DNA from: Dactylosporangium siamense
GTDB lineage: Bacteria; Actinomycetota; Actinomycetes; Mycobacteriales; Micromonosporaceae
Length of the DNA stretch: 64,000 bases
Assembly (NCBI RefSeq): GCF_016862795.1
Contig: NZ_BONQ01000081.1
Location: forward strand, 124,001-188,000
Direction of reading: 5' to 3'
The translations under genes were made by a program, and so were the position numbers. This document shows positions 1 to 64,000 of the stretch, one piece after another (within the stretch, counting starts at the first letter, position 1; every line of letters starts with the position of its first letter). The notes below the pieces were generated by a model. The model had not been told where the DNA came from. It did no database searches and saw only the letters and a list, made by a program, of their open reading frames with translations.

Positions 1-109
1 CCGCGACCGGCTCCAACGCCCCGGTCATCCGGAAGAAGAGCTGCGCCACCCTTGTCGCCGGGTTCCACAACGTCTGCCCGGTCGTCACATCGTCGAAGTA
101 CTGACTCAC
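1..109 (-). CDS. C-terminally cut hypothetical protein (partial at window edge)
   Basis: An open reading frame runs leftward from a GTG at 109 off the window edge with no stop, giving 36 residues beginning VSQYFDDVTTGQTLWNP. I do not recognise it. No convincing ribosome binding site precedes the GTG, so the start is uncertain. The 92 bases between it and the rightward SUMF1 gene would be a divergent promoter region, which mildly supports a real gene. It could also be a chance open frame in GC-rich DNA. Confidence 0.35.
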   Translation of the reverse strand, partial: MSQYFDDVTTGQTLWNPATRVAQLFFRMTGALEPVA

Positions 110-200
110 CGCACCATGATCACCGCCGCGCTCGCAGCGCCACAATCGAAATACGCAGGCGGCCCGGAGCGGTCGCCCCCGGACTGTTAGCGTTCGGCGC

Positions 201-962
201 ATGTGGATCGAGGAGGTTGTGGCCGGTCGACCGGCTTGGCGGCACGTCGCGTCGGGGGTGGTGTTCCGCGCGATGCCGGGCGGGACGTTCCGCATGGGCC
301 TGTCCGAGGCGGAACTGGAAGCGGTGCGCGCCATCGAGCGCAGCGGCGGAGTGGAGGACACGCTTGAGCCGTTCCTCGCCGGCGCCGGGGACGCCCAGCC
401 GACGCGTGAGGTGCGGATCGAGCCGTTCCTGATCGCCCGGCACCCGTTGACGGTCGCCCAGGTGCGGCACTGGCTGCCCGAGTACGAGGACGACTACGCC
501 GGCGCGGACTCCGGCGCGGCTCGGCTCGAGGGGGACCTGGACGACCTGCTGGAGGCGCTGCCGTTCCGGCTGCCCAGCGAGGCCGAATGGGAGTACGCGG
601 CCCGGGCCGGCACCATGACCCTGACGTTCCGCGGGGACGGCAAGCCCGGCGAGGATCAACTGCTCGACGACTTCGGCGACGAGGAGCGGACAGCCGCCGC
701 TGAGAACGCGTTCGGGCTGGCCGGGATGGGCTCGGTGAGCGAGATCTGCGCCGACGTGTGGATTCCCGGTTTTGCGGGCGCTCCGGCCGATGCGCGCCCA
801 CGCGACGGCGACGGGTCCCGAGTGGTGCGCGGTGGCGCCGCCGACCTGTACCCGTGGCAGGGCTGCGACGAATGGCTCCTGCTGCTGGCCGCCGCCCGGT
901 ATGAGCACATCCAGTTCACCGGGGTGCGCCCGGTGGCACCGCTGCCGTCGACCGAGTCTTGA
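201..962 (+). CDS. SUMF1 / formylglycine-generating-enzyme-like domain protein
   Basis: 253 residues covering one SUMF1-type fold. The usual landmarks are visible in order: an N-terminal PGGTFRMG segment, the EPFLIARHPLTVAQVR motif (normally ..M.k.pVTnaqf), RLPSEAEWEYAARAG near residue 115, the ENAFGLAGMGSVSE stretch corresponding to the 'N.fGLyDM.GNvwEw' motif, and RVVRGGA followed by a GVRPV ending equivalent to 'GFR'. Family members oxidise cysteine in sulfatases or serve as non-catalytic binding modules. The C-terminal region here is degenerate, so formylglycine synthesis is not implied. No sulfatase lies nearby. The ATG at 201 has a weak ribosome binding site. It probably belongs to the chromosomal flank, not the cluster. 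Confidence 0.8.
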   Translation: MWIEEVVAGRPAWRHVASGVVFRAMPGGTFRMGLSEAELEAVRAIERSGGVEDTLEPFLAGAGDAQPTREVRIEPFLIARHPLTVAQVRHWLPEYEDDYAGADSGAARLEGDLDDLLEALPFRLPSEAEWEYAARAGTMTLTFRGDGKPGEDQLLDDFGDEERTAAAENAFGLAGMGSVSEICADVWIPGFAGAPADARPRDGDGSRVVRGGAADLYPWQGCDEWLLLLAAARYEHIQFTGVRPVAPLPSTES

Positions 963-1111
963 TCACGTTTCCGCTCAGCGCCGGGATCTTCGTGTACGCC
1001 AACAGCTACGACGAACTGAGCCTGCCGCAGGTGCAGTTCCACCGCAGCACGCTGCGACGACTGTCGGCGCTGGACCTGTGGTTCTGGTGCATGCAGGACT
1101 ACCTCGGGTGA
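959..1111 (+). CDS. small unknown ORF coupled to the SUMF1 gene
   Basis: A TTG at 959 overlaps the TGA of the SUMF1 gene (TTGA) and opens a 50-residue frame rich in aromatic residues (segments FVYANSYDELSLP and LDLWFWCMQDYLG). It is too short to classify and I know no homologue. The overlap suggests translational coupling, and the composition looks protein-like, but it also runs 13 bases into the convergent gene at 1099. It may be a degraded C-terminal remnant. Confidence 0.3.
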   Translation: MITFPLSAGIFVYANSYDELSLPQVQFHRSTLRRLSALDLWFWCMQDYLG

Positions 1112-2049
1112 GTGCTGCGCTGCCGCGACGCCAGGTCGTCGGCTGCGCCCTGCCACCGCGGGTGGTCGAAGGTGAACCCGGCGTCGGTGAGCCGTGCCGG
1201 AACGACCCGCCGGCTCTTCAGCAGCAGCTCGGTGTCGGATCGGATCGCGAATGCGCCCAGCTCGGCCATCCACTTCGTGGCCGGCAGACCGACCGGCATC
1301 CGTGCCGCCGAACGCAGCGCTCGCATGAAGTCCCGATGCGGCAACGGGCCGGGGGCGGCCACGTTCACGGGTCCGGCGAGGTCGTCGCGCTCGATCAGGA
1401 ACTGGATCGCGTTGACGAAGTCGCGGTCGTGGATCCATGAGACGTACTGCCTGCCGCCGGCGACCGGTCCGCCGAGCCCGAGCCGGGCGAGCCGGCTCAG
1501 CACGTCGAACACGCCACCGCGGTCGGGGCTCATCACCATGGCCGATCGCAGCGCCACCTTGCGCGTGCCGGGAGTCGTGGCCTGTTCCTGGGCGGCTTCC
1601 CAGTTTCGGGCGATCTTGACGCTGTACGCCCAGTAGGCCGGCACACCGGGCTCGTCGCCGCCGATCAGGCCGCTGTCCTCGTCGTTGGCCGCGTCGAACC
1701 GGTGCGCGTAGATCGTCGCGGTGCTCATCTGCAACCACACCTTGGGCGGTCGCGCCGCGGCGGCGATGGCACCGCCGACCACCAGCGCTGAGTCCACCCG
1801 CGAGCGCATCATGGCTTCGAGGTTCTTCGCGGTGTACCGGCAGCTCACGCTGCGCCCGGCCAGGTTGATGACGACGTCGCTGCCGTCGATCTCCTTGACC
1901 CAGTCTCCCGGCGCCGAGCCGTCCCAGTGGACCTGGCGGTCGCCTTTCGGGGATCGCGTCAACAGCACCACGTCGTGACCCGCCGCGGTCAACGCCCGAT
2001 CCAGAATCGTGCCGACCTGCCCGGTGCCGCCCGGAATGACGACCTTCAC
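1099..2049 (-). CDS. TIGR01777-type NAD(P)-binding epimerase-like protein
   Basis: 316 residues, an atypical short-chain dehydrogenase of the YfcH/TIGR01777 group. The Rossmann motif GGTGQVG lies at residues 7-13, followed by DVVINLAGRSV and SRVDSALVV. A C-terminal DUF1731-like segment (RLTDAGFTFDHPRW) fits the family. The biochemical role of the group is not established; sugar-nucleotide epimerase is only a label. The ATG is immediately downstream of a 28-base palindrome (2066-2093) and of the TetR gene read in the same direction, so it may be regulated by that repressor. General flank gene, not an obvious part of the cluster. Confidence 0.85.
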   Translation of the reverse strand: MKVVIPGGTGQVGTILDRALTAAGHDVVLLTRSPKGDRQVHWDGSAPGDWVKEIDGSDVVINLAGRSVSCRYTAKNLEAMMRSRVDSALVVGGAIAAAARPPKVWLQMSTATIYAHRFDAANDEDSGLIGGDEPGVPAYWAYSVKIARNWEAAQEQATTPGTRKVALRSAMVMSPDRGGVFDVLSRLARLGLGGPVAGGRQYVSWIHDRDFVNAIQFLIERDDLAGPVNVAAPGPLPHRDFMRALRSAARMPVGLPATKWMAELGAFAIRSDTELLLKSRRVVPARLTDAGFTFDHPRWQGAADDLASRQRSTHPR

Positions 2050-2065
2050 CCGCGCCTCCCCTCCA

Positions 2066-2093
2066 CACGTTCTTGAACGTGTTCAAGAACGTG
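2066..2093. promoter_or_regulatory. near-perfect 28-bp palindrome, candidate operator
   Basis: Two 14-base halves centred at 2079/2080 (left half CACGTTCTTGAACG) match as an inverted repeat at all but the central pair. It sits 17 bases upstream of the ATG of the TIGR01777 gene and downstream of the TetR gene. Size and symmetry suit a dimeric repressor; it is unlike the pair of operators at 2823-2861, so a different regulator may bind. It is not followed by a T-run and lies before, not after, a gene, so a terminator is less likely. Confidence 0.55.
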
Positions 2094-2143
2094 CCGTGAG
2101 CGTATGGCAGCGACGGTGAGCCGTCAAAATCCGTGCCGGCCGG

Positions 2144-2782
2144 CTACCGCCGGATCTGCCTCGCGTAGCCGTGCAGGAAGGCCTGCACTCCGGCGGTGAT
2201 CATCGCTCTGGTCTCGCGCTGGTCGTGCAGGTCGCGCGGGTCGGCGAGGTTGTCGGCGGAGATGAGCAGCATCAGGTGCCCGGCCGCGCGGGCCGGATCG
2301 TCCATCGCGAGGTCACCGCGCTCGGCGATGCGACGCAGGCGCTGGGCCAGCTCGTGGCGGGTGTGCTGCGGGCCGGTCCGCCGCCAGAGCTGCAGTGCGG
2401 CGGGCGGGACGTGCTCCTGCTCGGCATTGATCTGGCGGATGAGCGCGAAGTGCGGGGCCAGGTCGGAGGTCAGCACGCCCAGCCAGGCCACCCCGAAGTC
2501 GATCAGGTCCGATTCGAGGTCGGCGACCTTGGTGAGGTGACGGTCGATGATGTCGACCATCGTGCTCGCGACCCGCTCCGTGCTGTCCTGGATCACGGCC
2601 TGGAACAGGTCGGCCTTGTCGGTGAAGTGGTTGTAGATGGTGCGGTTGGAGACGCCGGCCTCGGCGGCGATCGCGTCCAGGGCGGCGCGGGTGTAGCCGT
2701 CGCGGGCGAAGAGCTTCAGCGCCCCGGCCACGATGGCCCGACGCTTGTCGGGCTGGCCGGCCGCTTTCCTTGCCCCAGTCAC
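2144..2782 (-). CDS. TetR-family transcriptional repressor
   Basis: 212 residues. The N-terminal TetR helix-turn-helix is clear at about residues 14-60: KRRAIVAGALKLFARDGY, then AIAAEAGVSNRTIYNHF. The C-terminal ligand/dimerisation half is variable as usual. The start is a GTG at 2782. It is transcribed divergently from the erythromycin-esterase-like gene, and the 100-base gap holds two tandem palindromes (2823-2861) that look like its operators, so autoregulation plus control of the esterase is the simplest reading. The ligand cannot be told from sequence. Confidence 0.9.
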   Translation of the reverse strand: MTGARKAAGQPDKRRAIVAGALKLFARDGYTRAALDAIAAEAGVSNRTIYNHFTDKADLFQAVIQDSTERVASTMVDIIDRHLTKVADLESDLIDFGVAWLGVLTSDLAPHFALIRQINAEQEHVPPAALQLWRRTGPQHTRHELAQRLRRIAERGDLAMDDPARAAGHLMLLISADNLADPRDLHDQRETRAMITAGVQAFLHGYARQIRR

Positions 2783-2822
2783 GGTGACCGACTCTAGTCG
2801 GTTGCACCGGGGGTTGCATCCA

Positions 2823-2861
2823 CTACACCGATCGCAGTAGCTTCTACACCGATCGGTGTAG
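2823..2861. promoter_or_regulatory. two tandem palindromic operators for the TetR regulator
   Basis: An 18-base perfect palindrome CTACACCGATCGGTGTAG lies at 2844-2861. An imperfect copy, CTACACCGATCGCAGTAG, lies at 2823-2840. The two are offset by 21 bases, two turns of the helix, on one DNA face. They lie between a divergent TetR gene and an esterase-like gene, 22 bases before the latter's start. This is the standard arrangement for a TetR-type switch; binding by the neighbouring protein is inferred. Confidence 0.75.
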
Positions 2862-2883
2862 TTTAGCGCTTCGAGGAGTGGTC

Positions 2884-4023
2884 ATGGTCCGGATCGGCAT
2901 TCCCGTCAACGACGCCGTGCTCGACCAGGTGGCGGAGCGGATCGGCGCGGGCGCGACGATCGCCGGGCTCGGCGAGTCCACCAGGTTCGCCCATGAGACC
3001 TTCGCGGTGCGCGAGCAGCTCTTCCGCCGTCTGGTCCGGAATCACGGCTTCCGGGCCCTCGCGGTGCAGGACGACACCCGCGTCGCCGAGGCGCTCGACA
3101 CGTTCGTGACCGGCGGAGCGGGAACCGCCGCGGCGGCGCTCGACGGCGCCTGGCGCCCCTGGCGTACCGAAGAGATGGCTGCGGCGCTTGACTGGATCCG
3201 CGCCTTCAACCACGACCACCCGGACCGCCCGGTTCGCATCCTCGGCGTGAAGCCCGCCCAGGCGCGACCCGCGGACTACGACACGGTGCTCGAGCACGTC
3301 CGCGCCACCGCCCCGGGCCAGTTGGCCGCGCTCGCCGCGCGGCTGGAGCCCATCCGTACCGCACACCAGATCGACGAACACGTGCAACGCGCGCGCGGCA
3401 TCCACCCGGGCGGGTCGTTCGCCGAACACGCCAGGGCCGCGCTCGCCATCGTCGAGCACCTGCCCGACCAGGGCGTCCTACCGCTGATGCGCCGCATCGC
3501 CGACTTCCACGAACGCAGCGTCGCGGGGCGCAACGACTACGCGGGAGACGCCCGCACCTGGGCCGCCACCATCGTCGGTCACCAGCGACGGACCGGCGCA
3601 CGCATCGCCTACTGGGACGGCATCGCGCACACCGCCGCGACGCCGGTGACCCTCGGCCTGGCACCCGAGCGCGGCGCGCAGCCCACCGTCGGTGCCGTGC
3701 TGCGCGAAGAGTACGGCGCCGGCTACGTCGCCGTGGCGATCGGCTTCCACCACGGCGACCTCGGCATCGCCGACGTCCCCGCACCGGCCCCGGACTGGCT
3801 CGACGCCCGGCTCGGCACGGCGGACCAACCGGCGCTGTGGCTCGACCTGCGCACCCCCGGGGACCGCCGCCGCTGGAACGCACCCGCGACGGTCCGCGTC
3901 ATCAGCGGCATCTACGACCCGACCCGCGACGCTGCCGAACACCTCACCGTCGACAACCTGCCCGCAGCCGTGGACGTCCTTGTTCACCTGCGGGAGGTGT
4001 CACCCGTGCGCCGACTGCCCTGA
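2884..4023 (+). CDS. erythromycin esterase family protein
   Basis: 379 residues. Family signatures include GLGESTRFAHE near residue 29 (the 'GE.tH..hE' core), FRALAVQDD, and the later ARIAYWDGIAHTA and AVAIGFHHGD segments. The family includes EreA/EreB macrolide esterases but also many proteins of unknown hydrolytic role, such as succinoglycan-associated ones. The first His of the usual 'THG.HE' core is replaced (STRFAHE), so macrolide hydrolysis is not assured. Start chosen at the ATG at 2884, six bases after GAGGAG. It is probably controlled by the divergent TetR through the tandem operators upstream. Confidence 0.85.
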   Translation: MVRIGIPVNDAVLDQVAERIGAGATIAGLGESTRFAHETFAVREQLFRRLVRNHGFRALAVQDDTRVAEALDTFVTGGAGTAAAALDGAWRPWRTEEMAAALDWIRAFNHDHPDRPVRILGVKPAQARPADYDTVLEHVRATAPGQLAALAARLEPIRTAHQIDEHVQRARGIHPGGSFAEHARAALAIVEHLPDQGVLPLMRRIADFHERSVAGRNDYAGDARTWAATIVGHQRRTGARIAYWDGIAHTAATPVTLGLAPERGAQPTVGAVLREEYGAGYVAVAIGFHHGDLGIADVPAPAPDWLDARLGTADQPALWLDLRTPGDRRRWNAPATVRVISGIYDPTRDAAEHLTVDNLPAAVDVLVHLREVSPVRRLP

Positions 4024-4518
4024 CACCGGCCGGTCGTCCGCCGCAAGCACGAGGTCGTGCGGCCACTCCTCGTGCAGCACCCGGTCGAGCTGCGGGTCGG
4101 CGGAGCTGTCACAGTACGGGGTTTGGTCCGGGTCGCGGACCACGGTCTGGACGGGGGCAAAGAGCAGGCCCCACGGCGGGACGGCGTTCGCGAGCCATCC
4201 CGCCATCCGAAGGTCCTGATACTCGGGCTCCATCCAGATGGCATGGATGCCCTGGAGGTGGGCGGGGTCGATCGCGATCCAGACACCGAACGTGATGGTG
4301 TACCCGCCGGTCAGCCGGACCGGAAGCAGCGCGCGGACGAAGGCGCCGAGGCCGGGAACCTGCATCATGACCGACTCGCGCGCGCTGGCATGGCTCATCC
4401 AGGTGTCCGGCGTCCGCTCCTGCTCGGGCAGGTCGAGCACCGGGTCCGGCAATGTGAAGCGCACATGGCGGTTGTGCGCATCGACGGGTCGACCACAGGA
4501 AGGGCACGCAGCGCTCAC
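4000..4518 (-). CDS. DUF2199-like protein with N-terminal CxxC
   Basis: 172 residues starting at a GTG at 4518. The N-terminus has a CPSCGRPV zinc-knuckle-like CxxC, followed by a compact domain containing GGYTITFGVWIAI and WLANAVPPWG. This resembles the DUF2199 family, whose function is unknown. It converges on the esterase gene and overlaps its 3' end by 24 bases. Assignment rests on the overall pattern only. Confidence 0.65.
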   Translation of the reverse strand: MSAACPSCGRPVDAHNRHVRFTLPDPVLDLPEQERTPDTWMSHASARESVMMQVPGLGAFVRALLPVRLTGGYTITFGVWIAIDPAHLQGIHAIWMEPEYQDLRMAGWLANAVPPWGLLFAPVQTVVRDPDQTPYCDSSADPQLDRVLHEEWPHDLVLAADDRPVSGQSAHG

Positions 4519-4686
4519 CGCGTGAGTGTCTCAAAGGCCCGACTCCGGGTCAGGGCGGGGAGCGCGTGGGCCTGTGCGAGCACCGCTGGCAGCACCGGGT
4601 CCTCATCGGTCGCCGAACGATCGCACGCGGCCGCGCCGGCTCCGGTTGGGGGAGCGGCGCGGCCACGGGTCAAACTCAGGACGGTG

Positions 4687-5490
4687 TCACCGGCGGGCCG
4701 CGGCGAACTGGCCGGGTCGCCGGCCCTCGCCCGCCGGGCCGCGGTAGGCCTGGGCCACGTCGAGCCAGCCGTCGGCCACTTCGCCGGACGCTTCCAGGTC
4801 CAGGTCGTCGCGGTGCCGGCGGCGGGTGACGAGGAGGCACAGGTCGACCGCGGAGCCGGTGACGCGCTGCGTCGAGTCCGCCGGGCCGTGCTGCCACAGG
4901 GCGCCGGACGGCGCGGTCAGCTCGAAGCGCAGCCGGACGTCGGGCACCTCGAGGCCGCGGCCCAGATAGCCGAAGTCCCAGGTGCGTTCGGCGAAGGCGA
5001 CGACGACGGCGATCCGGTCGGTGTACTCGCGGCGCACGCCCAGCCCGTCCGCGATGTCCTGGCCGTGCGCGAAGAGTTCCATCATCCCGGCCGCGGCGAG
5101 CACCGAGGCCGGCATGGGCCGCACCAGCCACGGCACGATCTGGTCACCGGGGATTGCCGCGAGCGCCTTCTCGGTCGTGGCCCGCTCGGTCCGCCACTGC
5201 TGCAGGAGTGACTCCGGCGGGGCGGCGAGGAACTGCGCCATCGCGGCGGCGACGTTGGCGTTGAAGTCGGGGCCCAGCGTCGCGGACAGGGCCTGGAACT
5301 GTTCCGGGCGGGCGGCCGCGAGTCCGGCCAGCCGGAAGGTGGCGGTCAGGTGGGCGATCTGGTGGGCGACGGTCCATCCCGGCGCCGGGGTCGGCGTCGC
5401 CCAGCCGGCGGCGTCGAGGTCGGCCACCAGGCGGTCGACGTCGGCGCCGTCGGCGGCGAGCATGGGGATCGGGTTCGGCTGGTCGGTCAC
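4687..5490 (-). CDS. TIGR03084-type DinB-like (maleylpyruvate-isomerase fold) protein
   Basis: 267 residues. It has the actinobacterial pattern of DinB-like/mycothiol-dependent maleylpyruvate isomerase proteins: APGWTVAHQIAHLT near residues 38-50 and ELFAHGQDIADGLG near 140-152 carry the metal-binding histidines. The C-terminal TIGR03084 part (AVDLCLLVTRRRHRDDL) fits. Such proteins are thought to be thiol transferases using mycothiol as cofactor; the substrate is unknown. GTG start at 5490, preceded by AGGAAGAGG. It may be the last flank gene or a peripheral detoxification gene; sequence alone does not decide. Confidence 0.8.
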   Translation of the reverse strand: MTDQPNPIPMLAADGADVDRLVADLDAAGWATPTPAPGWTVAHQIAHLTATFRLAGLAAARPEQFQALSATLGPDFNANVAAAMAQFLAAPPESLLQQWRTERATTEKALAAIPGDQIVPWLVRPMPASVLAAAGMMELFAHGQDIADGLGVRREYTDRIAVVVAFAERTWDFGYLGRGLEVPDVRLRFELTAPSGALWQHGPADSTQRVTGSAVDLCLLVTRRRHRDDLDLEASGEVADGWLDVAQAYRGPAGEGRRPGQFAAARR

Positions 5491-5585
5491 GTCTTCGCCT
5501 CTTCCTGTCGTCGGTTGCGTGGTCCGCCGTCCGGACCGGCTGCGGCGGACCGGGCGTTTTCCTCCGTCGTGCCAAGCCGAGCGAC

Positions 5586-5656
5586 GGCTCGGGTCGCGGG
5601 ACCGGCTCGGGTCGCGGGACCGCTCGGGTCGCGGGATCGGCTCGGGTTACGGGACC
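5586..5656. repeat. 18-bp tandem repeat, 4 copies, overlapping the 3' end of the DUF1702 gene
   Basis: Units at 5586-5603, 5604-5621, 5622-5638 (one base short) and 5639-5656, consensus GGCTCGGGTCGCGGGACC. The first two are identical. The rightmost unit carries two changes that create the TAA stop of the leftward DUF1702 gene; the other units would read through. The array therefore straddles a coding end and the gap to the next gene. Confidence 0.85.
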
Positions 5657-6660
5657 GGCGAAGCGGTCAGCCTGGTGGGCTCCGAGCGGGCCGCGAACCG
5701 GGACCGGATCCGGTCCCGCCACGCCTCGTAGTCGGGCTCCGGACCGGCACCGAAGCCACCGACGGCGACCTGGTCGGCCAGGTGCGCGGCGTCCGTCACC
5801 GACAGCTCGGCGAACCCGCGCACGGCCGTCTCCGTGTGTGCCGGCACGAACCCGGCGAACGTCCGCGCCTTCGCGGCGAACACCGCGCCCAGCGCCAGCT
5901 CCGGCCGGTGCTGTGCGGCGTGGCGGCGCAGCGCCGCGTGACCGGCGGCGTCGCAGCCGCCGGCGAAGCTCGCGGCGAGCCCGACCCCGCTCCACAGGTC
6001 GCCCTGCCGGGACGTGGCGAACGCGGCGACGGCGGTGGCCACGTCGTCGGTCTGTCCACCGTGGATGAACCACAGTGCCCGCCCGATGCCCTGGTCGACC
6101 GCGCGGTTGAAGTAGTCGGGGCGGCCCTGCCACGGGTACGGCTTCGGGCGCTGCTGCCCGGTGACCCAGCGGCCGGTGTCGAAGTAGGCCTTGTCGAAGC
6201 CGTACCCGTCGACGGCGAGCCAGCTCATCGTCGGGAAGTACGGCGTTCCGGTGAGATCGGGCAGCACCTTCGGCCACAGCACCCGCGGCAGCCGGGCCAT
6301 AGCGAAGCCGATGCCGATGTAGGTCAGGAAGGTGTACGGGACCGCGGGGCCGGACAGCAGTTGGCGGGCGAGGTGCCGGCGCGGGCCGGGCAGCGCGTCG
6401 CGGACGGTGTACGCCATCGTGGCGCCCTCGTAGGCGAAGCCTCGCTGCTCCGGCTCGACCAGGTCCAGCCGGCTCTGCACGTCATGCAGGCCGGGTGAGT
6501 CGATGGCCCACTCGAAGCCGCAGACAACGGCCTGCGGCACCGCTTCCAGCCGCCGGGTGGCGTCGGTGGGGCGGACCGGGAAGCCCCGTTTCGCGAACGA
6601 CACGTCGTCCAGGGACGGGGTGAGCGCCAACCGGCGCAGGGAACCGATGGTCGAGGGCAT
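5647..6660 (-). CDS. second DUF1702 (UnbL-like) enediyne-associated protein
   Basis: 337 residues, clearly paralogous to the product of 18390-19367. Shared segments are RGFAYEGATMAYTVRDALPG, YTFLTYIGIGFAMARLPR, WLAVDGYGFDKAYFDTGRWV, RAVDQGIGRALWFIHGG, LWSGVGLAASFAGG and YEAWRDRIRSRF. DUF1702 proteins are characteristic of enediyne clusters and are needed around the PKS step, but their chemistry is unknown. ATG at 6660 with AAGGAG upstream. It lies about 12 kb from the PKS, on the opposite strand, next to AhpD-like genes. Its stop codon lies in the tandem-repeat array. Confidence 0.88.
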   Translation of the reverse strand: MPSTIGSLRRLALTPSLDDVSFAKRGFPVRPTDATRRLEAVPQAVVCGFEWAIDSPGLHDVQSRLDLVEPEQRGFAYEGATMAYTVRDALPGPRRHLARQLLSGPAVPYTFLTYIGIGFAMARLPRVLWPKVLPDLTGTPYFPTMSWLAVDGYGFDKAYFDTGRWVTGQQRPKPYPWQGRPDYFNRAVDQGIGRALWFIHGGQTDDVATAVAAFATSRQGDLWSGVGLAASFAGGCDAAGHAALRRHAAQHRPELALGAVFAAKARTFAGFVPAHTETAVRGFAELSVTDAAHLADQVAVGGFGAGPEPDYEAWRDRIRSRFAARSEPTRLTASPVP

Positions 6661-6722
6661 GGGCGGAACTCCTTGCGTCGGAAGCGATCCGAGCCGGGAT
6701 CTGGTGACGGGGTTCGATGTCG

Positions 6723-7835
6723 TTATCGTGACCCGACGCGCGGACCGGGCGCGTCTCCTGCCGTGCGATGTTGGCCGGCGGCCGGGTCCAGGCGCGCGCC
6801 GATCGTCCGTGCGGCGGCGAACGACGCCCAGGCGGTGGTGTCCAGCAGGGCCAGGTCGCCGGGGTGGTGCCGGCGGAACTCGGCGATCATGCCGGCGTCG
6901 ACCCGGTAGGAGGCGAACGCCGTCAGCAGCGCGAGCCGGGCCGCGGCCCGGTCAGGTGGGGGCAGGTGACCGATCAGCGGCTCGCACCAGTCGGTGCCGA
7001 GGCCGGGATCCGCGCCGTCCCAGTCCTCCAGCCGGTCCGACACGATCTGGCGCACGGCCGCCGGCACCGACCGCGCGCCGGCGGCGTCGAAGGCCGCGTA
7101 CGTGCGGGCGGCGGTCTCGGCCATCACCGCGCTGCCGGCGCTCCAGCCCGCGTCGGGCGGCGGCGGCGCGGGCGGCAGCAGCGAGAGCGTGCGTCCCTGG
7201 GTGCGCGGCGCGCGCAGCGTCGCCCGCATGAGCCGGCTCACGCCGCGCTTGAACCGCACCCGGGCGCGCGGACCGAGCCCCGGCGGCAGCAGGTGGTTGG
7301 ACAGGTACACGTTGACCATGCGGCTGAGGTAGTGCAGTCCCACCACCACACCGGCCAGTTCGGCCCACCCGGCCGTGCCCGGCCGGTGCCCGGCGAGGCC
7401 GGGATGGGTGTCCAGGTGCGCGCCGCGGGCCCAGGTGGTGGCCGCGCGTACCGGCGTATCGTCCACATCGGACAGATGGTCCGTGGCGACCGCCTCGGCG
7501 GAGACCTCGGTGGACAGTTCGTAGAGGGTGACGCTGTGCATCTCGACGCAGTAGGGGCAGGTGTTCGCCAGGGCGACGGTGGCCGCCACCGCCTCCTTGA
7601 CGTCGCGGCCGACGGCGCCCTCGACCAGCAGTGGTTCGCGGACGATCGCCCAGTACGCGGCCAGCAGGTCCGGCGCCGGCGAGTGCAGCAACGCGGGCGG
7701 CACCACCAGGAGCAGTTCGTCCTCGACCTGTTTGTAGATCTCGGACACCAGTCCGGTCGCCGCCGTCGGCTGGACCGGCGTGACGTACCTGACCTGACGT
7801 TGCGCTACCGATGAAGCGACCCGGCCGGCGATCAT
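6723..7835 (-). CDS. carboxymuconolactone decarboxylase / AhpD-like protein (copy 1)
   Basis: 370 residues starting at the ATG at 7835, preceded by AGGAGG. Residues about 90-105 contain NTCPYCVEMHS, the CxxC-plus-His redox motif of the AhpD/CMD fold, and a C-terminal half with LLTAFASYRVDAGMI. It is a homologue of the divergent gene at 8012-9061 (shared pattern RYVxPVxPxxATGLV and HYLSRMVNVYL / HYINRMVNIFL). AhpD-type proteins use the Cys pair in peroxide or thiol redox chemistry. Role in the cluster is inferred: redox protection, or thiol handling of a reactive enediyne. Confidence 0.8.
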   Translation of the reverse strand: MIAGRVASSVAQRQVRYVTPVQPTAATGLVSEIYKQVEDELLLVVPPALLHSPAPDLLAAYWAIVREPLLVEGAVGRDVKEAVAATVALANTCPYCVEMHSVTLYELSTEVSAEAVATDHLSDVDDTPVRAATTWARGAHLDTHPGLAGHRPGTAGWAELAGVVVGLHYLSRMVNVYLSNHLLPPGLGPRARVRFKRGVSRLMRATLRAPRTQGRTLSLLPPAPPPPDAGWSAGSAVMAETAARTYAAFDAAGARSVPAAVRQIVSDRLEDWDGADPGLGTDWCEPLIGHLPPPDRAAARLALLTAFASYRVDAGMIAEFRRHHPGDLALLDTTAWASFAAARTIGARLDPAAGQHRTAGDAPGPRVGSR

Positions 7836-8011
7836 CCCGTTGCACCTCCTGGGTTCCACGCGGTGGTCGGATGGCCCCGCACCGCCCTTCCAGTATTCGG
7901 CCGGCCGGCCGCCGTGGCCCGGCCCGCGGCGCGATAGCGCATGCTCGGAGAAGTCGGGGCTGCGCAACGCCGAAGATGCGTCCGTGGCCACCATCCGGCG
8001 ACGATCGCCAC

Positions 8012-9061
8012 ATGACCTCGCTGTTCGCGCACGCCACCAGGCGGATGTCACGGGACCATTTCCGCTACGTCGAGCCGGTCCGGCCGCGCTCCGCGACCGG
8101 GCTCGTGGACACGGTGTACGGCCAGATCGAGGCCGAGTTCGGGATGTTGGCGCCACCACTCGTGCTGCACGCACCGGTGCCGGCGACGCTCGCCGGAACC
8201 TGGCTGATCCTGCGTGAGGTCCTGCTCGCCCCGGGAGTGGTGGGCCGGGACCGCAAGGAGGCCGTCGCGGCCGCGGTGTCGCTGGCGAACCGGTGCCCGT
8301 ACTGCGTGGACGTGCACGGCACGACGCTGCTGGGGCTGTTGCGGGACACCGACGCCCGCGCGCTCGCCGATGGCCGGACGGCCGACGTGGCGGATCCCGA
8401 TCTGCGGGCACTGCTGCGGTGGTCGCAGGGCGGTGCCGGACCGGACCCCGCGTTTCCGGCCGAGAGCGTGCCGGAGCTCGTCGGCACGGCGCTGACGTTT
8501 CACTACATCAACCGGATGGTGAACATCTTCCTGCGCGACTCGCCGCTGCCGCCGGTGTCCGGCAGCGCCCGGGCGGCGGTGCGGGGCGGCGCCGCGCGGG
8601 TCCTGGCCCGCATCGCCCGCCGCGAGGTTCCGCCCGGCGCCCATGCCGACCTGCTCCCGGCCCGTCCGCTGCCGCCGGACCTGTCCTGGGCGGCCGGCCG
8701 GCCGCTGCTCGCGGACGCGCTCGCCTGTGCCGTCGCGGTCATCGACGAGGGCGGCGCCCGCGTCGTCCCGCCGGCGGTCCGTGGACTGCTGACCGGTGCC
8801 CTCGCCGACGGGGTCACCGAGCTGCCGCTCGCGGGCGGCGAGGCGTGGCTGGCCGCGCGGACCGCCGGGCTGGACGAGGCGGACCGGGCCGCGGCGCGGC
8901 TGGTGTTGCTGACGGCGTTCGCGGCGTACCGGGTCACCGACGCCGTCGTCGAGGAGTACCGCCGGCCCGGCCGCGACGACGCCGCGCTGGTCGACCTCAC
9001 CTCGTGGGCGAGCATGACGACGGCCCGCCATCTCGCCGCCGGGCTGGCCGGGACGGCCTGA
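8012..9061 (+). CDS. carboxymuconolactone decarboxylase / AhpD-like protein (copy 2)
   Basis: 349 residues from the ATG at 8012; an in-frame ATG at 8045 is a possible alternative, since neither has a strong ribosome binding site. NRCPYCVDVHG near residue 95 is the CxxC-His motif. Sequence and length match the divergently transcribed copy 1, so the pair looks like an inverted duplication that has since diverged. Ends at a strong hairpin (9071-9100) shared with the convergent CopC-like gene. Function as for copy 1, inferred only. Confidence 0.78.
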   Translation: MTSLFAHATRRMSRDHFRYVEPVRPRSATGLVDTVYGQIEAEFGMLAPPLVLHAPVPATLAGTWLILREVLLAPGVVGRDRKEAVAAAVSLANRCPYCVDVHGTTLLGLLRDTDARALADGRTADVADPDLRALLRWSQGGAGPDPAFPAESVPELVGTALTFHYINRMVNIFLRDSPLPPVSGSARAAVRGGAARVLARIARREVPPGAHADLLPARPLPPDLSWAAGRPLLADALACAVAVIDEGGARVVPPAVRGLLTGALADGVTELPLAGGEAWLAARTAGLDEADRAAARLVLLTAFAAYRVTDAVVEEYRRPGRDDAALVDLTSWASMTTARHLAAGLAGTA

Positions 9062-9070
9062 GACAGCGCG

Positions 9071-9100
9071 AGGCGTGCCCGGGCTCAACCGGGCACGCCT
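9071..9100. terminator. hairpin terminator between convergent genes
   Basis: Perfect 12-base arms (AGGCGTGCCCGG and its complement) with a 6-base loop, followed by TT on the plus strand. It lies between the 3' ends of the convergent genes at 8012-9061 and 9113-9679 and can serve both directions. Confidence 0.8.
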
Positions 9101-9112
9101 TTGCGCTGAGTC

Positions 9113-9679
9113 TCACTCTGCGGCGGGCTCGCGGCGGGCCTGGGAGCGCGGTCCGGGCCGGCTGATCAGCAGCAGCAGTACACCGAACACGACGGCGCCG
9201 TCGACGAGTAGCAGGACCGCGTTCAACGGATCGATGCCGTGCTGATGGGTCTCCGGCGCCGCGTTGGCGGGCCGGGCCACCGGCGGCGCGCCGGTGCCGA
9301 CGCTGAAGCTGAGCTGTCCCACCGCTTCCTCGCCGTTGCTGAGCACGACGTGATAGGTGACCGTGAAGTCGCCGGCGCCCCGCACGGTCACCGGCCGTCG
9401 CAACACGTGCCCGGCCGCCGTGAGGTCGCCGCCGGCCACCTCGGCGCCGCCGCCGTCGCGCACGCTCACGTGCGACAGCGCGGGATCCGGCGTACCGGAC
9501 ATCGACAGTTCGATCCGGTCCGGCGGCGTGGACAGGGCGGCCCCGTCCGCCGGTGCGGTGCTCAGCACGGCCGGCCGGCGCGCCCACGCGGCGGTCGGGG
9601 ACAGCAGGGCCGCTCCGGCCACCACGGTCAGCACGATGCATCCGGCGAGCCGGAGTGCGGTGCGTGTCGTCATCGTCAT
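9113..9679 (-). CDS. CopC-like Ig-fold exported protein with C-terminal membrane anchor
   Basis: 188 residues: a signal peptide (RLAGCIVLTVVAGAALL, cut near AWA), one CopC-like beta-sandwich domain (STAPADGAAL ... PPDRIELSM ... VGQLSFSV), a linker, then a C-terminal hydrophobic helix (AVLLLVDGAVVFGVLLLL). Typical CopC binds copper through the mature N-terminal His and a 'DGHP' His; here those positions read ARRPAVL and SNGEEAVG, so the copper ligands appear lost. ATG at 9679. It leads no obvious copper operon (no CopD), so a structural or binding role on the cell surface is more likely than copper handling. Confidence 0.75.
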   Translation of the reverse strand: MTMTTRTALRLAGCIVLTVVAGAALLSPTAAWARRPAVLSTAPADGAALSTPPDRIELSMSGTPDPALSHVSVRDGGGAEVAGGDLTAAGHVLRRPVTVRGAGDFTVTYHVVLSNGEEAVGQLSFSVGTGAPPVARPANAAPETHQHGIDPLNAVLLLVDGAVVFGVLLLLISRPGPRSQARREPAAE

Positions 9680-9719
9680 CCGCCTTTCACGGTGTACCGG
9701 CTGCGCCGGCGGGGACAGC

Positions 9720-10283
9720 TCAACCGGTCGCGGTGCTCACGGCCGCCCCGTATCCGTGCCGGACGATCAGCTCGGCGGAGGCCGTGTAGGCGTCGGGATC
9801 CTGCGGCGCGAACGTGCCGAGCCCGTCGACGTACCGGTTGAACATGCAGAACGCCGCGGCGATGAGGACCGTGTCGTGGATCTCCACATCGGAGGCTCCG
9901 AGCGCACGGGCGTCGCCGACCATCGCGGGCGTCACCTCGCGACCGGAGATCTGGACGGCGCCGGCGATCCGCAGCAACGCGCGCAGCTTCGCCGAGATCG
10001 GTGCCCGGTCGGGGTCCGCACGCACCTGGTCGACCAGCGGCATGCCCTGGTCGAGCTGGGCCGCGGCGAACGCGGAGTGCGACGAGCAGCAGAACGCGCA
10101 GTGGTTGAGGCCGGACACGTACGCCGCGATGAGCTCCCGCTCGCCGGGCGGCAACGTGTTCGGCGCCCGGAGCAGGACCTCCGCGAGTTCGTTGAGCGGT
10201 TTCGCGGTCTCCGGGCGGTAGCGCATCGGGCCGGTGATGCCGGGCGCCGTCTTCTCGTCGACGCCGAGGTCGATGTAAGCCAT
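9720..10283 (-). CDS. carboxymuconolactone decarboxylase / peroxidase-related protein (copy 3)
   Basis: 187 residues, a single AhpD/CMD domain. The motif NHCAFCCSSHS near residue 62 gives the CxxC and following His; ISAKLRALLRIAGAV and AAFCMFNRYVDGLGT are typical of the 'uncharacterised peroxidase-related' subgroup. ATG at 10283 with GGAGGTG upstream. It is shorter and only distantly related to the two longer copies at 6723 and 8012. It lies in a leftward run with the CcdA-like gene upstream and the CopC-like gene downstream, suggesting one transcript. Confidence 0.85.
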   Translation of the reverse strand: MAYIDLGVDEKTAPGITGPMRYRPETAKPLNELAEVLLRAPNTLPPGERELIAAYVSGLNHCAFCCSSHSAFAAAQLDQGMPLVDQVRADPDRAPISAKLRALLRIAGAVQISGREVTPAMVGDARALGASDVEIHDTVLIAAAFCMFNRYVDGLGTFAPQDPDAYTASAELIVRHGYGAAVSTATG

Positions 10284-10313
10284 GTCGTGCTCACCTCCGG
10301 TGGTTCGGTCGGG

Positions 10314-11306
10314 TCAGGCATTCCACGGTGCGGTGGGGAACCACAGATAGCCGAAACGGCCCAGCAGCCGCAGTTCCCAGTACCCGAGCATGAACAGCGC
10401 CGCGATCAGGAACGCGCCGGCGGTCAACGCGGTGATGCGCGCCGGACGCGCCGCCAGCCAGCGGCGCAGCCGCCCGCCGATCAGGTACGACAGGGCCAGG
10501 AACAGCACCGCCATCACCACGATGTTGCCGACGGACTGCAGCGTGAACGCGAACGCGCCGTACCACGGGTCGTGGGTCTCCGCCGCGTGCCGGAACATCG
10601 CCCGGAACAGCGGATACGGGCGCCCGATCAGCAACCCGCCGATGAGCACGCCCATCAGCACCAGCGGCGCGTTCGGGAAGCGGCGCGACACCGGGCCGAG
10701 CGGGTCCGGGATGTACTTCAGCGCCGACAGGCCCATGATGAGCATGACCAGCCCGATGATCCCGAACACGATCATCGCCTGCAGGATGCGCGGGCTGACG
10801 CTGCTGAACGACGCGGTGGAGAACTGCGGCATGCGCGTGCCGACGAGGCCGACGATCGCGCCGTACACGGCGGACACCGGGATCATGCCGACCGCCAGCC
10901 AGCCCAGCGGCCGCAGCGTCTGCAGCAGCCGCTGCGAGCGGCTCGCGGTGTGGCCGACCATGGGCGTGACCGCACCGAAGACGGCGATGTTGCAGGCCGT
11001 GAACGAGCCGGCCAGCCCGGTCACGAACGCGAACAGGATGCCGGCGCCGATGCCGTCGATCGGGGTGGTGTTGGCGTCGTGGCCGAGGATGCCGTTGGCG
11101 ACGTTGAACCCGATCTCCCGGTCGACGAGCTCGGAGGACCAGGCGTAGGCGATGAACAGGCCGACCACCACGCTGACCAGCAGCACCAGCCAGCGCCGCC
11201 GGGGCAGGATGCCGTTGACGAACAACGAGGTCTGGCCCGGCGGGAACGGGTCGGGGGATCGGTCGCGGATTTCCGCCGGGGTCGAGACTTGGCGTGTCTG
11301 GGTCAC
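10314..11306 (-). CDS. polytopic membrane protein, CcdA/DsbD-like
   Basis: 330 residues with about seven to eight hydrophobic helices. The segment GLAGSFTACNIAVFGAVTPM near residues 95-115 resembles the first helix of CcdA/DsbD proteins, which carry 'SFTPC' and pass electrons across the membrane; here a cysteine is present but the proline is replaced by Ala. Whether it moves thiol electrons is therefore uncertain. GTG start at 11306 chosen because AGAAGGAG lies seven bases upstream. It heads the leftward group with the AhpD-like and CopC-like genes. Confidence 0.6.
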   Translation of the reverse strand: MTQTRQVSTPAEIRDRSPDPFPPGQTSLFVNGILPRRRWLVLLVSVVVGLFIAYAWSSELVDREIGFNVANGILGHDANTTPIDGIGAGILFAFVTGLAGSFTACNIAVFGAVTPMVGHTASRSQRLLQTLRPLGWLAVGMIPVSAVYGAIVGLVGTRMPQFSTASFSSVSPRILQAMIVFGIIGLVMLIMGLSALKYIPDPLGPVSRRFPNAPLVLMGVLIGGLLIGRPYPLFRAMFRHAAETHDPWYGAFAFTLQSVGNIVVMAVLFLALSYLIGGRLRRWLAARPARITALTAGAFLIAALFMLGYWELRLLGRFGYLWFPTAPWNA

Positions 11307-11491
11307 AGTGGGCTCCTTCTGGCAGTGCAGAGCGTCGATTCCATTGCACCCCTCCCGGTGGCGATCCCGGTTCTCCTGCCTTGCTCTGCGGCGCATCGCG
11401 ACCGCAGACCGCACGCTCGAAGAGGCCCCGCGCGGGCACGCTGCCTTAGCTTCGGTGGTAGTCACCCATCCCTGTGGAAGGAGGTTGACCT

Positions 11492-12061
11492 GTGCGTCTC
11501 ACAGCGGCGCTCAACGGCAGGCATCACCAGGCCGCGCTCAACACGTTCATGGTGGTCGTGCTCGCACACTGGGCCGAGCACCTCGTGCAGGCCTGGCAGA
11601 TCTGGGTGCTGCACTGGCCCCGGCCCAAGGCACGCGGCCTGCTCGGTGAGCCGTTCCCGTGGCTCGTGACGTCAGAATGGATGCACTACGGATATGCCCT
11701 GGTCATGCTGATCGGGCTGTTCCTGCTGCGACCCGGCTTCGTCGGCCGCGCCCGCACCTGGTGGACGGTGGCGCTGGCGATCCAGTTCTGGCACCACATC
11801 GAGCACCTGCTGCTGCTCATCCAGGTGCAAACGCACCACAACTTCTGGGGCCAGCCGGTGCCGACCAGCATCCTGCAGTTGGCCTTCCAGCGGGTCGAGC
11901 TGCACCTGTTCTACAACTCGATCGTCTTCGTCCCGATGGTGATCGCGATGTACCTGCACCTGCGCCCCAACCCGCGCGAACTACGAGCGATGGACTGCTC
12001 GTGCATCGGCCTCCCGGTGGGATCACGAGGGTTCCGCGAACCGGTCCCGACCGGCGCATAG
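11492..12061 (+). CDS. histidine-rich small membrane protein of unknown function
   Basis: 189 residues from a GTG at 11492 with AAGGAGG eight bases before it. Four hydrophobic segments alternate with His-containing motifs: LAHWAEHLVQAWQ, FWHHIEHLLLLIQVQTHH and RVELHLFYN. The clustered histidines near membrane boundaries recall di-iron membrane enzymes or haem/metal-binding proteins, but no family pattern is complete. It is divergent from the CcdA-like gene. I cannot assign a function. A 13-bp hairpin follows it. Confidence 0.6.
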   Translation: MRLTAALNGRHHQAALNTFMVVVLAHWAEHLVQAWQIWVLHWPRPKARGLLGEPFPWLVTSEWMHYGYALVMLIGLFLLRPGFVGRARTWWTVALAIQFWHHIEHLLLLIQVQTHHNFWGQPVPTSILQLAFQRVELHLFYNSIVFVPMVIAMYLHLRPNPRELRAMDCSCIGLPVGSRGFREPVPTGA

Positions 12062-12100
12062 GAGCTCCGCGGACCCCGGTGTAGCTGCCGTCCGCACGAT

Positions 12101-12151
12101 CCGACTGCGGAACAGACCGACGACGCAGGTCGCCGGTCTGTTCCGCGTCGG
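12101..12151 (+). terminator. hairpin terminator after the small membrane protein gene
   Basis: Perfect 13-base arms GCGGAACAGACCG (12107-12119) and its complement (12134-12146), extended by five further pairs (CCGAC/GTCGG) across one unpaired T; the loop is 14 bases. It lies 40 bases after the stop of the preceding gene. Confidence 0.7.
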
Positions 12152-12218
12152 ACGTACACAGTCTGCTTCGGCGGAATCTGGATGTGTGCCGACCGCCGCC
12201 GTCGATATCGTGGCCGGC

Positions 12219-12575
12219 ATGGCCATCGCTCGCTTGCCGCTCATCGTCATCGACTGTCCCGATCCTGGTGCGCTCGCCAGGTTCTACGGCGCGATGCTGG
12301 ATTGGAAGGTCGAGGTTTCCGCCGACCGGGCTTCGGCCTGCTCTGAGCGTGGCCAGTGCATCTCCTTCCATCGGGTGGCCGAGTACACGCCGCCGACGTG
12401 GCCGACCCAGGAGCGGCCCCAGCAGATGCACCTCGATGTGATCGTTGACGACCTCGACGCCGCCGAGTCGGCAGTGATCGAGCTCGGTGCCACCAGACAT
12501 CCGGACCAGCCGGGCACGTCCTACCGGGTCTTCCTGGACCCGGCAGGTCACCCGTTCTGTCTTTGTCTGCACTGA
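12219..12575 (+). CDS. VOC (glyoxalase-like) family protein
   Basis: 118 residues from the ATG at 12219 (an upstream GTG at 12186 is possible). Motifs of the vicinal-oxygen-chelate fold: IVIDCPDPGALARFYGAMLDW at the N-terminus, MHLDVIVDDLDAAE in the middle, and YRVFLDPAGHPFCLCLH at the end. Family roles range from dioxygenase to resistance by sequestering drugs (bleomycin-type). No catalytic assignment is possible. It stands alone between the terminator and the convergent aldo/keto reductase gene. Confidence 0.8.
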   Translation: MAIARLPLIVIDCPDPGALARFYGAMLDWKVEVSADRASACSERGQCISFHRVAEYTPPTWPTQERPQQMHLDVIVDDLDAAESAVIELGATRHPDQPGTSYRVFLDPAGHPFCLCLH

Positions 12576-12620
12576 GCAGCGTGGGCGACGGGTCACGGCC
12601 GGACGTTGCGCACGTGACTG

Positions 12621-13517
12621 CTATCCGAGCCTGGCCAACTCGTCGGCGGACAGCCTCAGCGCGCCGGCGGCGATGTTCTCCGCGAGGTGGTCGGGGTTGC
12701 CGGTGCCGGGGATGGCCAGCACGTGCGGTCCCTGGTGCAGGGACCAGGCCAGGCGGATCTGGTGCGGGGTCGCCGAATGGGCGGCGGCGACGGCGAGGAT
12801 GGCTTCGTCGTGGTCGTGGGTCGCGCCGGCCTCGCGCTGCGCGCCGGCGATCGCGAAGAACGGCACGAACGCGACTCCTCGCTGTGCGCAGATCCTGACG
12901 AGTTCGTCGTCGGTCCGGTTGATGTCGATCGCGTAGCTGTTCTGGACACCCACGACGGGCGCGATGGCCTGCGCCTCGTCCAGATGCTCCAAGTGGACGT
13001 TGGACAGCCCGAGGTGGCGGATCAGCCCGGCCTCACGCAGCTGTGCGAGGGCGCCGAAACGCTCCGCGAGCGAATCCCGGCCCGATCGTTTCATGACCCG
13101 CAGATTCACCACGTCGAGGTGGTCGCGGTCGAGGCGGCGGAGGTTCTCTTCGACCTGGTGCCGCAACTGGGCCGCGGTGGTTGCCTCGTAGAAGCCGGTC
13201 GAGGGGTCGTCGCCGGGCCCGACCTTGGTCGCGATGACGAGGTCGTCCGGGTACGGCGCGAGCGCTTGGCGGATCAGATCGGTCGCGTAGCGGACCGGGC
13301 CGGTTCCGACATCGAGGGTGCCGCCAGGGGAGCGGTAGAAGGCGGCGGTGTCGATGTGGTTCACGCCGAGCTCGACGGCCCGGCGCAGCACCCTGATCGC
13401 GAGTTCCCGGTCGGGGTTCGCGGTGATGCGCATCGAGCCGAAGCCCATCCGGTTGACAGTGCGGTCGCCGAGCGTCCAGGTGCCCGCGGCCGATGCGGTG
13501 ATGTCGTCGGTAGGCAT
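12621..13517 (-). CDS. aldo/keto reductase
   Basis: 298 residues, a TIM-barrel NADPH-dependent reductase. GFGSMRI, VNHIDTAAFY (catalytic Asp/Tyr region near residues 54-63), VIATKVG (catalytic Lys near 98), IRHLGLSNV and IPGTGNPDHLAENIAA (cofactor-binding end) are all present. In place of the usual catalytic His it has NLRVMKR, as in some plant-like and bacterial members, so the active site departs from the standard tetrad. ATG at 13517. Substrate unknown; it may be a tailoring or housekeeping enzyme. Confidence 0.88.
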   Translation of the reverse strand: MPTDDITASAAGTWTLGDRTVNRMGFGSMRITANPDRELAIRVLRRAVELGVNHIDTAAFYRSPGGTLDVGTGPVRYATDLIRQALAPYPDDLVIATKVGPGDDPSTGFYEATTAAQLRHQVEENLRRLDRDHLDVVNLRVMKRSGRDSLAERFGALAQLREAGLIRHLGLSNVHLEHLDEAQAIAPVVGVQNSYAIDINRTDDELVRICAQRGVAFVPFFAIAGAQREAGATHDHDEAILAVAAAHSATPHQIRLAWSLHQGPHVLAIPGTGNPDHLAENIAAGALRLSADELARLG

Positions 13518-13695
13518 CTGCCGAAGCTAGCCGATAGGCGTTGACCTGCGCGGTCGGCTTCGCACCCGATACCGGAACGCGCTCGGCCCCGGTACGTTTG
13601 TTGGACTGGGTGAGCTGCGGGCGCGGTCAGGATCGCGGCGCCGGGTGGCCGGACAGGGCAGCGCGCGGCGGGTGTCACCCCGCATACTCGTGATC

Positions 13696-14151
13696 GTGAG
13701 CTGGCCCGAGGACTGGCAGGCGCGAGTGGATGGGACGGCGTGCGGGTTCTGCGCGGAGGGACGTCCACAGGAGTCGGCGGTGGGGTTGCGCATCTATGCT
13801 GGCGATGTCAGCGATGCGTATCTGTCCCGGCGGGCGATGGTGCGGGGATACGCGGTGGTCATCTGGCGGGGCCGGCATGTGATCGACCCGCACCACCTGT
13901 CCGCGCAAGAGGCTGCCAGCTTCCACCTGGAGACGTTGCGGGTCGGTGCGGCGCTTGAGCGGTACTACGAACCGCTGAAGATCAACTATTCGACGCTGGG
14001 CAACCGTGTGCCGCATCTCCACACGCACGTGACCACGCGCTACTGGGACGATCCGGCACCGGGCGGCCCGCTGCCCGACGGGCCGAACTATGAAGTGCCA
14101 CCGGACCAGCTCGCCGCCGACGCTGCCGCCCTCCGTCAGGTCCTGCACTGA
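13696..14151 (+). CDS. HIT-like family protein
   Basis: About 151 residues. The C-terminal HLHTHV motif near residue 110 is a histidine-triad-type signature of HIT nucleotide hydrolases/transferases, and CGFCAEG near residue 15 fits the N-terminal CxxC often seen. Start uncertain: GTG codons at 13645, 13690 and 13696 are all in frame; I use 13696 because similarity begins at SWPEDW. It lies between two leftward genes and is probably a general metabolism gene, not part of the warhead pathway. Confidence 0.75.
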   Translation: MSWPEDWQARVDGTACGFCAEGRPQESAVGLRIYAGDVSDAYLSRRAMVRGYAVVIWRGRHVIDPHHLSAQEAASFHLETLRVGAALERYYEPLKINYSTLGNRVPHLHTHVTTRYWDDPAPGGPLPDGPNYEVPPDQLAADAAALRQVLH

Positions 14152-14184
14152 GCGCGCTCGAAGCCCGGCACGGCCGGGAGCGCT

Positions 14185-14865
14185 TCAGCCGTGGCGGTAG
14201 CGCAGGGCCGCGTGGTGCGTGTAGGCCAGGTGGCGCATCGCGGTGAAGGCCACGCCGAGCATGACGCTGCGCACCACCGCGGCGGCGCGGTCGGTCCGTT
14301 CGGCGTCGGCTCCCGCGTCGCGGTGCGGCAGCAGGTCGAGGTCCTGGACCGCCAGGCGGTCGGCCGCCTCCGCGTAGGCCAGGAGGAAGTCGCTGTCGCA
14401 GGCGCCGCCGAGCTGGCGCAGGACGCCCAGCGCCTGCCCGAGCCGTTCGCGGCTCGGCGCGTCGGGTCCAACCTGCCAGCCGAGCTGGTCGACGAGGTCG
14501 TCCACTGTGGACCCGCTGGCCGGCTGGGCGGCCATGTCGTCCACTGTGGACCCCGTGGCCGGCTGGGCGGCCGCGTCGGGCTCGGGCTCCCGGCCCAGCA
14601 GGACGCGGGCCACCTGCTCGTACAGCTCCGGCACCGGCAGCGTGTCGTCCTCCAGGACGCCCAGGATCTCCCGCACCGTGGACAGGTCCAGCCGGCTGAT
14701 GGTGGTGAACGCCCTGATGAGCCGGAGCCGCCGCAGGTGCGCCGGACCGTACTGCGCCTGGTTGCGCCCGGTCGCCCGGCCCGGCGGGAGGAGCCCCTCG
14801 CGCAGATAGAACTTGATCGTCGGGACCGGCACGGCCGAGCTGCGGCTGAGCTCCGAGATCCGCAT
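14185..14865 (-). CDS. MerR-family transcriptional regulator with internal 13-residue duplication
   Basis: 226 residues. The N-terminal MerR winged helix is clear: MRISELSRSSAVPVPTIKFYLREGLLPPG, with the RNQAQYG wing after it. The central linker holds two adjacent copies of AAQPxxGSTVDDx (about residues 99-124), encoded by a 39-bp tandem duplication. The C-terminal half is helical and effector-like, resembling TetR-type ligand domains. It lies immediately upstream, in the same direction, of nothing; the AraC gene is transcribed toward it. It may regulate the cluster or itself. Confidence 0.85.
   Translation of the reverse strand: MRISELSRSSAVPVPTIKFYLREGLLPPGRATGRNQAQYGPAHLRRLRLIRAFTTISRLDLSTVREILGVLEDDTLPVPELYEQVARVLLGREPEPDAAAQPATGSTVDDMAAQPASGSTVDDLVDQLGWQVGPDAPSRERLGQALGVLRQLGGACDSDFLLAYAEAADRLAVQDLDLLPHRDAGADAERTDRAAAVVRSVMLGVAFTAMRHLAYTHHAALRYRHG
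14497..14574. repeat. 39-bp in-frame tandem duplication in the MerR gene
   Basis: Units 14497-14535 and 14536-14574 are almost identical (both begin GTCGTCCACTGTGGACCC). They encode the two 13-residue copies in the linker between the DNA-binding and effector halves of the MerR protein. Confidence 0.9.
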
Positions 14866-14891
14866 CGCGCTCCTCGATTCCCCTCGGGCCG

Positions 14892-15701
14892 TCAGGCCGC
14901 GCGCCGCTCCCCGGGCACCAGCGCCGCCGCGCGGTCACTGGACTGCGCGGCCGCGCCGGCCCGGGCCACCGCCGCCTCGCGCGAGTTGAGCAGGGCGAGC
15001 AGGACCGGCGGGTCGATGACCTGGATCGGCTTCAGCGCCAGGTCGATCTGGATCGAGGTGTCCCGGCGGACGGTCAGCGGGCCCTCGGTGCCGACGCACA
15101 CGGTCGGCACCTGCGCGCGGGCCTCCGGGCAGACGCTCGTGGACTGGGCCAGCAGGTACCAGGCACCGACCGGCACCGTCTCGAAGCAGAACGCACCCGG
15201 ACGGTTGAGCACCGCACAGCGCGCCGGCAGGCCCTCCGGGATCCGGTCCGGGAACAGCCCGACGAAGATCTGGTCGTCGGCCTCGGCGCACGGCGCGTCG
15301 ACCTCGCCGTACACCCGGGCGTTGGACACCGCGGCGAGCTGGGTGGGCGTGTTGGTGGGGATCCGGCCACCGAAGCCGATCTGCCGGCGGTAGGTCGTCG
15401 GGGACATGCCGACGCTGCGGCTGAACCGCGAGCTGAACGTGCCGATGCTGTTGTACCCGACCCGCAGGCTGATGTCCGCGACGTTCAGCGACGTGGACAC
15501 CAGCAGCTGCTTGGCCCGCTGCAGGCGCAGCGCGGACAGGAAGCGCCCCGGTGAGACACCGGTGGAGCGCTGGAAGATCCGGGTGAAGTGGAATTTGCTG
15601 AACATGGCGGCACGCGCGATGTCGTCGATGGTCAGCTGTTCGCCGAGGTTCTCCTGCATGGTGTCGATCGCCCGCCGTACCGCCTGCTCTGCCGGATCCA
15701 C
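14892..15701 (-). CDS. AraC-family transcriptional regulator (copy 1)
   Basis: 269 residues from a GTG at 15701, four bases after GGAGG. The DNA-binding domain is N-terminal: DIARAAMFSKFHFTRIFQRSTG then ADISLRVGYNSIGTFSSRF. A C-terminal domain of about 150 residues (GLFPDRIPEGLPARCAVL ... GAWYLLAQS) is shared with the second AraC gene at 27637-28419, so the two are paralogues. Both lie inside the enediyne region and likely act as pathway regulators; that is inference from location. An inverted repeat at 15743-15759 lies about 40 bases upstream. Confidence 0.88.
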   Translation of the reverse strand: MDPAEQAVRRAIDTMQENLGEQLTIDDIARAAMFSKFHFTRIFQRSTGVSPGRFLSALRLQRAKQLLVSTSLNVADISLRVGYNSIGTFSSRFSRSVGMSPTTYRRQIGFGGRIPTNTPTQLAAVSNARVYGEVDAPCAEADDQIFVGLFPDRIPEGLPARCAVLNRPGAFCFETVPVGAWYLLAQSTSVCPEARAQVPTVCVGTEGPLTVRRDTSIQIDLALKPIQVIDPPVLLALLNSREAAVARAGAAAQSSDRAAALVPGERRAA

Positions 15702-15742
15702 AATGCCTCCGCTCGCTACCGCTGTGCCCGCTTGTATACATC

Positions 15743-15759
15743 GAGTGATGTCATCACTC
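15743..15759. promoter_or_regulatory. inverted repeat upstream of the first AraC gene, candidate operator
   Basis: GAGTGATG-T-CATCACTC, eight-base perfect arms about a central T, 42-58 bases upstream of the AraC GTG. Position and symmetry suit a regulator site in its promoter. Just beyond it lies TCCGTTTGGACGC (15758-15770), similar to a sequence before the second AraC gene. Confidence 0.5.
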
Positions 15760-15905
15760 CGTTTGGACGCTATCGACAGCGGCGCACCCGGAGCAACTCC
15801 GCGGACCGGGTCTGGCAGAAATTCGCAATCGTGAAGATGTCCGGGTTCAGTAGATGAACGGCTGGGTAGCACCTGGACGAACGGGGGATGTCTTCGCGGC
15901 CGCGC

Positions 15906-17543
15906 TCAGGCCCCCACGGCCACCGCCCGCAACGACGAGCTGGTGCCTTCGGGCAGGTCGCCGATGTAGGTGACGGCGACGCCCCGCTCCTGCGCCGTCC
16001 GGACGATGCCGGCGACCGCCCGCTCGGCGAGCGCGGCGATGGTGAGCGCGGGGTTGACGGTGAGCGCGCCCGGCACCGCCGAACCGTCGGTGACGAAGAT
16101 GCCGGGGTGCCCGCGCAGCTCGTGCCGGTCATCCAGGGCCGAGGTCTCCGGGTCGTCGCCGATGCGGCAGGACGCCAGCGGATGCACGGTGTAGGCACCG
16201 ACCAGGTCGTTGGTCCACGGCGCCACCTTGGCCAGCCCGTCGCGCTCCAGGATGTCCTTCACCGCCGCGTCGGCGAGGTTCCAGCCGCGCCAGGTGTTGG
16301 CCGTCGGCCGGTACCGCAGCGGCCCGTGGCCGAGCATCTGCTGCGAGAACCGGTGGGCGTTGCCGGTCTCCGGCGGCGGTCCGAACACGCCTTCGTTGTC
16401 GTCCTCGGACATCGTGAAGATGGTCAGCCACGACTGCCAGCGCCGCAGCATCTCCTTCTTCTCCACGCCGAACCATCGCGGGTCGCCGTCGTCCGGCGTC
16501 TGGGCCAGGATCGTGCCGAGCCCGGGCGGGAAGTACAGCTGCTCGAGGGAGAACCGTTCGAACTCCGGCAGCGTGCCGTCCAGGCGGTCCCAGCTGGCGA
16601 CGGTGGGGCCCCGGCCGATCTGGTTGGCCGCGTAGGCCTGCCCGTCGCCGCGCGTGAGGCCGAGCACCTCGCGCACCCGGTCCTCGTCGAACACGGCGGT
16701 GTTGAGCCGCTCACCGTTGCCGGAGAAGTACCGCCCGGTCGCGTGCGGCATCGCGCCCAGCGTGTCAGCCGAGCGTTGCAGGATCACCGGGGTGGCGCCG
16801 GCACCCGCCGCGACGATGACCACCTTGGCGTCGATGGTGCCCGCGTCGTGCAGGATCCGGTAGTCCGAGTCGTCCACGACGCGGAAGTGGACCCGGTAGC
16901 CGCCGTCGTCGTTGCGGGTCAGGTGCTGCACCTCGTGCAGCGGCCGGACCTCGGCGCCGTGCGCCACCGCGGCCGGCAGGTAGTTCAGCAGCAGCGAGCG
17001 CTTGGCGTCGAACCGGCAGCCCGCCATCATCCAGTTGCAGTTGGTGCACCGCTCCACGTCGACGGCCGCCGGCGAGGGGTTCGCGGTGTGTCCGGCGTGC
17101 GCGCAGGCGGCGGCGAACAACCCGCCGGCGTAGGGCACCTTGTCCCACGTCTGCATCGAGACCGGCAGCGCCTCGGACACCCGGTCGTACCACGGATCCA
17201 GCACGTCACGGGTGATGGACGCGGGCCACATCCGGCGGCCGATGCTGCCGTGGCGCTCGAACACGAACCCGGGCGCCCGCGGCATCGTGGCGAAGTAGAC
17301 GACGCTGCCGCCGCCGACGCAGTTGCCACCCAGCACGCTCATCCCGTCGCCGACGACGAAGTCGAACACGCGCGTGTAGGACGAGCCGAGCTTGAAGTCG
17401 TGCTCGAACTCCTCGCCGGACAGGTGCGGGCCGCGCTCCAGCACGACGACGCGGGCCCCGCCGGCGGCGAGGTGGTAGGCGGGGATCGCGCCGCCGAAGC
17501 CGCTGCCGATCACCACGACGTCGGTTGATTCGATGCTGCTCAT
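15906..17543 (-). CDS. GMC-type FAD oxidoreductase (enediyne E9-like)
   Basis: 545 residues. N-terminal FAD Rossmann motif VVVIGSGFGGAIPAYHLA at residues 9-26; LGGNCVGGGSVVYFATMPR; a Cys-rich CTNCNWMMAGC near residue 165; and the C-terminal VHPLASCRIG ... FVTDGSAVPGALTVNPALTI typical of GMC/cholesterol-oxidase-like proteins. Nine-membered enediyne clusters encode such an oxidoreductase (E9). The alcohol substrate is unknown. Its ATG overlaps the stop of the upstream gene at 17540 (ATGA), so the two are translated together and may form a complex. Confidence 0.85.
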   Translation of the reverse strand: MSSIESTDVVVIGSGFGGAIPAYHLAAGGARVVVLERGPHLSGEEFEHDFKLGSSYTRVFDFVVGDGMSVLGGNCVGGGSVVYFATMPRAPGFVFERHGSIGRRMWPASITRDVLDPWYDRVSEALPVSMQTWDKVPYAGGLFAAACAHAGHTANPSPAAVDVERCTNCNWMMAGCRFDAKRSLLLNYLPAAVAHGAEVRPLHEVQHLTRNDDGGYRVHFRVVDDSDYRILHDAGTIDAKVVIVAAGAGATPVILQRSADTLGAMPHATGRYFSGNGERLNTAVFDEDRVREVLGLTRGDGQAYAANQIGRGPTVASWDRLDGTLPEFERFSLEQLYFPPGLGTILAQTPDDGDPRWFGVEKKEMLRRWQSWLTIFTMSEDDNEGVFGPPPETGNAHRFSQQMLGHGPLRYRPTANTWRGWNLADAAVKDILERDGLAKVAPWTNDLVGAYTVHPLASCRIGDDPETSALDDRHELRGHPGIFVTDGSAVPGALTVNPALTIAALAERAVAGIVRTAQERGVAVTYIGDLPEGTSSSLRAVAVGA

Positions 17544-18109
17544 GCGGGGCTCCCGGTGGCGGTCGTGTCGGGGTGCAGGTCGGCGAGCGGGCGGCCGTAG
17601 GAGTAGTCGGGGAAGCGGTTCAGCCCGTCCTCTCCCGGCGGCTGGAAGCCGATGGTCAGCAGCCCGGGGTGCCCGGCGGCGAAGGCCTCGGCGGTGCCGA
17701 GGTGACTGGCGCTGTCGAAGGCCATGTTGCTGAACAGCGCGAGCCCCACCCAGACCTGCTTCTCCGGGTGCCCGGGCGTGGTGAGCTGCTGCACCAGCGC
17801 GGCCCGATGCTCGTACGGCAACGACACGAACGCCGGCACGCCGTCGTCCAGTGCCACACCGTGCGCCTCGGCGTACTCGGTCGCGTGGTCGTTGAGCCCG
17901 AGGACCAGCGCGTCGAGCGCCTCGGAGATCCCGCCGGCCGGCTCCTCGAGCAGCTGCAGGGCGCCCGAGGCGACGGCGCCGCCGCCGGCCGCGACACCCG
18001 CGACCGCACGGTCGTCGGGCGAGCGCTTCTCGCCCGGGACGATCGTGTCGGCGAACGCCTCCAAGGTGGCGACCCTCGCCGGATCCTGGTTCTGCGCTTC
18101 GGTTTCCAC
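17540..18109 (-). CDS. small partner of the GMC oxidoreductase (gluconate-2-DH subunit-3-like)
   Basis: 189 residues from a GTG at 18109 with AGGAGG eight bases upstream; this beats an ATG at 18139 lacking a site. It begins ATLEAFADTIVPGEKRSPDD, the pattern of gluconate 2-dehydrogenase subunit 3-like proteins that accompany GMC dehydrogenases, and ends in FPDYSYGRPL. No Tat signal is visible, unlike the membrane-bound gluconate dehydrogenases. The 4-base overlap with the GMC gene supports a two-subunit enzyme. The 280-base gap to the rightward unbL gene is a divergent promoter region. Confidence 0.75.
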   Translation of the reverse strand: METEAQNQDPARVATLEAFADTIVPGEKRSPDDRAVAGVAAGGGAVASGALQLLEEPAGGISEALDALVLGLNDHATEYAEAHGVALDDGVPAFVSLPYEHRAALVQQLTTPGHPEKQVWVGLALFSNMAFDSASHLGTAEAFAAGHPGLLTIGFQPPGEDGLNRFPDYSYGRPLADLHPDTTATGSPA

Positions 18110-18389
18110 AGCATCGCCTCCTGTACAGGGTCCTCCCATCGTCACGGCGTCCGGACGGCGGCGGCATCTTCTGCCTTGCGGTCGCGGGGCTTCTGTGGCG
18201 GTATTCACCCTTGCGGTTCTTGCATTGTGCGCACCCGCTCGCGACGCGTTGCAAGACTTCGATGTCGATGAATACTTGAAATCGTCGCGCCGGCACATCT
18301 GCCGGCAACCCCGCACTGGCGAAGAAGACTGCGCACCGACACCGGGGAAAGACTTTGGTTGCAGCCAACCTACGCATCGAGGAGTTCGC

Positions 18390-19367
18390 ATGAGTATGTG
18401 GCGGTCACTGCGGCGGCGGGTGCTCACCCCGGACGTCAGCGAAACCAGCCTCGCGGTACGCGGCTTCCACGTGAAGAACGCCGAGGCACGCGACCGGCTG
18501 GAAACCGTCGGCCGATCCTTCCTCACCGGATACGCATACGCGGCCGAGGCCGCCCAGGACCTCGACGCGGAGGTGGGCCTGGAAGGCGTGCCGGCACCGT
18601 TCCGCGGGTTCGCCTACGAGGGCGCGGCCATGGGCTTCGCCGTGCGTGACGGCCTGCCCGTCGGCGGGACCCGGCACGTCGAGACGTTCCTGACCGGCCG
18701 CGCCGCCCGGCACGTCTACATGGCCTACGTCGGTGTCGGCTGGGCGATGGCGCGGCTGCCACGGTTCCGCTGGTCCACCCTGCACGCACCGGACCCGCTG
18801 CTGCGCTGGCTCGTGCTGGACGGCTACGGCTTCCACCAGGCGTACTTCAAGACGGACCGGTACGTGCACCAGCACCACCGCGAGGTGAACTTCCCGTGGC
18901 CCGTCGACGGCCCCGCCGGATACGCCGCCCGGGTGATCGACCAGGGTGTCGGCCGGGCGATGTGGTTCGTCGGCGGCACCGACGCCGAACGCGTCCACGG
19001 GATGATCCAGCGCTTCCCGGCGGACCGGCACGCCGACCTCTACAGCGGCGCCGGGCTCGCGGCCACCTATGCCGGCGGCGCCGACGGCGCCGAGCTGGAA
19101 TGGTTCCGCGACGCCGCCGGTCCGCACCGCGCCGATGTCGCGCAGGGCGCCGCCTTCGCCGCCGGCGCCCGGGTGCTCGCCGACCTCGTGGTGCCGCACA
19201 ACGAGGTCGCCACGAAGGTGTTCTGCGGCATGTCCCCGGCCGAGGCCTCGCAGATCAACGACGAGGCGCGGATCGCGACGACCGGACTGCGCGGCGACTG
19301 GCCGGAGTACGAGCTGTGGCGGCAGCGGATCCGTGGCGAGTTCGAACGGGAGGGCGACACAGTATGA
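18390..19367 (+). CDS. unbL: UnbL / E3-type DUF1702 enediyne protein
   Basis: 325 residues from an ATG at 18390 preceded by GAGGAG. It is a full-length DUF1702 protein: FRGFAYEGAAMGFAVRDGLP, YMAYVGVGWAMARLPR, WLVLDGYGFHQAYFKTD, IDQGVGRAMWFVGG, LYSGAGLAATYAGGADGAE, WRQRIRGEF. This family is one of the five genes conserved in essentially all enediyne clusters; its chemistry is unknown but it is thought to act with the PKS in maturing the polyene. Its stop overlaps the PKS start (ATGA), making it the first gene of the core operon. A paralogue lies at 5647-6660. Confidence 0.93.
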   Translation: MSMWRSLRRRVLTPDVSETSLAVRGFHVKNAEARDRLETVGRSFLTGYAYAAEAAQDLDAEVGLEGVPAPFRGFAYEGAAMGFAVRDGLPVGGTRHVETFLTGRAARHVYMAYVGVGWAMARLPRFRWSTLHAPDPLLRWLVLDGYGFHQAYFKTDRYVHQHHREVNFPWPVDGPAGYAARVIDQGVGRAMWFVGGTDAERVHGMIQRFPADRHADLYSGAGLAATYAGGADGAELEWFRDAAGPHRADVAQGAAFAAGARVLADLVVPHNEVATKVFCGMSPAEASQINDEARIATTGLRGDWPEYELWRQRIRGEFEREGDTV

Positions 19368-22300
19368 CCAGAATCGCAGTGGTGGGTATGGCATGCCAGT
19401 ACCCGGATGCGCGGTCCCCGCGTGACCTGTGGGAGAACGCGCTCGCCGGGCGGCGGGCGTTCCGGCGCCTGCCCGACGAACGGATGCGCCTGGAGGACTA
19501 CTGGGACGCGGATCCGGCCACCCCGGACCGGTTCTACGCACGCAACGCCGCGGTCATCGACGGCTACGAGTTCGACCGGATCGCCTACAAGATCGCCGGG
19601 AGCACGTACCGCTCCACGGACCTGACGCACTGGCTCGCGCTGGACACCGCGGCGAAGGCCCTCGCCGACGCGGGATTCCCGATGGCCGAGGGGCTGTCCC
19701 GGGAGCGCACCAGCGTCGTGGTCGGCAACAGCCTCACCGGCGAGTTCACCCGCGCCAACCAGATGCGGCTGCGCTGGCCGTACGTGCGGCGGATGGTCGC
19801 GGGCGCGCTGCAGCAGGAGGGCTGGGACGACGACAGGCTCGCCACGTTCCTGGAGGGCTTCGAGGCGACGTACAAGAGCCCGTTCCCCGAGATCGGCGAG
19901 GACTCCCTGGCCGGTGCCCTGTCCAACACCATCGCCGGGCGCATCTGCAACTACTTCGACCTCAAGGGCGGCGGCTACACCGTCGACGGCGCCTGCTCCT
20001 CGTCGCTGCTGTCGGTGGCCACGGCCTGCAAGGCGCTCCTGGACGGCGAGGTCGACACCGCCGTCGCCGGCGGCGTGGACCTGTCCATCGACCCCTTCGA
20101 AATCATCGGGTTCGCCAAGACGGGCGCCCTGGCGACCAGCGAGATGCGCGTGTACGACCGCGCGTCCAACGGCTTCTGGCCCGGCGAGGGGTGCGGCATG
20201 GTCGTGCTCATGCGCGAGCCGGAGGCGGTCGCCGCCGGGCACCGCATCTACGCCTCGGTCGCCGGCTGGGGCATCTCGTCCGACGGCAAGGGCGGCATCA
20301 CCCGCCCGGAGGTGAGCGGCTACCAGCTCGCGCTGCGCCGGGCATACGGCCGCAGCGGCTTCGGCATCGAGACCGTGAGCCTGTTCGAGGGCCACGGCAC
20401 CGGCACCCGCGTCGGCGACACCACCGAGCTCACCGCGCTGTCGCAGGCCAGGTCGGCCGCGGACCCCGCCGCCGCACCGGCCGCGATCGGCTCGATCAAG
20501 GGCATGATCGGCCACACCAAGGCGGCCGCGGGGGTCGCCGGGCTGATCAAGGCGGCGATGGCGGTGCACCACGAGGTGCTGCCGCCGAGCGTCGGCTGCT
20601 TCGAGCCGCACGAGCTGCTCGGCGGGGAGTCGTCGCTGCGGATGCTGCGCAAGGCCGAGCCCTGGCCGTCCGGCGGGCCCGTCCGGGCCGGGATCACCGC
20701 CATGGGTTTCGGCGGCATCAACGCCCACGTCGTGCTGGAGAGCGCCAAGCCGCGCCGCCGGGTGCCGTTCGACAGCCGCACCAGGGCGCTGGCCTCCTCG
20801 GTCCAGGACGTGGAGCTGCTGCTCGTCGACGCGGACTCCGACGGTGAGCTGATCGAGCGGCTGCACCGGCTCATCGACTTCGTGTCCGGCCTGTCCTACG
20901 CGCAGCTGGGCGACCTCGCCTTCACGCTGCACCGGGAGCTGCGCGACCGGCCCGTGCGGGCCGCGGTCGTGGTCTCCTCCCCCGAGGACGCCGCGGAACG
21001 GCTGCGCAAGGTCTGCGACGCCGTCGAGGCCGGCGAGACGCGCATGTTCTCCCCCGACGGGCGCTGCCTGCTCGGCCACGTCAGCGGCCCGCGCCGGCTC
21101 GGCTTCCTGTTCCCGGGCCAGGGCTCCGGTCGCGGCACCAGCGGCGGTGCGCTGCGCCGCCGGTTCGCCGAGGCCGAGGAGATCTACCTGCGCGCCGACC
21201 TGCCGACCGGCGGGGACGTCGTGGCCACGGAGGTGGCACAGCCGCGCATCGTCACCGGTTCGATGGCCGGTCTGCGGGTGCTGAACACCCTCGGCATCGA
21301 GGCGTCCGTCGCGGTCGGCCACAGCCTCGGCGAGATCGCCGCGCTGCACTGGGCCGGCAGCCTGGACGAGGACGAGCTGCTGCGGATCGCCGCCGTGCGC
21401 GGCCGCACCATGGCCGAGCACAGCTCGTCCGGCACGATGGCGAGCATCGCCGCCTCCCCGGAGGTCGTCGAGCCGCTCATCGCCGCCGTGCCGGTCGTCG
21501 TCGCCAGCTACAACGGCCCCACCCAGACGGTCGTCGCGGGCACCGCCGACGCGGTCGCGGCCGCCTGCGACAAGGCCCGCGCCGCCGGTCTCGGCACCAC
21601 GCCGCTGCCGGTCTCGCACGCCTTCCACTCCCCGCTCGTGGCGCCCGCCGCCGACGCGTTCGGCGCGATCCTGCGCGAGGAGCACTTCGCGCCGATCGAC
21701 CGGCAGATCGTGTCCACGATCACCGGCGACGTGCTCGCCCCGGACACCGACGTGGCGGCGCTGCTGCACCAGCAGATCACCGACCCCGTGCTGTTCAACC
21801 AGGCGGTCACCCTGGCCGCCAAGGACGTCGACCTGTTCGTCGAGGTCGGCCCGGGCCGGGTGCTCAGCACCCTCGCCGAACAGTCGACCAACGTGCCTGC
21901 CGTCGCGCTGGACACCGACGACGAGTCGGCCGCCGGCCTGCTCGGCGTCGTCGGGGCCGCCTACGCCATCGGCGCCTCGAGCGTCGACGCCGCGCTGTTC
22001 CACGGCCGGCTGGTCCGGCCCCTGGAGGTCGGCACCGAGTTCCGGTTCTTCGAGAGCCCGTGCGAGCAGGCGCCGTCGGTGACGCTGCCGCAGCACACCG
22101 GCCCGGCCGGCGCGAAGCCTCCGGCGGAACCCGGCTCGGCAACCAGTGCGGAGCAGGCCGGGTCCGATGAGCCGGTCGTCGAGCAGCTGCGCCGGTTGGC
22201 CGCCGAACGCGCCGAGCTGCCGCTGGACCTGGTCCAGCCGGACAGCCGGCTCCTGGACGACCTGCACCTGAGCTCGATCACCGTCGGCCAGGTGGTCAAC

Positions 22301-25222
22301 CAGCTCACCCAGCAGCTCAACGTGCCGGCCACGCAGCTGCCGACGAACTTCGCCATGGCGACGATCAGCGAGCTGGCCGAGGCGCTGGACGGGCTGGCCA
22401 CGACCGACGGCACGGAGACGGCCACCGGGACGGCCGGCGGAAACGGCGGTGCGGCCGCGGCCGAGGTGGCCGGCGCCGCGCCGTGGGTGCGCGCGTGGCG
22501 GATCGACCTCGACGTGACCGACCGGCCCGCGCCGGGCGCAGCCGAGGAGCGGGGACCGTGGCAGGTGTACGCCGAGTGCGATCACCCATTCGCGGAACGG
22601 CTCGCGGCGGCGCTGGACCACGCCCGGCTCGGCGGCGGGGTGCTGGTCTGCCTGCCACCGCGGTGCGGCGAGGAGGTGCTGCCCACCGTGCTGTCCGCCG
22701 CCAAGGCGGCCCTGCGCGGCGGGACCGGCACCCGGTTCGTCCTCGTCCAGCATGACCGGGGCGCGGCCGGCCTGGCCAAGACGCTGTCGCTGGAGGCACC
22801 GCAGGTGCGCACCACGGTCATCCACACCGGCGCCGACGTGGACGTGGACGTGCTGGTCGCCGAGGTGGCCGCCACCGAACACTTCGCCGAGGTGCACCTC
22901 GACGCCGACGGCCGGCGCCGCGTGCCCACGCTGCGGGCGCTGCCGGTGCGGGCCGAACGCAGCCAGGCATACCTCGACGCCGGCGACGTGCTGCTGGTGA
23001 CCGGCGGCGGCAAGGGCATCTCCGCGGAGTGCGCGCTGGCGATGGCCGGGGACAGCGGCGCCGGCCTGGCGCTGCTCGGCCGCTCCGACCCGGCCGAGGA
23101 CCGGGAGCTGGCCGCCAACCTCGAGCGCATCGCCGCCGCCGGCGTGACCGTGCACTACGCCCGCGCCGACGTCACCGACCCCGGGCAGGTCCGCCAGGCG
23201 GTCGCCGAGCTCACCGAGAAGCTGGGCGGGATCACCGCGATCCTGCACGGCGCCGGGCGTAACGAGCCGGCCGGCATCACCGACCTCGACACCGACGCCT
23301 TCCGGGCCACGTTCGCGCCCAAGGTCGACGGCCTACGCACCGTCGTCGACGCCGTCGGCGGGGACCAGCTGAAGCTCCTGGTCACGCTCGGCAGCATCAT
23401 CGGCCGTTCCGGCCTGCGCGGCGAGGCGCACTACGCGACCGCCAATGAGTGGCTGGCCGACCTGACCACCGAGATCGGGCAACGCCACCCCGGCTGCCGC
23501 AGCCTGTGCCTGGAGTGGTCGGTCTGGTCGGGGGTCGGGATGGGCGAGCGGCTGTCGGTGGTCGAGGGGCTCACCCGCGACGGCATCACGCCGGTCACCC
23601 CCGACCAGGGCGTCGCCGTCCTGCGCCGGCTGCTGGCCGACCCGGACACCCCGCCGGTCGTGGTCATCAGCGGGCGCACCGAGGGCATCGACACGATCCG
23701 GCGCGACCTGCCCGACCTGCCGCTGCTGCGGTTCCTGGGGCGGCCGCTCGTGCGCTACCACGGCGTGGAGCTGGTCACCGAGGTCGAGCTGAGCGTCGGC
23801 ACCGACGTCTACCTCGCCGATCACTTCCTCGACGACAACCTGCTCTTCCCCGCGGTGTTCGGGATGGAGGCGATGGCGCAGGTCGCCGCCGCCGTCACCG
23901 GCACCGACCCGGACGAGCCCGGCGCCGCGGTGCCGGTCATCGAGGACATCCGCTTCGATCGGCCGATCGTCGTGCCGCCGCACGGCCGGACCACCATGCG
24001 CGTCGCCGCGGTGGTGACCGACGACGACACGGTCACGGTCGCCATCCGCAGCTCGGAGACGGCCTTCGCGGTCGACCACTTCACCGCCCGCCTGGGCCTG
24101 CACCGCGGCGCGGCCCCGGACGGGCCCCCCGCGCAGGCCGCCGACGGGCTGCCCCCGGTCCCGCTCGACCCCACCACCGACCTCTACGGCGGTGTGATGT
24201 TCCAGGGCAAGCGGTTCCAGCGGGTGCGGCAGTACCACCGCGCCGCGGCCCGCGACGTCGACGCCGCCGTCGCGCCGGTGCCGGGGACCGACTGGTTCGC
24301 CGGGTTCGTGCCCGACGGGCTGCTGCTCGGCGACCCGGGTGTGCGTGACGCGCTCATGCACGGCAACCAGGTCTGCGTGCCGGACGCCACGCTGCTGCCC
24401 GCCGGCGTCGACCGCATCTACCCGGCCGGCGACCGGATCGCCGGGGACGAGCCGCTGCGCTACTGCGCCACCGAGCGCAGCCGCGACGGCGACACCTACG
24501 TCTACGACATCGCGCTGCGCGACGACGAGGGCACGGTCGTGGAGCGCTGGGAGGGGCTGCGGCTGCGGGCGGTGCGCAAGACCGACGCGGGCGGCCCGTG
24601 GGTGCCGGCGCTGCTCGGCCCCTACCTGGAGCGGGCCTTCGAGGACGTGGCCGGCGCCCGGGTGTCGGTCGTCGTGGAACCCGACTGCGCTTCCCCCGAC
24701 GCCGACACCAACACCGGCGAACGCGGTGAGCACGTCGCGCGGCGGCGCGAACACACCCGCCAGGCGGCGAGCCGCGTCTTCGGCCCCGACGTCGAGCTGG
24801 CCTACCGGCCGGACGGGCGCCCCGAGGTGCCCGGAGGTCGCACGGTGTCGGCGTCGCACGCCGCCGGGCTCACGTACTTCGTGGCCGGCGACGGTGCGAT
24901 CGGCTGCGACGCGCAGGCCGTGGTCCACCAGCCGGCCGAGGCGTGGAGCCGCATGCTGCACACGCACGCCGAGGTCGTTCCGGCGGTCGAGGCGGCCACC
25001 GGCGAGGGCACCGACACCGCCGCGACACGGGTGTGGACGGCGATGGAGTGCCTGCACAAGGCCGGCCTGACGGCCCAGGGCCCGCTGATGCTGCGCGATA
25101 CCGGCCGGCCCGGCTGGGTCGTGTTCAACGCCGGTGACGCGCTCGTGGCGACGTTCGTGACGACCGTGCGCGACGGGACCGAACCGGTCGTCTTCTCGGT
25201 GCTCACGCAGGGGCGGCGGTGA
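19364..25222 (+). CDS. pksE: iterative enediyne polyketide synthase PksE
   Basis: 1952 residues in enediyne domain order. KS: Cys211 in DGACSSS, His344 in HGTGT and His384 in GHTKAA. AT: Ser654 in GHSLGE. ACP: LLDDLHLSSITVG, attachment serine at 970/971. KR from about 1210 (GGGKGIS; Tyr in HYATAN). DH: His1487 in DHFLDDNLLFP. C-terminal PPTase: Asp1849 in GCDAQAV and WTAMECLHKA. All catalytic residues are present. It makes the linear polyene precursor from acetate units and loads its own ACP. ATG at 19364 overlaps the unbL stop; its stop overlaps the thioesterase start. Sequence alone does not show ring size. Confidence 0.97.
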   Translation: MTRIAVVGMACQYPDARSPRDLWENALAGRRAFRRLPDERMRLEDYWDADPATPDRFYARNAAVIDGYEFDRIAYKIAGSTYRSTDLTHWLALDTAAKALADAGFPMAEGLSRERTSVVVGNSLTGEFTRANQMRLRWPYVRRMVAGALQQEGWDDDRLATFLEGFEATYKSPFPEIGEDSLAGALSNTIAGRICNYFDLKGGGYTVDGACSSSLLSVATACKALLDGEVDTAVAGGVDLSIDPFEIIGFAKTGALATSEMRVYDRASNGFWPGEGCGMVVLMREPEAVAAGHRIYASVAGWGISSDGKGGITRPEVSGYQLALRRAYGRSGFGIETVSLFEGHGTGTRVGDTTELTALSQARSAADPAAAPAAIGSIKGMIGHTKAAAGVAGLIKAAMAVHHEVLPPSVGCFEPHELLGGESSLRMLRKAEPWPSGGPVRAGITAMGFGGINAHVVLESAKPRRRVPFDSRTRALASSVQDVELLLVDADSDGELIERLHRLIDFVSGLSYAQLGDLAFTLHRELRDRPVRAAVVVSSPEDAAERLRKVCDAVEAGETRMFSPDGRCLLGHVSGPRRLGFLFPGQGSGRGTSGGALRRRFAEAEEIYLRADLPTGGDVVATEVAQPRIVTGSMAGLRVLNTLGIEASVAVGHSLGEIAALHWAGSLDEDELLRIAAVRGRTMAEHSSSGTMASIAASPEVVEPLIAAVPVVVASYNGPTQTVVAGTADAVAAACDKARAAGLGTTPLPVSHAFHSPLVAPAADAFGAILREEHFAPIDRQIVSTITGDVLAPDTDVAALLHQQITDPVLFNQAVTLAAKDVDLFVEVGPGRVLSTLAEQSTNVPAVALDTDDESAAGLLGVVGAAYAIGASSVDAALFHGRLVRPLEVGTEFRFFESPCEQAPSVTLPQHTGPAGAKPPAEPGSATSAEQAGSDEPVVEQLRRLAAERAELPLDLVQPDSRLLDDLHLSSITVGQVVNQLTQQLNVPATQLPTNFAMATISELAEALDGLATTDGTETATGTAGGNGGAAAAEVAGAAPWVRAWRIDLDVTDRPAPGAAEERGPWQVYAECDHPFAERLAAALDHARLGGGVLVCLPPRCGEEVLPTVLSAAKAALRGGTGTRFVLVQHDRGAAGLAKTLSLEAPQVRTTVIHTGADVDVDVLVAEVAATEHFAEVHLDADGRRRVPTLRALPVRAERSQAYLDAGDVLLVTGGGKGISAECALAMAGDSGAGLALLGRSDPAEDRELAANLERIAAAGVTVHYARADVTDPGQVRQAVAELTEKLGGITAILHGAGRNEPAGITDLDTDAFRATFAPKVDGLRTVVDAVGGDQLKLLVTLGSIIGRSGLRGEAHYATANEWLADLTTEIGQRHPGCRSLCLEWSVWSGVGMGERLSVVEGLTRDGITPVTPDQGVAVLRRLLADPDTPPVVVISGRTEGIDTIRRDLPDLPLLRFLGRPLVRYHGVELVTEVELSVGTDVYLADHFLDDNLLFPAVFGMEAMAQVAAAVTGTDPDEPGAAVPVIEDIRFDRPIVVPPHGRTTMRVAAVVTDDDTVTVAIRSSETAFAVDHFTARLGLHRGAAPDGPPAQAADGLPPVPLDPTTDLYGGVMFQGKRFQRVRQYHRAAARDVDAAVAPVPGTDWFAGFVPDGLLLGDPGVRDALMHGNQVCVPDATLLPAGVDRIYPAGDRIAGDEPLRYCATERSRDGDTYVYDIALRDDEGTVVERWEGLRLRAVRKTDAGGPWVPALLGPYLERAFEDVAGARVSVVVEPDCASPDADTNTGERGEHVARRREHTRQAASRVFGPDVELAYRPDGRPEVPGGRTVSASHAAGLTYFVAGDGAIGCDAQAVVHQPAEAWSRMLHTHAEVVPAVEAATGEGTDTAATRVWTAMECLHKAGLTAQGPLMLRDTGRPGWVVFNAGDALVATFVTTVRDGTEPVVFSVLTQGRR

Positions 25223-25653
25223 CGGCCATGGGTACCCACTACGAACTGCGCCACATCGTCGGCTTCGAGGAGACGAACCTCGTCGGCAACGTGTACTACG
25301 TCAACTATCTGCGCTGGCAGGGCCGGTGCCGGGAGATGTTCCTCAAGGAGCACGCGCCGCAGGTGCTGGCCGAGCTCCGGGACGACCTGAAGCTCTTCAC
25401 GCTGCGGGTGGACTGCGAGTTCTTCGCCGAGATCACCGCCTTCGACGAGGTCGCGATCCGGATGCGGCTGGTGGAGCTCGCCCAGACCCAGTTGGAGTTC
25501 GGCTTCGACTACGTGCGGCTGGACCCGGGCGGCGGCGAGACGCTCGTCGCCCGGGGCGCCCAGCGGGTGGCGTGCATGCGCGGGCCGAACACCCGCACGG
25601 CACCGACCCGGGTGCCCGATTCCCTGACCGACGCGCTCAAGCCCTACCAGTGA
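25219..25653 (+). CDS. enediyne hotdog-fold thioesterase (SgcE10/CalE7/DynE7 type)
   Basis: 144 residues, one 4-hydroxybenzoyl-CoA-thioesterase-like hotdog domain: HIVGFEETNLVGNVYYVNYLRWQG near the N-terminus, then LRVDCEFFAEITAFDEVAIRM and LEFGFDYVRL. The family has no catalytic Asp; conserved Glu/Arg/Asn residues of the N-terminal motif line the channel. It releases the polyene from the PKS ACP. GTG at 25219 overlaps the PKS stop by the GTGA arrangement, though an in-frame ATG lies at 25228. Its presence next to PksE is diagnostic for enediyne loci. Confidence 0.94.
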   Translation: MTAMGTHYELRHIVGFEETNLVGNVYYVNYLRWQGRCREMFLKEHAPQVLAELRDDLKLFTLRVDCEFFAEITAFDEVAIRMRLVELAQTQLEFGFDYVRLDPGGGETLVARGAQRVACMRGPNTRTAPTRVPDSLTDALKPYQ

Positions 25654-25682
25654 CACCGTTGCGGTCCAGCAGGAGGTCAAAC

Positions 25683-26198
25683 GTGAAAGTCCACCCCGAC
25701 CCGGCCGACGCCTCGACGCTTCGTGAGGTCTTCGGCACGTTCGCCACCGGCGTCACGGTCCTGACCGTCGGCGGCCAGACCCCGCACGGGATGACGGCGA
25801 ACTCGTTCACCACCGTGTCGATGGACCCACCACTCGTCCTGGTGTGCGTCAAACGCGACGCCGTCATGCACGACTCGCTCGCCGAGGCCGGCGGGTTCGC
25901 GGTCAACGTGCTGGCGTCGCAGCAGGAGACGGTGGCGCGGTACTTCGCCGACCACAGCCGCCCGCTCGGCCGTGCGCAGTTCGACGCCGTGGAGTGGGCG
26001 GCCGGGGAGCGCACCGGCGCCCCGCTCATCGCCGACGCGTTCGCGCACATCGAGTGCGACCTGTGGCGCACCTACGACGGCGGCGACCATTCCATCTTCC
26101 TGGGTGTTCCGGTGCAGGTGCGGCGCCGCTCCGAGGAGGACGCCCTGCTGTTCCTGTGCGGGCGGTTCTGCCAGCTGAACCTGACATCGACGGGATGA
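25683..26198 (+). CDS. flavin reductase (SgcE6-like)
   Basis: 171 residues from a GTG at 25683, six bases after AGGAGG. A standard flavin reductase domain: REVFGTFATGVTVLTVGG, HGMTANSFTTVSMDPPLVLVCV, FAVNVLASQQ and HSIFLGVPVQV. It supplies reduced flavin to two-component monooxygenases; the C-1027 homologue SgcE6 serves the SgcC hydroxylase. Here the likely client is the acyl-CoA-dehydrogenase-fold monooxygenase at 43382-44566 and possibly the nitrososynthase at 36149-37378. Its stop overlaps the P450 start (ATGA). Confidence 0.9.
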   Translation: MKVHPDPADASTLREVFGTFATGVTVLTVGGQTPHGMTANSFTTVSMDPPLVLVCVKRDAVMHDSLAEAGGFAVNVLASQQETVARYFADHSRPLGRAQFDAVEWAAGERTGAPLIADAFAHIECDLWRTYDGGDHSIFLGVPVQVRRRSEEDALLFLCGRFCQLNLTSTG

Positions 26199-27577
26199 AC
26201 GCCATGACCTCGACGACCACAGTGGACACCGCCCGGCGCACGCCGCCCGGCCCGCCGCGCACCGCCGCGCTGCGGATGCTCATGGTGATGTCCCGCGACC
26301 GGATCGGCATGATGACGTCGGCCGTGGACCGCTACGGCGACGCGTCCCGGCTGCCGGTCGGCCCGAAGGAGCTGTACTTCTTCAACCATCCCGACGCTGC
26401 CAAGCACGTGCTGGCCGACAACGCCGCCAACTACCACAAGGGCATCGGCCTGGTGCACGCCAAGAAGGCGCTCGGCGACGGCCTGCTCACCAGTGAGGGC
26501 GAGCTGTGGCGCAAGCAGCGCAAGGTGATCCAGCCGGCGTTCCAGAGCCGCCGCATCGCCGAGCAGGCGGACGTCATCGCCGCGGAGGCGGGCGCGCTGT
26601 CAGAGCGGCTGCGGGCGCACGCCGGCGACGGGCCGTTGGACGTCCCGCAGGAGATGACCGGGCTGACGCTCGGCGTGCTCGGCCGGACCCTGCTGGACGC
26701 GGACCTCGGCACGTTCCGCGGCATCGGCTCGGACTTCGCCGCGGTCCAGGACCAGGCGATGTTCGAGCTGGAGTCGCTCAGCGCGGTGCCGACGTGGGTG
26801 CCGCTGCCGCGCCAGCTGCGCTTCCGGCGGGCCCGCCGGCACCTGCAGGGCATCGTCGATCGGCTGGTCGCCGACCGGACCTCGGACCCGGCCGCCGCCG
26901 ACCGCGTGGACGTGCTGTCCCGGCTCATCGAGTCCGCCGGCCGGGAGAGCGACCCGCGGGTCGGCCGGGAGCGGCTGCGCGACGAGCTGGTCACGCTGCT
27001 GCTCGCCGGCCACGAGACCACCGCGAGCACGCTGAGCTGGACGCTGTACCTCATCGACCGCCACCCGGAGGTGCGGGAGCGGTTGCGCGCCGAGGCGCGG
27101 GAGGTGCTCGGTGACCGCCTGCCGGTGTACGAGGACCTGACCCGGCTGCGGTACACCTCGATGGTCCTCGAGGAGGTCATGCGGCTGTACCCACCGGTGT
27201 GGCTGCTGCCCCGCAAGGCCCTCGCCGATGACGTCGTCGGCGGCTACCACGTGCCGGCGGGCGCAGATCTGCTCGTCTGCCCGTTCACGCTGCACCGCCA
27301 CCCGCGCTTCTGGGAGGACCCGGAGCGGTTCGACCCGGAGCGGTTCAACCCGGATGTCTCGTCGGGCCGCCCGCGGTACGCCTACATCCCGTTCGGCGCC
27401 GGACCGCGGTTCTGCGTCGGCAACCATCTCGGGATGATGGAGGCCGCGTTCGTGATCGCGGTGCTGGCGCGCGACCTGGAGCTGACGAAGCTGCCCTCGC
27501 ACGAGGTCGTGCCGGAGCCGATGCTGTCGCTGCGGATCCGGGGCGGCCTGCCGATGACGGTGCGCGCCCTGCGATGA
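26195..27577 (+). CDS. cytochrome P450 (enediyne E7-like)
   Basis: 460 residues. Landmarks: I-helix LLAGHETTASTLSW with acid and Thr intact; ExxR in EEVMRLYPPVW; haem loop FGAGPRFCVGNHLG with the Cys ligand. The fatty-acid-hydroxylase-like (CYP102/CYP4-type) pattern and the position directly after PksE, thioesterase and flavin reductase match the E7 P450s of nine-membered enediyne clusters. A soluble bacterial enzyme needing external ferredoxin. ATG at 26195 overlaps the upstream stop; 26204 is an alternative. It ends the core operon. Confidence 0.92.
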   Translation: MNAMTSTTTVDTARRTPPGPPRTAALRMLMVMSRDRIGMMTSAVDRYGDASRLPVGPKELYFFNHPDAAKHVLADNAANYHKGIGLVHAKKALGDGLLTSEGELWRKQRKVIQPAFQSRRIAEQADVIAAEAGALSERLRAHAGDGPLDVPQEMTGLTLGVLGRTLLDADLGTFRGIGSDFAAVQDQAMFELESLSAVPTWVPLPRQLRFRRARRHLQGIVDRLVADRTSDPAAADRVDVLSRLIESAGRESDPRVGRERLRDELVTLLLAGHETTASTLSWTLYLIDRHPEVRERLRAEAREVLGDRLPVYEDLTRLRYTSMVLEEVMRLYPPVWLLPRKALADDVVGGYHVPAGADLLVCPFTLHRHPRFWEDPERFDPERFNPDVSSGRPRYAYIPFGAGPRFCVGNHLGMMEAAFVIAVLARDLELTKLPSHEVVPEPMLSLRIRGGLPMTVRALR

Positions 27578-27636
27578 AGCCTCTGGATGCCCGACTTGTG
27601 GATGGCCGGTCCGTCGTCTCTTGGCGGCGGGCCGGT

Positions 27637-28419
27637 TCACGCCGAGGCGGCCTGCAGGCCCAGCCGGCGGATCGCCCAGCGCGCGTCGAGCATCGGCAGC
27701 AGGACCGGCGGGTCGGTCAGCCGCGCCGGGTTGAGCCGGACGTCGGCGCCGGTGACGCAGCAACCGCGGCGGACCGTGACCGGGCCGCAGGCGCCGACCC
27801 GCAGCCCTTCCGCGGCCGGATGGTCCTCGTCCGGGCCGGCGGCCACGGCGTGGGTCAGCACGTGCCAGCGGCCCTCCGGCACCCCGTCGATGCGGTACTG
27901 CCCGGGCTCGGCGAGCACGACGCAGCGCGCCGGCCGGCCCGCCGGGATCCGGTCGCTGAACAGCCCGAGGAAGGTCAGCTCCGAGCGCCGGGTCCGCCGG
28001 TACGGCTCGGCCGGGCCGCGCAGGACGCATCCGGTCACGGTGCCTCCGGGTTCGCGCGGATCGCCGCCCGGCTCCTCGACGACCCCGGCGTAGCCGCGCA
28101 TCCGGCGGTACTTCGAGGGGCACACCCCGACGCTCCGGCTGAACCTGGTGCTGAACGTCCCGACGCTCGTGTACCCGACCCGGTGGCTGATCTCGGCCAC
28201 GTTCAGCGACGTGGTGATCAGCAGGCGTTTGGCCTCCTGGATCCGCACCGCCGACAGGAACCGACCCGGGGAGACCCCGGTGACCTGTTCGAAGATTCGA
28301 GTGAAGTGAAATTTGCTGAACAGCGCGGTGCGCGCTATGTCCTCGACCGTGAGTGGCTCACCGAGACTTGACCGCATGGTAATGATCGCCCGCCGGACCG
28401 CGAGCTCGTTCTGATTCAC
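27637..28419 (-). CDS. AraC-family transcriptional regulator (copy 2)
   Basis: 260 residues from a GTG at 28419. N-terminal HTH pair: DIARTALFSKFHFTRIFEQVTG and AEISHRVGYTSVGTFSTRF, close to copy 1 at 14892. The C-terminal domain (LGLFSDRIPAGRPARCVVL ... GRWHVLTHAV) matches copy 1 as well. It sits between the 3' end of the PKS operon and the divergent unbV-unbU operon, so pathway control is likely. TCCGTTTGACGC lies 16 bases upstream and resembles a sequence before copy 1. Confidence 0.88.
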   Translation of the reverse strand: MNQNELAVRRAIITMRSSLGEPLTVEDIARTALFSKFHFTRIFEQVTGVSPGRFLSAVRIQEAKRLLITTSLNVAEISHRVGYTSVGTFSTRFSRSVGVCPSKYRRMRGYAGVVEEPGGDPREPGGTVTGCVLRGPAEPYRRTRRSELTFLGLFSDRIPAGRPARCVVLAEPGQYRIDGVPEGRWHVLTHAVAAGPDEDHPAAEGLRVGACGPVTVRRGCCVTGADVRLNPARLTDPPVLLPMLDARWAIRRLGLQAASA

Positions 28420-28783
28420 TCCGGATGCCCCTAATCCGTTTGACGCGCACGATTCAGCGCAACCTGTGCGGAGAATCACCCGACACCACAACATTGTCAG
28501 CCCAGACCCGCCCTGGACCCACCGCAGACCAGGCCAGGCGATCACACCGACGGCACCGTCGGGCGATCTCCACTGATGCTTCTCGATGCTAACGGAGCCC
28601 TCACGGAGGGGCAAACGCTCAAACAAATTGCATCGTCAAGCTTCACTATCTGAAATGCCACTGAGCAATATTCGAGATGACGCGGCGACCCGCCCGCAAC
28701 GACGATTGCTAAGGCCAAGAAATGCGTGTCACGGTGCGCCGTGCGCCGTGCGCCACCATTCACAAATTGCCCGAGGGGGACTG
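28420..28783. promoter_or_regulatory. divergent intergenic region between araC copy 2 and unbV
   Basis: 364 bases without a supported gene. The right part (about 28610-28700) is noticeably less GC-rich than its surroundings (for example CAAATTGCATCGTCAAG), as expected of a promoter for unbV-unbU. I see no strong palindrome or attenuator-like hairpin and no convincing -35/-10 pair that I would place exactly. Confidence 0.55.
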
Positions 28784-30793
28784 TTGTCATCACAACCCGT
28801 CGGCGTGCTGCGCCGCCTCCTACCCGCGCTCTTCGTCCTCGTCCTCGTCGGTGGGCTGTATGCCTTCGCGCGACTGCCGTCCGCGTCGGCCGAGGACCGC
28901 GCCGCGATGGCGTCGCGGTTCAGCTTCACCGAGCTGCCCATCGCGCTGCCGCCGGGGCTGCCACAGCAGAGCGTCCGTAAGGTCAACCCGAAGTACGAAC
29001 ACATCCAGTCGTGGATCTCCTCCGTCGGCGCCGCCATCGCGGTCAACGACATCGACGACGACGGCACCGCCAACGATCTGTGCCTGGTGGACACCCGCAG
29101 CGACGAGGCCATCGTCACGCCGGCCCCGGACAGCGGCGCCACCTACCAGCCCTTCGTCCTCAACCCCGCGCCGCTGCCGATGGGCCCGGCCATCGCGCCG
29201 ATGGGCTGCACGCCCGGCGACTTCAACAGCGACGGTCGGATGGACCTGCTGGTCAACTACTGGGGCCGCACCCCGGTGCTGTACCTGCACCGCCAGGACG
29301 CGACCGCACTCGATCTGGCGGCCTTCCACCCGGTCGAACTGGTGCCGCAGGCCGAGACGGCCGACGGGATCTACCACGGTCCACTGTGGAACACCAACGC
29401 CACGGCGGTCGCCGACTTCGACGGTGACGGGCACCCGGACATCGGCGTGTTCAACTACTTCCCGGACACCCAGATCCTCGACCCGCAGGGCCTGCCGAAC
29501 GTGCAGATGAACCACTCGATGTCCCGCGCCCAGAACGCCGGCGGCGCGCACGTGCTGCGCTTCAAGTCCGCCACCAGCGGCGCCACCCCGTCGGTGACCT
29601 ACGAGGAGCAGGTGGCCCTCGACCCGCGCTACGCCAGCGGCTGGACCCTCGCCGCGGCCTCCGCGGACCTCGACGGCGACCTGCTGCCCGAGCTGTACCT
29701 GGCCAACGACTTCGGCAACGACCGCTTCTTCCACAACACCTCCAAGCCCGGCCGCATCAGCTTCGAGCTCGCCGAGGGCCGGCGCGGGCCGCTGACCCCG
29801 AAGTCGCTCGTGGTGGGCCACGACTCGTTCAAGGGCATGGCGATCGACTTCGCCGACCTCGAGGGCACCGGCCGTTTCGACATGTTCGTCTCCAACATCA
29901 CCCAGGAATGGGGCCTGGAGGAGAGCAACATGGTCTGGCACAACAACGCGGCCACCCCCGCCGACGCTCGCAAGAAGCTGGAGGACGGCGTCGCGCCGTT
30001 CGACAACAAGGCCGCGTCGATGAACCTGGCCTGGGTCGGCTGGGGCTGGGACGCGAAGATGGCCGACTTCGACAACAGCGGCCGGCTGTCCATCGTGCAG
30101 ACGTGCGGCTTCGTCAAGGGCGACATCAACCGGTTCAACTGGCTGCAGGAGCTCGCGATGAGCAACGACCTGATGCTGCAGGAGCCGGACATGTGGCCGA
30201 AGGCGGTGCCCGGCGACGACATCTCCGGCTCCAACCCGATGGCGTTCTGGGTCCGCGAGGACAACGGCCGCTACGTCGACCTCAGCCCGGAGCTCGGGTT
30301 CGGCGTCAACACGCCCACCCGCGGCGTGGCCGTCGCCGACACCAACGCCGACGGCGGGCAGGACTTCGCCGTCGCGCGGCAGTGGGCCGCACCGGTGTAC
30401 TACCGCAACGGCAAGGCCGGCAACGACAACTTCCTCGGCCTGCGCCTGTACCGGCCGGCCTCGAACACGCCCGCCGGTGCCACCGGCACGGCTGAGGGCA
30501 CGGCCACCGACGGCGCGGGCAGTCCAGGCACCCCCGCCTACGGCGCGCAGGTCCGGATCGTCACCGCCGACGGCCGCACGCAGGTCGCGCAGGTCGACGG
30601 CGGCGGCGGCCACGCCGGTCGGCGCAGCCTCGACGTCTTCTTCGGCCTCGGCACCGCCGGCTCGAAGCCCGTCTCGGCCGAGCTGAGCTGGCGCGACACC
30701 AGCGGCGCCACCCACCGGCAGACGTTGGACCTGGACGCGGGCTGGCACGACCTCATGCTGACCGATCAAGCCCGGAAGGTGCAGTCGTCATGA
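28784..30793 (+). CDS. unbV: UnbV / E4-type protein with FG-GAP repeats and ASPIC/UnbV domain
   Basis: 669 residues if the TTG at 28784 is used; GAGGGGGA lies four bases upstream, and the predicted N-terminal anchor helix (LLPALFVLVLVGGLYAF, residues 12-28) then lies at the usual distance. An upstream ATG at 28586 would add an unlikely polar tail. At least seven calcium-type DxDxDG repeats follow (DIDDDGTAND, DFNSDGRMD, DFDGDGHPD, DTNADGGQD and others), then a C-terminal ASPIC/UnbV module. One of the five conserved enediyne genes; an extracytoplasmic beta-propeller of unknown function. Stop overlaps unbU. Confidence 0.92.
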   Translation: MSSQPVGVLRRLLPALFVLVLVGGLYAFARLPSASAEDRAAMASRFSFTELPIALPPGLPQQSVRKVNPKYEHIQSWISSVGAAIAVNDIDDDGTANDLCLVDTRSDEAIVTPAPDSGATYQPFVLNPAPLPMGPAIAPMGCTPGDFNSDGRMDLLVNYWGRTPVLYLHRQDATALDLAAFHPVELVPQAETADGIYHGPLWNTNATAVADFDGDGHPDIGVFNYFPDTQILDPQGLPNVQMNHSMSRAQNAGGAHVLRFKSATSGATPSVTYEEQVALDPRYASGWTLAAASADLDGDLLPELYLANDFGNDRFFHNTSKPGRISFELAEGRRGPLTPKSLVVGHDSFKGMAIDFADLEGTGRFDMFVSNITQEWGLEESNMVWHNNAATPADARKKLEDGVAPFDNKAASMNLAWVGWGWDAKMADFDNSGRLSIVQTCGFVKGDINRFNWLQELAMSNDLMLQEPDMWPKAVPGDDISGSNPMAFWVREDNGRYVDLSPELGFGVNTPTRGVAVADTNADGGQDFAVARQWAAPVYYRNGKAGNDNFLGLRLYRPASNTPAGATGTAEGTATDGAGSPGTPAYGAQVRIVTADGRTQVAQVDGGGGHAGRRSLDVFFGLGTAGSKPVSAELSWRDTSGATHRQTLDLDAGWHDLMLTDQARKVQSS

Positions 30794-31836
30794 CCGACGT
30801 GCAAGAGATCCGGACGACCCTCGACAAGCCGGTCGAACGGCCGACGGAACAGGCCGTCGAGAAGACCGAGCGGCCCGCGCCGCCGCGCATCGACAAGCGC
30901 GATCCGCGGTACCTGGCGCTGCGCAACTTCGCCATCTCGATGAGCATCTTCAACATCCTCGGATACACCGTGTTCGGCTTCGAGCAGCCGTGGACCTGGC
31001 CGCTGTTCGCGTTGGCGGTCGGCTACACCACGGAGATCACCGTCGAGCTGATCGCCGCCTGGGCCAACAAGCGGCGGCCCGGCTTCTCGGGCCACGGCGC
31101 CTGGGGCATGTACACGTTCCTGCTGCCCACGCACATCACCGCGCTGGCCGCGAACATGCTGCTCTACGCCAACGACCTCTTCTGGCCGATCGCGTTCGCG
31201 GTCGTCGTCTCGGTGGGCCAGAAGGCCGTCCTGCAGGCGCCCATCAAGGGCCGCATGCGCCACTTCATGAACCCGTCCAACTTCGGCATCACGGTGACGC
31301 TGCTCGCCTTCGCCTGGGTGAACATCGCCCCGCCGTATCACTTCACGGAGAACGTGCCGGACGTGATCCGCATCGTCATCCCCGTGGTCATCCTCACCGC
31401 CGGCACGATCCTCAACGCGATGCTGACGAAGAAGGTGGCACTCATCGTCGGGTGGGTGGGATCGTTCGTCATCCAGGCCCTGATCCGGCACTACGTGTGG
31501 GACGTCGCGCTCTGGGCGGCGCTGGTGCCGATGACGGGGGTGGCGTTCATCCTCTTCACCAACTACATGATCACCGACCCGGGCACCACCCCGACCAACG
31601 CACGCGACCAGTTCATGTTCGGTTCCAGCGTCGGAATGGTGTACGGCGTCCTGATGGTCTTCAACGTGGTGTACACGCTGTTCTTCGCGGTGACACTCGT
31701 CTGCCTCGCCCGGGGCCTGTTCTGGTGGGGCCGGTGGCTGCTCGAACGGCGCCGTGCTCGCCGGACGGCCGACGACGACCGCACCCTGGAACCGGCGTCC
31801 CCGCCGGCCGCGGTCGCACTGCCCGCCACTCCCTGA
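30790..31836 (+). CDS. unbU: UnbU / E5-type integral membrane protein
   Basis: 348 residues with seven to eight membrane helices after a charged N-terminal tail. Segments such as HFMNPSNFGITVTLLAFAW and FILFTNYMITDPGTTPT resemble the NqrB/RnfD membrane redox subunits, including the threonine-containing 'DPGTTPT' loop that in RnfD/NqrB carries covalently bound FMN. A flavin-linked membrane redox role is therefore plausible but unproven for UnbU. ATG at 30790 overlaps the unbV stop (ATGA). A strong terminator follows. Confidence 0.92.
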   Translation: MTDVQEIRTTLDKPVERPTEQAVEKTERPAPPRIDKRDPRYLALRNFAISMSIFNILGYTVFGFEQPWTWPLFALAVGYTTEITVELIAAWANKRRPGFSGHGAWGMYTFLLPTHITALAANMLLYANDLFWPIAFAVVVSVGQKAVLQAPIKGRMRHFMNPSNFGITVTLLAFAWVNIAPPYHFTENVPDVIRIVIPVVILTAGTILNAMLTKKVALIVGWVGSFVIQALIRHYVWDVALWAALVPMTGVAFILFTNYMITDPGTTPTNARDQFMFGSSVGMVYGVLMVFNVVYTLFFAVTLVCLARGLFWWGRWLLERRRARRTADDDRTLEPASPPAAVALPATP

Positions 31837-31846
31837 CCCTGCACCA

Positions 31847-31889
31847 ACAAGCCCGGCACGACCCGCACCGTGGGCCGTGCCGGGCTTGT
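31847..31889 (+). terminator. strong hairpin terminator after unbU
   Basis: Perfect 14-base arms ACAAGCCCGGCACG (31847-31860) and its complement (31876-31889) with a 15-base loop, 10 bases after the unbU stop. It closes the unbV-unbU transcript. Confidence 0.85.
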
Positions 31890-32000
31890 GTGTCCCGCCG
31901 GCCGTGTTCCGAACGCTCAGCCGCGGCGTGGTCGCCGGCGGTGTGGTGCCCGGTCGCCGGCGTTGACCAGGATGTCGGCCGATTCCGGTCAGGCCGCGAC

Positions 32001-33179
32001 TCACGGGATGAACATCACCTCCGGGAAGGCCGGGCTGGGGCGGTCCAGCAGGTGGCCGCGGTGGCGCAGGTGCAGATCGAAGAACGCCAGTGGGTACGCC
32101 TGCTGGATGCGCACGGCACGGGTTGGGTCGAGGGTGCCGATCCAGCCGGCGAGGTCCTCGTCGCTCATGCCGACGATCGGGGCCAGCTGGGGCATCAGGG
32201 CCTGGTAGTCGCTGTAGGCGGTGTGGACGGCGCCGACGGCCTGGATGTTGCGCCGCCAGCCGTGCAGGTGGGACCAGAACTCCGCGACGCTGGGCTGGGT
32301 GGCCCGGGTGAAGTCGGCGGTCATCATCAGGTACGGGCGGTCCAGGTCGGTGGTGATCGTCGGCTGCATCGGGCCGTCGATGCCGAGGCCCGCCCTGACC
32401 CGCCGATCGGCGTTCATGACCAGGGCGGTCGCGGTAGCGCCCTTCGACCAGCCGAACATGCCGATGCGATGCAGGTCGAGCGCACCGCAGAGACCGGCCG
32501 GCAGCGGCCGGTGCTGCACGTCCGGGTTGATCCCGGCGGCGAGGTCCACGATGCGGTCCAGGACGAACCGGATGTCGTCAGCGAAGTCCGCCGGGCCCAT
32601 CGGGAGGTCCGGGACGATGATGCGACCGTCGGGGAACTCGCTGAACGCGTCGCCCGCGTGGTCCACCGTGACCACCACGTAGCCGTGGCTGGCGAGCTGC
32701 TGCACGACGACGGTGTTCTCGGCGCGATGGCCGTGGGCGCCGTGCGAGAAGACGACCACCGGCAGCCGCCCGGTCCGTCGCCGGACCGGGGCGCCCTCGT
32801 GCCCGGCCGTCAACGGTGCCACCGCGGCGGCCGGGTCGAAGCCGGACGCGGCCATCAGCGTCTGCATGAGCGCGGGCGGCAGCCAGGGCGCCCGCGGGTA
32901 GCGGCCGACGCTCTCGGCGGGATACCAGACGCTGATCATCAGGTCGCGGCGCTCCCCGGAGCGCGACCCGTCGACGAGGTGCAGCGGCACCGTGCCGACC
33001 GGGAACGGGCCGGTGGGCCCGGGCAGCGTGAGCCGCGCCGGCGTGCCGGTGGCCGGGGTCGCCCACGCGGTGTCCGCGAAGCCGATCGGCACGGCTGCGG
33101 CCACTGTCAGCGTGGCCGTGATCGCTTGGCGGCGCGTCATCCGCGCCCCGCCGTTGTCTCCCGCGGCTGGTCCTGGCAT
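32001..33179 (-). CDS. exported alpha/beta hydrolase (PAF-acetylhydrolase-like)
   Basis: 392 residues from an ATG at 33179 with GGGAGGG upstream. The N-terminus has MTRRQAITATLTVAAAV followed by a cut site near TAWA, a twin-arginine-like export signal. The catalytic region reads VVVFSHGAHGH (oxyanion part) and IGMFGWSKGATA, giving the nucleophile Ser in GWSKG; VDHAGDAF and HTAYSDYQ supply candidate acid and His. The family includes lipases, PAF-acetylhydrolases and cutinase-like esterases. Its link to the pathway is unclear; an exported hydrolase could process or detoxify the product. Confidence 0.8.
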   Translation of the reverse strand: MPGPAAGDNGGARMTRRQAITATLTVAAAVPIGFADTAWATPATGTPARLTLPGPTGPFPVGTVPLHLVDGSRSGERRDLMISVWYPAESVGRYPRAPWLPPALMQTLMAASGFDPAAAVAPLTAGHEGAPVRRRTGRLPVVVFSHGAHGHRAENTVVVQQLASHGYVVVTVDHAGDAFSEFPDGRIIVPDLPMGPADFADDIRFVLDRIVDLAAGINPDVQHRPLPAGLCGALDLHRIGMFGWSKGATATALVMNADRRVRAGLGIDGPMQPTITTDLDRPYLMMTADFTRATQPSVAEFWSHLHGWRRNIQAVGAVHTAYSDYQALMPQLAPIVGMSDEDLAGWIGTLDPTRAVRIQQAYPLAFFDLHLRHRGHLLDRPSPAFPEVMFIP

Positions 33180-33305
33180 GTGCCCTCCCGTGGTGTAGGA
33201 AACTGTGCCATCACCATGTCGGCTGGAGGCCGCCGCGTCGTCGGCCTGGGGGCGGCATCCGCGGGCGACGGCGTCATCCCGTAGGCGTACTCCAGATGCC
33301 ACGGA

Positions 33306-33560
33306 TCAGGGCGCGAGCCCGATCTCGTAGGCGCGGATGACGAGCTGCACCCGGTCGCGGGCGTCGAGCTTGGTCAGCAGCCGGGCCACGTGTGCCTTCG
33401 CGGTGGCGGCGCTGATCGTGAGGTGCGCGGCGATCTCGTGGTTGGACATGCCCCGGCCGACCAGCGTGAGCACCTCGGTCTCGCGGGGCGTGACGCTGTC
33501 CGGCAGCCGGTACCCCGCCGGCGGCGACCGTGAAGGTGCGTCCTGCGCGCGTACATGCAC
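33306..33560 (-). pseudogene. orphan LuxR/NarL-type HTH, probably a remnant of a response regulator
   Basis: 84 residues from a GTG at 33560, nearly all of it the GerE helix-turn-helix: SVTPRETEVLTLVGRGMSNHEIAAHLTISAATAKAHV. In normal NarL-type regulators a receiver domain of about 120 residues precedes this. Upstream in frame only about 50 codons of non-receiver sequence are available before the SCP2 gene, so the regulator is 5'-truncated. A stand-alone HTH protein is possible, but a decayed gene at a former junction is the simpler reading. Confidence 0.6.
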
Positions 33561-33663
33561 CGGTCGGCCGTAGTTGCCGAACTCCCCGGGGTCATCGACC
33601 GTCGGGCGTACGCCCGCGGGCTTCAGCGGAGCCGTGACCCGAACGCGAGTGCGTGGAGAGCAG

Positions 33664-33699
33664 GAAAGCGTGTAGCGCCAGAGAGCGCTGCACGCTTTC
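33664..33699 (-). terminator. hairpin after the SCP2 gene
   Basis: Fifteen-base arms GAAAGCGTGTAGCGC and its complement (one G-T pair), 6-base loop, 17 bases past the stop of the leftward SCP2-domain gene. It would end that transcript before the LuxR remnant. Confidence 0.75.
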
Positions 33700-33715
33700 T
33701 CGGCTCCGGCTACGG

Positions 33716-34165
33716 CTACGGCTTGGGGATGTCGAACAGGCTGGGGATCTTCGTGGCCAGGGGGATGTCACCCGACGCCTTCATCTTGCCCATCATGAAC
33801 ATCGCGATCGGGTGGGCGTTGCCGCTGATGAGCCTGAGGAAGTCCATCGACCCGACGGCGAGGGTCAGCCGCGGCTTGCCACGCGGTTCCTCGGACAGCG
33901 CGCAGGCGCCGTCGGCGATCACGATCTCGTAGGTGTCGGCACCACCGCCCGGGCGGTCGCCGATGTTCCAGTGGATGACGGCGTCGAGCGAACCGGCGCG
34001 GTCCGGCCGGAACAGCGTCACCATCCGGGTGAAGATGCCGTCGAGATACAGGGTGCGGTGATCGCCCCGCATGATCTGCTGCAGCTCGGCGTTGGGTGTT
34101 TCCTTCACCAGTCGCGCGAACTGACGGGGTTCCATCGTGGCTGGATCAACGTCATAGGCAGACAT
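33716..34165 (-). CDS. SCP2 sterol-carrier-like lipid-binding protein
   Basis: 149 residues from an ATG at 34165, preceded by GGAGCAG. It has the SCP2 pattern: DAVIHWNIGDR, DTYEIVIADGACAL, KPRLTLAVGSMDFLRLISG and GKMKASGDIPLATKIPSLF. SCP2 folds bind long hydrophobic ligands in a tunnel. It is divergent from the SgcJ-type gene 160 bases away and followed by its own hairpin. A role in holding the hydrophobic polyene or enediyne intermediate is my inference from this position. Confidence 0.85.
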   Translation of the reverse strand: MSAYDVDPATMEPRQFARLVKETPNAELQQIMRGDHRTLYLDGIFTRMVTLFRPDRAGSLDAVIHWNIGDRPGGGADTYEIVIADGACALSEEPRGKPRLTLAVGSMDFLRLISGNAHPIAMFMMGKMKASGDIPLATKIPSLFDIPKP

Positions 34166-34324
34166 CGGCTGCTCCTTCCCCAATCGATTCTCCCGGCGAT
34201 GCCGCACGGGTGCCCACTTCGACGTTGCGGTGCGCTCGCGCACGACGGAAGAAGCCCGAGCGGAGCGCGGCTGTGCAGACTGAAGGCACTGCTGTGTCCT
34301 TGCTCCACAAAGGAGAGTCCACGC

Positions 34325-34732
34325 ATGACCACCGAAGTCACGACCAGCCAGACCGATCAGGCCGCCGTCGCCGCCGTCCCGCAGCGCGTCGTCACGGCGT
34401 GGGCCGCGCAGGACGCGGACGCCTTCGCCGACGTGTTCACCGCCGACGGGACAATGATCCTGCCCGGCCAGTACCTCAAGGGCCGCGACGACATCAACGC
34501 CTTCATGAGCAAGGCTTTCGCCGGTCCCTACCTCGGCACCCGGGTGACGGGGGAGCCGCTGGACCTGAGAGTGCGCGACAACCTGGCGGTCATCGTCACC
34601 TACGGCGGTGTGCTCGCCTCGGGCGACACCGAGGTGAGCGACGCGCAGGCCATCCGCGCGACCTGGGTCGTCGTCAAGGAGGACGACGGGCAATGGCGCC
34701 TGGCCGCGTACCAGAACAGCCCGGCCAACTGA
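34325..34732 (+). CDS. SgcJ/EcaC-family NTF2-like protein
   Basis: 135 residues from an ATG at 34325. One SnoaL/NTF2-like cone: AAVPQRVVTAWAAQDADAFADVFTADGTMILPG, YLKGRDDINAFMSKAF, and a final DDGQWRLAAYQNSPA. It matches the SgcJ family required for the C-1027 core and found with NCS-Orf16 in neocarzinostatin; those proteins have a buried putative active site and are proposed to act on the polyene with the PKS-associated enzymes. Its presence argues for a nine-membered core. It starts the run of sugar genes, 10 bases before the next ATG. Confidence 0.88.
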   Translation: MTTEVTTSQTDQAAVAAVPQRVVTAWAAQDADAFADVFTADGTMILPGQYLKGRDDINAFMSKAFAGPYLGTRVTGEPLDLRVRDNLAVIVTYGGVLASGDTEVSDAQAIRATWVVVKEDDGQWRLAAYQNSPAN

Positions 34733-34742
34733 GGGCGGTCCG

Positions 34743-36125
34743 ATGGCCACCGAGATCCTGCTTGAGGCGCGCGAGGACGGCGAGCTGCCCGGCCGGTTCG
34801 CCCGCTCGGCCGCCGCCACGTCAGGCGTGTCCCTGCGGACCGCCGACGTGCCGGAGTGGTTCGCGCAACGCCGCCGGGCCCACGAGTTCCGGGTCCGGCG
34901 GATCCCGTTCGCCCAACTCGACCGCTGGGACTTCGACCAGGAGACCGGAAACCTCCGGCACCGCACCGGCCGCTTCTTCACCATCGAAGGACTGGCGGTC
35001 AGCGCCGCCGACGACCCGACGCCCATCTGGCAGCAGCCCATCATCGTGCAGCCGGAGATCGGGATCCTCGGCATCCTGGCCAAGGAGTTCAACGGCATCC
35101 TGCACTTCCTGATGCAGGCGAAGATGGAGCCCGGCAACACCAACCTGCTCCAGCTCTCGCCGACCGTGCAGGCCACGCACAGCAACTACACCGGTGTGCA
35201 CGACGGCGCCCCGGTCCGCTACCTCGACTACTTCACCCAGCTCGACCGGCACCGGGTGCTGGCCGACGTCCTGCAGTCCGAGCACGGCTCGTGGTTCTTC
35301 CAGAAGTCCAACCGCAACATGATCGTCGAGACCGACGACGACGTGCCGCTGGACGACGACTTCCGCTGGTTGACACTGGGCCAGATCGGGGAGCTGTTCC
35401 GGCGGGACAACGTCGTCAACATGGACGCCCGCACGGTGCTCGCCTGCGCGCCCACCGTCCACGACGAGGCCGGCGCGCTGGACTCCGACACCGGCCTGCT
35501 GTCGTGGCTGACCACCGAGCGGTCCCGGCAGCGCATCCGCGCGGCGCTCGTGCCGCTGGACGGGCTGGACGGGTGGACCCGCAGCGACACCGAGCTGGAC
35601 CACCACCGTGAACACTACTTCCGGGTGGTGGCGGTGGCGGTCGAGGCCGGCAACCGCGAGGTGACGGCCTGGACGCAGCCGCTGATCGAGCCGGACGGTC
35701 CGGGGGTGCACGCGTTCCTGTGCCGCTCCTTCGGCGGGGTGCCGCACCTGCTGGTCAACGCTCGGGCCGAGGGCGGGCTGCTGGACGCGGTCGAGCTCGG
35801 CCCCACGGTGCAGTGCCAGCCGGCGTATCACGTCGATCCGCTCACCGGGCAGCGCTCGCCCTTCCTGGACGCCGTCCTGCGGGCCGAACCGGAGCGGATC
35901 CTCTACGCCGCCCGGCACTGCGAGGAGGGCGGCCGGTTCCTGCGGGCCGAGAGCCGGTACATGGTCGTGGAGGCCGACGAGCACGAGGCACCGACGGAGC
36001 CGCCGGCCGGCTACCGCTGGGTGACCCCCGGGCAGCTGGCCTCCCTCGCCCGATACAGCCGATACGTCAACGTGCAGGCCCGGACCCTGCTCGCCGTCAT
36101 CAACACCGGTGCCGTGCGGTTCTGA
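34743..36125 (+). CDS. NDP-hexose 2,3-dehydratase
   Basis: 460 residues made of two similar halves, as usual for the TylCVI/EvaA family: FRVRRIPFAQLDRWDF ... EPGNTNLLQLSPTVQATHSNYT in the first and YFRVVAVAVEAG ... LDAVELGPTVQCQPAY in the second, with paired 'W/R..t.gQ...L.r....vN..ar' ends (LGQIGELFRRDNVVNMDART and PGQLASLARYSRYVNVQART). It removes the C-2 oxygen of TDP-4-keto-6-deoxyglucose to make the 3,4-diketo sugar. ATG at 34743, directly after the SgcJ-type gene; first enzyme of the deoxysugar run. Confidence 0.93.
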   Translation: MATEILLEAREDGELPGRFARSAAATSGVSLRTADVPEWFAQRRRAHEFRVRRIPFAQLDRWDFDQETGNLRHRTGRFFTIEGLAVSAADDPTPIWQQPIIVQPEIGILGILAKEFNGILHFLMQAKMEPGNTNLLQLSPTVQATHSNYTGVHDGAPVRYLDYFTQLDRHRVLADVLQSEHGSWFFQKSNRNMIVETDDDVPLDDDFRWLTLGQIGELFRRDNVVNMDARTVLACAPTVHDEAGALDSDTGLLSWLTTERSRQRIRAALVPLDGLDGWTRSDTELDHHREHYFRVVAVAVEAGNREVTAWTQPLIEPDGPGVHAFLCRSFGGVPHLLVNARAEGGLLDAVELGPTVQCQPAYHVDPLTGQRSPFLDAVLRAEPERILYAARHCEEGGRFLRAESRYMVVEADEHEAPTEPPAGYRWVTPGQLASLARYSRYVNVQARTLLAVINTGAVRF

Positions 36126-36148
36126 CCGCCATCACGGAGGGACACGCG

Positions 36149-37378
36149 ATGTCGACTGAGCATGCGGTGGGGGTGCCGCACACCGCGGAGGGGCGCGCGC
36201 TGCTCGACCTGATCGGGCCGCACCTGGCCAGAATCCGGGCCGAGGCGGGGGAGCACGACGAACGGTCGGCGTTTCCCGTCGAGACGTTCGCCGCGTTCGC
36301 CAAGGACGGACTGATGGGTGCGACCGTGCCGGCCGAGCTCGGCGGGCTGGGCGTCACCCGGCTGCACGACGTGGCGACCGGGCTGGCCGCCGTCGCCGCA
36401 GCCGACGCGGCGACCGCGTTGGCCTGGCACGTCCAGCTCAGCCGGGGCCTCACGCTCACCTGGGAGTGGCGCCACGGCGAGCCGCCGGTCCGGCGGCTGG
36501 CCGAGTCGTTGCTGCGGTCCATGGCGGGCGGCGAGGCCGCGATCTGCGGCGCCGTGAAGGACCACCCCGGCACCGTCACCACGCTCAGCCGGGACGCCGC
36601 CGGCCGGTGGTCGCTGTCGGGGCGCAAGATGCTGGTCAGCATGGCGCCGGTCGCGACCCATTTCGTCGTGCACGCGCAGACCCGGGTCGACGGCGAGGCG
36701 ATGCTGACCGTGGTCGTCCTGCCCCGGGACACGCCGGGCCTCGCCGTGCTGGAGGACTGGAACGGCCTGGGCATGCGCGCCTCCGGCACGTGCGACGTCG
36801 CGTTCGACGACTGCCCGGTGGCCGAGGACGCGATCCTGTCCCGCCGGCCGGTCGGGGCCCACAACGACGCGGTCCTGGCCGGCCAGACGGTCAGCTCGGT
36901 CACGATGCTGGGCATCTACTGCGGGATCGCGCAGGAGGCCCGGGACATCGCGGTGCGCCGGCTCGCCGGCGGGTCCGGCGAACCGCCGGCCGCGACGGTC
37001 ACGCTCCTGGCCGAGATCGAGTCGCGGTTGTACGCGATGCGTGCCACGTCGGGAGCGGCGCTCGCCGCCGCCCAGGACGACGGCACGGGCGGCGACCCGG
37101 CCGAACGGGGACGGCGGATGATGACCCCGTTCCAGTGCGCCAAGATGACCGTCAACCAGCTGTCGCTCGGCATCGTCAACGACAGCGTCACGATCGTCGG
37201 CGGCGCGGCCTACACGGCCACGCATCCGCTCGCCCGCCTCGTCCGGGACGTGCGCGCGGGCTGGTTCATGCAGCCCTACTCGTACCCCGACGGCGTCAGC
37301 TACCTCACCGCCCAGGCGTTGCAACGCCGGCGCGACAACGACTACGTCAGCGCCCGGGCAGTCACCGATCAGCGTTAG
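36149..37378 (+). CDS. amino-sugar nitrososynthase (flavin N-oxygenase, DnmZ/KijD3/ORF36 type)
   Basis: 409 residues with acyl-CoA-dehydrogenase fold. It matches my recollection of DnmZ, KijD3, RubN8 and ORF36 along its whole length: GRALLDLIGPHL, GATVPAELGGLGVTRLHDVA, SRGLTLTWEWRHG, AICGAVKDHPG, LVSMAPVATHFVVHA, VLEDWNGLGMRASGTCDVAFD, AGQTVSSVTMLGIYCGIAQEA, MMTPFQCAKMTVN and VRAGWFMQPYSYPDGVSYLT. These enzymes use reduced flavin and O2 to oxidise a TDP-3-amino-3-C-methyl sugar through hydroxylamine to nitroso, which becomes the nitro group. ATG at 36149 after ACGGAGGG. A general acyl-CoA dehydrogenase is excluded mainly by these motifs and the sugar-gene context. Confidence 0.88.
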   Translation: MSTEHAVGVPHTAEGRALLDLIGPHLARIRAEAGEHDERSAFPVETFAAFAKDGLMGATVPAELGGLGVTRLHDVATGLAAVAAADAATALAWHVQLSRGLTLTWEWRHGEPPVRRLAESLLRSMAGGEAAICGAVKDHPGTVTTLSRDAAGRWSLSGRKMLVSMAPVATHFVVHAQTRVDGEAMLTVVVLPRDTPGLAVLEDWNGLGMRASGTCDVAFDDCPVAEDAILSRRPVGAHNDAVLAGQTVSSVTMLGIYCGIAQEARDIAVRRLAGGSGEPPAATVTLLAEIESRLYAMRATSGAALAAAQDDGTGGDPAERGRRMMTPFQCAKMTVNQLSLGIVNDSVTIVGGAAYTATHPLARLVRDVRAGWFMQPYSYPDGVSYLTAQALQRRRDNDYVSARAVTDQR

Positions 37379-37386
37379 GAGTGCCC

Positions 37387-38607
37387 ATGCCCCCCATCTG
37401 CCAGATCTGCGACGGCGCGGTCGAGGAGTTCCTGGACCTCGGCCGCCAGCCGCTGTCCGACGCGTTCCTGACCGAGCAGGACCTCGCCGGCGAGTTCTTC
37501 TACCGGCTCGCGGTCGGTGTCTGCCGGTCGTGCACGATGGTGCAGCTGGTCGAGCAGGTGCCGCGCGATCTGATGTTCCACGAGGACTACCCGTACTACT
37601 CGTCCGGCTCCTCGGTGATGCGGGAGCACTTCGAGACGACCGCGCGCGCCCTGCTGGCCCGCTGCGCGGATGAGCCCGACCCGTTCGTGGTCGAGATCGG
37701 TAGCAACGACGGCGTGCTGTTGAAGACGGTCAAGGCCGCGGGTGTACGGCATCTGGGGTTCGAGCCGTCGGGCAAGGTGGCCGCGGCCGCGGCGGAGCAC
37801 GGGGTCCGCGTGCTGACTGACTTCTTCGACGCCGAGAGCGCGGCGGCGGTACAGCACAACGACGGCCCGGCCGACGTCATCTTCGCCGCCAACACCATCT
37901 GCCACATCCCGTACATGCGCTCGATCCTCGAGGGCGTGGACCGGCTGCTCGCCGCCGACGGGATCTTCGTCTTCGAGGACCCGTACTTCGGCGACATCGT
38001 GGCCAAGACGTCGTTCGACCAGATCTACGACGAGCATTTCTTCTTCTTCACCGCCCGGTCCGTCCAGGCGATGGTGGCCGGCTTCGGCCTGGAGCTCGTT
38101 GACGTCGAGCGGCTGCCGGTGCACGGCGGCGAGGTCCGCTACACGATCGCCCGGGCCGGCGCGCGGCCGCCGTCGGACGCGGTCGGCGCCCTGATCGAGG
38201 CGGAGCGGGCCCAGGGCCTGGCGGACCTGGTGACGCTGCGGCGGTTCGCGGCCGACACCGCCCGGGTCCGGGCCGATCTGCAGGCGCTGCTGCGGCGGCT
38301 GCGGGAGGAGGGCCAGCAGGTCGTCGGGTACGGCGCCACGGCCAAGAGCGCGACGGTGACCAACTTCTGCGGCATCGACAGCGACCTGGTCTCGTTCGTG
38401 TGCGACACGACGCCGGCCAAACAGGGTCGCCTGACGCCCGGCACCCACATCCCGGTCCGGCCGGCGGAGGCGTTCGCCGACCCGTACCCGCCGTACGCGC
38501 TGCTGTTCGCCTGGAACCACGCGGACGAGATCATGGCCAAGGAGCAGGGGTTCCGCGAGTCGGGCGGTCGCTGGATCCAGTACGTGCCCGAAGTCCACGT
38601 CAGCTGA
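37387..38607 (+). CDS. sugar C-3 methyltransferase (TylCIII/EvaC type)
   Basis: 406 residues. N-terminal zinc-binding part (CQICDGAVEE ... GVCRSCTMVQLV, two CxxC pairs), SAM motif VVEIGSNDGVLLKTVKAAG near residue 103, the EDPYFGDIVAKTSFDQIYDEHFFFF loop read as family core, and a C-terminal Rossmann-like domain (VVGYGATAKSATVTNFCGI). The family methylates C-3 of TDP-3-amino-4-keto or 4-keto-2,6-dideoxy sugars, giving branched sugars. ATG at 37387 chosen over the GTG at 37381 because of GGAG spacing. It overlaps functionally with the nitrososynthase, whose substrates are C-3 methylated. Confidence 0.93.
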   Translation: MPPICQICDGAVEEFLDLGRQPLSDAFLTEQDLAGEFFYRLAVGVCRSCTMVQLVEQVPRDLMFHEDYPYYSSGSSVMREHFETTARALLARCADEPDPFVVEIGSNDGVLLKTVKAAGVRHLGFEPSGKVAAAAAEHGVRVLTDFFDAESAAAVQHNDGPADVIFAANTICHIPYMRSILEGVDRLLAADGIFVFEDPYFGDIVAKTSFDQIYDEHFFFFTARSVQAMVAGFGLELVDVERLPVHGGEVRYTIARAGARPPSDAVGALIEAERAQGLADLVTLRRFAADTARVRADLQALLRRLREEGQQVVGYGATAKSATVTNFCGIDSDLVSFVCDTTPAKQGRLTPGTHIPVRPAEAFADPYPPYALLFAWNHADEIMAKEQGFRESGGRWIQYVPEVHVS

Positions 38608-38618
38608 ATGGATCGATC

Positions 38619-39221
38619 ATGTCGGAGCAGGTGCGGGAGCTCGGGGTCGGCGGCGCGTTCGCGTTCACCATGGTGGCCTTCCCGGACGATCGCGGCGTCT
38701 TCCTGTCGCCTTACCAGGAGGCGGTGTTCGTCGAGGTGCTCGGCCGCCCGCTCTTCCCGGTGGCCCAGTGCAGCTACAGCGTGTCCCGTCGCGGCGTGGT
38801 CCGGGGTGTGCACTTCACGGCCACCCCGCCGGGCACGGCCAAGTACGTCTACTGCGCGCGGGGCAAGGTGCTCGACATCGTCGTGGACCTGCGCGTGGGC
38901 AGTCCCACGTTCGGCGCCCACGACGCGGTGGTGCTGGGCGACGTGGACACCTGCGCGCTGTACCTGCCGGTCGGTGTCGGGCACACGTTCGTCGCGCTCG
39001 AGGACGACTCGGTGATGACCTACCTGCTCTCGACCGAGTACCGGCGGGAGAACGAGCTCGCCGTGTCCGCCCTGGATCCGGCGCTGGGACTGCCGTTGCC
39101 GCCGGACATCACGCCGGTGCTGTCCGAACGGGACCGCGAGGCACCGGCGCTGGCCGAGGCCCTGGCGGCCGGGATCCTGCCGGACTACGAGCGCAGCCGC
39201 GGCATCACCCAGGCGCTCTGA
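38619..39221 (+). CDS. TDP-4-keto-hexose 3,5- or 5-epimerase
   Basis: 200 residues, cupin-fold RmlC/EvaD family. VVRGVHFTATPPGTAKYVYC contains the catalytic His (the 'RG.H' motif), and VGVGHTFVALEDDSVMTYLLSTEY closes the barrel. Sugar-pathway members usually epimerise C-5 only, giving L-configured sugars. ATG at 38619, 11 bases after the C-methyltransferase stop. Substrate order is inferred from the pathway. Confidence 0.92.
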   Translation: MSEQVRELGVGGAFAFTMVAFPDDRGVFLSPYQEAVFVEVLGRPLFPVAQCSYSVSRRGVVRGVHFTATPPGTAKYVYCARGKVLDIVVDLRVGSPTFGAHDAVVLGDVDTCALYLPVGVGHTFVALEDDSVMTYLLSTEYRRENELAVSALDPALGLPLPPDITPVLSERDREAPALAEALAAGILPDYERSRGITQAL

Positions 39222-39245
39222 CGCGGGCGGGGACGGCACAGGGCC

Positions 39246-40178
39246 TCACGCGAGGACCTTGACGGTGCGGCGCAGCGCCTCGGCCAGCGGCACCAGCGGC
39301 CGCCACCCGGTGGCCGAGCGGAACGCGGACGCGTCGACCACCATGCTGTGCGCGTCCGTCGCCGCCGTGCCCGGCGGGGGCGGCACGGACAGGACCGGCA
39401 CCGCGGGCCGGCCGGTGTGCCCGGCGACGACCCCGGCGATCGCGCCGAAGAGCTCCCGCAGGCTCACGCCGACCCCGGTGCCGAGCGGGTAGCTCCGGCC
39501 GGCCAGCATGTCGGCGTGGTCGAGGGCGGCCACGAAGGCCTCGGCGGTGTCGTCGACGTAGAGCAGGTCGCGCTGGACGGCGCCGTCGGCCCACACCGTG
39601 AGCGGCTCGCCGGCCAGTGCCTTGCGCATCATCGCCGCCACGACGCCGCGATCCTGCGCGGATCCGCCGAAGATCGTCGGCAGGCGCAGGGTGACACCGC
39701 GGACGAGACCGTCGGCGGTGGCCGCGCGGAGCAGCTCCTCGGCGGCGAGCTTCTGCCGGTCGTAGGCGGTCGCCGGCCGGTCGGGCTCGGTGCCGTCGAT
39801 CGGCACCCGCGGGGGCGGACCGACCTGCGAGGTGGAGCCGGCGAACACCACCACCGGCCGTGATCCGTCACGCCGGGCCCGGACGACGTCGTGCAGGACG
39901 CCCACGTTGGTGCGCCCGCTGTCCGGGTCGTCGTCCGCGCCGCGCCAACCCGACTCGTGCAGGACCAGGTGGACGACCGCGTCCGCGCCGGCGACGGCCG
40001 CCTCGACGGCGTCCGGCTCGGTGAGGTCGGCCGTGACGGTCTCGATCTCGGCGACCGCGCCGGGCGGGAGCGCGGCCGGTCGGCGGGCGACCGCGCGCAG
40101 CCGGATCGGACGGCGGGCCAGCGCCGCCGTCACCGCCGAGCCGACAAATCCCGACGCGCCGAGCACAGTGACGTTCAT
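39246..40178 (-). CDS. TDP-4-keto-deoxyhexose 4-ketoreductase
   Basis: 310 residues, an extended SDR. VTVLGASGFVGSAV (NADP-binding, residues 3-16), VVFAGSTSQVG, YDRQKLAAEELL with the catalytic YxxxK, and RDLLYVDDTAEAFV are present. It resembles EvaE/TylCIV reductases that set the C-4 hydroxyl. It is the only sugar gene on the minus strand, inserted convergent to the epimerase gene (25 bases between stops) and divergent from rmlA (148 bases). A 4,6-dehydratase is unlikely because the 'T-D-x-x-Y' motif of RmlB is absent (STSQVG here). Confidence 0.88.
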   Translation of the reverse strand: MNVTVLGASGFVGSAVTAALARRPIRLRAVARRPAALPPGAVAEIETVTADLTEPDAVEAAVAGADAVVHLVLHESGWRGADDDPDSGRTNVGVLHDVVRARRDGSRPVVVFAGSTSQVGPPPRVPIDGTEPDRPATAYDRQKLAAEELLRAATADGLVRGVTLRLPTIFGGSAQDRGVVAAMMRKALAGEPLTVWADGAVQRDLLYVDDTAEAFVAALDHADMLAGRSYPLGTGVGVSLRELFGAIAGVVAGHTGRPAVPVLSVPPPPGTAATDAHSMVVDASAFRSATGWRPLVPLAEALRRTVKVLA

Positions 40179-40325
40179 CGGCCAACTGTGCCGGTCCGCG
40201 CGGCCACCGGCATCTCCCGGATTGCGCAGCCGCTGACGCAACACCGCAATACCGGAGATCGCCGGCGGGCCGGGACCGATGAGACTGGGATGAGCGGCGA
40301 CCCAACGCCGAGGAACGGAGCTGGC

Positions 40326-41198
40326 ATGAAAGGGATCGTTCTGGCCGGCGGCACGGGCAGCCGGCTGTTCCCGTTGACCCGGGCCATGTCCAAGCAGCTG
40401 CTGTCGGTCTACAACAAGCCGTTGGTCTACTACCCGCTGTCCGTGCTGATGCTGTCCGGGATCCGCGACATCCTCGTCATCTCGACGCCGTCCACGGTGC
40501 CGCTGCTGCGCGCCCTGCTCGGCGACGGCTCCCAGCTCGGCATCCGGCTGTCCTACGCCGTGCAGGACGAGCCGCGCGGCATCGCCGACGCCTTCCGCAT
40601 CGGCGCCGACCACGTCGGCGACGACGACGTGGCGCTGATCCTGGGCGACAACCTGTTCCACGGCGCCGGATTCGCCCGGCGGCTGCAGGAGTGCGCGGCG
40701 GCGCCGGACGGGTGCACGCTGTTCGGCTACCCGGTGTCCGACCCTGAGCGCTACGGCATCGGCGAGGTCGACGGCGACGGCATGCTCGTGTCCATCGAGG
40801 AGAAGCCGTTGCGGCCGCGGGCCAACAACGCCATCACCGGGCTCTACTTCTACGACAACGAGGTCGTCGACATCAGCCGCCGGATCACCCCGTCGGCCCG
40901 CGGTGAACTGGAGATCACCGACGTCAACCGCGAATACCTCAAGCAGGGCCGGGCCCGGCTGATCCGGTTGAGCCGCGGCAACACCTGGTTCGACTGCGGC
41001 ACCCACGACTCGCTGCTCGCGGCCGGCCAGTACGTCCAGGTCATCGAGCAGCGGCAGGGCGTGCGGGTGGCGTGTCTGGAGGAGATCGCGCTGCGGATGG
41101 GTTTCATCGACGCCGACGCGTGCTACCGGCTGGGGGAGCAGATGCGCCAGTCGGACTACGGCCGCTACCTGACCGAGATCGCGTACGCCCTGGACTGA
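40326..41198 (+). CDS. rmlA: glucose-1-phosphate thymidylyltransferase
   Basis: 290 residues. GIVLAGGTGSRLFPLTRAMSKQLL (nucleotide-binding signature, residues 3-26), YYPLSVLML, LILGDNLFHG, GEVDGDGMLVSIEEKP, NAITGLYFYDN and NTWFDCGTHDSLLAA are all classical RmlA. It makes TDP-glucose from glucose-1-phosphate, the entry to the deoxysugar pathway. ATG at 40326. It begins a rightward run 40326-45738. The partner 4,6-dehydratase (rmlB) is not in this window. Confidence 0.96.
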   Translation: MKGIVLAGGTGSRLFPLTRAMSKQLLSVYNKPLVYYPLSVLMLSGIRDILVISTPSTVPLLRALLGDGSQLGIRLSYAVQDEPRGIADAFRIGADHVGDDDVALILGDNLFHGAGFARRLQECAAAPDGCTLFGYPVSDPERYGIGEVDGDGMLVSIEEKPLRPRANNAITGLYFYDNEVVDISRRITPSARGELEITDVNREYLKQGRARLIRLSRGNTWFDCGTHDSLLAAGQYVQVIEQRQGVRVACLEEIALRMGFIDADACYRLGEQMRQSDYGRYLTEIAYALD

Positions 41199-41212
41199 CC
41201 GAGGAGTCGAGC

Positions 41213-42145
41213 ATGCACACGGAACGGTACGGCGGCAGTCCGCTGTGGGAGGCGTATCACCGGACCCGCGTCACCAAGGAGGCGAGCGTCGCCCTCGACG
41301 GGTTCAAGTCCAGCGGCGTCAACTTCAAGCTCGCGCTCTGGAACCCGCAGACCAACGGGGTCCGCTACCTCAAGGCACTCATCCACAACGTCGCCGGGCA
41401 GCTCGACGACGCCGGCTGGGAGCGGCTGCGGCGCATCCGGGGGCGCGAGACGGGCGCGCCGATCGCGGTCCGCACGCACGGCGAGCTCGTCGACATGGAC
41501 TATCTGCAGGCGGTGCTGGAGCTGGACTTCCTGGGCCGGCACGCCACCCTGGACGGGGCCTCGGTGCTGGAGATCGGCGCCGGATACGGCCGGACCTGCC
41601 ACGCGGTGCTGGCCAACCACGACGTCGCCGCCTACGCCGTCGTGGACCTGGAGAACTCCCTCGACCTGGCCCGCGCCTACCTGCGGGCGGTGCTCGACGA
41701 CGACCAGTTGGCGAAGGTGGCGTTCATCCGGGCCGAGGACGTCGAACGTGAACTGGCCGGTGACCGTTTCGACCTGTGCCTCAACATCGACTCGTTCGCC
41801 GAGATGGACCCCGAGGTGGTCGGCAACTACCTGGCCCTCATCGCCGGGCGGTGCGACGGCTTCTACGTCAAGAACCCGGTCGGCAAGTACCTCGACCCGA
41901 GCCTCGACGGGCACGCCGAGGGCCAGGACCTGGTGGCGATGGCGTTGCGGACCGGCCCGGTGCGCGACGTGATCGACATCCACGACAGCGAGGCGGTCCG
42001 CCGGCAGTCGGCCCGGTTCCTCGAGGCCTACCGCCCGGCGGAGGGCTGGCGCGCGGTCGCCGACGAGTGGGCGCCGCCGTGGAGCTACTACTGGCAGGCC
42101 CTGTACCGCACGGCAGAAGGTGCCCCGATTGATCCGCGGATGTGA
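41213..42145 (+). CDS. putative sugar O-methyltransferase (NanM-like)
   Basis: 310 residues from an ATG at 41213 with GAGGAG seven bases before. SAM motif [20 protein letters not shown] near residues 118-137; preceding [19 protein letters not shown] and following [25 protein letters not shown] and [12 protein letters not shown] are typical of the 'putative sugar O-methyltransferase' group including NanM. In an evernitrose-like pathway this would be the 4-O-methyltransferase; the position methylated is inferred. Placed between rmlA and the aminotransferase. Confidence 0.82.
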
Positions 42146-42182
42146 ATCTGAGGAGGTGCTCCGATCGTTGGGAGAAACATCG

Positions 42183-43304
42183 ATGACCACTCGTGTATGG
42201 AGTTATCTGCCGGAGTTCGAGGCCGAGCGGGCCGACATCCTCGACGCGGTCGAGACCGTGTTCCGGTCCGGTCAGCTCGTGCTCGGCGCGAGCGTGCGGC
42301 AGTTCGAGGAGGAGTTCGCCCGATATCACGGCGGCGGCCTCTGCACCGGCGTCGACAACGGCACCAACGCGGTCAAGCTCGGCCTGCAGGCGCTCGGCGT
42401 CGGCCCGGGCGACGAGGTGATCACCGTGTCCAACACGGCGGCGCCGACCGTGGTGGCGATCGACGGGGCCGGCGCGACCCCGGTCTTCGTGGACATCCGC
42501 GAGGACGACTACCTCATGGACACCGATCAGGTCGCGGCGGTGGTCACCGACCGGACCAGGGCGATCGTGCCCGTGCACCTGTACGGCCAGTGCGTCGACA
42601 TGGCGCCGCTGCGGCGGCTGGCCGACGAGCGCGGGCTGAAGATCCTGGAGGACTGCGCCCAGGCGCACGGCGCCCGCCACCACGGCCGCCCGGCCGGCAC
42701 GATGGGCGACGCCGCCGCGTACTCCTTCTACCCGACCAAGGTGCTCGGCGCGTACGGCGACGGCGGCGCGGTCCTCACCCACGACGCGGAAGCCGACCGC
42801 AACCTGCGCCGGCTGCGGTACTACGGGATGGAGGACGTCTACTACGTCGTCCGCACGCCCGGGCACAACAGCCGCCTCGACGAGGTGCAGGCGGAGATCC
42901 TGCGGCGCAAGCTGGAGCGCCTCGACGACTACATCGCGGCCCGCAACGCCGTCGCCGAGCGCTACGCGAAGGGCCTGTCCGACCTCGCCACCTCCGGCGG
43001 GCTCGTCCTGCCGGCCACCACCGCGGGCAACGAGCACGTCTACTACCTCTACGTCGTGCGCCACCCGCGCCGCGACGACATCATCGAGCGGCTCAAGACG
43101 CACGACATCGAACTGAACATCAGCTACCCCTGGCCGGTGCACACGATGAGTGGCTTCCAGCACCTCGGGTACGGCCCCGGCTCCCTGCCGGTGACCGAGC
43201 GCCTCGCCGCGGAGATCTTCTCGCTGCCGATGTATCCGGCGCTGTCCACCGACGAGCAGGACCGCACGATCGCCGCCCTGCACGAGGTCATCGCGAGTCT
43301 CTAG
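42183..43304 (+). CDS. PLP-dependent sugar C-3 aminotransferase (DegT/DnrJ/EryC1 family)
   Basis: 373 residues. [55 protein letters not shown] (PLP-binding Asp), [19 protein letters not shown] with the PLP lysine, and [16 protein letters not shown]. Closest pattern is EvaB/TylB-like enzymes that install the 3-amino group on 3-keto-deoxysugars, which fits the downstream nitrososynthase need for a 3-amino substrate. ATG at 42183, with GGGAGA seven bases upstream. Confidence 0.93.
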
Positions 43305-43381
43305 CACACCGCGCCTGAAATCCGTCACTGAACGGACTTCGGGCGCGGGCACGTGTCCACAAACCAACCGATGGAGGACTG

Positions 43382-44566
43382 ATGGGGACCACCACGACCA
43401 TCCCGGCCCGTGCGGAGCTGCTGCAGCGGGCGCGAGACCTGGCCCCGGTGTTGCGCCGCAACGCCGAGTGGCAGGAGGAGAACCGCCGACTGCACGACGA
43501 GACCGTCGAGGCGCTCACCGCCGCCGGCATCCTGCGGATGCGCCGGCCGCACCGCTACGGCGGCTTCGAGTCCGACCTGCGCACCGTCGTCGACGTGCTG
43601 TCCGAGCTCGGCCGGGCGGACGGCTCGACCGCATGGACCGCCGGGGTCTGGATGATCAGCAGCTGGATGGCCGGGCTGTTCCCCGACGAGGTGCAGGACG
43701 AGATCTTCGACGCCCCGGACGTGCGCGTCAGCGGCATCCTCAGCCCCGGTGCGATCGCGGTGCCGACCGACGGCGGGGTGATCCTCAACGGCAAGTGGTC
43801 CTTCAACACCGGCGCGTTGCAGAGCACCTGGAACACCAACGCCGCGGTGCTGGACGGCCCGGACGGTCCCCAGCCGGTCATGGTCGCCCTGCCGATGGCC
43901 GACCTGAAGATCGTCGACGACTGGCACACCGCCGGCCTGCGCGGCTCGGGCAGCGTGACCACGATCGCCGAGAACCTGTTCGTCCCGCAGGCCCGCGTCC
44001 TGCCGATGGTCCCGATCCTGCAGGAGGGGCGGCACGCCTCGCTGGCCAACGCCGACGCGCCGATCTACCGGGTGCCGTTCATGTCGGCCGCCTGCGTGAC
44101 GGTGAGCGCCCCCGCGCTGGGGCTGGCCCAGGGCGCCAAGGAGGCGTTCCTGGAACGGCTCCCCGGCCGGAAGATCACCTACACCGACTACGCCAACCAG
44201 AGCGAGGCGCCGATCACCCACCTGCAGGTGGCCGACGCGACCGTGAAGATCGACGAGGCCGGCTTCCACGCCTACCGGGCGGCCGACCTGGTCGACGCGC
44301 ACGGCGAGGCCGGCGAGCCGATGACGCTCGAGGAGCGGGCCCGCGTCCGGCTCGACCTGGGTGCGGTCTGCCAGCGGGCCAAGGAGGCGGTCGACCTGTT
44401 GAACACGGCCAGCGGCGGCTCGTCCATCTACACCAACGTGCCGATCCAGCGCATCGAACGCGACGTCCAGACGGTCAACCTGCACGCCATCATGCACCCC
44501 AACACCAACCTGGAGCTCTACGGCCGGCTCGTGTGCGGCCTCGGACCCAACACCCTCTACCTCTGA
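43382..44566 (+). CDS. group-D flavin-dependent monooxygenase (acyl-CoA dehydrogenase type-2 C-terminus)
   Basis: 394 residues from an ATG at 43382 after GGAGG. Features: [71 protein letters not shown] and a C-terminal helical part ([21 protein letters not shown]). These are hallmarks of HsaA/ActVA-type hydroxylases that take reduced FMN/FAD from a separate reductase. The flavin reductase at 25683 is the only candidate partner in the window. Substrate: an aromatic or polyketide group, not determined. No adjacent acyl-CoA metabolism genes support a dehydrogenase. Confidence 0.85.
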
Positions 44567-44577
44567 GAGGCAGCCGT

Positions 44578-45738
44578 ATGCGTCCCTTCCGCATCGATGT
44601 CCCGCAAGCCGAGCTCGACGAGCTGCACCGGCGGCTCGACGCGGTCCGCTGGCCGTCGGAGATCGCCGGCGTCGGCTGGGACCGCGGCGTCCCGCTGAGC
44701 TACCTGCGTGAGCTGACCGGATACTGGCGGACCGGCTACGACTGGCGGGCGGCCGAGGCCGAACTGAACCAGCACCCCCAGTACCTGACCGAAATCGACG
44801 GCATGACCGTGCACTTCCTGCACGTGCGCTCCCCGGAGCCGGACGCGACGCCCATCATCCTGACGCACGGGTGGCCGGGCTCGTTCGTGGAGTTCCTGGA
44901 CCTCATCGGACCGCTGAGCGACCCGGCGGCCCACGGCGGCGACCCGGCCGACGCGTTCCACGTGGTCGTCCCGAGCATCCCCGGGTTCGGCTTCTCCGAG
45001 TCGCCGACCACACCCGGCTACGACGTGCGCCGGGTGGCCCGCACCTGGACCGAACTGATGCGGCAGCTGGGCTACGACCGCTACATCGCCCAGGGCGGCG
45101 ACTGGGGGATGCCCATCTCGCTGCAGGTCGGCCTGGCCGACCCGGAGCACGTCGCCGGCGTGCACGTCAACATGCTGGCCACCTTCCCGCCCGAGGACCC
45201 GGCCCTGTTCGAGGGCCTGGACGAGGCCGATCAGGGCCGGCTCGCGCACGCGATGCAGTTCGAGGAGGACGGCACCGGGTGGCGCAAGCTGCAGTCGACC
45301 AGGCCGCAGACCGTCGCCTACGCGTTGACCGATTCCCCGGTCGGGCAGCTCGCCTGGATCGTGGAGAAGTTCCAGGAGTGGACGGCGGCGTCGAAGACAC
45401 CGGAGGACACCGCCGACCGGGACCGCCTGCTGACCAACGTGATGATCTACTGGCTGACCGCCACGGCCGGGTCGTCGGCGCAGATCTACTACGAGAACAA
45501 CCACCGTGACGCCGACTTCGTCCGCACGTGGGGCGGCCCGTGGCCGCTGCGCATGCCGGTCGGCGTCGGGGTCTTCCCCGGCGACGCCGTGCGCCCGATC
45601 CGCCGCTTCGCCGAGGGGATCCTGCCGACGCTGCACCGGTGGACCGAGTTCGAGCGGGGCGGCCACTTCGGCGCGCTCGAACACCCCGAGGAGCTGGCGG
45701 AGGATCTGCGGGCGTTCGCGCGCTCGCTCGACAACTGA
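44578..45738 (+). CDS. epoxide hydrolase (SgcF/NcsF type), copy 1
   Basis: 386 residues. EHN N-terminal domain ([21 protein letters not shown]), then an alpha/beta hydrolase: oxyanion HGWPGS with His97, nucleophile Asp175 in QGGDWG, and catalytic His363 in GGHFGALE. Homologues SgcF and NcsF2 open an epoxide on the nine-membered core to a diol that is later glycosylated or acylated. ATG at 44578, 11 bases after the monooxygenase stop, at the end of the rightward run. All catalytic residues are present. Confidence 0.93.
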
Positions 45739-45742
45739 CGCC

Positions 45743-45794
45743 GCGGACAACGATCGCCGGGCCCGAAATTCGGGCCCGGCGATCGTGTGTCCGC
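45743..45794. terminator. very long bidirectional hairpin terminator
   Basis: Arms 45743-45766 and 45770-45794 pair over 24 bases with one bulged G and a three-base loop (inner arm CGATCGCCGGGCCCGA). It fills the gap between the convergent epoxide hydrolase and FAD monooxygenase genes and can stop transcription from both sides. Confidence 0.88.
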
Positions 45795-45797
45795 AGG

Positions 45798-47186
45798 TCA
45801 GTTGCTCGCGGACCGGGCGGGCACCGGCGGCACGGCGGGGGACGGGCTGCCGGCGGTGCCGCTGAAGAACGAGCGCAGCACGCGCAGAAGGTTGCGGGGG
45901 TGCAGCAGCGCCTGGGGCGGGTCGATGAGGCCGGCCGCCCGGATGAAGGCGTTGGTGAGCACCGCGTCGTGCACCGCGGCGAGCTGGAGGCGGGCCACGT
46001 AGGCGTTGATGACCTTCGTCTTGAGGGTCCGCCGTCCCTCGACGCCGGCGTAGGCGAGGTCGGCCCCGGCCGACAACGCCCACGGCTGGCCGATGTCCCC
46101 GGCGATGTCGCGCAGGAAGGCCAGCGGCTGCGGCAGGCCGCGTCGCAGGTGCTTGGCGAGGGTGAGCGACTCGATCGCCGCCACCGTCATGCCCTGCGCG
46201 TACAACGGGTTGAAGCTGCAGACGGCGTCGCCCATGACCAGCAGGCCGGCCGGGAAGCGCGGCATCCGCTCGTAGTGCCGCCACACGCTGGCCGGGAACC
46301 GGAACATCACCGGCTCGTCGAGCGGCTCGGCGTCCCGGACGGCCTCGTAGATCTGCGGCACCGGCAGCGAGCGGGCGAACTCCAGGAACCCCTCGGGGTC
46401 CGTCGGCGGGTGGTCACCGAGCATCCCGGTCAGCGAGAGCTCGACCTTGCCCTCGCCCGGGACCCGGTAGAAGAACGCGCCCCGGGGATGCTGCGGCGTC
46501 GGCGCGGGGATGATGGCCAGGTCGTCGCCGAAGGGGTCGTGGTCGAGCCGGAAGTGCCGGGTGGTGTACGCCAGGTCGATCCTGACCCGCTCCTCCGGCG
46601 GCCGGCCGTATCCGAGTTCGTCGAGCCACGCCGGTGTGCGTGAGCCCCGCCCGGTCGTGTCGATCACCAGGTCGGCCCGCAGTATGCGCGGCTCCTGAGC
46701 GTCGTCGCGGGGCTGCACGCGCACCCCGGTCACGCGGGCGCTGTCCGCGGTGGTGGCCAGGCCGAGGATGTCGTGCCGTTGCAGGAAGGTCAGGTTGGGG
46801 ATCTGCTGGACCCGCAGGCGGAGCTGCTCCTCGAGCACGGGACGCGTCGCCGGGACCGACAGCAGCCCCGACGTCGACGGCTGCAGCCGGGCGCCGTTGA
46901 TGTACCAGCGGATGTCGCCGTTGAAGTCGCCCGGTTTCACGCCCGCGGCGACCATCTGGTCGGTGAGCCCCGGGAACTGTGCCTCCAGGATCTGGTGGCC
47001 CCGCGCCACGAGCCCGTGCGCGTGCCGGCCGTGCGGGACGCCGCGGCGTGCGGCGCTCGCACCGATCAGGTCGTCGCGGTCCACTAGCACGACGCTGGTG
47101 AACGCCGGTGCGAGCACCTTGGCCGCCAGGAGCCCGGCGATGCCACCGCCGAGCACGACGGCCTGCTCACCCACGTGTGTGTTCAA
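45798..47186 (-). CDS. FAD-dependent monooxygenase/epoxidase (MonCI/Lsd18-like)
   Basis: 462 residues. FAD motif AVVLGGGIAGLLAAKVL at residues 9-25, ARRGVPHGRHAHGL, LVIDTTGRGSRTP, and LVMGDAVCSFNPLYAQGMTVAA binding the FAD phosphate. This pattern matches the polyether epoxidases and related squalene-monooxygenase-like enzymes; halogenase is unlikely as the WxWxIP motif is absent. A good candidate to make the epoxide that the two hydrolases open. Start at a TTG (47186) after GGAGGGC; a GTG at 47174 is an alternative. It overlaps the upstream hydrolase by 20 bases, last gene of a leftward three-gene operon. Confidence 0.82.
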   Translation of the reverse strand: MNTHVGEQAVVLGGGIAGLLAAKVLAPAFTSVVLVDRDDLIGASAARRGVPHGRHAHGLVARGHQILEAQFPGLTDQMVAAGVKPGDFNGDIRWYINGARLQPSTSGLLSVPATRPVLEEQLRLRVQQIPNLTFLQRHDILGLATTADSARVTGVRVQPRDDAQEPRILRADLVIDTTGRGSRTPAWLDELGYGRPPEERVRIDLAYTTRHFRLDHDPFGDDLAIIPAPTPQHPRGAFFYRVPGEGKVELSLTGMLGDHPPTDPEGFLEFARSLPVPQIYEAVRDAEPLDEPVMFRFPASVWRHYERMPRFPAGLLVMGDAVCSFNPLYAQGMTVAAIESLTLAKHLRRGLPQPLAFLRDIAGDIGQPWALSAGADLAYAGVEGRRTLKTKVINAYVARLQLAAVHDAVLTNAFIRAAGLIDPPQALLHPRNLLRVLRSFFSGTAGSPSPAVPPVPARSASN

Positions 47187-48306
47187 CGGTCTGCCCTCCT
47201 AGGGTGCGGGCGAAGTCGACGACTGACCGCACGTACAGTTCCGGGACCTCGAGCGCGGGGAAGTGGCCGCCGCGGTCGTGTTCGTCCCAGCGGGTGATGC
47301 TCGGATACGCCCGCTCGGCCAGTTTCCGCACGGGCAGGAAGCAGTCGCACGGGAACACCGCGACGCCGATCGGGACGGTGACCGCCGGCGGCGGGCCGTC
47401 CGCCGCCCGCTGCAGCCGCTCCACCTCGTAGTACATCTGCGCCGAGGAGCCGATCGCGCCGGGCAGCCAGTAGAGCATGACGGTGGTCAGCAGCCGGTCC
47501 CGGTCGATCGTCCCGGCGCCCGGCCCGGACCATTCGACGTACTTCTCGGCGATCCAGGCCAGCAGCCCGACCGGCGAGTCGTTCAGCCCGTACGCCGGGG
47601 TCCGCGGCCGCGTCGACAGCAGCTTGAGGTAGCCCATGCCGTCGGCGTCGAACCGCCCGAGGCCGGCCAGCCGCTGCCGGTCCTCGTCGTCGAGCCCGGC
47701 CAACTCCTCCAGGTCTCCGGACGGGAACACGGCCAGGAAGTTGACGTGCGCGCCGAGGACCCGTTCCGGTGCGATGCGCGCGATGTCCAGGGAGATGAAC
47801 GAACCCCAGTCACCGCCTTGGACCACGAACCGCTCGTAGCCGAGCCGGTCCATCAGCTCGAGCCAGGCCCGCGCGACCCGTGGGATGTCCCAACCCGGTT
47901 CGGTCAGGGGCGTCGAGAACCCGTACCCCGGGATCGACGCGATGACCACGTGGAAGCCTTCGGCGTTCAGCGGCCCGACGACGTCGAGGAACTCCGCGAG
48001 CGAGCCGGGCCAGCCGGAGGTGATGAGGATCGGGACCGCGTCCGGCGCCGACGAGGGGGAGTGTACGAAGTGGACGGTCGCGCCGTCGATCCCGGTCAGG
48101 TACTGGGGGAGCCGGTTGAGCTCGTCCTGGGCGGCGGACCAGTCGTACCTGTGGAGCCAGTGCTCGGCAAGCTCCCGCAGGTAGGCCTCGGGCACGCCGC
48201 GATCCCAGTCGTCCCCGCCGGCCTGCCGCACCCACCGGGTGCCGGCGATGCGCCGGTGCAGGTCGGCGAGCTCCGCCGGGTCGACATCGATCTTGAACGG
48301 TTCCAT
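47167..48306 (-). CDS. epoxide hydrolase, copy 2, with altered oxyanion motif
   Basis: 379 residues, similar throughout to copy 1. EHN part (PFKIDVDPAELADLHRRI), nucleophile Asp166 in QGGDWG, and the His of DRGGHFPALE are intact. The oxyanion motif, normally HGWP, reads SGWP with Ser97 in place of His, aligned to His97 of copy 1. Nine-membered clusters may carry two such enzymes (NcsF1/NcsF2). ATG at 48306 overlaps the stop of the BBE-like gene (ATGA). Activity could be retained, altered in stereochemistry, or lost; sequence does not tell. Confidence 0.9.
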   Translation of the reverse strand: MEPFKIDVDPAELADLHRRIAGTRWVRQAGGDDWDRGVPEAYLRELAEHWLHRYDWSAAQDELNRLPQYLTGIDGATVHFVHSPSSAPDAVPILITSGWPGSLAEFLDVVGPLNAEGFHVVIASIPGYGFSTPLTEPGWDIPRVARAWLELMDRLGYERFVVQGGDWGSFISLDIARIAPERVLGAHVNFLAVFPSGDLEELAGLDDEDRQRLAGLGRFDADGMGYLKLLSTRPRTPAYGLNDSPVGLLAWIAEKYVEWSGPGAGTIDRDRLLTTVMLYWLPGAIGSSAQMYYEVERLQRAADGPPPAVTVPIGVAVFPCDCFLPVRKLAERAYPSITRWDEHDRGGHFPALEVPELYVRSVVDFARTLGGQTVEHTRG

Positions 48307-49898
48307 CACGCACCTGCTTCGATCGACAGCGCGTGGTGGAACAGGTTTCGCGGGTCGTACTGCCGCTTCACCCGTTGCAGGCGCGCGTAGTTGTCGCGGT
48401 AGTAGAGCGTCGACCACGGCACACCCGAGGTGTTCCAGGCCGGGTCGGCCAGGTCGACGTCCGGGTAGTTGATGTACGTCCCGGCGGTCTGCCCGTTCGG
48501 CACCGGCACACCGCCGGTCGCGGCGAAGACGTCGCGGTACATGGTCCGGATCCACTTCAGGTTGCCGTCGTCGGGGGTGGTGTAGTTGCCGGTGGTGAAG
48601 TAGGCCCGCAGCAGCACGTCCCGGCCGGCCGTCGCGGTCGACCCCGGCGCCGGGCGGTTGATCTCGCCGCCGCAGCCGGTGAGGCTCAGCAACGCCTGAG
48701 GGTTGTCGTAGTCCGTCGAGCCGAGGTGCTTCCACAGCGCCGCGATCTGCGCGTCGGTGAAACCCTTGGCCAGGTCGGCGTTCTTCACCTTCTGCCGGCC
48801 CGCGGGCTCCACGACCCAGTTGGCGGGGTCGAGCCACGGCAGTTGCTCGGTCGTCTCGAGCACCGGCGTGAGGCCGACCCCGGCCGAGACCGCCGAGAGG
48901 TGCGCGTCGAGCAGCTGCGTGGCGCCCGGCACGTCGTCGTCGACGCCGGCCACGATGCCGAGCGTCCCCGACGACCGGTGGCCGACGAAGAGCGCACCCC
49001 AGACCGTGGCGGCGGGGCTGCCGGGAGCGCTGTTCCTGGTGAACCAGTCGGCGTGGTTGTGTAGCAGCCGGGTGAAGGCGGCCGGTGTCATGGTGTCCCA
49101 GGACCACATCCGGATTCTCCGCCGCATCGCCCGTGGCGCCTTGGGCAGCAGCGCGCGGGGGTCCTTGGCGGCCGGGCCGGCCGAGCGCAGCCAGTACCGG
49201 GTCACCACGCCGAAGTTGCCGCCTCCGCCGCCGGTGTGCGCCCACCACAGGTCACGGTTCGGGTCGTCGGGTTCGCGGGTGGCCACCACGGTCCGCGGCC
49301 GCCCGTTCGCGTCGAGGACGGTGACCTCGACCGCGTACAGGTGGTCGCAGGCCAGTCCGTAGCGGCGGGACAGGAAGCCCCAGCCGCCGCCGGCCAGGTG
49401 CCCGCCGACGCCGACCTCCGGGCAGGACCCGCCGGGCAGGGTCACGCCCCACCCCTTGAACAGGGTCGCGTACACCTCGCCGAGGGTGGCGCCGGCCTCG
49501 ACCGCGAAGGCTCCCATCGCCGCGTCGTAGGAGATGTCGTTCATCTCCGACAGGTCGAGCAGCAGGTCGATGCCCGGCGCCGCGGTGAAGTTCTCCAGGC
49601 AGTGCCCGCCGCCGCGGACGGCGAAGGTGCGGCCCGCCGCGCCGGCGAGGACCGTGGCCACCTGAGCCGGATCGTCGATGACGACGACCTTGCCGGGGCT
49701 GCCGACGAAACGGGTGTTGAAGGCCGTGCGGAAGCTGTCGTACCGGGGGTCGCCGGGGGCGATGGTGGCCGGGCCGAAGGGCGGGTCGGACGGTGCCGGC
49801 ACTGCGGCACTCGCCGCGCTGGTCCCCGTCGCGAGGCCGGACGAACCGAGAGCGACGCCGCTGAGCGCCGCTCCGGCCAGAAGTTTACGCCGGTCCAT
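48306..49898 (-). CDS. exported berberine-bridge-enzyme-like FAD oxidase
   Basis: 530 residues. MDRRKLLAGAALSGVALG is a twin-arginine-type signal, so the enzyme likely folds and binds FAD before export. The PCMH FAD domain has AVRGGGHCLENF (His for 8-alpha linkage) and LPGGSCPEVGVGGHLAGGGWG-like sequence with the Cys for 6-S linkage, suggesting bicovalent FAD; the BBE C-terminal motif is NLFHHALSI. Such oxidases oxidise alcohols or C-C/C-N bonds. ATG at 49898. It leads the operon with epoxide hydrolase 2 and the FAD monooxygenase. Confidence 0.88.
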   Translation of the reverse strand: MDRRKLLAGAALSGVALGSSGLATGTSAASAAVPAPSDPPFGPATIAPGDPRYDSFRTAFNTRFVGSPGKVVVIDDPAQVATVLAGAAGRTFAVRGGGHCLENFTAAPGIDLLLDLSEMNDISYDAAMGAFAVEAGATLGEVYATLFKGWGVTLPGGSCPEVGVGGHLAGGGWGFLSRRYGLACDHLYAVEVTVLDANGRPRTVVATREPDDPNRDLWWAHTGGGGGNFGVVTRYWLRSAGPAAKDPRALLPKAPRAMRRRIRMWSWDTMTPAAFTRLLHNHADWFTRNSAPGSPAATVWGALFVGHRSSGTLGIVAGVDDDVPGATQLLDAHLSAVSAGVGLTPVLETTEQLPWLDPANWVVEPAGRQKVKNADLAKGFTDAQIAALWKHLGSTDYDNPQALLSLTGCGGEINRPAPGSTATAGRDVLLRAYFTTGNYTTPDDGNLKWIRTMYRDVFAATGGVPVPNGQTAGTYINYPDVDLADPAWNTSGVPWSTLYYRDNYARLQRVKRQYDPRNLFHHALSIEAGA

Positions 49899-50076
49899 AT
49901 CGGAGGCTCTCCCTCACTGATGATCGGAGTCACTCGACGCAATCATTTCCGCGAATGCGATCAGGCTCCACTTCAAACGTGCCCAGTTGTCGCGGGCAAC
50001 GCCGCACGTTCGAGGAACCGCCGTAGCGGTTCCCGTCGATACGCTCGGGCAATTACGCCTGTGCATGGAGGTACTC

Positions 50077-51291
50077 ATGGAACCGAGATGTCCTGTCGTG
50101 ATCGACCCCAACGGGCACGACATCCACGCCGAGGGGAGCCGAATCCACGCCAACGGGCCGATCAGCCGGATCGAGCTGCCGGGCGGGGTCCTCGCCTGGT
50201 CGGTCACCGGTCACGACGCGGCCTCGGCCGTGCTCACCGATCGGCGCTTCTCCAAGGACCCGCGCAAGCACTGGGACGACTTCCTGGCCGGGAAGGTCGG
50301 CGAGGACTTCCCGCTGATCGGCTGGGTGCTGATGGAGAACCTGACCACCGCCTACGGCACCGACCACAGCCGGCTGCGCAAGCCGTGCGCCAACGCCTTC
50401 ACCCCGCGCCGGGTCGAGGCCATGCGGCCCCGGGTCGAGCAGCACACCGCCGCCCTGCTGGACGAGCTGGCCGCGGGCGCCCCGGGTGAGGTCGTCGACA
50501 TCAAGTCCCGCTTCGCGCACACGCTGCCGTCGCGGGTCATCTGCGAGCTGTTCGGTGTGCCCGAGGAGGACCGGCTGGAGATGCTGCGCGGCGGTGAGGT
50601 CAACTCCGACACCACGATCAGCCCCGAGGAGTCGGCGGCCAACTTCGCGCGCTGGCACCAGCAGATGCTCGACTTCGTCGAGGCCAAGCGCCGTGCTCCC
50701 GGCACCGACCTGACCTCGGACCTGATCGCCACCATGGACCAGCCGGACGGGTTGAGCCCGGACGAGATCGTCGGGACGTTGCACATCATGCTGGCCACCG
50801 GCACCGAGCCGGTGAAGAACCTCATCGGCAACGCGGTCGCGGCGCTGCTGACCCGGCCCGATCAGCGCAAGCTGGTCGAGGACGGTTCGGCGTCCTGGGA
50901 CGACCTCATCGACGAGACCCTGCGCGCGGAGGCGCCCGTGGCGCACCTGCCGTTCCGCTTCGCGGTGGAGGACGTCACGGTGGGCGGGGTGACGATCGCC
51001 AAGGGGGATCCCGTGCTCATCAACTTCGCGGCGGTGGGCCGTGACCCGGGCGCGCACGAGGGCCCGGCCGAGTTCGACGTCACCCGACCGGACAAGGACA
51101 ACCTGTCCTTCGGGGCGGGCATCTACCGGTGCATCGGCCAGTCGCTGGCCCGGCTGGAGGCGCAGGTGGCGCTGCCGGCCCTGTTCGAGCGGTTCCCGGG
51201 GATCACCCTGGCGGTCGACGCCGAGGACCTGCGCCCCCAGGGCACGTTCATCATGAACGGCCTCGACACCGTGCCGGTGCGCCTGCAGTGA
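50077..51291 (+). CDS. cytochrome P450, atypical I-helix
   Basis: 404 residues from an ATG at 50077, five bases after GGAGG. Actinobacterial CYP105/107-like layout: HSRLRKPCANAFTPRRVEAM, ExxR in DETLRAEAPVAHLP, haem loop FGAGIYRCIG with Cys. The haem loop has Tyr where His/Arg is usual. The I-helix reads LATGTEPVKNLIGN: the acid is kept, but the conserved Thr is Pro. Such P450s may rely on substrate hydroxyls for O2 activation or do non-hydroxylation chemistry. Not a cysteine-less glycosyltransferase helper. Convergent with the glycosyltransferase. Confidence 0.9.
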   Translation: MEPRCPVVIDPNGHDIHAEGSRIHANGPISRIELPGGVLAWSVTGHDAASAVLTDRRFSKDPRKHWDDFLAGKVGEDFPLIGWVLMENLTTAYGTDHSRLRKPCANAFTPRRVEAMRPRVEQHTAALLDELAAGAPGEVVDIKSRFAHTLPSRVICELFGVPEEDRLEMLRGGEVNSDTTISPEESAANFARWHQQMLDFVEAKRRAPGTDLTSDLIATMDQPDGLSPDEIVGTLHIMLATGTEPVKNLIGNAVAALLTRPDQRKLVEDGSASWDDLIDETLRAEAPVAHLPFRFAVEDVTVGGVTIAKGDPVLINFAAVGRDPGAHEGPAEFDVTRPDKDNLSFGAGIYRCIGQSLARLEAQVALPALFERFPGITLAVDAEDLRPQGTFIMNGLDTVPVRLQ

Positions 51292-51305
51292 CCCGGTCCG
51301 CGCGA

Positions 51306-51339
51306 CGGCCCCGCCGCCCCGAAGGGGGCGACGGGGCCG
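51306..51339. terminator. hairpin between convergent P450 and glycosyltransferase genes
   Basis: Arms CGGCCCCG / CGGGGCCG and CGCCCC / GGGGCG with one C-A mismatch and a four-base loop, in the 54-base gap between the two convergent stops. Likely works both ways. Confidence 0.7.
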
Positions 51340-51345
51340 GTTCAG

Positions 51346-52620
51346 TCAGCGTTCCCGGTGCCGCAGCACCAGGTCCTGCAGCAGCGGCACGACCTCGTTC
51401 GGGGTGGGCAGGCTGCGGGTGCCGGCGCTCAGCCGGCGGGCGTTGGCCGCGAACGACCCGTCGTCGAGCACCCGGAGCAGATCGGCCCGTAGCCCGTCGG
51501 CGGTGAGCTGGTCGGCGTCGCCGGCGTAGATGCCGGCGCCCTGTTCCTCGACGCCGTTGGCCATCGCCAGGGGCCCCCACCACTTCTCGCTGAAGTAGGT
51601 GTTGGGCACGATGAGCTGCGGCACGGCGTGCTTGACGGCGGCCGCGAACGTGCCCGCGCCTCCACTGTGGACGATCGCCGAGCAGGTGGGCAGCAGGACG
51701 TTCAGCGGTGCGAACTCGACGACCCGCACGTTGTCGGGCAGGCGTGGCAGCCCGGCCACCTGCTTCGCGCTGAGCGTGGCCACGACCTCGACGTCCAGGT
51801 CGGCCACGGCGTCGAACATGACACCGGCCTGCAGCTCGAACCCGAACGCGGTGTCGCGGTGGGACAGGCCGAGCGACACGCAGATCCGCCGCCGGTCGAG
51901 GTCCTCGGAGAGCCACGGCTCGACGATCGACGGGCCGTGGTAGGGCACGTGCCGCATCGTGAGGTGGTTGACGCCCTCCGGGCGCCAGACCCACGACGGC
52001 ATCGGGAAGATCGTGCAGTCGCCGACCGCGGTGCGCTCGTCGTAGTCGCGGCCGTAGCCGCGCAGGATCGGCGCCAGCCAGTCGCGCACCGGGTCGTCCC
52101 GCAGCGGGCCCGGGGTCGAGCCCCGGATCGCCGTGCGCAGCTGGCCGTAGCCGTCGGAGCCGAAGAGCAGCCGGGCGCTGGCGGCGCCGCTGGTCGCGGC
52201 GGCCACCGATCCCGAGTAGACGAACGGGTCCCAGACCACCAGGTCGGGCCGCCAGCGGTCGGCGAAGGCGACCAGGTCGTGGATCGCGCCGTCGGGGTTG
52301 AACAGCCGCCGGATCCCCGCGATGCTGGCGGCCAGCTCGGCGGCCGGGTCTTCCTCGGCGTAGTCGCGCTGGTGGGCCTTCTTGCGGTCCGGCGTCAGGT
52401 GCAGCACCGCGAGGTCCTGCGCGGCGGCGTTCATCTCGGTGTCCAGCGGCACCGTCGGCCCGATCGGCACCCCGGTCAGGCCGGTGGCGGCGATGTTCGC
52501 GGCCATCTCCGGTGACGCGGCCACCCTGACGTCGTGGCCCGCCGTGTACAGGGCCGAGGCGAGGGGCACCTGGACGTACAGGTGCGACCGGAACGGCGCG
52601 GTGACGAAGAGGATGCGCAC
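51346..52620 (-). CDS. GT1-family antibiotic glycosyltransferase
   Basis: 424 residues from a GTG at 52620. MRILFVTAPFRSHLYVQVPLA at the N-terminus, DLVVWDPFVYSG, the mid-region RRICVSLGLSHRD, and the donor-binding C-terminal VHSGGAGTFAAAVKHAVPQLIVP. The pattern matches EryCIII/DesVII-like transferases for TDP-deoxysugars, several of which need a P450-like helper; no helper lacking its haem Cys is seen here. It is the only glycosyltransferase in the window, so it is the likely enzyme for the predicted nitrosugar. Confidence 0.92.
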   Translation of the reverse strand: MRILFVTAPFRSHLYVQVPLASALYTAGHDVRVAASPEMAANIAATGLTGVPIGPTVPLDTEMNAAAQDLAVLHLTPDRKKAHQRDYAEEDPAAELAASIAGIRRLFNPDGAIHDLVAFADRWRPDLVVWDPFVYSGSVAAATSGAASARLLFGSDGYGQLRTAIRGSTPGPLRDDPVRDWLAPILRGYGRDYDERTAVGDCTIFPMPSWVWRPEGVNHLTMRHVPYHGPSIVEPWLSEDLDRRRICVSLGLSHRDTAFGFELQAGVMFDAVADLDVEVVATLSAKQVAGLPRLPDNVRVVEFAPLNVLLPTCSAIVHSGGAGTFAAAVKHAVPQLIVPNTYFSEKWWGPLAMANGVEEQGAGIYAGDADQLTADGLRADLLRVLDDGSFAANARRLSAGTRSLPTPNEVVPLLQDLVLRHRER

Positions 52621-52629
52621 GGCGCCACC

Positions 52630-53400
52630 TCACCGGTCCCCGACGGGCACGGCCCGCTCGTCGATGGCGTCCTGGTCCTCGGCGGGCAGCGTGTGCTGCA
52701 CACCGTTGCGCTTGTCGGTGCGCTCCAGCCACCACTGCACGACGAGCAGGTTGATGAACCAGCCGCCCCAACGGGCCATCTCGAAGACGTAGCCGACGTC
52801 GAACTTGACCGGCAGCAACAGGTACAGGTTCACCGTGGCGCGGCCCCAGAGGATGCCCAGCGCCAGCGCGACGCTGTAGAGCATGAACCGGCGGTGCAGG
52901 GCGTAGCGGTGGTGCTTGGCGTGCCAGAAGCCGATCGCGGTGACCGCGAACCAGAGCACGGCGTGGAACGTGATGCCCATGTTGGCGCTCCAGCCGTGGG
53001 TCAGCGGCATGATGGCCAGCGCCAGCAGCGCCGACGGCAGCGCGCCGCCGAACACGTAGATGCGCCCGACGGTGCGGTGCACCTTCGGATGGGTCCGGCG
53101 CAGCCAGGGCCACAGCTGCAGGCACAGCGTCGACAGCGCGATCGTGCCGGCGGCGATGTGCAGGATCAGCAGCGTGTAGTGCCCGGCGAAGTCGGGGCGC
53201 AGCACGATCCGCGACTTGGCCGGGTCGAGACCGAGATACGGCGGCAGCGTGTCGATGAGGAACGCCGCGACGAACAGCGCGACCAGGACCACGCCCGGGC
53301 GCACCCGCGGCCGGCGGTCGTGGTTGGTGGGCGGTGCCGGCTCGGCGTCGACTCCGGGCCGTCTGCCGGCCACTCGGGTGATCTGTGCGTGCTGTGTCAC
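52630..53400 (-). CDS. DUF2306-type membrane protein
   Basis: 256 residues from a GTG at 53400, with six hydrophobic helices. HIAAGTIALSTLCLQLWPWLRRTHPKVHRTVGRIYV and KHHRYALHRRFMLYSVALALG carry the regularly spaced His/Arg residues of the DUF2306 group (related to cytochrome-b561-like/haem proteins). Function unknown. Ten bases upstream of the glycosyltransferase on the same strand, hence probably one transcript. Its start is divergent from the acyltransferase gene across 206 bases. Confidence 0.75.
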   Translation of the reverse strand: MTQHAQITRVAGRRPGVDAEPAPPTNHDRRPRVRPGVVLVALFVAAFLIDTLPPYLGLDPAKSRIVLRPDFAGHYTLLILHIAAGTIALSTLCLQLWPWLRRTHPKVHRTVGRIYVFGGALPSALLALAIMPLTHGWSANMGITFHAVLWFAVTAIGFWHAKHHRYALHRRFMLYSVALALGILWGRATVNLYLLLPVKFDVGYVFEMARWGGWFINLLVVQWWLERTDKRNGVQHTLPAEDQDAIDERAVPVGDR

Positions 53401-53606
53401 GAGTCGACTCCCATCGATTCCCGGTTGGCGGGTCGGACTTCGCCGTTCAGCGTTTCACGCACGGCACGACGGGAGCGTCTTCCGGATTGCTGCGTCGTGA
53501 TCGGCCCACGGCAATACCGAAGATGCGGGTGCGGGGTGGGCGTCGTGAGGATGAAGTCGCCAGTACCCCGGTCCCCGGCAGGAGGCCCCTTCTGGAAAGG
53601 CCGACG

Positions 53607-54908
53607 ATGTCGATAGCTAGTGATGATCGATCCGGGAGCTTCAGGCTGTCGCGGGAACGGCTCCCATCACTGACGGGCATGCGCTTCATCGGCGCGTTCG
53701 GGGTGTTCCTCTACCACGCCACCGGGCCCTTCATGTTCCCGCCGGGCACCTTCGACCAGCGCGTGCCGTTCGCGACGCGCAACGTCGGTGCCCTGGCCCT
53801 GTCGTTCTTCTTCATCCTCACCGGTTTCGTGCTGACCTGGTCGGCCCGGCCGGCCGACGGCCCAGGACGGTTCTGGTTCCGCCGCATCGTGAAGCTGTAC
53901 CCGAACCACTTCGTCACGTTCCTCATCATGTTGGTGCTGCTGGACTTCACGAACCTCTGGTCGTTCCGTGACGGCGCGACCGGTGTGCTGCCCTCGTTGT
54001 TCCTGGTGCAGTCGTGGTCGCCGAACCCGTACATCAACATCGGCATCAACGCGGTCAGCTGGTCGCTGTCGGTCGACGCGTTCTTCCTGCTGCTGTTCCC
54101 GGCCTGGCTGTGGCTGCTGAACCGGATCCGGGTCGACCGGCTGTGGTACTGGCTGGCCGGCGTGGTCGGGCTCATCATCGCGGTGCCGTTCATCGCGCAG
54201 CTGCTGCCGTTCGAGCCTATGCTGCCGCCGCAGCTCATCGGCGCGCCGACCTCGGCCTGGCAGTGGTGGTTCGTCTACAACTCGCCGGCCACCCGGGCGC
54301 TGGAGTGCCTCGCCGGCAGCCTGGCCGCGCGGATCATCCTGCATGGACTGTGGCCGAAGATGAGCCTGAAGGCCGTCCTGCCGTTCCTCTTCGTCACCTA
54401 CACGATCAGCATCTTCCTGCCGATCAACTGGTACGGGATCGTCGCGATCTCGGCCGTGCCGATGATCCTGGTGACGGTGGCGCTGACCCAGCGCGACGTC
54501 GAAGGGCAGCGGTCGTTCCTGGGCCATCCCTGGATGCTCTGGCTGGGCGCCATCGCGTACGCCTTCTATCTGCTGCATCGCATCATCCTCGAGGTGTTCA
54601 TCCCGGGGTTCGCCAAGAACATCCAGTGGAACTGGCTGAGCGCCACCGGGATGATCCTGCTGATGCTGGCCCTGACCGTCGGGCTGTCGTGGGCGCTGTT
54701 CGCGCTCGTCGAGCGGCCCCTGGTCCGGAAGTTCTCGCCGTCGGACCCCACCGGGCGCACACCCGCACCGGAGGCGGACCTGTCCGGGCGCGAGTCCGCC
54801 GAGCGCGAGTCCGTCAAGGAGGTCGACCAGTACGGGCGGCCCGTGCCCGCAACCCGCGCCGAGCCGGTCGGCGTGGCGGCGGGGAAGGACGGTGGTCGAC
54901 GTGCCTGA
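53607..54908 (+). CDS. membrane-bound acyltransferase (acyltransferase family 3)
   Basis: 433 residues from an ATG at 53607 after GGAAAGG. LPSLTGMRFIGAFGVFLYHATG at the N-terminus holds the catalytic-type His (the 'lR..a...V...H' motif), with about ten helices after it, as in OafA/Mdm B-like enzymes that O-acylate sugars on antibiotics or polysaccharides. It could acylate the deoxysugar or a core hydroxyl. A polar C-terminal tail of about 60 residues follows the last helix. Its 3' end overlaps the adenylation-methyltransferase gene by 17 bases, suggesting a shared job. Confidence 0.88.
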   Translation: MSIASDDRSGSFRLSRERLPSLTGMRFIGAFGVFLYHATGPFMFPPGTFDQRVPFATRNVGALALSFFFILTGFVLTWSARPADGPGRFWFRRIVKLYPNHFVTFLIMLVLLDFTNLWSFRDGATGVLPSLFLVQSWSPNPYINIGINAVSWSLSVDAFFLLLFPAWLWLLNRIRVDRLWYWLAGVVGLIIAVPFIAQLLPFEPMLPPQLIGAPTSAWQWWFVYNSPATRALECLAGSLAARIILHGLWPKMSLKAVLPFLFVTYTISIFLPINWYGIVAISAVPMILVTVALTQRDVEGQRSFLGHPWMLWLGAIAYAFYLLHRIILEVFIPGFAKNIQWNWLSATGMILLMLALTVGLSWALFALVERPLVRKFSPSDPTGRTPAPEADLSGRESAERESVKEVDQYGRPVPATRAEPVGVAAGKDGGRRA

Positions 54909-57000
54909 GACCGACGCCCTCGCGGGCCTGGACAAGGGCGCCCGCGTCGTCATCCGCCAGGCCGGCAGCGAGCCGCTCGCCGCGCTGCTCCTCGCCTGCC
55001 TGGACGCCGAGCTGGTCGCCGTGCCGGTGCATCCGGGCGCGGGCGACGAGGAGGTGGCCGAGCTGGCCCGGCGCGTCTCGGCCTCGCGAATCGTCTCCGG
55101 CCGGTCCGGCCGGCCGGTCGAGGTGACCGAGCTGCCGGGCCGCCCGGACCATCCCGAGGCCGCGGGCCTCGCCCTGATCATGTTCACGTCCGGGTCGACC
55201 GGCCGGCCGAAGGGCGTGAAGCTCAGCCGGCGCGCCGTGCTGGGCAACGCCCGCAAGACCGCGGAGCTGCACGGCATCACCCCGCAGCGGCCGCACGGCA
55301 CCTGCCTGCCGCTGTTTCACTGCAACGCGCTGGTGATGTCGCTGTACGGCACCCATCTCACCGGCAGTCCGCTGGTCCTGCACGAGTGGTCGGACCCGGC
55401 CGCGTACTTCGACGCCCTGCGCGAGGGCGGCGCGCGGACCGCCTCGATCGTGCCGGCGCTGCTGTCCGACCTGGTGGAGACCGGTCCCGAGTGGCCGGAG
55501 TCCCTCGACTACCTCATCACCGCCGCCGCGCCGCTGTCGCGCGACGTGGCCGCCCGGTTCCACCGCCGGTACGGGCCCCGGATCCGGCAGGGCTTCGGCC
55601 TCACCGAGTCGATCAACTTCAGCACCCTGATGCCGTTGCTGGACGACGCCGACTTCGTCCGCGAGTGCGTCGAGCGGGTGCCCCCGGTGGGCGTGCCGGT
55701 CCCGGACACCGAGGTCCGCATCGAGCGCGGCGAGGTCTGGCTGCGCTCGCCGGAGCTCATGGACGGCTACTGGGAGGACCCGAAGACCACGTCGCGGACA
55801 CTCACCCGCGACGGCTGGCTGCGCACCGGCGACCTCGGCGACCTGCGCGACGGATATCTCGTTCTGCGCGGCCGCCGGGCCGAGACGATCAACCGGGGCG
55901 GCGAGAAGTACCAGCCGGCCGACCTCGAGGAACGCTGGCGGCGGGTGGGCACCGCGGTGCCGGTGGCCGAGCCGTCGCTGGGGCAGGAGATCGGGCTCGT
56001 CCTGGCCGGTCAGGACATCGAGTCGGTCCGGCCGTTGCTGTCCGGGGGCGGCATCCGCCCGGCGGTCGTGCAGTCCGGCGGCCTGGTGACCACGTCGGTC
56101 GGCAAGCCGCGGCGCACCCTGATGGGCAGGCAGCTCGCGGTGCGCCGGGACAGCGGCCGCCGCTACGAGGAACTGCTCGACTACGCGGCCACCTCCGCGC
56201 GGGCGGTGCTGTCCGGCCCGCATCACCCCACCTGCCCGCAGGCCAAGCACATCTACGAGCAGATCGAGGCGCTGGTCGCCGCCCACACCACGCCGGTGAC
56301 CACCCGGTCGTTCCTGCGCACCGCCGCCCACGACGCGCTGGACGCGCTGGTCGAGGCGTGGCCGTCGATCGCCGACGGCACGACCGGGGGAGAGGCGCTC
56401 ATGCGGGCGCACCACGGGCTGTGGCGACGGCTGATGACCGAGTGGCCGATGGGCGACCATGCCCAGCTGATGGCCGAGGTCCTGCAGGCCGGCGGTGCCC
56501 TGAACGGGCGGGTGCTGGAGCTGGGCACCGGCGTCGGCAACACCACGTCGCTGGTCGCCGACCGGATCGACGGCGAGCTCGTCTGGTCGGACCGGCTGCC
56601 CGAGATGGTGGAGCGTGGGCGGTGGCCGGGCCGGGGCGTCGTCTACGACCTCGACGCGGCACCGCCGGCCGGTCTGGGCCGCTTCGACACCATCTTCGCG
56701 ACCAACGTGCTGCACTGCGTCGACGATCCCGCGCGGACGCTCGCCACGCTGCGGTCGCTGCTGGTCGACGGCGGGCGGATCTTCCTCGCCGAGGGCGCCA
56801 GCCCGACGCTGCCCGACGAGACCCCGTGGGCCCTGGACCACCTCTTCTCGCTCTGGGACGGCTGGTGGGACCGTGGCGGCTTCCGCAGCCGCTGGCAGTG
56901 GTTGTCGCTGCTGGCCGGGGCGGGCCTGCGCGACCGCGGACTGTCCGTCCTGCGGGCCGGGCGCCACGATCTCGGCGGCGTCGTCTGGGCCCGCCGCTGA
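54892..57000 (+). CDS. fused adenylate-forming enzyme and SAM methyltransferase
   Basis: 702 residues. The ANL part has A3 FTSGSTGRPKGV at 98-109, A5 GFGLTES, A7/A8 GWLRTGDLGDL and GRRAETINRGGEKY, and a terminal SVGKPRR lysine; the N-terminus before A3 is about 70 residues shorter than usual. After a helical linker, a class I methyltransferase begins near 535 with RVLELGTGVGNTT and continues TIFATNVLHCVDDP. No carrier-protein motif is seen. It would activate a carboxylate; the methylated group is unknown. GTG at 54892, overlapping the acyltransferase gene; GTG at 54901 is possible. Confidence 0.85.
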   Translation: MVDVPETDALAGLDKGARVVIRQAGSEPLAALLLACLDAELVAVPVHPGAGDEEVAELARRVSASRIVSGRSGRPVEVTELPGRPDHPEAAGLALIMFTSGSTGRPKGVKLSRRAVLGNARKTAELHGITPQRPHGTCLPLFHCNALVMSLYGTHLTGSPLVLHEWSDPAAYFDALREGGARTASIVPALLSDLVETGPEWPESLDYLITAAAPLSRDVAARFHRRYGPRIRQGFGLTESINFSTLMPLLDDADFVRECVERVPPVGVPVPDTEVRIERGEVWLRSPELMDGYWEDPKTTSRTLTRDGWLRTGDLGDLRDGYLVLRGRRAETINRGGEKYQPADLEERWRRVGTAVPVAEPSLGQEIGLVLAGQDIESVRPLLSGGGIRPAVVQSGGLVTTSVGKPRRTLMGRQLAVRRDSGRRYEELLDYAATSARAVLSGPHHPTCPQAKHIYEQIEALVAAHTTPVTTRSFLRTAAHDALDALVEAWPSIADGTTGGEALMRAHHGLWRRLMTEWPMGDHAQLMAEVLQAGGALNGRVLELGTGVGNTTSLVADRIDGELVWSDRLPEMVERGRWPGRGVVYDLDAAPPAGLGRFDTIFATNVLHCVDDPARTLATLRSLLVDGGRIFLAEGASPTLPDETPWALDHLFSLWDGWWDRGGFRSRWQWLSLLAGAGLRDRGLSVLRAGRHDLGGVVWARR

Positions 57001-57012
57001 GCCGACCCACTC

Positions 57013-57108
57013 CGCTCGTAGGCACCCTCTCGCAGACACCCCCTCTCGCAGACACCCCCTTTCGCAGACACCGCCTCTCGTAGGCACCCCCTTTCGCAGT
57101 CAAACCCG
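57013..57108. repeat. 16-bp tandem repeat, 6 copies, between ligase and cupin genes
   Basis: Units start at 57013, 57029, 57045, 57061, 57077 and 57093. Copies 2 and 3 are identical (CTCGCAGACACCCCCT); the others differ by one to a few bases, and the last is most diverged. The array fills almost the whole 117-base gap and ends one base before the ribosome binding site of the cupin gene. Confidence 0.9.
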
Positions 57109-57117
57109 GAGGCCGAC

Positions 57118-57675
57118 ATGGACAATCACACGACGCCGGATCTGGAGATCGTCACCTGGGCCAAGGCCGAGGTGCACGAGGACCACACCGACCTGCGGCT
57201 CGAACACTCGGAACGGCCCGTCTCGCTGCACGGCGCCCGGGACGCCACCGGAGAGGGTCTGGTCACCAACGGCGCTGTCGGCGCCGACGTGATCCGGCTC
57301 CCGGCCGGGGCCGGCTTCCAGCCGCACACCCACCCCGGCCACCACGTCCTGACCGTGGTCGCTGGCAGCGGCACCATCACCTACGCCGGGCGCGTCCACG
57401 AGACCCACGCCGGCCAGACCTACCTGGTCGAGGGCGAGGTCCCACACGCCGTCGGCGCGATCACCGACCACGTGATCATCGCGGTCGGCTCCCCGCACAA
57501 GCCGATCGACGCCGAGGACCGGATGGCGCCGGTGCCCTACGAGGAGGTCGTCACCCCGTTCGGCGACCTCACCTGCATGATCTGCGACCGGCAGGCCCTC
57601 GCGCCGGCGCGGCTGCACGACGTGGACTGCGAGCACTGCCCGTGCCAGGGCTGCGTCGGCGGTGACGAGGGATGA
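57118..57675 (+). CDS. cupin-domain protein with cysteine-rich C-terminal tail
   Basis: 185 residues from an ATG at 57118 after CCGGAGG. A single conserved cupin: IRLPAGAGFQPHTHPGHHVLTVVAGSGTITYAG gives the metal-binding HTH...H residues, and GEVPHAVGAI the later His. The last 45 residues hold six cysteines (CMICDRQ ... DCEHCPCQGC), which looks like a separate metal-binding knuckle. Not the cupin-MetRS fusion of hydrazine synthetases, as no synthetase domain is present. Enzyme or regulator cannot be told. Its stop overlaps the aldehyde dehydrogenase start (ATGA). Confidence 0.82.
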   Translation: MDNHTTPDLEIVTWAKAEVHEDHTDLRLEHSERPVSLHGARDATGEGLVTNGAVGADVIRLPAGAGFQPHTHPGHHVLTVVAGSGTITYAGRVHETHAGQTYLVEGEVPHAVGAITDHVIIAVGSPHKPIDAEDRMAPVPYEEVVTPFGDLTCMICDRQALAPARLHDVDCEHCPCQGCVGGDEG

Positions 57676-59018
57676 CCTCGCCGCTGACCGACCCCCGCAC
57701 GGGGGTCCGCCGGGGCGAGGCGACGCTGTCCCGCGCGCCAGAGGTCGACAAGGCCGTCGCCGCCGCGGCGACGGCCGCGCCGGCCTGGCGGGCGCTGTCC
57801 GGCCGGGACCGGGCCCGCCGCCTGGACCGGCTGGCCGACCTCATCGTCGCCCACCACGACGACTACGTGGCCCGGGAGCGGGCCGGCACCGGCAAGCCCC
57901 TGGCCGAGGCGGCCGGCGAGGTCGACGAGGTCGTGGACCTCTTCCGGTATTTCGCCCAGGCCGCCCGGGCCGCGCTGGCACCGGCCGGTGGGCAGCTGAT
58001 CGACGGGCACGAGAGCTGGGTCCGGTGGGAGCCCCTCGGCGTGGTCGGGGTGGTTGTGCCGTGGAACTATCCGCTGATGATGGCCGCCTGGCGGTGCGCC
58101 CCGGCGCTGGCCACCGGAAACGTCGTGGTGCTGAAGCCGGCCGAGACCACGCCGGACTCCGCGCTGCGGCTGGCCGAGGACGCGGCCGAGGCGCTGGGCG
58201 ACGCGGTGGTGCAGGTCGTGCCCGGCGACCGGTCGACCGGGCAGCTGCTGGTCGGGTCCGATGTGGACGCGGTCGCCTTCACCGGTAGTCTCCGCGGTGG
58301 CCTGGACGTGTCGGCCCGCGCCGGCGTCCGTCGCCTGAGCCTCGAACTGGGCGGCAACTGCCCGGTGGTGCTGCTGCCGGACGCGCCCGGGGACACCTGG
58401 TCGGCGCTGGCCGCGGCGGCCGTCTACAACGCCGGTCAGAGCTGCGCGGCCCCGGCCCGGGTGATCACCCTGCGGGACAACTATGCCGAGGCCGTGGACC
58501 GGCTCGGTGCGGCGATGGCCGAGCGGGTCTCCGGCGTGGACTTCGGGCCGATGAACAGCGCCGAGCAGGCCGGGCGGCTCGACCGGATCCGGGCGGAGAG
58601 CCGGGCCGGTCACGTCACGGAGGGCACGGTCCGGGTCGGCCCCGACGAGCGGGACGGATACTGGCGGGCGGCGGCCGTGCTGTCCGATCTGCCCGAGGAC
58701 GACCCGGCCGTGCTGGAGGAGCTGTTCGGCCCGGTCCTGACCGTGCAGTGCGCCGAGGACATCGGGCAGGCCGTCGCCATGGCCAACAGCGTGCCGCAGG
58801 CCCTCGCCGCCAGCGTGTGGAGCCGCGACGTGCGCCGGGCCCTGCGGGTCGCCGCCGGGATCGACGCGGGTGAGGTCTGGGTGAACTGCCACCTCGCCCA
58901 GACCGCCGAGCTTCCGCACGGCGGCCGGGGCGACTCCGGGACCGGGACCGACCTCAGCGTGCTGGCGCTGCACGAATATCAGCGCCCGAAGACGGTCACC
59001 GTCAAGGTCACGGAGTAA
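57672..59018 (+). CDS. NAD(P)-dependent aldehyde dehydrogenase
   Basis: 448 residues. GVVVPWNYPLMMAAWR (cofactor site), VVLKPAETTP, AFTGSL, LSLELGGNCPVVLL with the catalytic Glu, and NAGQSCAAPARV with the nucleophile Cys near residue 261. It resembles betaine-aldehyde/gamma-aminobutyraldehyde-type enzymes. In context it may make the carboxylic acid used by the adenylating enzyme two genes upstream; this is inference. The gene is slightly shorter than the usual 480 residues. It overlaps the convergent ArsR-SRPBCC gene by 11 bases. Confidence 0.92.
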   Translation: MTSPLTDPRTGVRRGEATLSRAPEVDKAVAAAATAAPAWRALSGRDRARRLDRLADLIVAHHDDYVARERAGTGKPLAEAAGEVDEVVDLFRYFAQAARAALAPAGGQLIDGHESWVRWEPLGVVGVVVPWNYPLMMAAWRCAPALATGNVVVLKPAETTPDSALRLAEDAAEALGDAVVQVVPGDRSTGQLLVGSDVDAVAFTGSLRGGLDVSARAGVRRLSLELGGNCPVVLLPDAPGDTWSALAAAAVYNAGQSCAAPARVITLRDNYAEAVDRLGAAMAERVSGVDFGPMNSAEQAGRLDRIRAESRAGHVTEGTVRVGPDERDGYWRAAAVLSDLPEDDPAVLEELFGPVLTVQCAEDIGQAVAMANSVPQALAASVWSRDVRRALRVAAGIDAGEVWVNCHLAQTAELPHGGRGDSGTGTDLSVLALHEYQRPKTVTVKVTE

Positions 59019-59823
59019 CGGTGGCGGCCAGCTCGTGCATGAGCGCGGTGAGCCAGCCGTTCGTGCCGCTCTCGCGCCACTCGGGCTGCTCATGGCCGTC
59101 GAGGAAGGTGTCCTGCTCGGTGAGCAGCAGCGTCGTGCCGCCGTCGGTGGGCTGGAACTGCACGGTGGTGACCGAGATGGTCACCGGGTTCCGCTCGACC
59201 AGCAGCGCCGAGGAGTAGACGATGCGCTCCGCGGGCACTATGTCGTGATAGCGCGATTCGAAGGTCAGCGGTTTGCCCTCGGGATTCTTCCCGCGGGTCA
59301 CCTCCACGCCGCCGGGACGGAAGTCGAGCTCGTGATGCTCGGCGTTCGTCCCGGCGAACCAGCGCGCCTTGGAGCGCGGGTCGGCCCAGGCGGCGAACAC
59401 CCGGTCCGGGCCGGCGGGATACGTCCGCTCGATGGCGAACGACGAGACGAGCACAGATCGATCGGTCATGTCGGGCCTCCCAGTGCGATCGGATGGTGTG
59501 GGTGTGGAGAGCAGCAGATCGAGACGGTCCAGCCGGTGCTCCCAGACCGTGCGCTGACCGGAGAGCCAGGCCTCGGCGCGCCGCAACGCGGTGACGTCGA
59601 TCCGGCAGGTGCGGACCCGGCCGACCTTCTCGGTCGTCACCAGTCCGCTGTCGATGAGGACCTGCAGGTGCTGCATCACCGCGGACAAGGTCATGTCGAA
59701 CGGCCGGGCGAGGCTGCTGACGCTGGCCGGACCACGGATCAGGATCTCCACCAGTCCCCGGCGGGTCGGATCCGAGATCGCCTGGAACACCTGGTCCAGC
59801 GACGGCTCGGGAGCACTGGTCAC
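59008..59823 (-). CDS. ArsR-type regulator fused to an SRPBCC (AHSA1) domain
   Basis: 271 residues in one frame from a GTG at 59823. Residues about 5-95 are an ArsR winged helix (LDQVFQAISDPTRRGLVEIL ... MTLSAVMQHLQVLIDSGLV). After a short linker, an AHSA1 domain follows: SFAIERTYPAGPDRVFAAWADPRSKARWFAG ... TNGWLTALMHELA. These two proteins are usually separate neighbouring genes; here no stop separates them, though the ATG at the junction (about 59468) could allow internal initiation. It is divergent from the MFS exporter, which it probably controls. Confidence 0.85.
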   Translation of the reverse strand: MTSAPEPSLDQVFQAISDPTRRGLVEILIRGPASVSSLARPFDMTLSAVMQHLQVLIDSGLVTTEKVGRVRTCRIDVTALRRAEAWLSGQRTVWEHRLDRLDLLLSTPTPSDRTGRPDMTDRSVLVSSFAIERTYPAGPDRVFAAWADPRSKARWFAGTNAEHHELDFRPGGVEVTRGKNPEGKPLTFESRYHDIVPAERIVYSSALLVERNPVTISVTTVQFQPTDGGTTLLLTEQDTFLDGHEQPEWRESGTNGWLTALMHELAATVTP

Positions 59824-59928
59824 ACGTTCGAGGGTAGGTCCGGTTGCGCCGATAGTCAAGTAAGTGCTTAAGTGTTGGGTACGGGTGCGCTGAGCAGGTT
59901 GATTCGACCAAAGATTGCGAGGCACCTC

Positions 59929-61476
59929 ATGAACGATCACGACACCGGCGCCGCCGACCGGCGCAAATGGCTCGGGCTGGCGGTGCTGGCCCTGCCCGCC
60001 CTCCTGCTGGCCATCGATCTGAGCGTGCTGAGCCTGGCCCTGCCGCGGCTCAGTGAGGACCTCTCCGCGACCAGCACGGAGCAGCTGTGGATCAGCGACA
60101 TCTACGGCTTCCTGGTCTCCGGGTTCCTCATCACCGCCGGCCGGCTGGGCGACCGGATCGGCCGCCGCAAGCTGCTGTTCATCGGCGCGTTCGGCTTCGC
60201 CGTCGCCTCGGCGCTGGCCGCGTTCTCCACGACGGTCTGGATGCTGATCGCGGCGCGGGCGCTCATGGGCGTCGCCGGGGCAACCCTGGCGCCGTCGACG
60301 CTGGCCCTGATCAGCAACATCTTCACCGACACGAAACAGCGCGCGGTCGGCGTGGCCGTGTATGTCAGCTGCTTCATGGGCGGCGCCGCGTTCGGGCCGG
60401 TGGTCGGCGGACTCATGCTGCAGTCGTTCTGGTGGGGCTCGGTGTTCCTGCTCGGCGTGCCGGTCATGGTGCTGCTCCTGGCGGCGGGACCGTTCCTGCT
60501 GCCGGAGTTCCGCGACGAGAACGCCAGCACCCTGGATCCGCTCAGCGTGGTGCTGTCGCTCGGCGCGGTGCTGCCGATCATCTACGGCATCAAGGAATCC
60601 GTGCGCACAGGGCTCTCCGTCGTGCCCATCCTGTCCATTGTGGTCGGTGTGGTCCTGGGTGCGCTGTTCATCCGCCGGCAGAGCCGGCTGACCGACCCGC
60701 TGCTGGACCTCACGCTGTTCCGCAAGCCCGCGTTCAGCGCGGCCCTGGTGGTCCTGCTGTTCGCGGTCGGCACCCAGGGCGGCGTCATGCTGTTGACCAA
60801 CCTCGACCTGCAGGTGGTGCAGGGGCTCAGCCCCCTATCGGCCGGGCTGTGGGGCATCGCGCCCGCGATGGGCATGGTCGTGGGGTCGATGGCCGCGCCG
60901 GCACTGGCCCAGAAGGTGCAGCCGGGCACCGTGATCACCGCGGGCCTGATCATCGCCGCGGTCGGCTACGCCACCATGACCCAGACCCCCGTCAACGGCC
61001 TGGGACTGCTGATCGGCGGCGCCACAGTCGTGTTCTTCGGCATCGGCCTGGTCGGCGCGCTGGCCAACAACGTCGTGCTCGGCGCGGTGCCGCCCGAGCG
61101 GGCCGGCTCCGCCGCCGCGATCGTGCAGACCAGCGGCGACCTGGGCATCGCCCTGGGGATCGCGGTGCTCGGCAGTGTCGGGACCGGCTGGTATGCCCGG
61201 CAGCTGACCGCCGGCGGCGACGTGCCGGCCGAGGCGCTGGACAAGGCGCGCGCCAGCATCACCGACGCCGCCGTGGTGGCCGGGAGCCTGCCGGATCCGG
61301 CCGGGCGGACGCTGATGGAGGCGGCGCGGGTCGCCTTCACCGACGGCCTGCACCTGACCGCGCTCGTGAGTGCCGTGCTGGTGCTCGGCCTGGCGGTGCT
61401 GGCCGTGCTGGCCCTGCGCGAGCGCGCCACCGCCCCCGACGCACCCGCCGAGAAGCGTTCAACGTTGAGCCATTAG
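59929..61476 (+). CDS. MFS drug exporter, 14-helix DHA2 type
   Basis: 515 residues from an ATG at 59929. LDLSV-type start of helix 1 (LLAIDLSVLSLALPRLS), motif A in GRLGDRIGRRKLLFIGA, motif C region AFGPVVGGLMLQSFWWG, and about 14 helices in total. This DHA2 family exports antibiotics and dyes by proton antiport; as in many enediyne clusters it is a likely product exporter and self-resistance factor. Divergent from the ArsR-SRPBCC regulator by 105 bases. Its last codons and stop lie in a tandem 19-bp repeat. Confidence 0.94.
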   Translation: MNDHDTGAADRRKWLGLAVLALPALLLAIDLSVLSLALPRLSEDLSATSTEQLWISDIYGFLVSGFLITAGRLGDRIGRRKLLFIGAFGFAVASALAAFSTTVWMLIAARALMGVAGATLAPSTLALISNIFTDTKQRAVGVAVYVSCFMGGAAFGPVVGGLMLQSFWWGSVFLLGVPVMVLLLAAGPFLLPEFRDENASTLDPLSVVLSLGAVLPIIYGIKESVRTGLSVVPILSIVVGVVLGALFIRRQSRLTDPLLDLTLFRKPAFSAALVVLLFAVGTQGGVMLLTNLDLQVVQGLSPLSAGLWGIAPAMGMVVGSMAAPALAQKVQPGTVITAGLIIAAVGYATMTQTPVNGLGLLIGGATVVFFGIGLVGALANNVVLGAVPPERAGSAAAIVQTSGDLGIALGIAVLGSVGTGWYARQLTAGGDVPAEALDKARASITDAAVVAGSLPDPAGRTLMEAARVAFTDGLHLTALVSAVLVLGLAVLAVLALRERATAPDAPAEKRSTLSH

Positions 61477-61517
61477 GGAAACGTTGAGTCATCAGGGAAA
61501 CGTTGAGTCATCAGGGC
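61461..61517. repeat. 19-bp tandem repeat, 3 copies, over the exporter stop codon
   Basis: Units 61461-61479, 61480-61498 and 61499-61517; copies 2 and 3 read AACGTTGAGTCATCAGGGA/C. Copy 1 differs at two positions and contains the TAG stop of the exporter gene. The array lies between the MFS and VOC genes. Confidence 0.9.
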
Positions 61518-61540
61518 ACCACCGAGGAATGGAGCACACC

Positions 61541-61921
61541 ATGTTGGGCAAGAGTCCCGCGAAGGCCACCTACTCGGTCTTCGACATCGCGCAGGCGAAG
61601 AAGTTCTACGGCGAGACCCTCGGCCTCGACGTCACCGAGGAGTACAACGGCGGGCTGCTCCGGATGAACCTCGCCGGCGGCGTGGAGGCCATGCTCTACG
61701 GCAAGGAGGACCATACGCCCGCGTCCTTCACGCTGCTCACCTTCACCGTCGAGGACATCCGCGCCACGGTGAAGGAGCTGGGCGCCCGTGGCGTCCGGTT
61801 CGAACGTCCCGACGGGCTGGAGCTGGACGACCAGTCGATCCACCACGCGCCGGGGCACTACGCGGCCTGGTTCAACGACCCGTCCGGCAACACCCTGTCC
61901 ATCACCCAGGAAACCGACTGA
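61541..61921 (+). CDS. VOC (glyoxalase-like) family protein
   Basis: 126 residues from an ATG at 61541 (GGAG six bases before; ATG at 61529 also possible). KATYSVFDIAQAKKFYGETLGLDVTEEY, FTLLTFTVEDIRATVKELGARG and YAAWFNDPSGNTLSITQE show the two-module VOC fold. It follows the exporter in the same direction, so a binding or resistance role like bleomycin-binding proteins is conceivable but unproved; no substrate residues can be assigned. Confidence 0.85.
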   Translation: MLGKSPAKATYSVFDIAQAKKFYGETLGLDVTEEYNGGLLRMNLAGGVEAMLYGKEDHTPASFTLLTFTVEDIRATVKELGARGVRFERPDGLELDDQSIHHAPGHYAAWFNDPSGNTLSITQETD

Positions 61922-62001
61922 GCGTCCACACCGGCCGGTGATCGCGCCGTCGTTGCCTGGAGGCTGGGAAGCGTCCGGGCCGGCGGCGGGATCACCGCCG
62001 G

Positions 62002-62199
62002 GTGATCGACGGGTTCTGCCATGATGGCCGGATCACCAGCCGGCTCATCGATGGGTCCGACCGGCCCGCAGCACGCGTGCGACTGGCGGACGCCGCTGCT
62101 GCGACAGCCATGCCGGTGTACGCCGAGCAACGCCGCCCCCTGATGACCGCCGTGCTTCCCGACTCCGACGGAGTCCTGCGCGCCCGCTGGACCGCATAG
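62002..62199 (+). CDS. possible small ORF of unknown function
   Basis: A 65-residue frame from a GTG at 62002 ending at 62199, in the 296-base gap before the convergent gene at 62218. No motif, signal peptide or membrane segment is visible and the ribosome binding site is poor. Listed because the gap is otherwise empty; a chance frame is at least as likely. Confidence 0.2.
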   Translation: MIDGFCHDGRITSRLIDGSDRPAARVRLADAAAATAMPVYAEQRRPLMTAVLPDSDGVLRARWTA

Positions 62200-62217
62200 C
62201 CGGTAAGGACGCCGGTC

Positions 62218-63423
62218 TCAGCCCTGGCGGGCCGCGGACGGGGACGCCGGGGCGACCCGGCAGAGATGCGGCGGGACGCCCGTCACGGCCAGGGACTCGT
62301 CGAGCAGCGCGGTCCAGAGCGGGCGCCAGCGTTCGGTGCGGGCGGCCGTCTCCTCGCGCAGCAACGCCAGGCTGACGGTGGGGTAGGGCGGCTGCCACCA
62401 GCTGGGAGCGTGGTCGTAGGCCCGCTGCACCACCGCGTCGGGTCCGGTGGCGTCGATGCGCAGGTAGAGCCAGCGCCCCGAGTCGGGGGCGGCGTCGGCC
62501 TCGCGGAGCGCCGTCACGAGGTCGGCGAGCGGGCCGGTGACCTGCTGGCCGGACTCGGTGCGAAACGCGGTGCGGTAGTGCGGGCCCCACTGCACGGTCA
62601 GGACGTCGACGCCGTCGGTGCGCAGCTGTGCCGCGAGGTCCCGCAGCGCGTCGCCGCCGGTCGCCGGCCGGGGCTGTTCCGGCGCGTCGCGCATGACCCG
62701 CTCGACGAGGCCGGCCTGCTGGTCGGGGCCGCTGAACGGCACCGTGCGCCCGGCCGGTTCGCCGTCGCCGGCGGGGTGTTCGGGCCAGGTGCTGCCCGGT
62801 GCCAGCCCGGCCCGGCCCGCCGCCGCGAGGGCGGTGTCCGGGTCGATCGCCGGTTCGCGCGTGGCCGTGCGGGCCTGTTCCACGGCGGTGAACAGGGCCA
62901 GGTCGGCGGCGCGGTCCCGGGCCGCGTCGCGCAGGCGGGCCAGCAGCTGCCGGCCGCCGGCCGGGTCGGTGGTGAGCTGCTCGGCCGCCTCGGCGAGGGC
63001 TCTCTCCGAGTCCGCGAGCAGGAACTGGCATCCGTCTTCGCGCAGTTCCGCCGGGTACGGGGCGCGGCTCCACCCGGCGCCGTCCCACCAGTACACGAAG
63101 CCGACCGGTTCGGCACCGGCGAGCAGCGCCTGGAGCCAGGACCACGGCAGCCACGCCGGGCCGCCCGCGAGCAGATCGACCGGCTCCCGGCACATCTCGA
63201 TCTCGCTGTTGTCCAGGTCCAGCCCGTAGAGCACCGCTCGGCCGCCGGTCACGGGCAGCAGCCCCCACCAGCCGTTGCCGATGTCGCGCATCCGCAGCCC
63301 GTCGGCGGTGACGTCGTAACCCGGCAGGCTGCTGGATGGTCGGCCGGCGGTCAGTGCGGCCAGCAGGGCCGGCTCGGCCCACAGGTCGCGCGGGTCCGGC
63401 AGGTCGGTTACGGGCACGGTCAT
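62218..63423 (-). CDS. hypothetical protein, acidic, unknown family
   Basis: 401 residues from an ATG at 63423. I do not recognise it. It is rich in Trp and acidic residues (GNGWWGLLPV, WLPWSWLQALLAG, SWWQPPYPTVSLALL), without signal peptide or membrane helices, and has a Pro/Ala-rich linker in the middle separating an N-terminal part with a 'GLDLDNSEIEM' strand pattern, recalling SMI1-like immunity folds, from a C-terminal half. That resemblance is weak. It is divergent from the GrpB gene and probably outside the cluster. Confidence 0.7.
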   Translation of the reverse strand: MTVPVTDLPDPRDLWAEPALLAALTAGRPSSSLPGYDVTADGLRMRDIGNGWWGLLPVTGGRAVLYGLDLDNSEIEMCREPVDLLAGGPAWLPWSWLQALLAGAEPVGFVYWWDGAGWSRAPYPAELREDGCQFLLADSERALAEAAEQLTTDPAGGRQLLARLRDAARDRAADLALFTAVEQARTATREPAIDPDTALAAAGRAGLAPGSTWPEHPAGDGEPAGRTVPFSGPDQQAGLVERVMRDAPEQPRPATGGDALRDLAAQLRTDGVDVLTVQWGPHYRTAFRTESGQQVTGPLADLVTALREADAAPDSGRWLYLRIDATGPDAVVQRAYDHAPSWWQPPYPTVSLALLREETAARTERWRPLWTALLDESLAVTGVPPHLCRVAPASPSAARQG

Positions 63424-63511
63424 CGTTGGTTCCCCCGTCTGGTCGCGTGCGTGACCGCCGCGAGTGTACGGCGACGCTGCCGCCCGTCGGTGATGTGGCA
63501 GCCTGGGATGT

Positions 63512-64000
63512 ATGCCGATCACCGTGGTGGCGTACGACCCGGACTGGCCGTCGCGCTTCGGGCGGGAACGTGCCGTGTTGGAGGAGGCGCTGGCTCCTTG
63601 GCTGATAGGTGGGGTACACCACGTCGGTTCGACGGCCGTGCCGGGTCTGGCGGCCAAGCCCATCATCGACATCGTGGCCGGCGTCCGGGACCTGGCCGGC
63701 GCGGCGCCGGCCATCGGGGTGCTGGCTGAGCACGGATACGTGCACGCGCCGCACCGCCCACGGGCCTACTGGTTCTACCGGACGGCGACGCGCTCGGCCG
63801 AGCACACCCACCACCTGCACCTGACCGAACCTGGCAGCGACCTGTGGCGCGAGCGGCTCGCCTTCCGTGACGCATTGCGCGGTGACCCCGCACTTCGCCA
63901 GGAGTACCAGGCGTTGAAGCTCAGCTTGGCGGAATCACACGACGTCGTTGACGGGTACACCGCAGACAAACGGGACTTCGTTGCACGGGTGCTCGCCTCC
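63512..64000 (+). CDS. GrpB/UPF0157 nucleotidyltransferase-like protein (cut by window end)
   Basis: At least 163 residues from an ATG at 63512, still open at the window end. TVVAYDPDWPSRFGRERAVL, the core VHHVGSTAVPGLAAKPIIDIVAGV, and HHLHLTEPGSDLWRERLAFRDALR are diagnostic of the GrpB family, which has a nucleotidyltransferase fold and poorly known function; it is often near dephospho-CoA kinase. Probably a flank gene. Confidence 0.92.
   Translation, partial: MPITVVAYDPDWPSRFGRERAVLEEALAPWLIGGVHHVGSTAVPGLAAKPIIDIVAGVRDLAGAAPAIGVLAEHGYVHAPHRPRAYWFYRTATRSAEHTHHLHLTEPGSDLWRERLAFRDALRGDPALRQEYQALKLSLAESHDVVDGYTADKRDFVARVLAS

Follow-up and report, generated by a model that had tools for sequence, protein, structure and literature searches.

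We take Micromonospora sp. ATCC 39149 (L011) to be the producer of everninomicin, whose sugar is presumably evernitrose and whose aglycone is an orthosomycin rather than an enediyne. Among the enediynes, the ten-membered calicheamicin and esperamicin carry an N-oxidised sugar, a 4-hydroxylamino sugar without a 3-C-methyl group, in which the nitrogen is oxidised by a P450. To our knowledge, a nitrososynthase is used by none of the nine-membered enediynes C-1027, neocarzinostatin, kedarcidin, maduropeptin and amycolamycin, and we know of no enediyne with a nitroso or nitro sugar. The initial annotation likewise knew of no enediyne with such a sugar, and no nitrosugar enediyne was found described in the open-access literature searched. 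By 2016, 11 enediynes had been characterised (PMC5181780). A role in a nitrosugar pathway has been proposed for KijD3 of the kijanimicin system, and kijanose is a D-sugar with a 4-amino carbamate, according to PMC10951976.

The window analysed here, a stretch of 64,000 nucleotides from Dactylosporangium siamense, probably holds an enediyne cluster, most likely for a nine-membered core, in which one cassette makes an evernitrose-type sugar that a single glycosyltransferase attaches (Table 1). The everninomicin locus, whose nitrososynthase is that of ORF36 (zero branch length to 3mxl), shares with the window an aminotransferase (72% identity), C-methyltransferase (71%), epimerase (63%), ketoreductase (61%) and O-methyltransferase (61%), all five lying with the nitrososynthase within 6.3 kb; the evernitrose-like gene set proposed in the initial annotation thus matches the surroundings of ORF36. 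In contrast to the window, L011 has no 2,3-dehydratase match within 10 kb, its best glycosyltransferase (30%) is no orthologue, and no enediyne gene is matched in the 21 kb locus. The D-kijanose systems of kijanimicin and lobophorin (KijD1-KijD3; L024, L027) resemble the window in the nitrososynthase (61%), aminotransferase (79%) and C-methyltransferase (71%, L024), whereas in L024 the ketoreductase (26%) and epimerase (45%) are distant and an O-methyltransferase match is lacking. The C-1027, neocarzinostatin, kedarcidin, maduropeptin and amycolamycin clusters have in common with the window the enediyne synthase, SgcE10-type thioesterase, SgcJ, epoxide hydrolases, DUF1702 pair and UnbV-like protein, but their sugars are amino or neutral. 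For instance, the maduropeptin sugar is a C-methylated 4-aminopentose and amycolamycin carries an aminosugar, as stated in PMC10951976 and PMC8037709, respectively.

Table 1. Predicted features of the window, in window positions; percentages are protein identities and L098 is an annotated cluster.
Predicted product	Position	Strand	Evidence
Second DUF1702 enediyne protein	5647..6660	-	57% to L098 DUF1702
GMC oxidoreductase of enediyne core	15906..17540	-	75%
DUF1702 enediyne protein	18393..19343	+	53% to L098 DUF1702
Enediyne polyketide synthase	19364..25222 (true start near 19364; ORF opens 18896)	+	63% to annotated plasmid enediyne synthase
Enediyne thioesterase, SgcE10/CalE7 type	25219..25653	+	PDB phmmer: 246 bits 4i4j, 225 CalE7, 135 DynE7
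Flavin reductase, SgcE6-like	25668..26180	+	58% to flavin reductase of annotated enediyne cluster
CRTAC1/UnbV family enediyne protein	28844..30793	+	PF07593, PF13517; 47%
Enediyne biosynthesis protein, UnbU-like	30790..31836	+	55% to L098 'enediyne biosynthesis protein'
SgcJ/EcaC family protein	34331..34732	+	TIGR02246, 118.7 bits
NDP-hexose 2,3-dehydratase	34743..36125	+	PF03559, 517 bits
Nitrososynthase (ORF36/KijD3/DnmZ type sugar N-oxygenase)	36149..37378	+	PDB phmmer, signature columns, tree
Sugar 3-C-methyltransferase, KijD1/TcaB9 type	~37387..38607, start uncertain	+	PF08421, PF08484; PDB phmmer
Sugar 5-epimerase, EvaD type (RmlC-type epimerase)	~38619..39221	+	PF00908; PDB phmmer
SDR, 4-ketoreductase type	39246..40178	-	PF01370, 157 bits; 61% to gene near ORF36 in L011
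RmlA-like sugar-1-phosphate thymidylyltransferase (nucleotidyltransferase)	~40323..41198	+	PF00483, 213 bits
Sugar O-methyltransferase, 4-O-methylation predicted	~41213..42145	+	TIGR04371, 137 bits (cut-off 44); 61% to L011
3-Aminotransferase, DegT/DnrJ/EryC1	~42183..43304	+	PF01041; PDB phmmer
HsaA-type two-component flavin hydroxylase	43382..44566	+	HsaA model 250.6 bits (cut-off 450); PDB 2rfq 182 bits
Epoxide hydrolase, nine-membered enediyne type	44563..45738	+	PDB phmmer: 535 bits 5f4z, 477 4i19, next 209
FAD-dependent monooxygenase of enediyne core	45798..47186	-	68% to L098 FAD-dependent monooxygenase
Second epoxide hydrolase	47167..48306	-	PF06441; 52% to L098 epoxide hydrolase
BBE-type FAD oxidoreductase	48306..49898	-	PF01565, PF08031; 52%
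Cytochrome P450 beside glycosyltransferase	49987..51291	+	PF00067; heme Cys kept (FGAGIYRCIG)
Glycosyltransferase, EryCIII/DesVII type	51346..52620	-	PF21036, PF06722; TIGR04516 428.6 bits, just under cut-off 440
MFS exporter	59872..61476	+	PF07690, 158 bits

The flavoprotein at 36149-37378 is, judged by sequence, a sugar nitrososynthase, as the initial annotation had proposed in likening it to DnmZ, KijD3, RubN8 and ORF36. In phmmer searches of the PDB it scores 518, 498 and 402 bits against ORF36 (3mxl), KijD3 (3m9v) and DnmZ (4zxv), respectively, and an E value of 1e-154 to a crystallised nitrososynthase excludes chance; identities are about 65-66%, 61% and 53% in the same order. A quick tree of 43 rows unites it with ORF36 and KijD3 in one set (SH-aLRT 98), apart from DnmZ, so that the protein lies inside the nitrososynthase clade, one of the points on which the earlier claim had been made to depend. 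It matches 37 of 39 signature columns, defined as those where at least 97% of the 37 family rows compared (with the three characterised nitrososynthases, without the window protein and L045) agree on a letter not shared with four ACAD-type outgroup rows. The outgroup rows are all gaps in 11 of these columns, and wherever one of them has a letter the match is complete (28/28); the two misses, columns 309 and 387, are both all-gap in the outgroup, and near column 309 the window protein is two residues short. The protein does contain ACAD domains (Pfam), as an ordinary acyl-CoA dehydrogenase or HsaA-type hydroxylase would, but its best PDB match outside the nitrososynthases reaches only 86 bits, the 13 listed NCBIfam ACAD-type and hydroxylase models all stay far below cut-off (best 87 vs 600), and the HsaA-type enzyme is encoded by a separate gene, so that such an identity is hardly conceivable. 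Genes for making a 3-amino-3-C-methyl TDP-sugar substrate adjoin the nitrososynthase gene, and the enzyme is predicted to convert the sugar amine to a nitroso group by flavin-dependent double oxidation.

The remaining cassette genes were found as ORFs at the positions given earlier (34743-43304), and this interval holds all seven evernitrose-pathway enzymes, namely the 2,3-dehydratase, 3-aminotransferase, 3-C-methyltransferase, 5-epimerase, 4-ketoreductase, nitrososynthase and 4-O-methyltransferase. Every gene named in the initial annotation, RmlA included, is present by Pfam and TIGRFAM; its wording of a full branched-amino-sugar pathway holds in this respect but not for RmlB (4,6-dehydratase), which is absent among the ORFs scanned, a subset of those in the window; nor was an enzyme seen for a step from nitroso to nitro. 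For each enzyme, regio- and stereochemistry are predicted from its relatives. The C-methyltransferase scores 648 bits to 5t6b ('Sugar 3-C-methyl transferase'), which we take to be KijD1, and 637 to TcaB9, both presumably nitrosugar-route enzymes, the next PDB match being D-mycarose 3-C-methyltransferase (290 bits). The epimerase is closest to 1ofn (PCZA361.16; 258 bits), which we take to be EvaD of the vancosamine pathway, ahead of NovW (172) and of the best entry named dTDP-4-dehydrorhamnose 3,5-epimerase (169), and on this ground an L-sugar is predicted. The best match of the aminotransferase is 7b0d, named scyllo-inositol transaminase (298 bits), followed by 2oga (274) and QdtB (266), presumably 3-aminotransferases, vs 145 for 2po3, which we take to be the 4-aminotransferase DesI; by sequence the enzyme is nearer to 3- than to 4-aminotransferases. 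One glycosyltransferase is present, as claimed before, and lies outside the cassette interval; tblastn with it over the window and 20 kb on each side gave no second member of its family (best other E 0.18).

The surroundings of the nitrososynthase are, by gene content, an enediyne cluster, in agreement with the initial annotation: synthase, thioesterase, DUF1702 pair, UnbV and UnbU proteins and GMC oxidoreductase are all there, and 18 of the 23 proteins of L098 are matched in the window or its flanks. The enediyne synthase is the only one found in the genome (1387 bits vs 177 for the next). The thioesterase match 4i4j, entered as 'ACP-polyene thioesterase', is presumably SgcE10, and the UnbU-like protein has no Pfam match. 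The flavin reductase, with FerA and HsaB scores (NCBIfam, 125 and 119 bits) below cut-off, likely supplies reduced flavin. The gene at 43382-44566 encodes a second ACAD-fold flavoprotein that is not a nitrososynthase (HsaA and 2rfq scores in Table 1). Epoxide hydrolases of the KedF/NcsF2 type mark nine-membered cores, and we take 5f4z and 4i19 to be KedF and NcsF2; the epoxide hydrolases and overall gene content make a nine-membered ring most likely. PMC5181780 gives the presence of E2 and absence of R3 as the nine-membered rule. The cluster has two DUF1702 genes.

Other genomes share this combination. Eight genomes, picked from nitrososynthase loci for enediyne-type neighbours or closeness, were searched, and in seven (L012, L016, L019, L021, L030, L037, L043) an enediyne synthase lies on the same contig as the nitrososynthase, at about 15-42 kb; in L041 it is on another contig (3 kb). 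These seven clusters belong to Amycolatopsis (2), Streptomyces (2), Actinomadura, Nocardiopsis and Microbispora, and all encode the nitrososynthase, C-methyltransferase, epimerase, ketoreductase, O-methyltransferase, aminotransferase and a glycosyltransferase of the enediyne-cluster type (47-58% identity; next best 37%). Only Actinomadura BRA 177, on a contig of just 56 kb, lacks the 2,3-dehydratase; a close RmlA is found in S. griseus (64%) and missing from the other six (33-36% in three, none in three). A nitrososynthase is absent from all 49 plasmid records that match the synthase. What is observed directly is the family of each protein, the clustering of the genes and the persistence of the combination across other genera; its recurrence in at least seven further bacteria indicates a group of natural products that has not been described.

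The order of the reactions, their stereochemistry, the final oxidation state and the site of attachment are inferred as follows. RmlA and a housekeeping RmlB would provide TDP-4-keto-6-deoxyglucose, which the 2,3-dehydratase would convert to a 3,4-diketo sugar; the aminotransferase would then place an amino group on C3, the KijD1-type enzyme methylate C3, the EvaD-type epimerase invert C5 to give the L-series and the SDR reduce C4. Using reduced flavin from a reductase such as that at 25668-26180, the nitrososynthase would oxidise the 3-amine via the hydroxylamine to the nitroso group, which may proceed to nitro on the sugar. The O-methyltransferase would cap O4, and the glycosyltransferase would load the predicted evernitrose-type product, TDP-2,3,6-trideoxy-3-C-methyl-4-O-methyl-3-nitroso/nitro-L-hexose, onto the enediyne core. 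Evernitrose proper would be the 3-C-methyl-3-nitro-4-O-methyl sugar of L-arabino configuration. Sequence does not tell how far the nitrogen is oxidised: to nitroso, to nitro or, should the reaction end early, to the hydroxylamine.

In baumycin biosynthesis, a 3-nitroso group formed by DnmZ beside a free 4-hydroxyl is proposed to trigger C3-C4 cleavage, and the enediyne might likewise carry a ring-opened fragment of a nitroso intermediate, the more so as DnmZ-clade loci also contain the C-methyltransferase and epimerase. This is improbable: in the tree the window protein sits beside ORF36 and KijD3 rather than DnmZ, and a 4-O-methyltransferase and a 4-ketoreductase orthologue are encoded here and in all seven sister clusters but have no match within 10 kb on either side in the DnmZ-clade loci L036, L040 and L042; a capped O4 should block cleavage. 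There is a similarly small chance that oxidation stops at, or is reduced back to, the hydroxylamine, through which the nitrososynthase reaction passes and which has its precedent in the ten-membered enediynes; the closest characterised relatives, ORF36 and KijD3, serve nitroso or nitro sugars, and the P450 of calicheamicin is no member of the nitrososynthase family.

Two clusters could also be adjacent by accident, the nitrosugar decorating another scaffold. Nitrososynthases do occur without an enediyne synthase, as in G006 and G012, the two genomes tested among those without enediyne neighbours, and in 28 of 35 nitrososynthase loci no epoxide hydrolase of this type was seen within roughly 10 kb on each side, though two of the 28, L012 and L030, have a synthase further out. 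Such an accident is very unlikely given that the combination is found again, in rearranged gene order and always with the same type of glycosyltransferase, in seven more clusters belonging to five additional genera, and that at E 1e-40 the contig of the window gave no other ketosynthase match from the genome. An intact nitroso or nitro sugar on the enediyne is the probable reading.

Since hydroxylamino sugars are already present in calicheamicin and esperamicin, what looks new is limited to the flavin nitrososynthase route and the branched 3-nitroso/nitro sugar on an apparently nine-membered core. The trees of the sugar cassette and the enediyne synthase differ, indicating that the cassette has moved from one enediyne core to another; all five control clusters come from Streptomyces plasmids and group with one of the two synthase groups. 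On the 43-row nitrososynthase tree the enediyne label requires four changes, a number as low in 59 of 500 shuffles, so the label is not clustered beyond chance and enediyne-linked nitrososynthases form no special subclass. We put forward, as a proposal with about even prospects, that nitroso/nitro-sugar enediynes are an undescribed chemotype spread over six actinomycete genera (seven if Lentzea is counted) and at least eight species, that a ready-made evernitrose cassette has passed between two or more deeply separated synthase lineages, and that the group on the sugar is perhaps left as a reactive C-nitroso, in which case one molecule would have two chemically reactive ends. If true, this would be a recurring enediyne group, whose members a single gene next to the synthase could reveal in sequence data and which is represented by sequenced collection strains (Microbispora amethystogenes NBRC 101907, Nocardiopsis ansamitocini NBRC 112285, Amycolatopsis saalfeldensis DSM 44993 and Streptomyces griseus NCTC 13033). 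Because the histories of the sugar and core genes are clearly different, the movement of the cassette between aglycone pathways would offer a natural experiment.

The open reading frames proposed in the initial annotation are real and lie in the order stated there, and its reading of the flavoprotein in the sugar cassette as a nitrososynthase is borne out. When compared with all solved structures, the top four distinct matches of this protein are all sugar nitrososynthases, namely ORF36 (3mxl, 518 bits), KijD3 (3m9v and 4kcf, 498 bits each) and DnmZ (4zxv, 402 bits), and the fifth is an acyl-CoA-dehydrogenase (ACAD)-type protein at 86 bits, which rules out an ordinary acyl-CoA dehydrogenase. 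In the alignment, the flavoprotein is 66% identical to ORF36, 61% to KijD3 and 53% to DnmZ, and agrees at 153 of the 184 columns invariant among these three characterised enzymes. Thirty-nine signature columns were defined as at least 97% constant over 37 family rows (window protein and L045, a divergent relative, excluded), the same in the three characterised enzymes and with a letter absent from four ACAD-type outgroup rows. The window enzyme carries the family letter at 37 of the 39; both mismatches (columns 309 and 387) are among the 11 that are gaps throughout the outgroup, and the remaining 28 are all retained (28/28). In a quick 43-row tree, the protein falls with ORF36 and KijD3 in a 21-row set (SH-aLRT 98), with the DnmZ group outside, and the deep branching among nitrososynthase groups is not settled in a careful 15-row tree. 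A position outside the nitrososynthase clade had been named as grounds for refutation; since the protein lies inside the ORF36/KijD3 set of the quick tree and keeps 37 of the 39 signature columns, this refutation fails.

Coordinates and strands of the features discussed
Feature	Coordinates	Strand	Remark
DUF1702 gene	18393-19343		separate gene
Enediyne polyketide synthase	from ~19364		ORF opens at 18896
Flavin reductase	25668-26180	+	
Sugar cassette	34743-43304		
Nitrososynthase	36149-37378	+	
HsaA-type hydroxylase	43382-44566	+	second ACAD-fold enzyme
P450	49987-51291	+	
Glycosyltransferase	51346-52620	-	EryCIII/DesVII-type
DUF2306 protein	52630-53400		
Putative acyl-group genes	53385-59018		acyltransferase, fused AMP-ligase/methyltransferase, cupin, aldehyde dehydrogenase
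Further epoxide hydrolase	L051:2135-3196		in the flank, ~17 kb before the window, same contig

A genome scan for nitrososynthases returned 40 loci, 35 of which (L011-L045, 46-70% identity) were taken as nitrososynthases, the other five lying at 23-27%. The L011 enzyme, from Micromonospora sp. ATCC 39149, which we take to be the everninomicin producer, is at zero distance from ORF36 in the 43-row quick tree, and its gene is followed by those for an aminotransferase, C-methyltransferase, epimerase, ketoreductase and O-methyltransferase, 61-72% identical to the window genes. The window thus shares five sugar neighbours with the evernitrose pathway of this strain and, because of these matches and the presumed identity of the producer, the evernitrose-like set claimed earlier is, as judged from sequence, present. 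Among PDB entries, the C-methyltransferase matches 'Sugar 3-C-methyl transferase' (648 bits) and TcaB9 (637 bits), both presumably nitrosugar-pathway enzymes, and a D-mycarose 3-C-methyltransferase at 290 bits; the epimerase matches PCZA361.16 (258 bits), which we take to be EvaD of the vancosamine route, followed by NovW (172 bits) and the best 'dTDP-4-dehydrorhamnose 3,5-epimerase' entry (169 bits). The aminotransferase has its top PDB match in 7b0d, a scyllo-inositol transaminase by name (298 bits); it is closer to entries regarded as 3-aminotransferases (274 and 266 bits) than to DesI (145 bits). The product of the pathway is predicted to be a 2,3,6-trideoxy-3-C-methyl-4-O-methyl-3-nitroso/nitro-L-hexose. 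A DNA-level search of the plasmid collection with the sugar region gave partial matches only, to other sugar genes such as those of S. clavuligerus, none spanning more than 19% of the query.

Cleavage of the sugar ring, the fate of the nitroso sugar proposed for DnmZ, appears very improbable here, because the window holds an O-methyltransferase and a ketoreductase, whereas three DnmZ-clade loci (L036, L040 and L042) show no match to either within 10 kb. The neighbouring HsaA-type hydroxylase was weighed for two roles in the same chemistry. As the N-oxygenase it was rejected: it groups with 3-HSA hydroxylase and XiaF, and is missing from the Amycolatopsis saalfeldensis cluster and from L011; this absence also makes it unlikely to be the nitroso-to-nitro enzyme. 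For the predicted nitroso/nitro hexose, the nitrososynthase, supplied with reduced flavin (a reductase is encoded at 25668-26180), would oxidise the amine at C3 of the TDP-linked sugar, which the glycosyltransferase would then transfer; we infer the oxidation level, stereochemistry and attachment point of the sugar, the ring size of the enediyne and even the formation of the product.

In four further loci of the scan, L013, L014, L026 and L044 (two Amycolatopsis, Micromonospora and Nocardia bovistercoris), the nitrososynthase is accompanied by an aminotransferase, C-methyltransferase, 2,3-dehydratase, ketoreductase and O-methyltransferase, but an epimerase match is missing within ~10 kb, as is an enediyne tailoring set; these loci are candidates for D-series (rubranitrose-like) nitrosugars. 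L045, from Streptomyces seoulensis, encodes a relative of 46% identity with no sugar gene matches within 10 kb, and this enzyme may act on another substrate.

The enediyne surroundings also held up. The thioesterase is closest in the PDB to 4i4j (246 bits) and then CalE7 (225 bits), and the epoxide hydrolase scores 535 bits against 5f4z and 477 bits against 4i19, presumably the nine-membered enediyne enzymes KedF and NcsF2, with the next entry at 209 bits. In a reverse search, 18 of the 23 proteins of L098, an annotated Streptomyces plasmid enediyne cluster, have counterparts in the window or in the sequence flanking it. These are the thioesterase, the synthase (63%), the flavin reductase, P450, GMC oxidoreductase and DUF1702 pair; CRTAC1/UnbV, UnbU-like, DUF5987, TIGR03084, SgcJ and carboxymuconolactone-decarboxylase-type proteins; an AraC-type regulator (two matches), FAD monooxygenase, BBE-type oxidoreductase and epoxide hydrolase; and, weakly, an acyltransferase. 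The ParB-like, small helix-turn-helix, prephenate dehydrogenase, transposase and AMP-ligase genes of L098 were unmatched there. The synthase start was placed downstream of the ORF opening because a separate DUF1702 gene occupies the preceding stretch, and the synthase is the only one of its kind in the genome (1387 bits over the initial 620 ORF codons; runner-up, 177 bits). Queries for the genome tests included ~150 residues upstream of the true start, from which the stop codons noted in two relatives (L062 and L066) may stem; these stops are therefore given no weight. The further epoxide hydrolase in the flank is 52% identical to that of L098 and 51% to the first one of the window; either the cluster extends further or this is a stray paralogue.

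The combination recurs in other genomes. The synthase test gave answers for ten genomes, eight of them reached via loci picked for neighbours of enediyne type (in the case of L041, for the closeness of its nitrososynthase), and two (G006 and G012) having nitrososynthases without such neighbours. A synthase is present in 8/8 picked genomes and in neither G006 nor G012. In seven of the eight it shares a contig with the nitrososynthase (L012, Microbispora amethystogenes; L016, Actinomadura sp. BRA 177; L019, Amycolatopsis sp. CA-126428; L021, Nocardiopsis ansamitocini; L030, Streptomyces sp. CB02056; L037, S. griseus NCTC 13033; L043, A. saalfeldensis), and in Lentzea indica (L041) it lies on a separate 3 kb contig. 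Over their whole regions, all seven clusters encode a nitrososynthase, C-methyltransferase, epimerase, ketoreductase, O-methyltransferase, aminotransferase and glycosyltransferase, and six also a 2,3-dehydratase. Five control enediyne regions of ~46 kb each from Streptomyces plasmids have no nitrososynthase, C-methyltransferase, epimerase, O-methyltransferase or 2,3-dehydratase; weak matches come from S. clavuligerus, with an aminotransferase at 32% and a glycosyltransferase at 37%, and from S. zaomyceticus, with a reductase at 29%. When the entire plasmid collection was searched, the synthase matched 49 records at E 1e-100, of which several are nearly identical copies and 42 reach at least 60% identity, whereas the nitrososynthase matched none at E 1e-30. 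Four further loci are possible nitrosugar-enediyne clusters: L023 (Actinomadura sp. DC4) and L038 (Streptomyces sp. McG3) have epoxide hydrolase and FAD monooxygenase matches near the nitrososynthase, L022 (Saccharopolyspora subtropica) has a DUF2306 hint only, and L041, cut by a contig end in a genome with a synthase, has g11492 in common with the window (68%).

The HsaA-type hydroxylase, P450 and DUF2306 protein recur in 6/7, 6/7 and 5/7 sister clusters, respectively. The only matches in the five controls come from S. finlayi, an HsaA piece of 28% coverage and a P450 at 27%; the three proteins may act on a feature common to the nitrosugar-enediyne group. The heme motif of the P450, FGAGIYRCIG, is unusual, and the I-helix stretch, LATGTEP, lacks the common acid-Thr pair; among six sister-cluster relatives, four miss the heme pattern used and five the I-helix pattern. 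A degenerate glycosyltransferase activator was rejected as its identity because the heme cysteine is retained, although its score against TIGR04515 is 137.6 bits (cut-off 343). None of the seven sister clusters has a close match (best 36%) to the genes at 53385-59018, which probably serve a strain-specific acyl group.

No nitrosugar enediyne was found in the open-access literature searched. Passages of PMC6395733, PMC10951976, PMC6165268, PMC8037709 and PMC11446937 describe none, nor do the titles and abstract openings of PMC9054317, PMC7321350, PMC6835275 and PMC9861457. A 2016 survey of 81 enediyne strains mentions amino sugars, and its main text has no word beginning 'nitro' (PMC5181780). 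Within this literature, enediyne and nitrososynthase co-occur in a single review, in separate passages, the latter only in the references. The sugar steps of kijanimicin are given in PMC10951976.

The sugar genes and the enediyne core have different histories. A quick 14-row synthase tree, in which two rows are short (c_ADI95 with 46% and Lentzea with 25% of columns filled), resolves two groups with support 100, one comprising Lentzea, Amycolatopsis sp. CA-126428, A. saalfeldensis, CB02056 and Nocardiopsis, and the other the window, BRA 177, Microbispora, S. griseus and all five controls. The nitrososynthase tree disagrees with this grouping, placing the window as sister to Lentzea plus A. saalfeldensis (100/100) and pairing S. 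griseus with CB02056 (100/100). Constraining the nitrososynthases of the 15-row tree to group 1, as taken from the synthase tree, was rejected (log-likelihood 192 lower, p-AU 8e-46). Among the seven clusters, A. saalfeldensis is the best match for 6/7 window sugar genes (RmlA not counted) versus 3/15 core and tailoring genes. The enediyne label is scattered on the 43-row nitrososynthase tree (four changes, with 59/500 shuffles as low; L022 and L041 excluded), and there is therefore no separate enediyne subclass of nitrososynthases. Compared with the core genes, the sugar cassette has for the most part travelled as one block.
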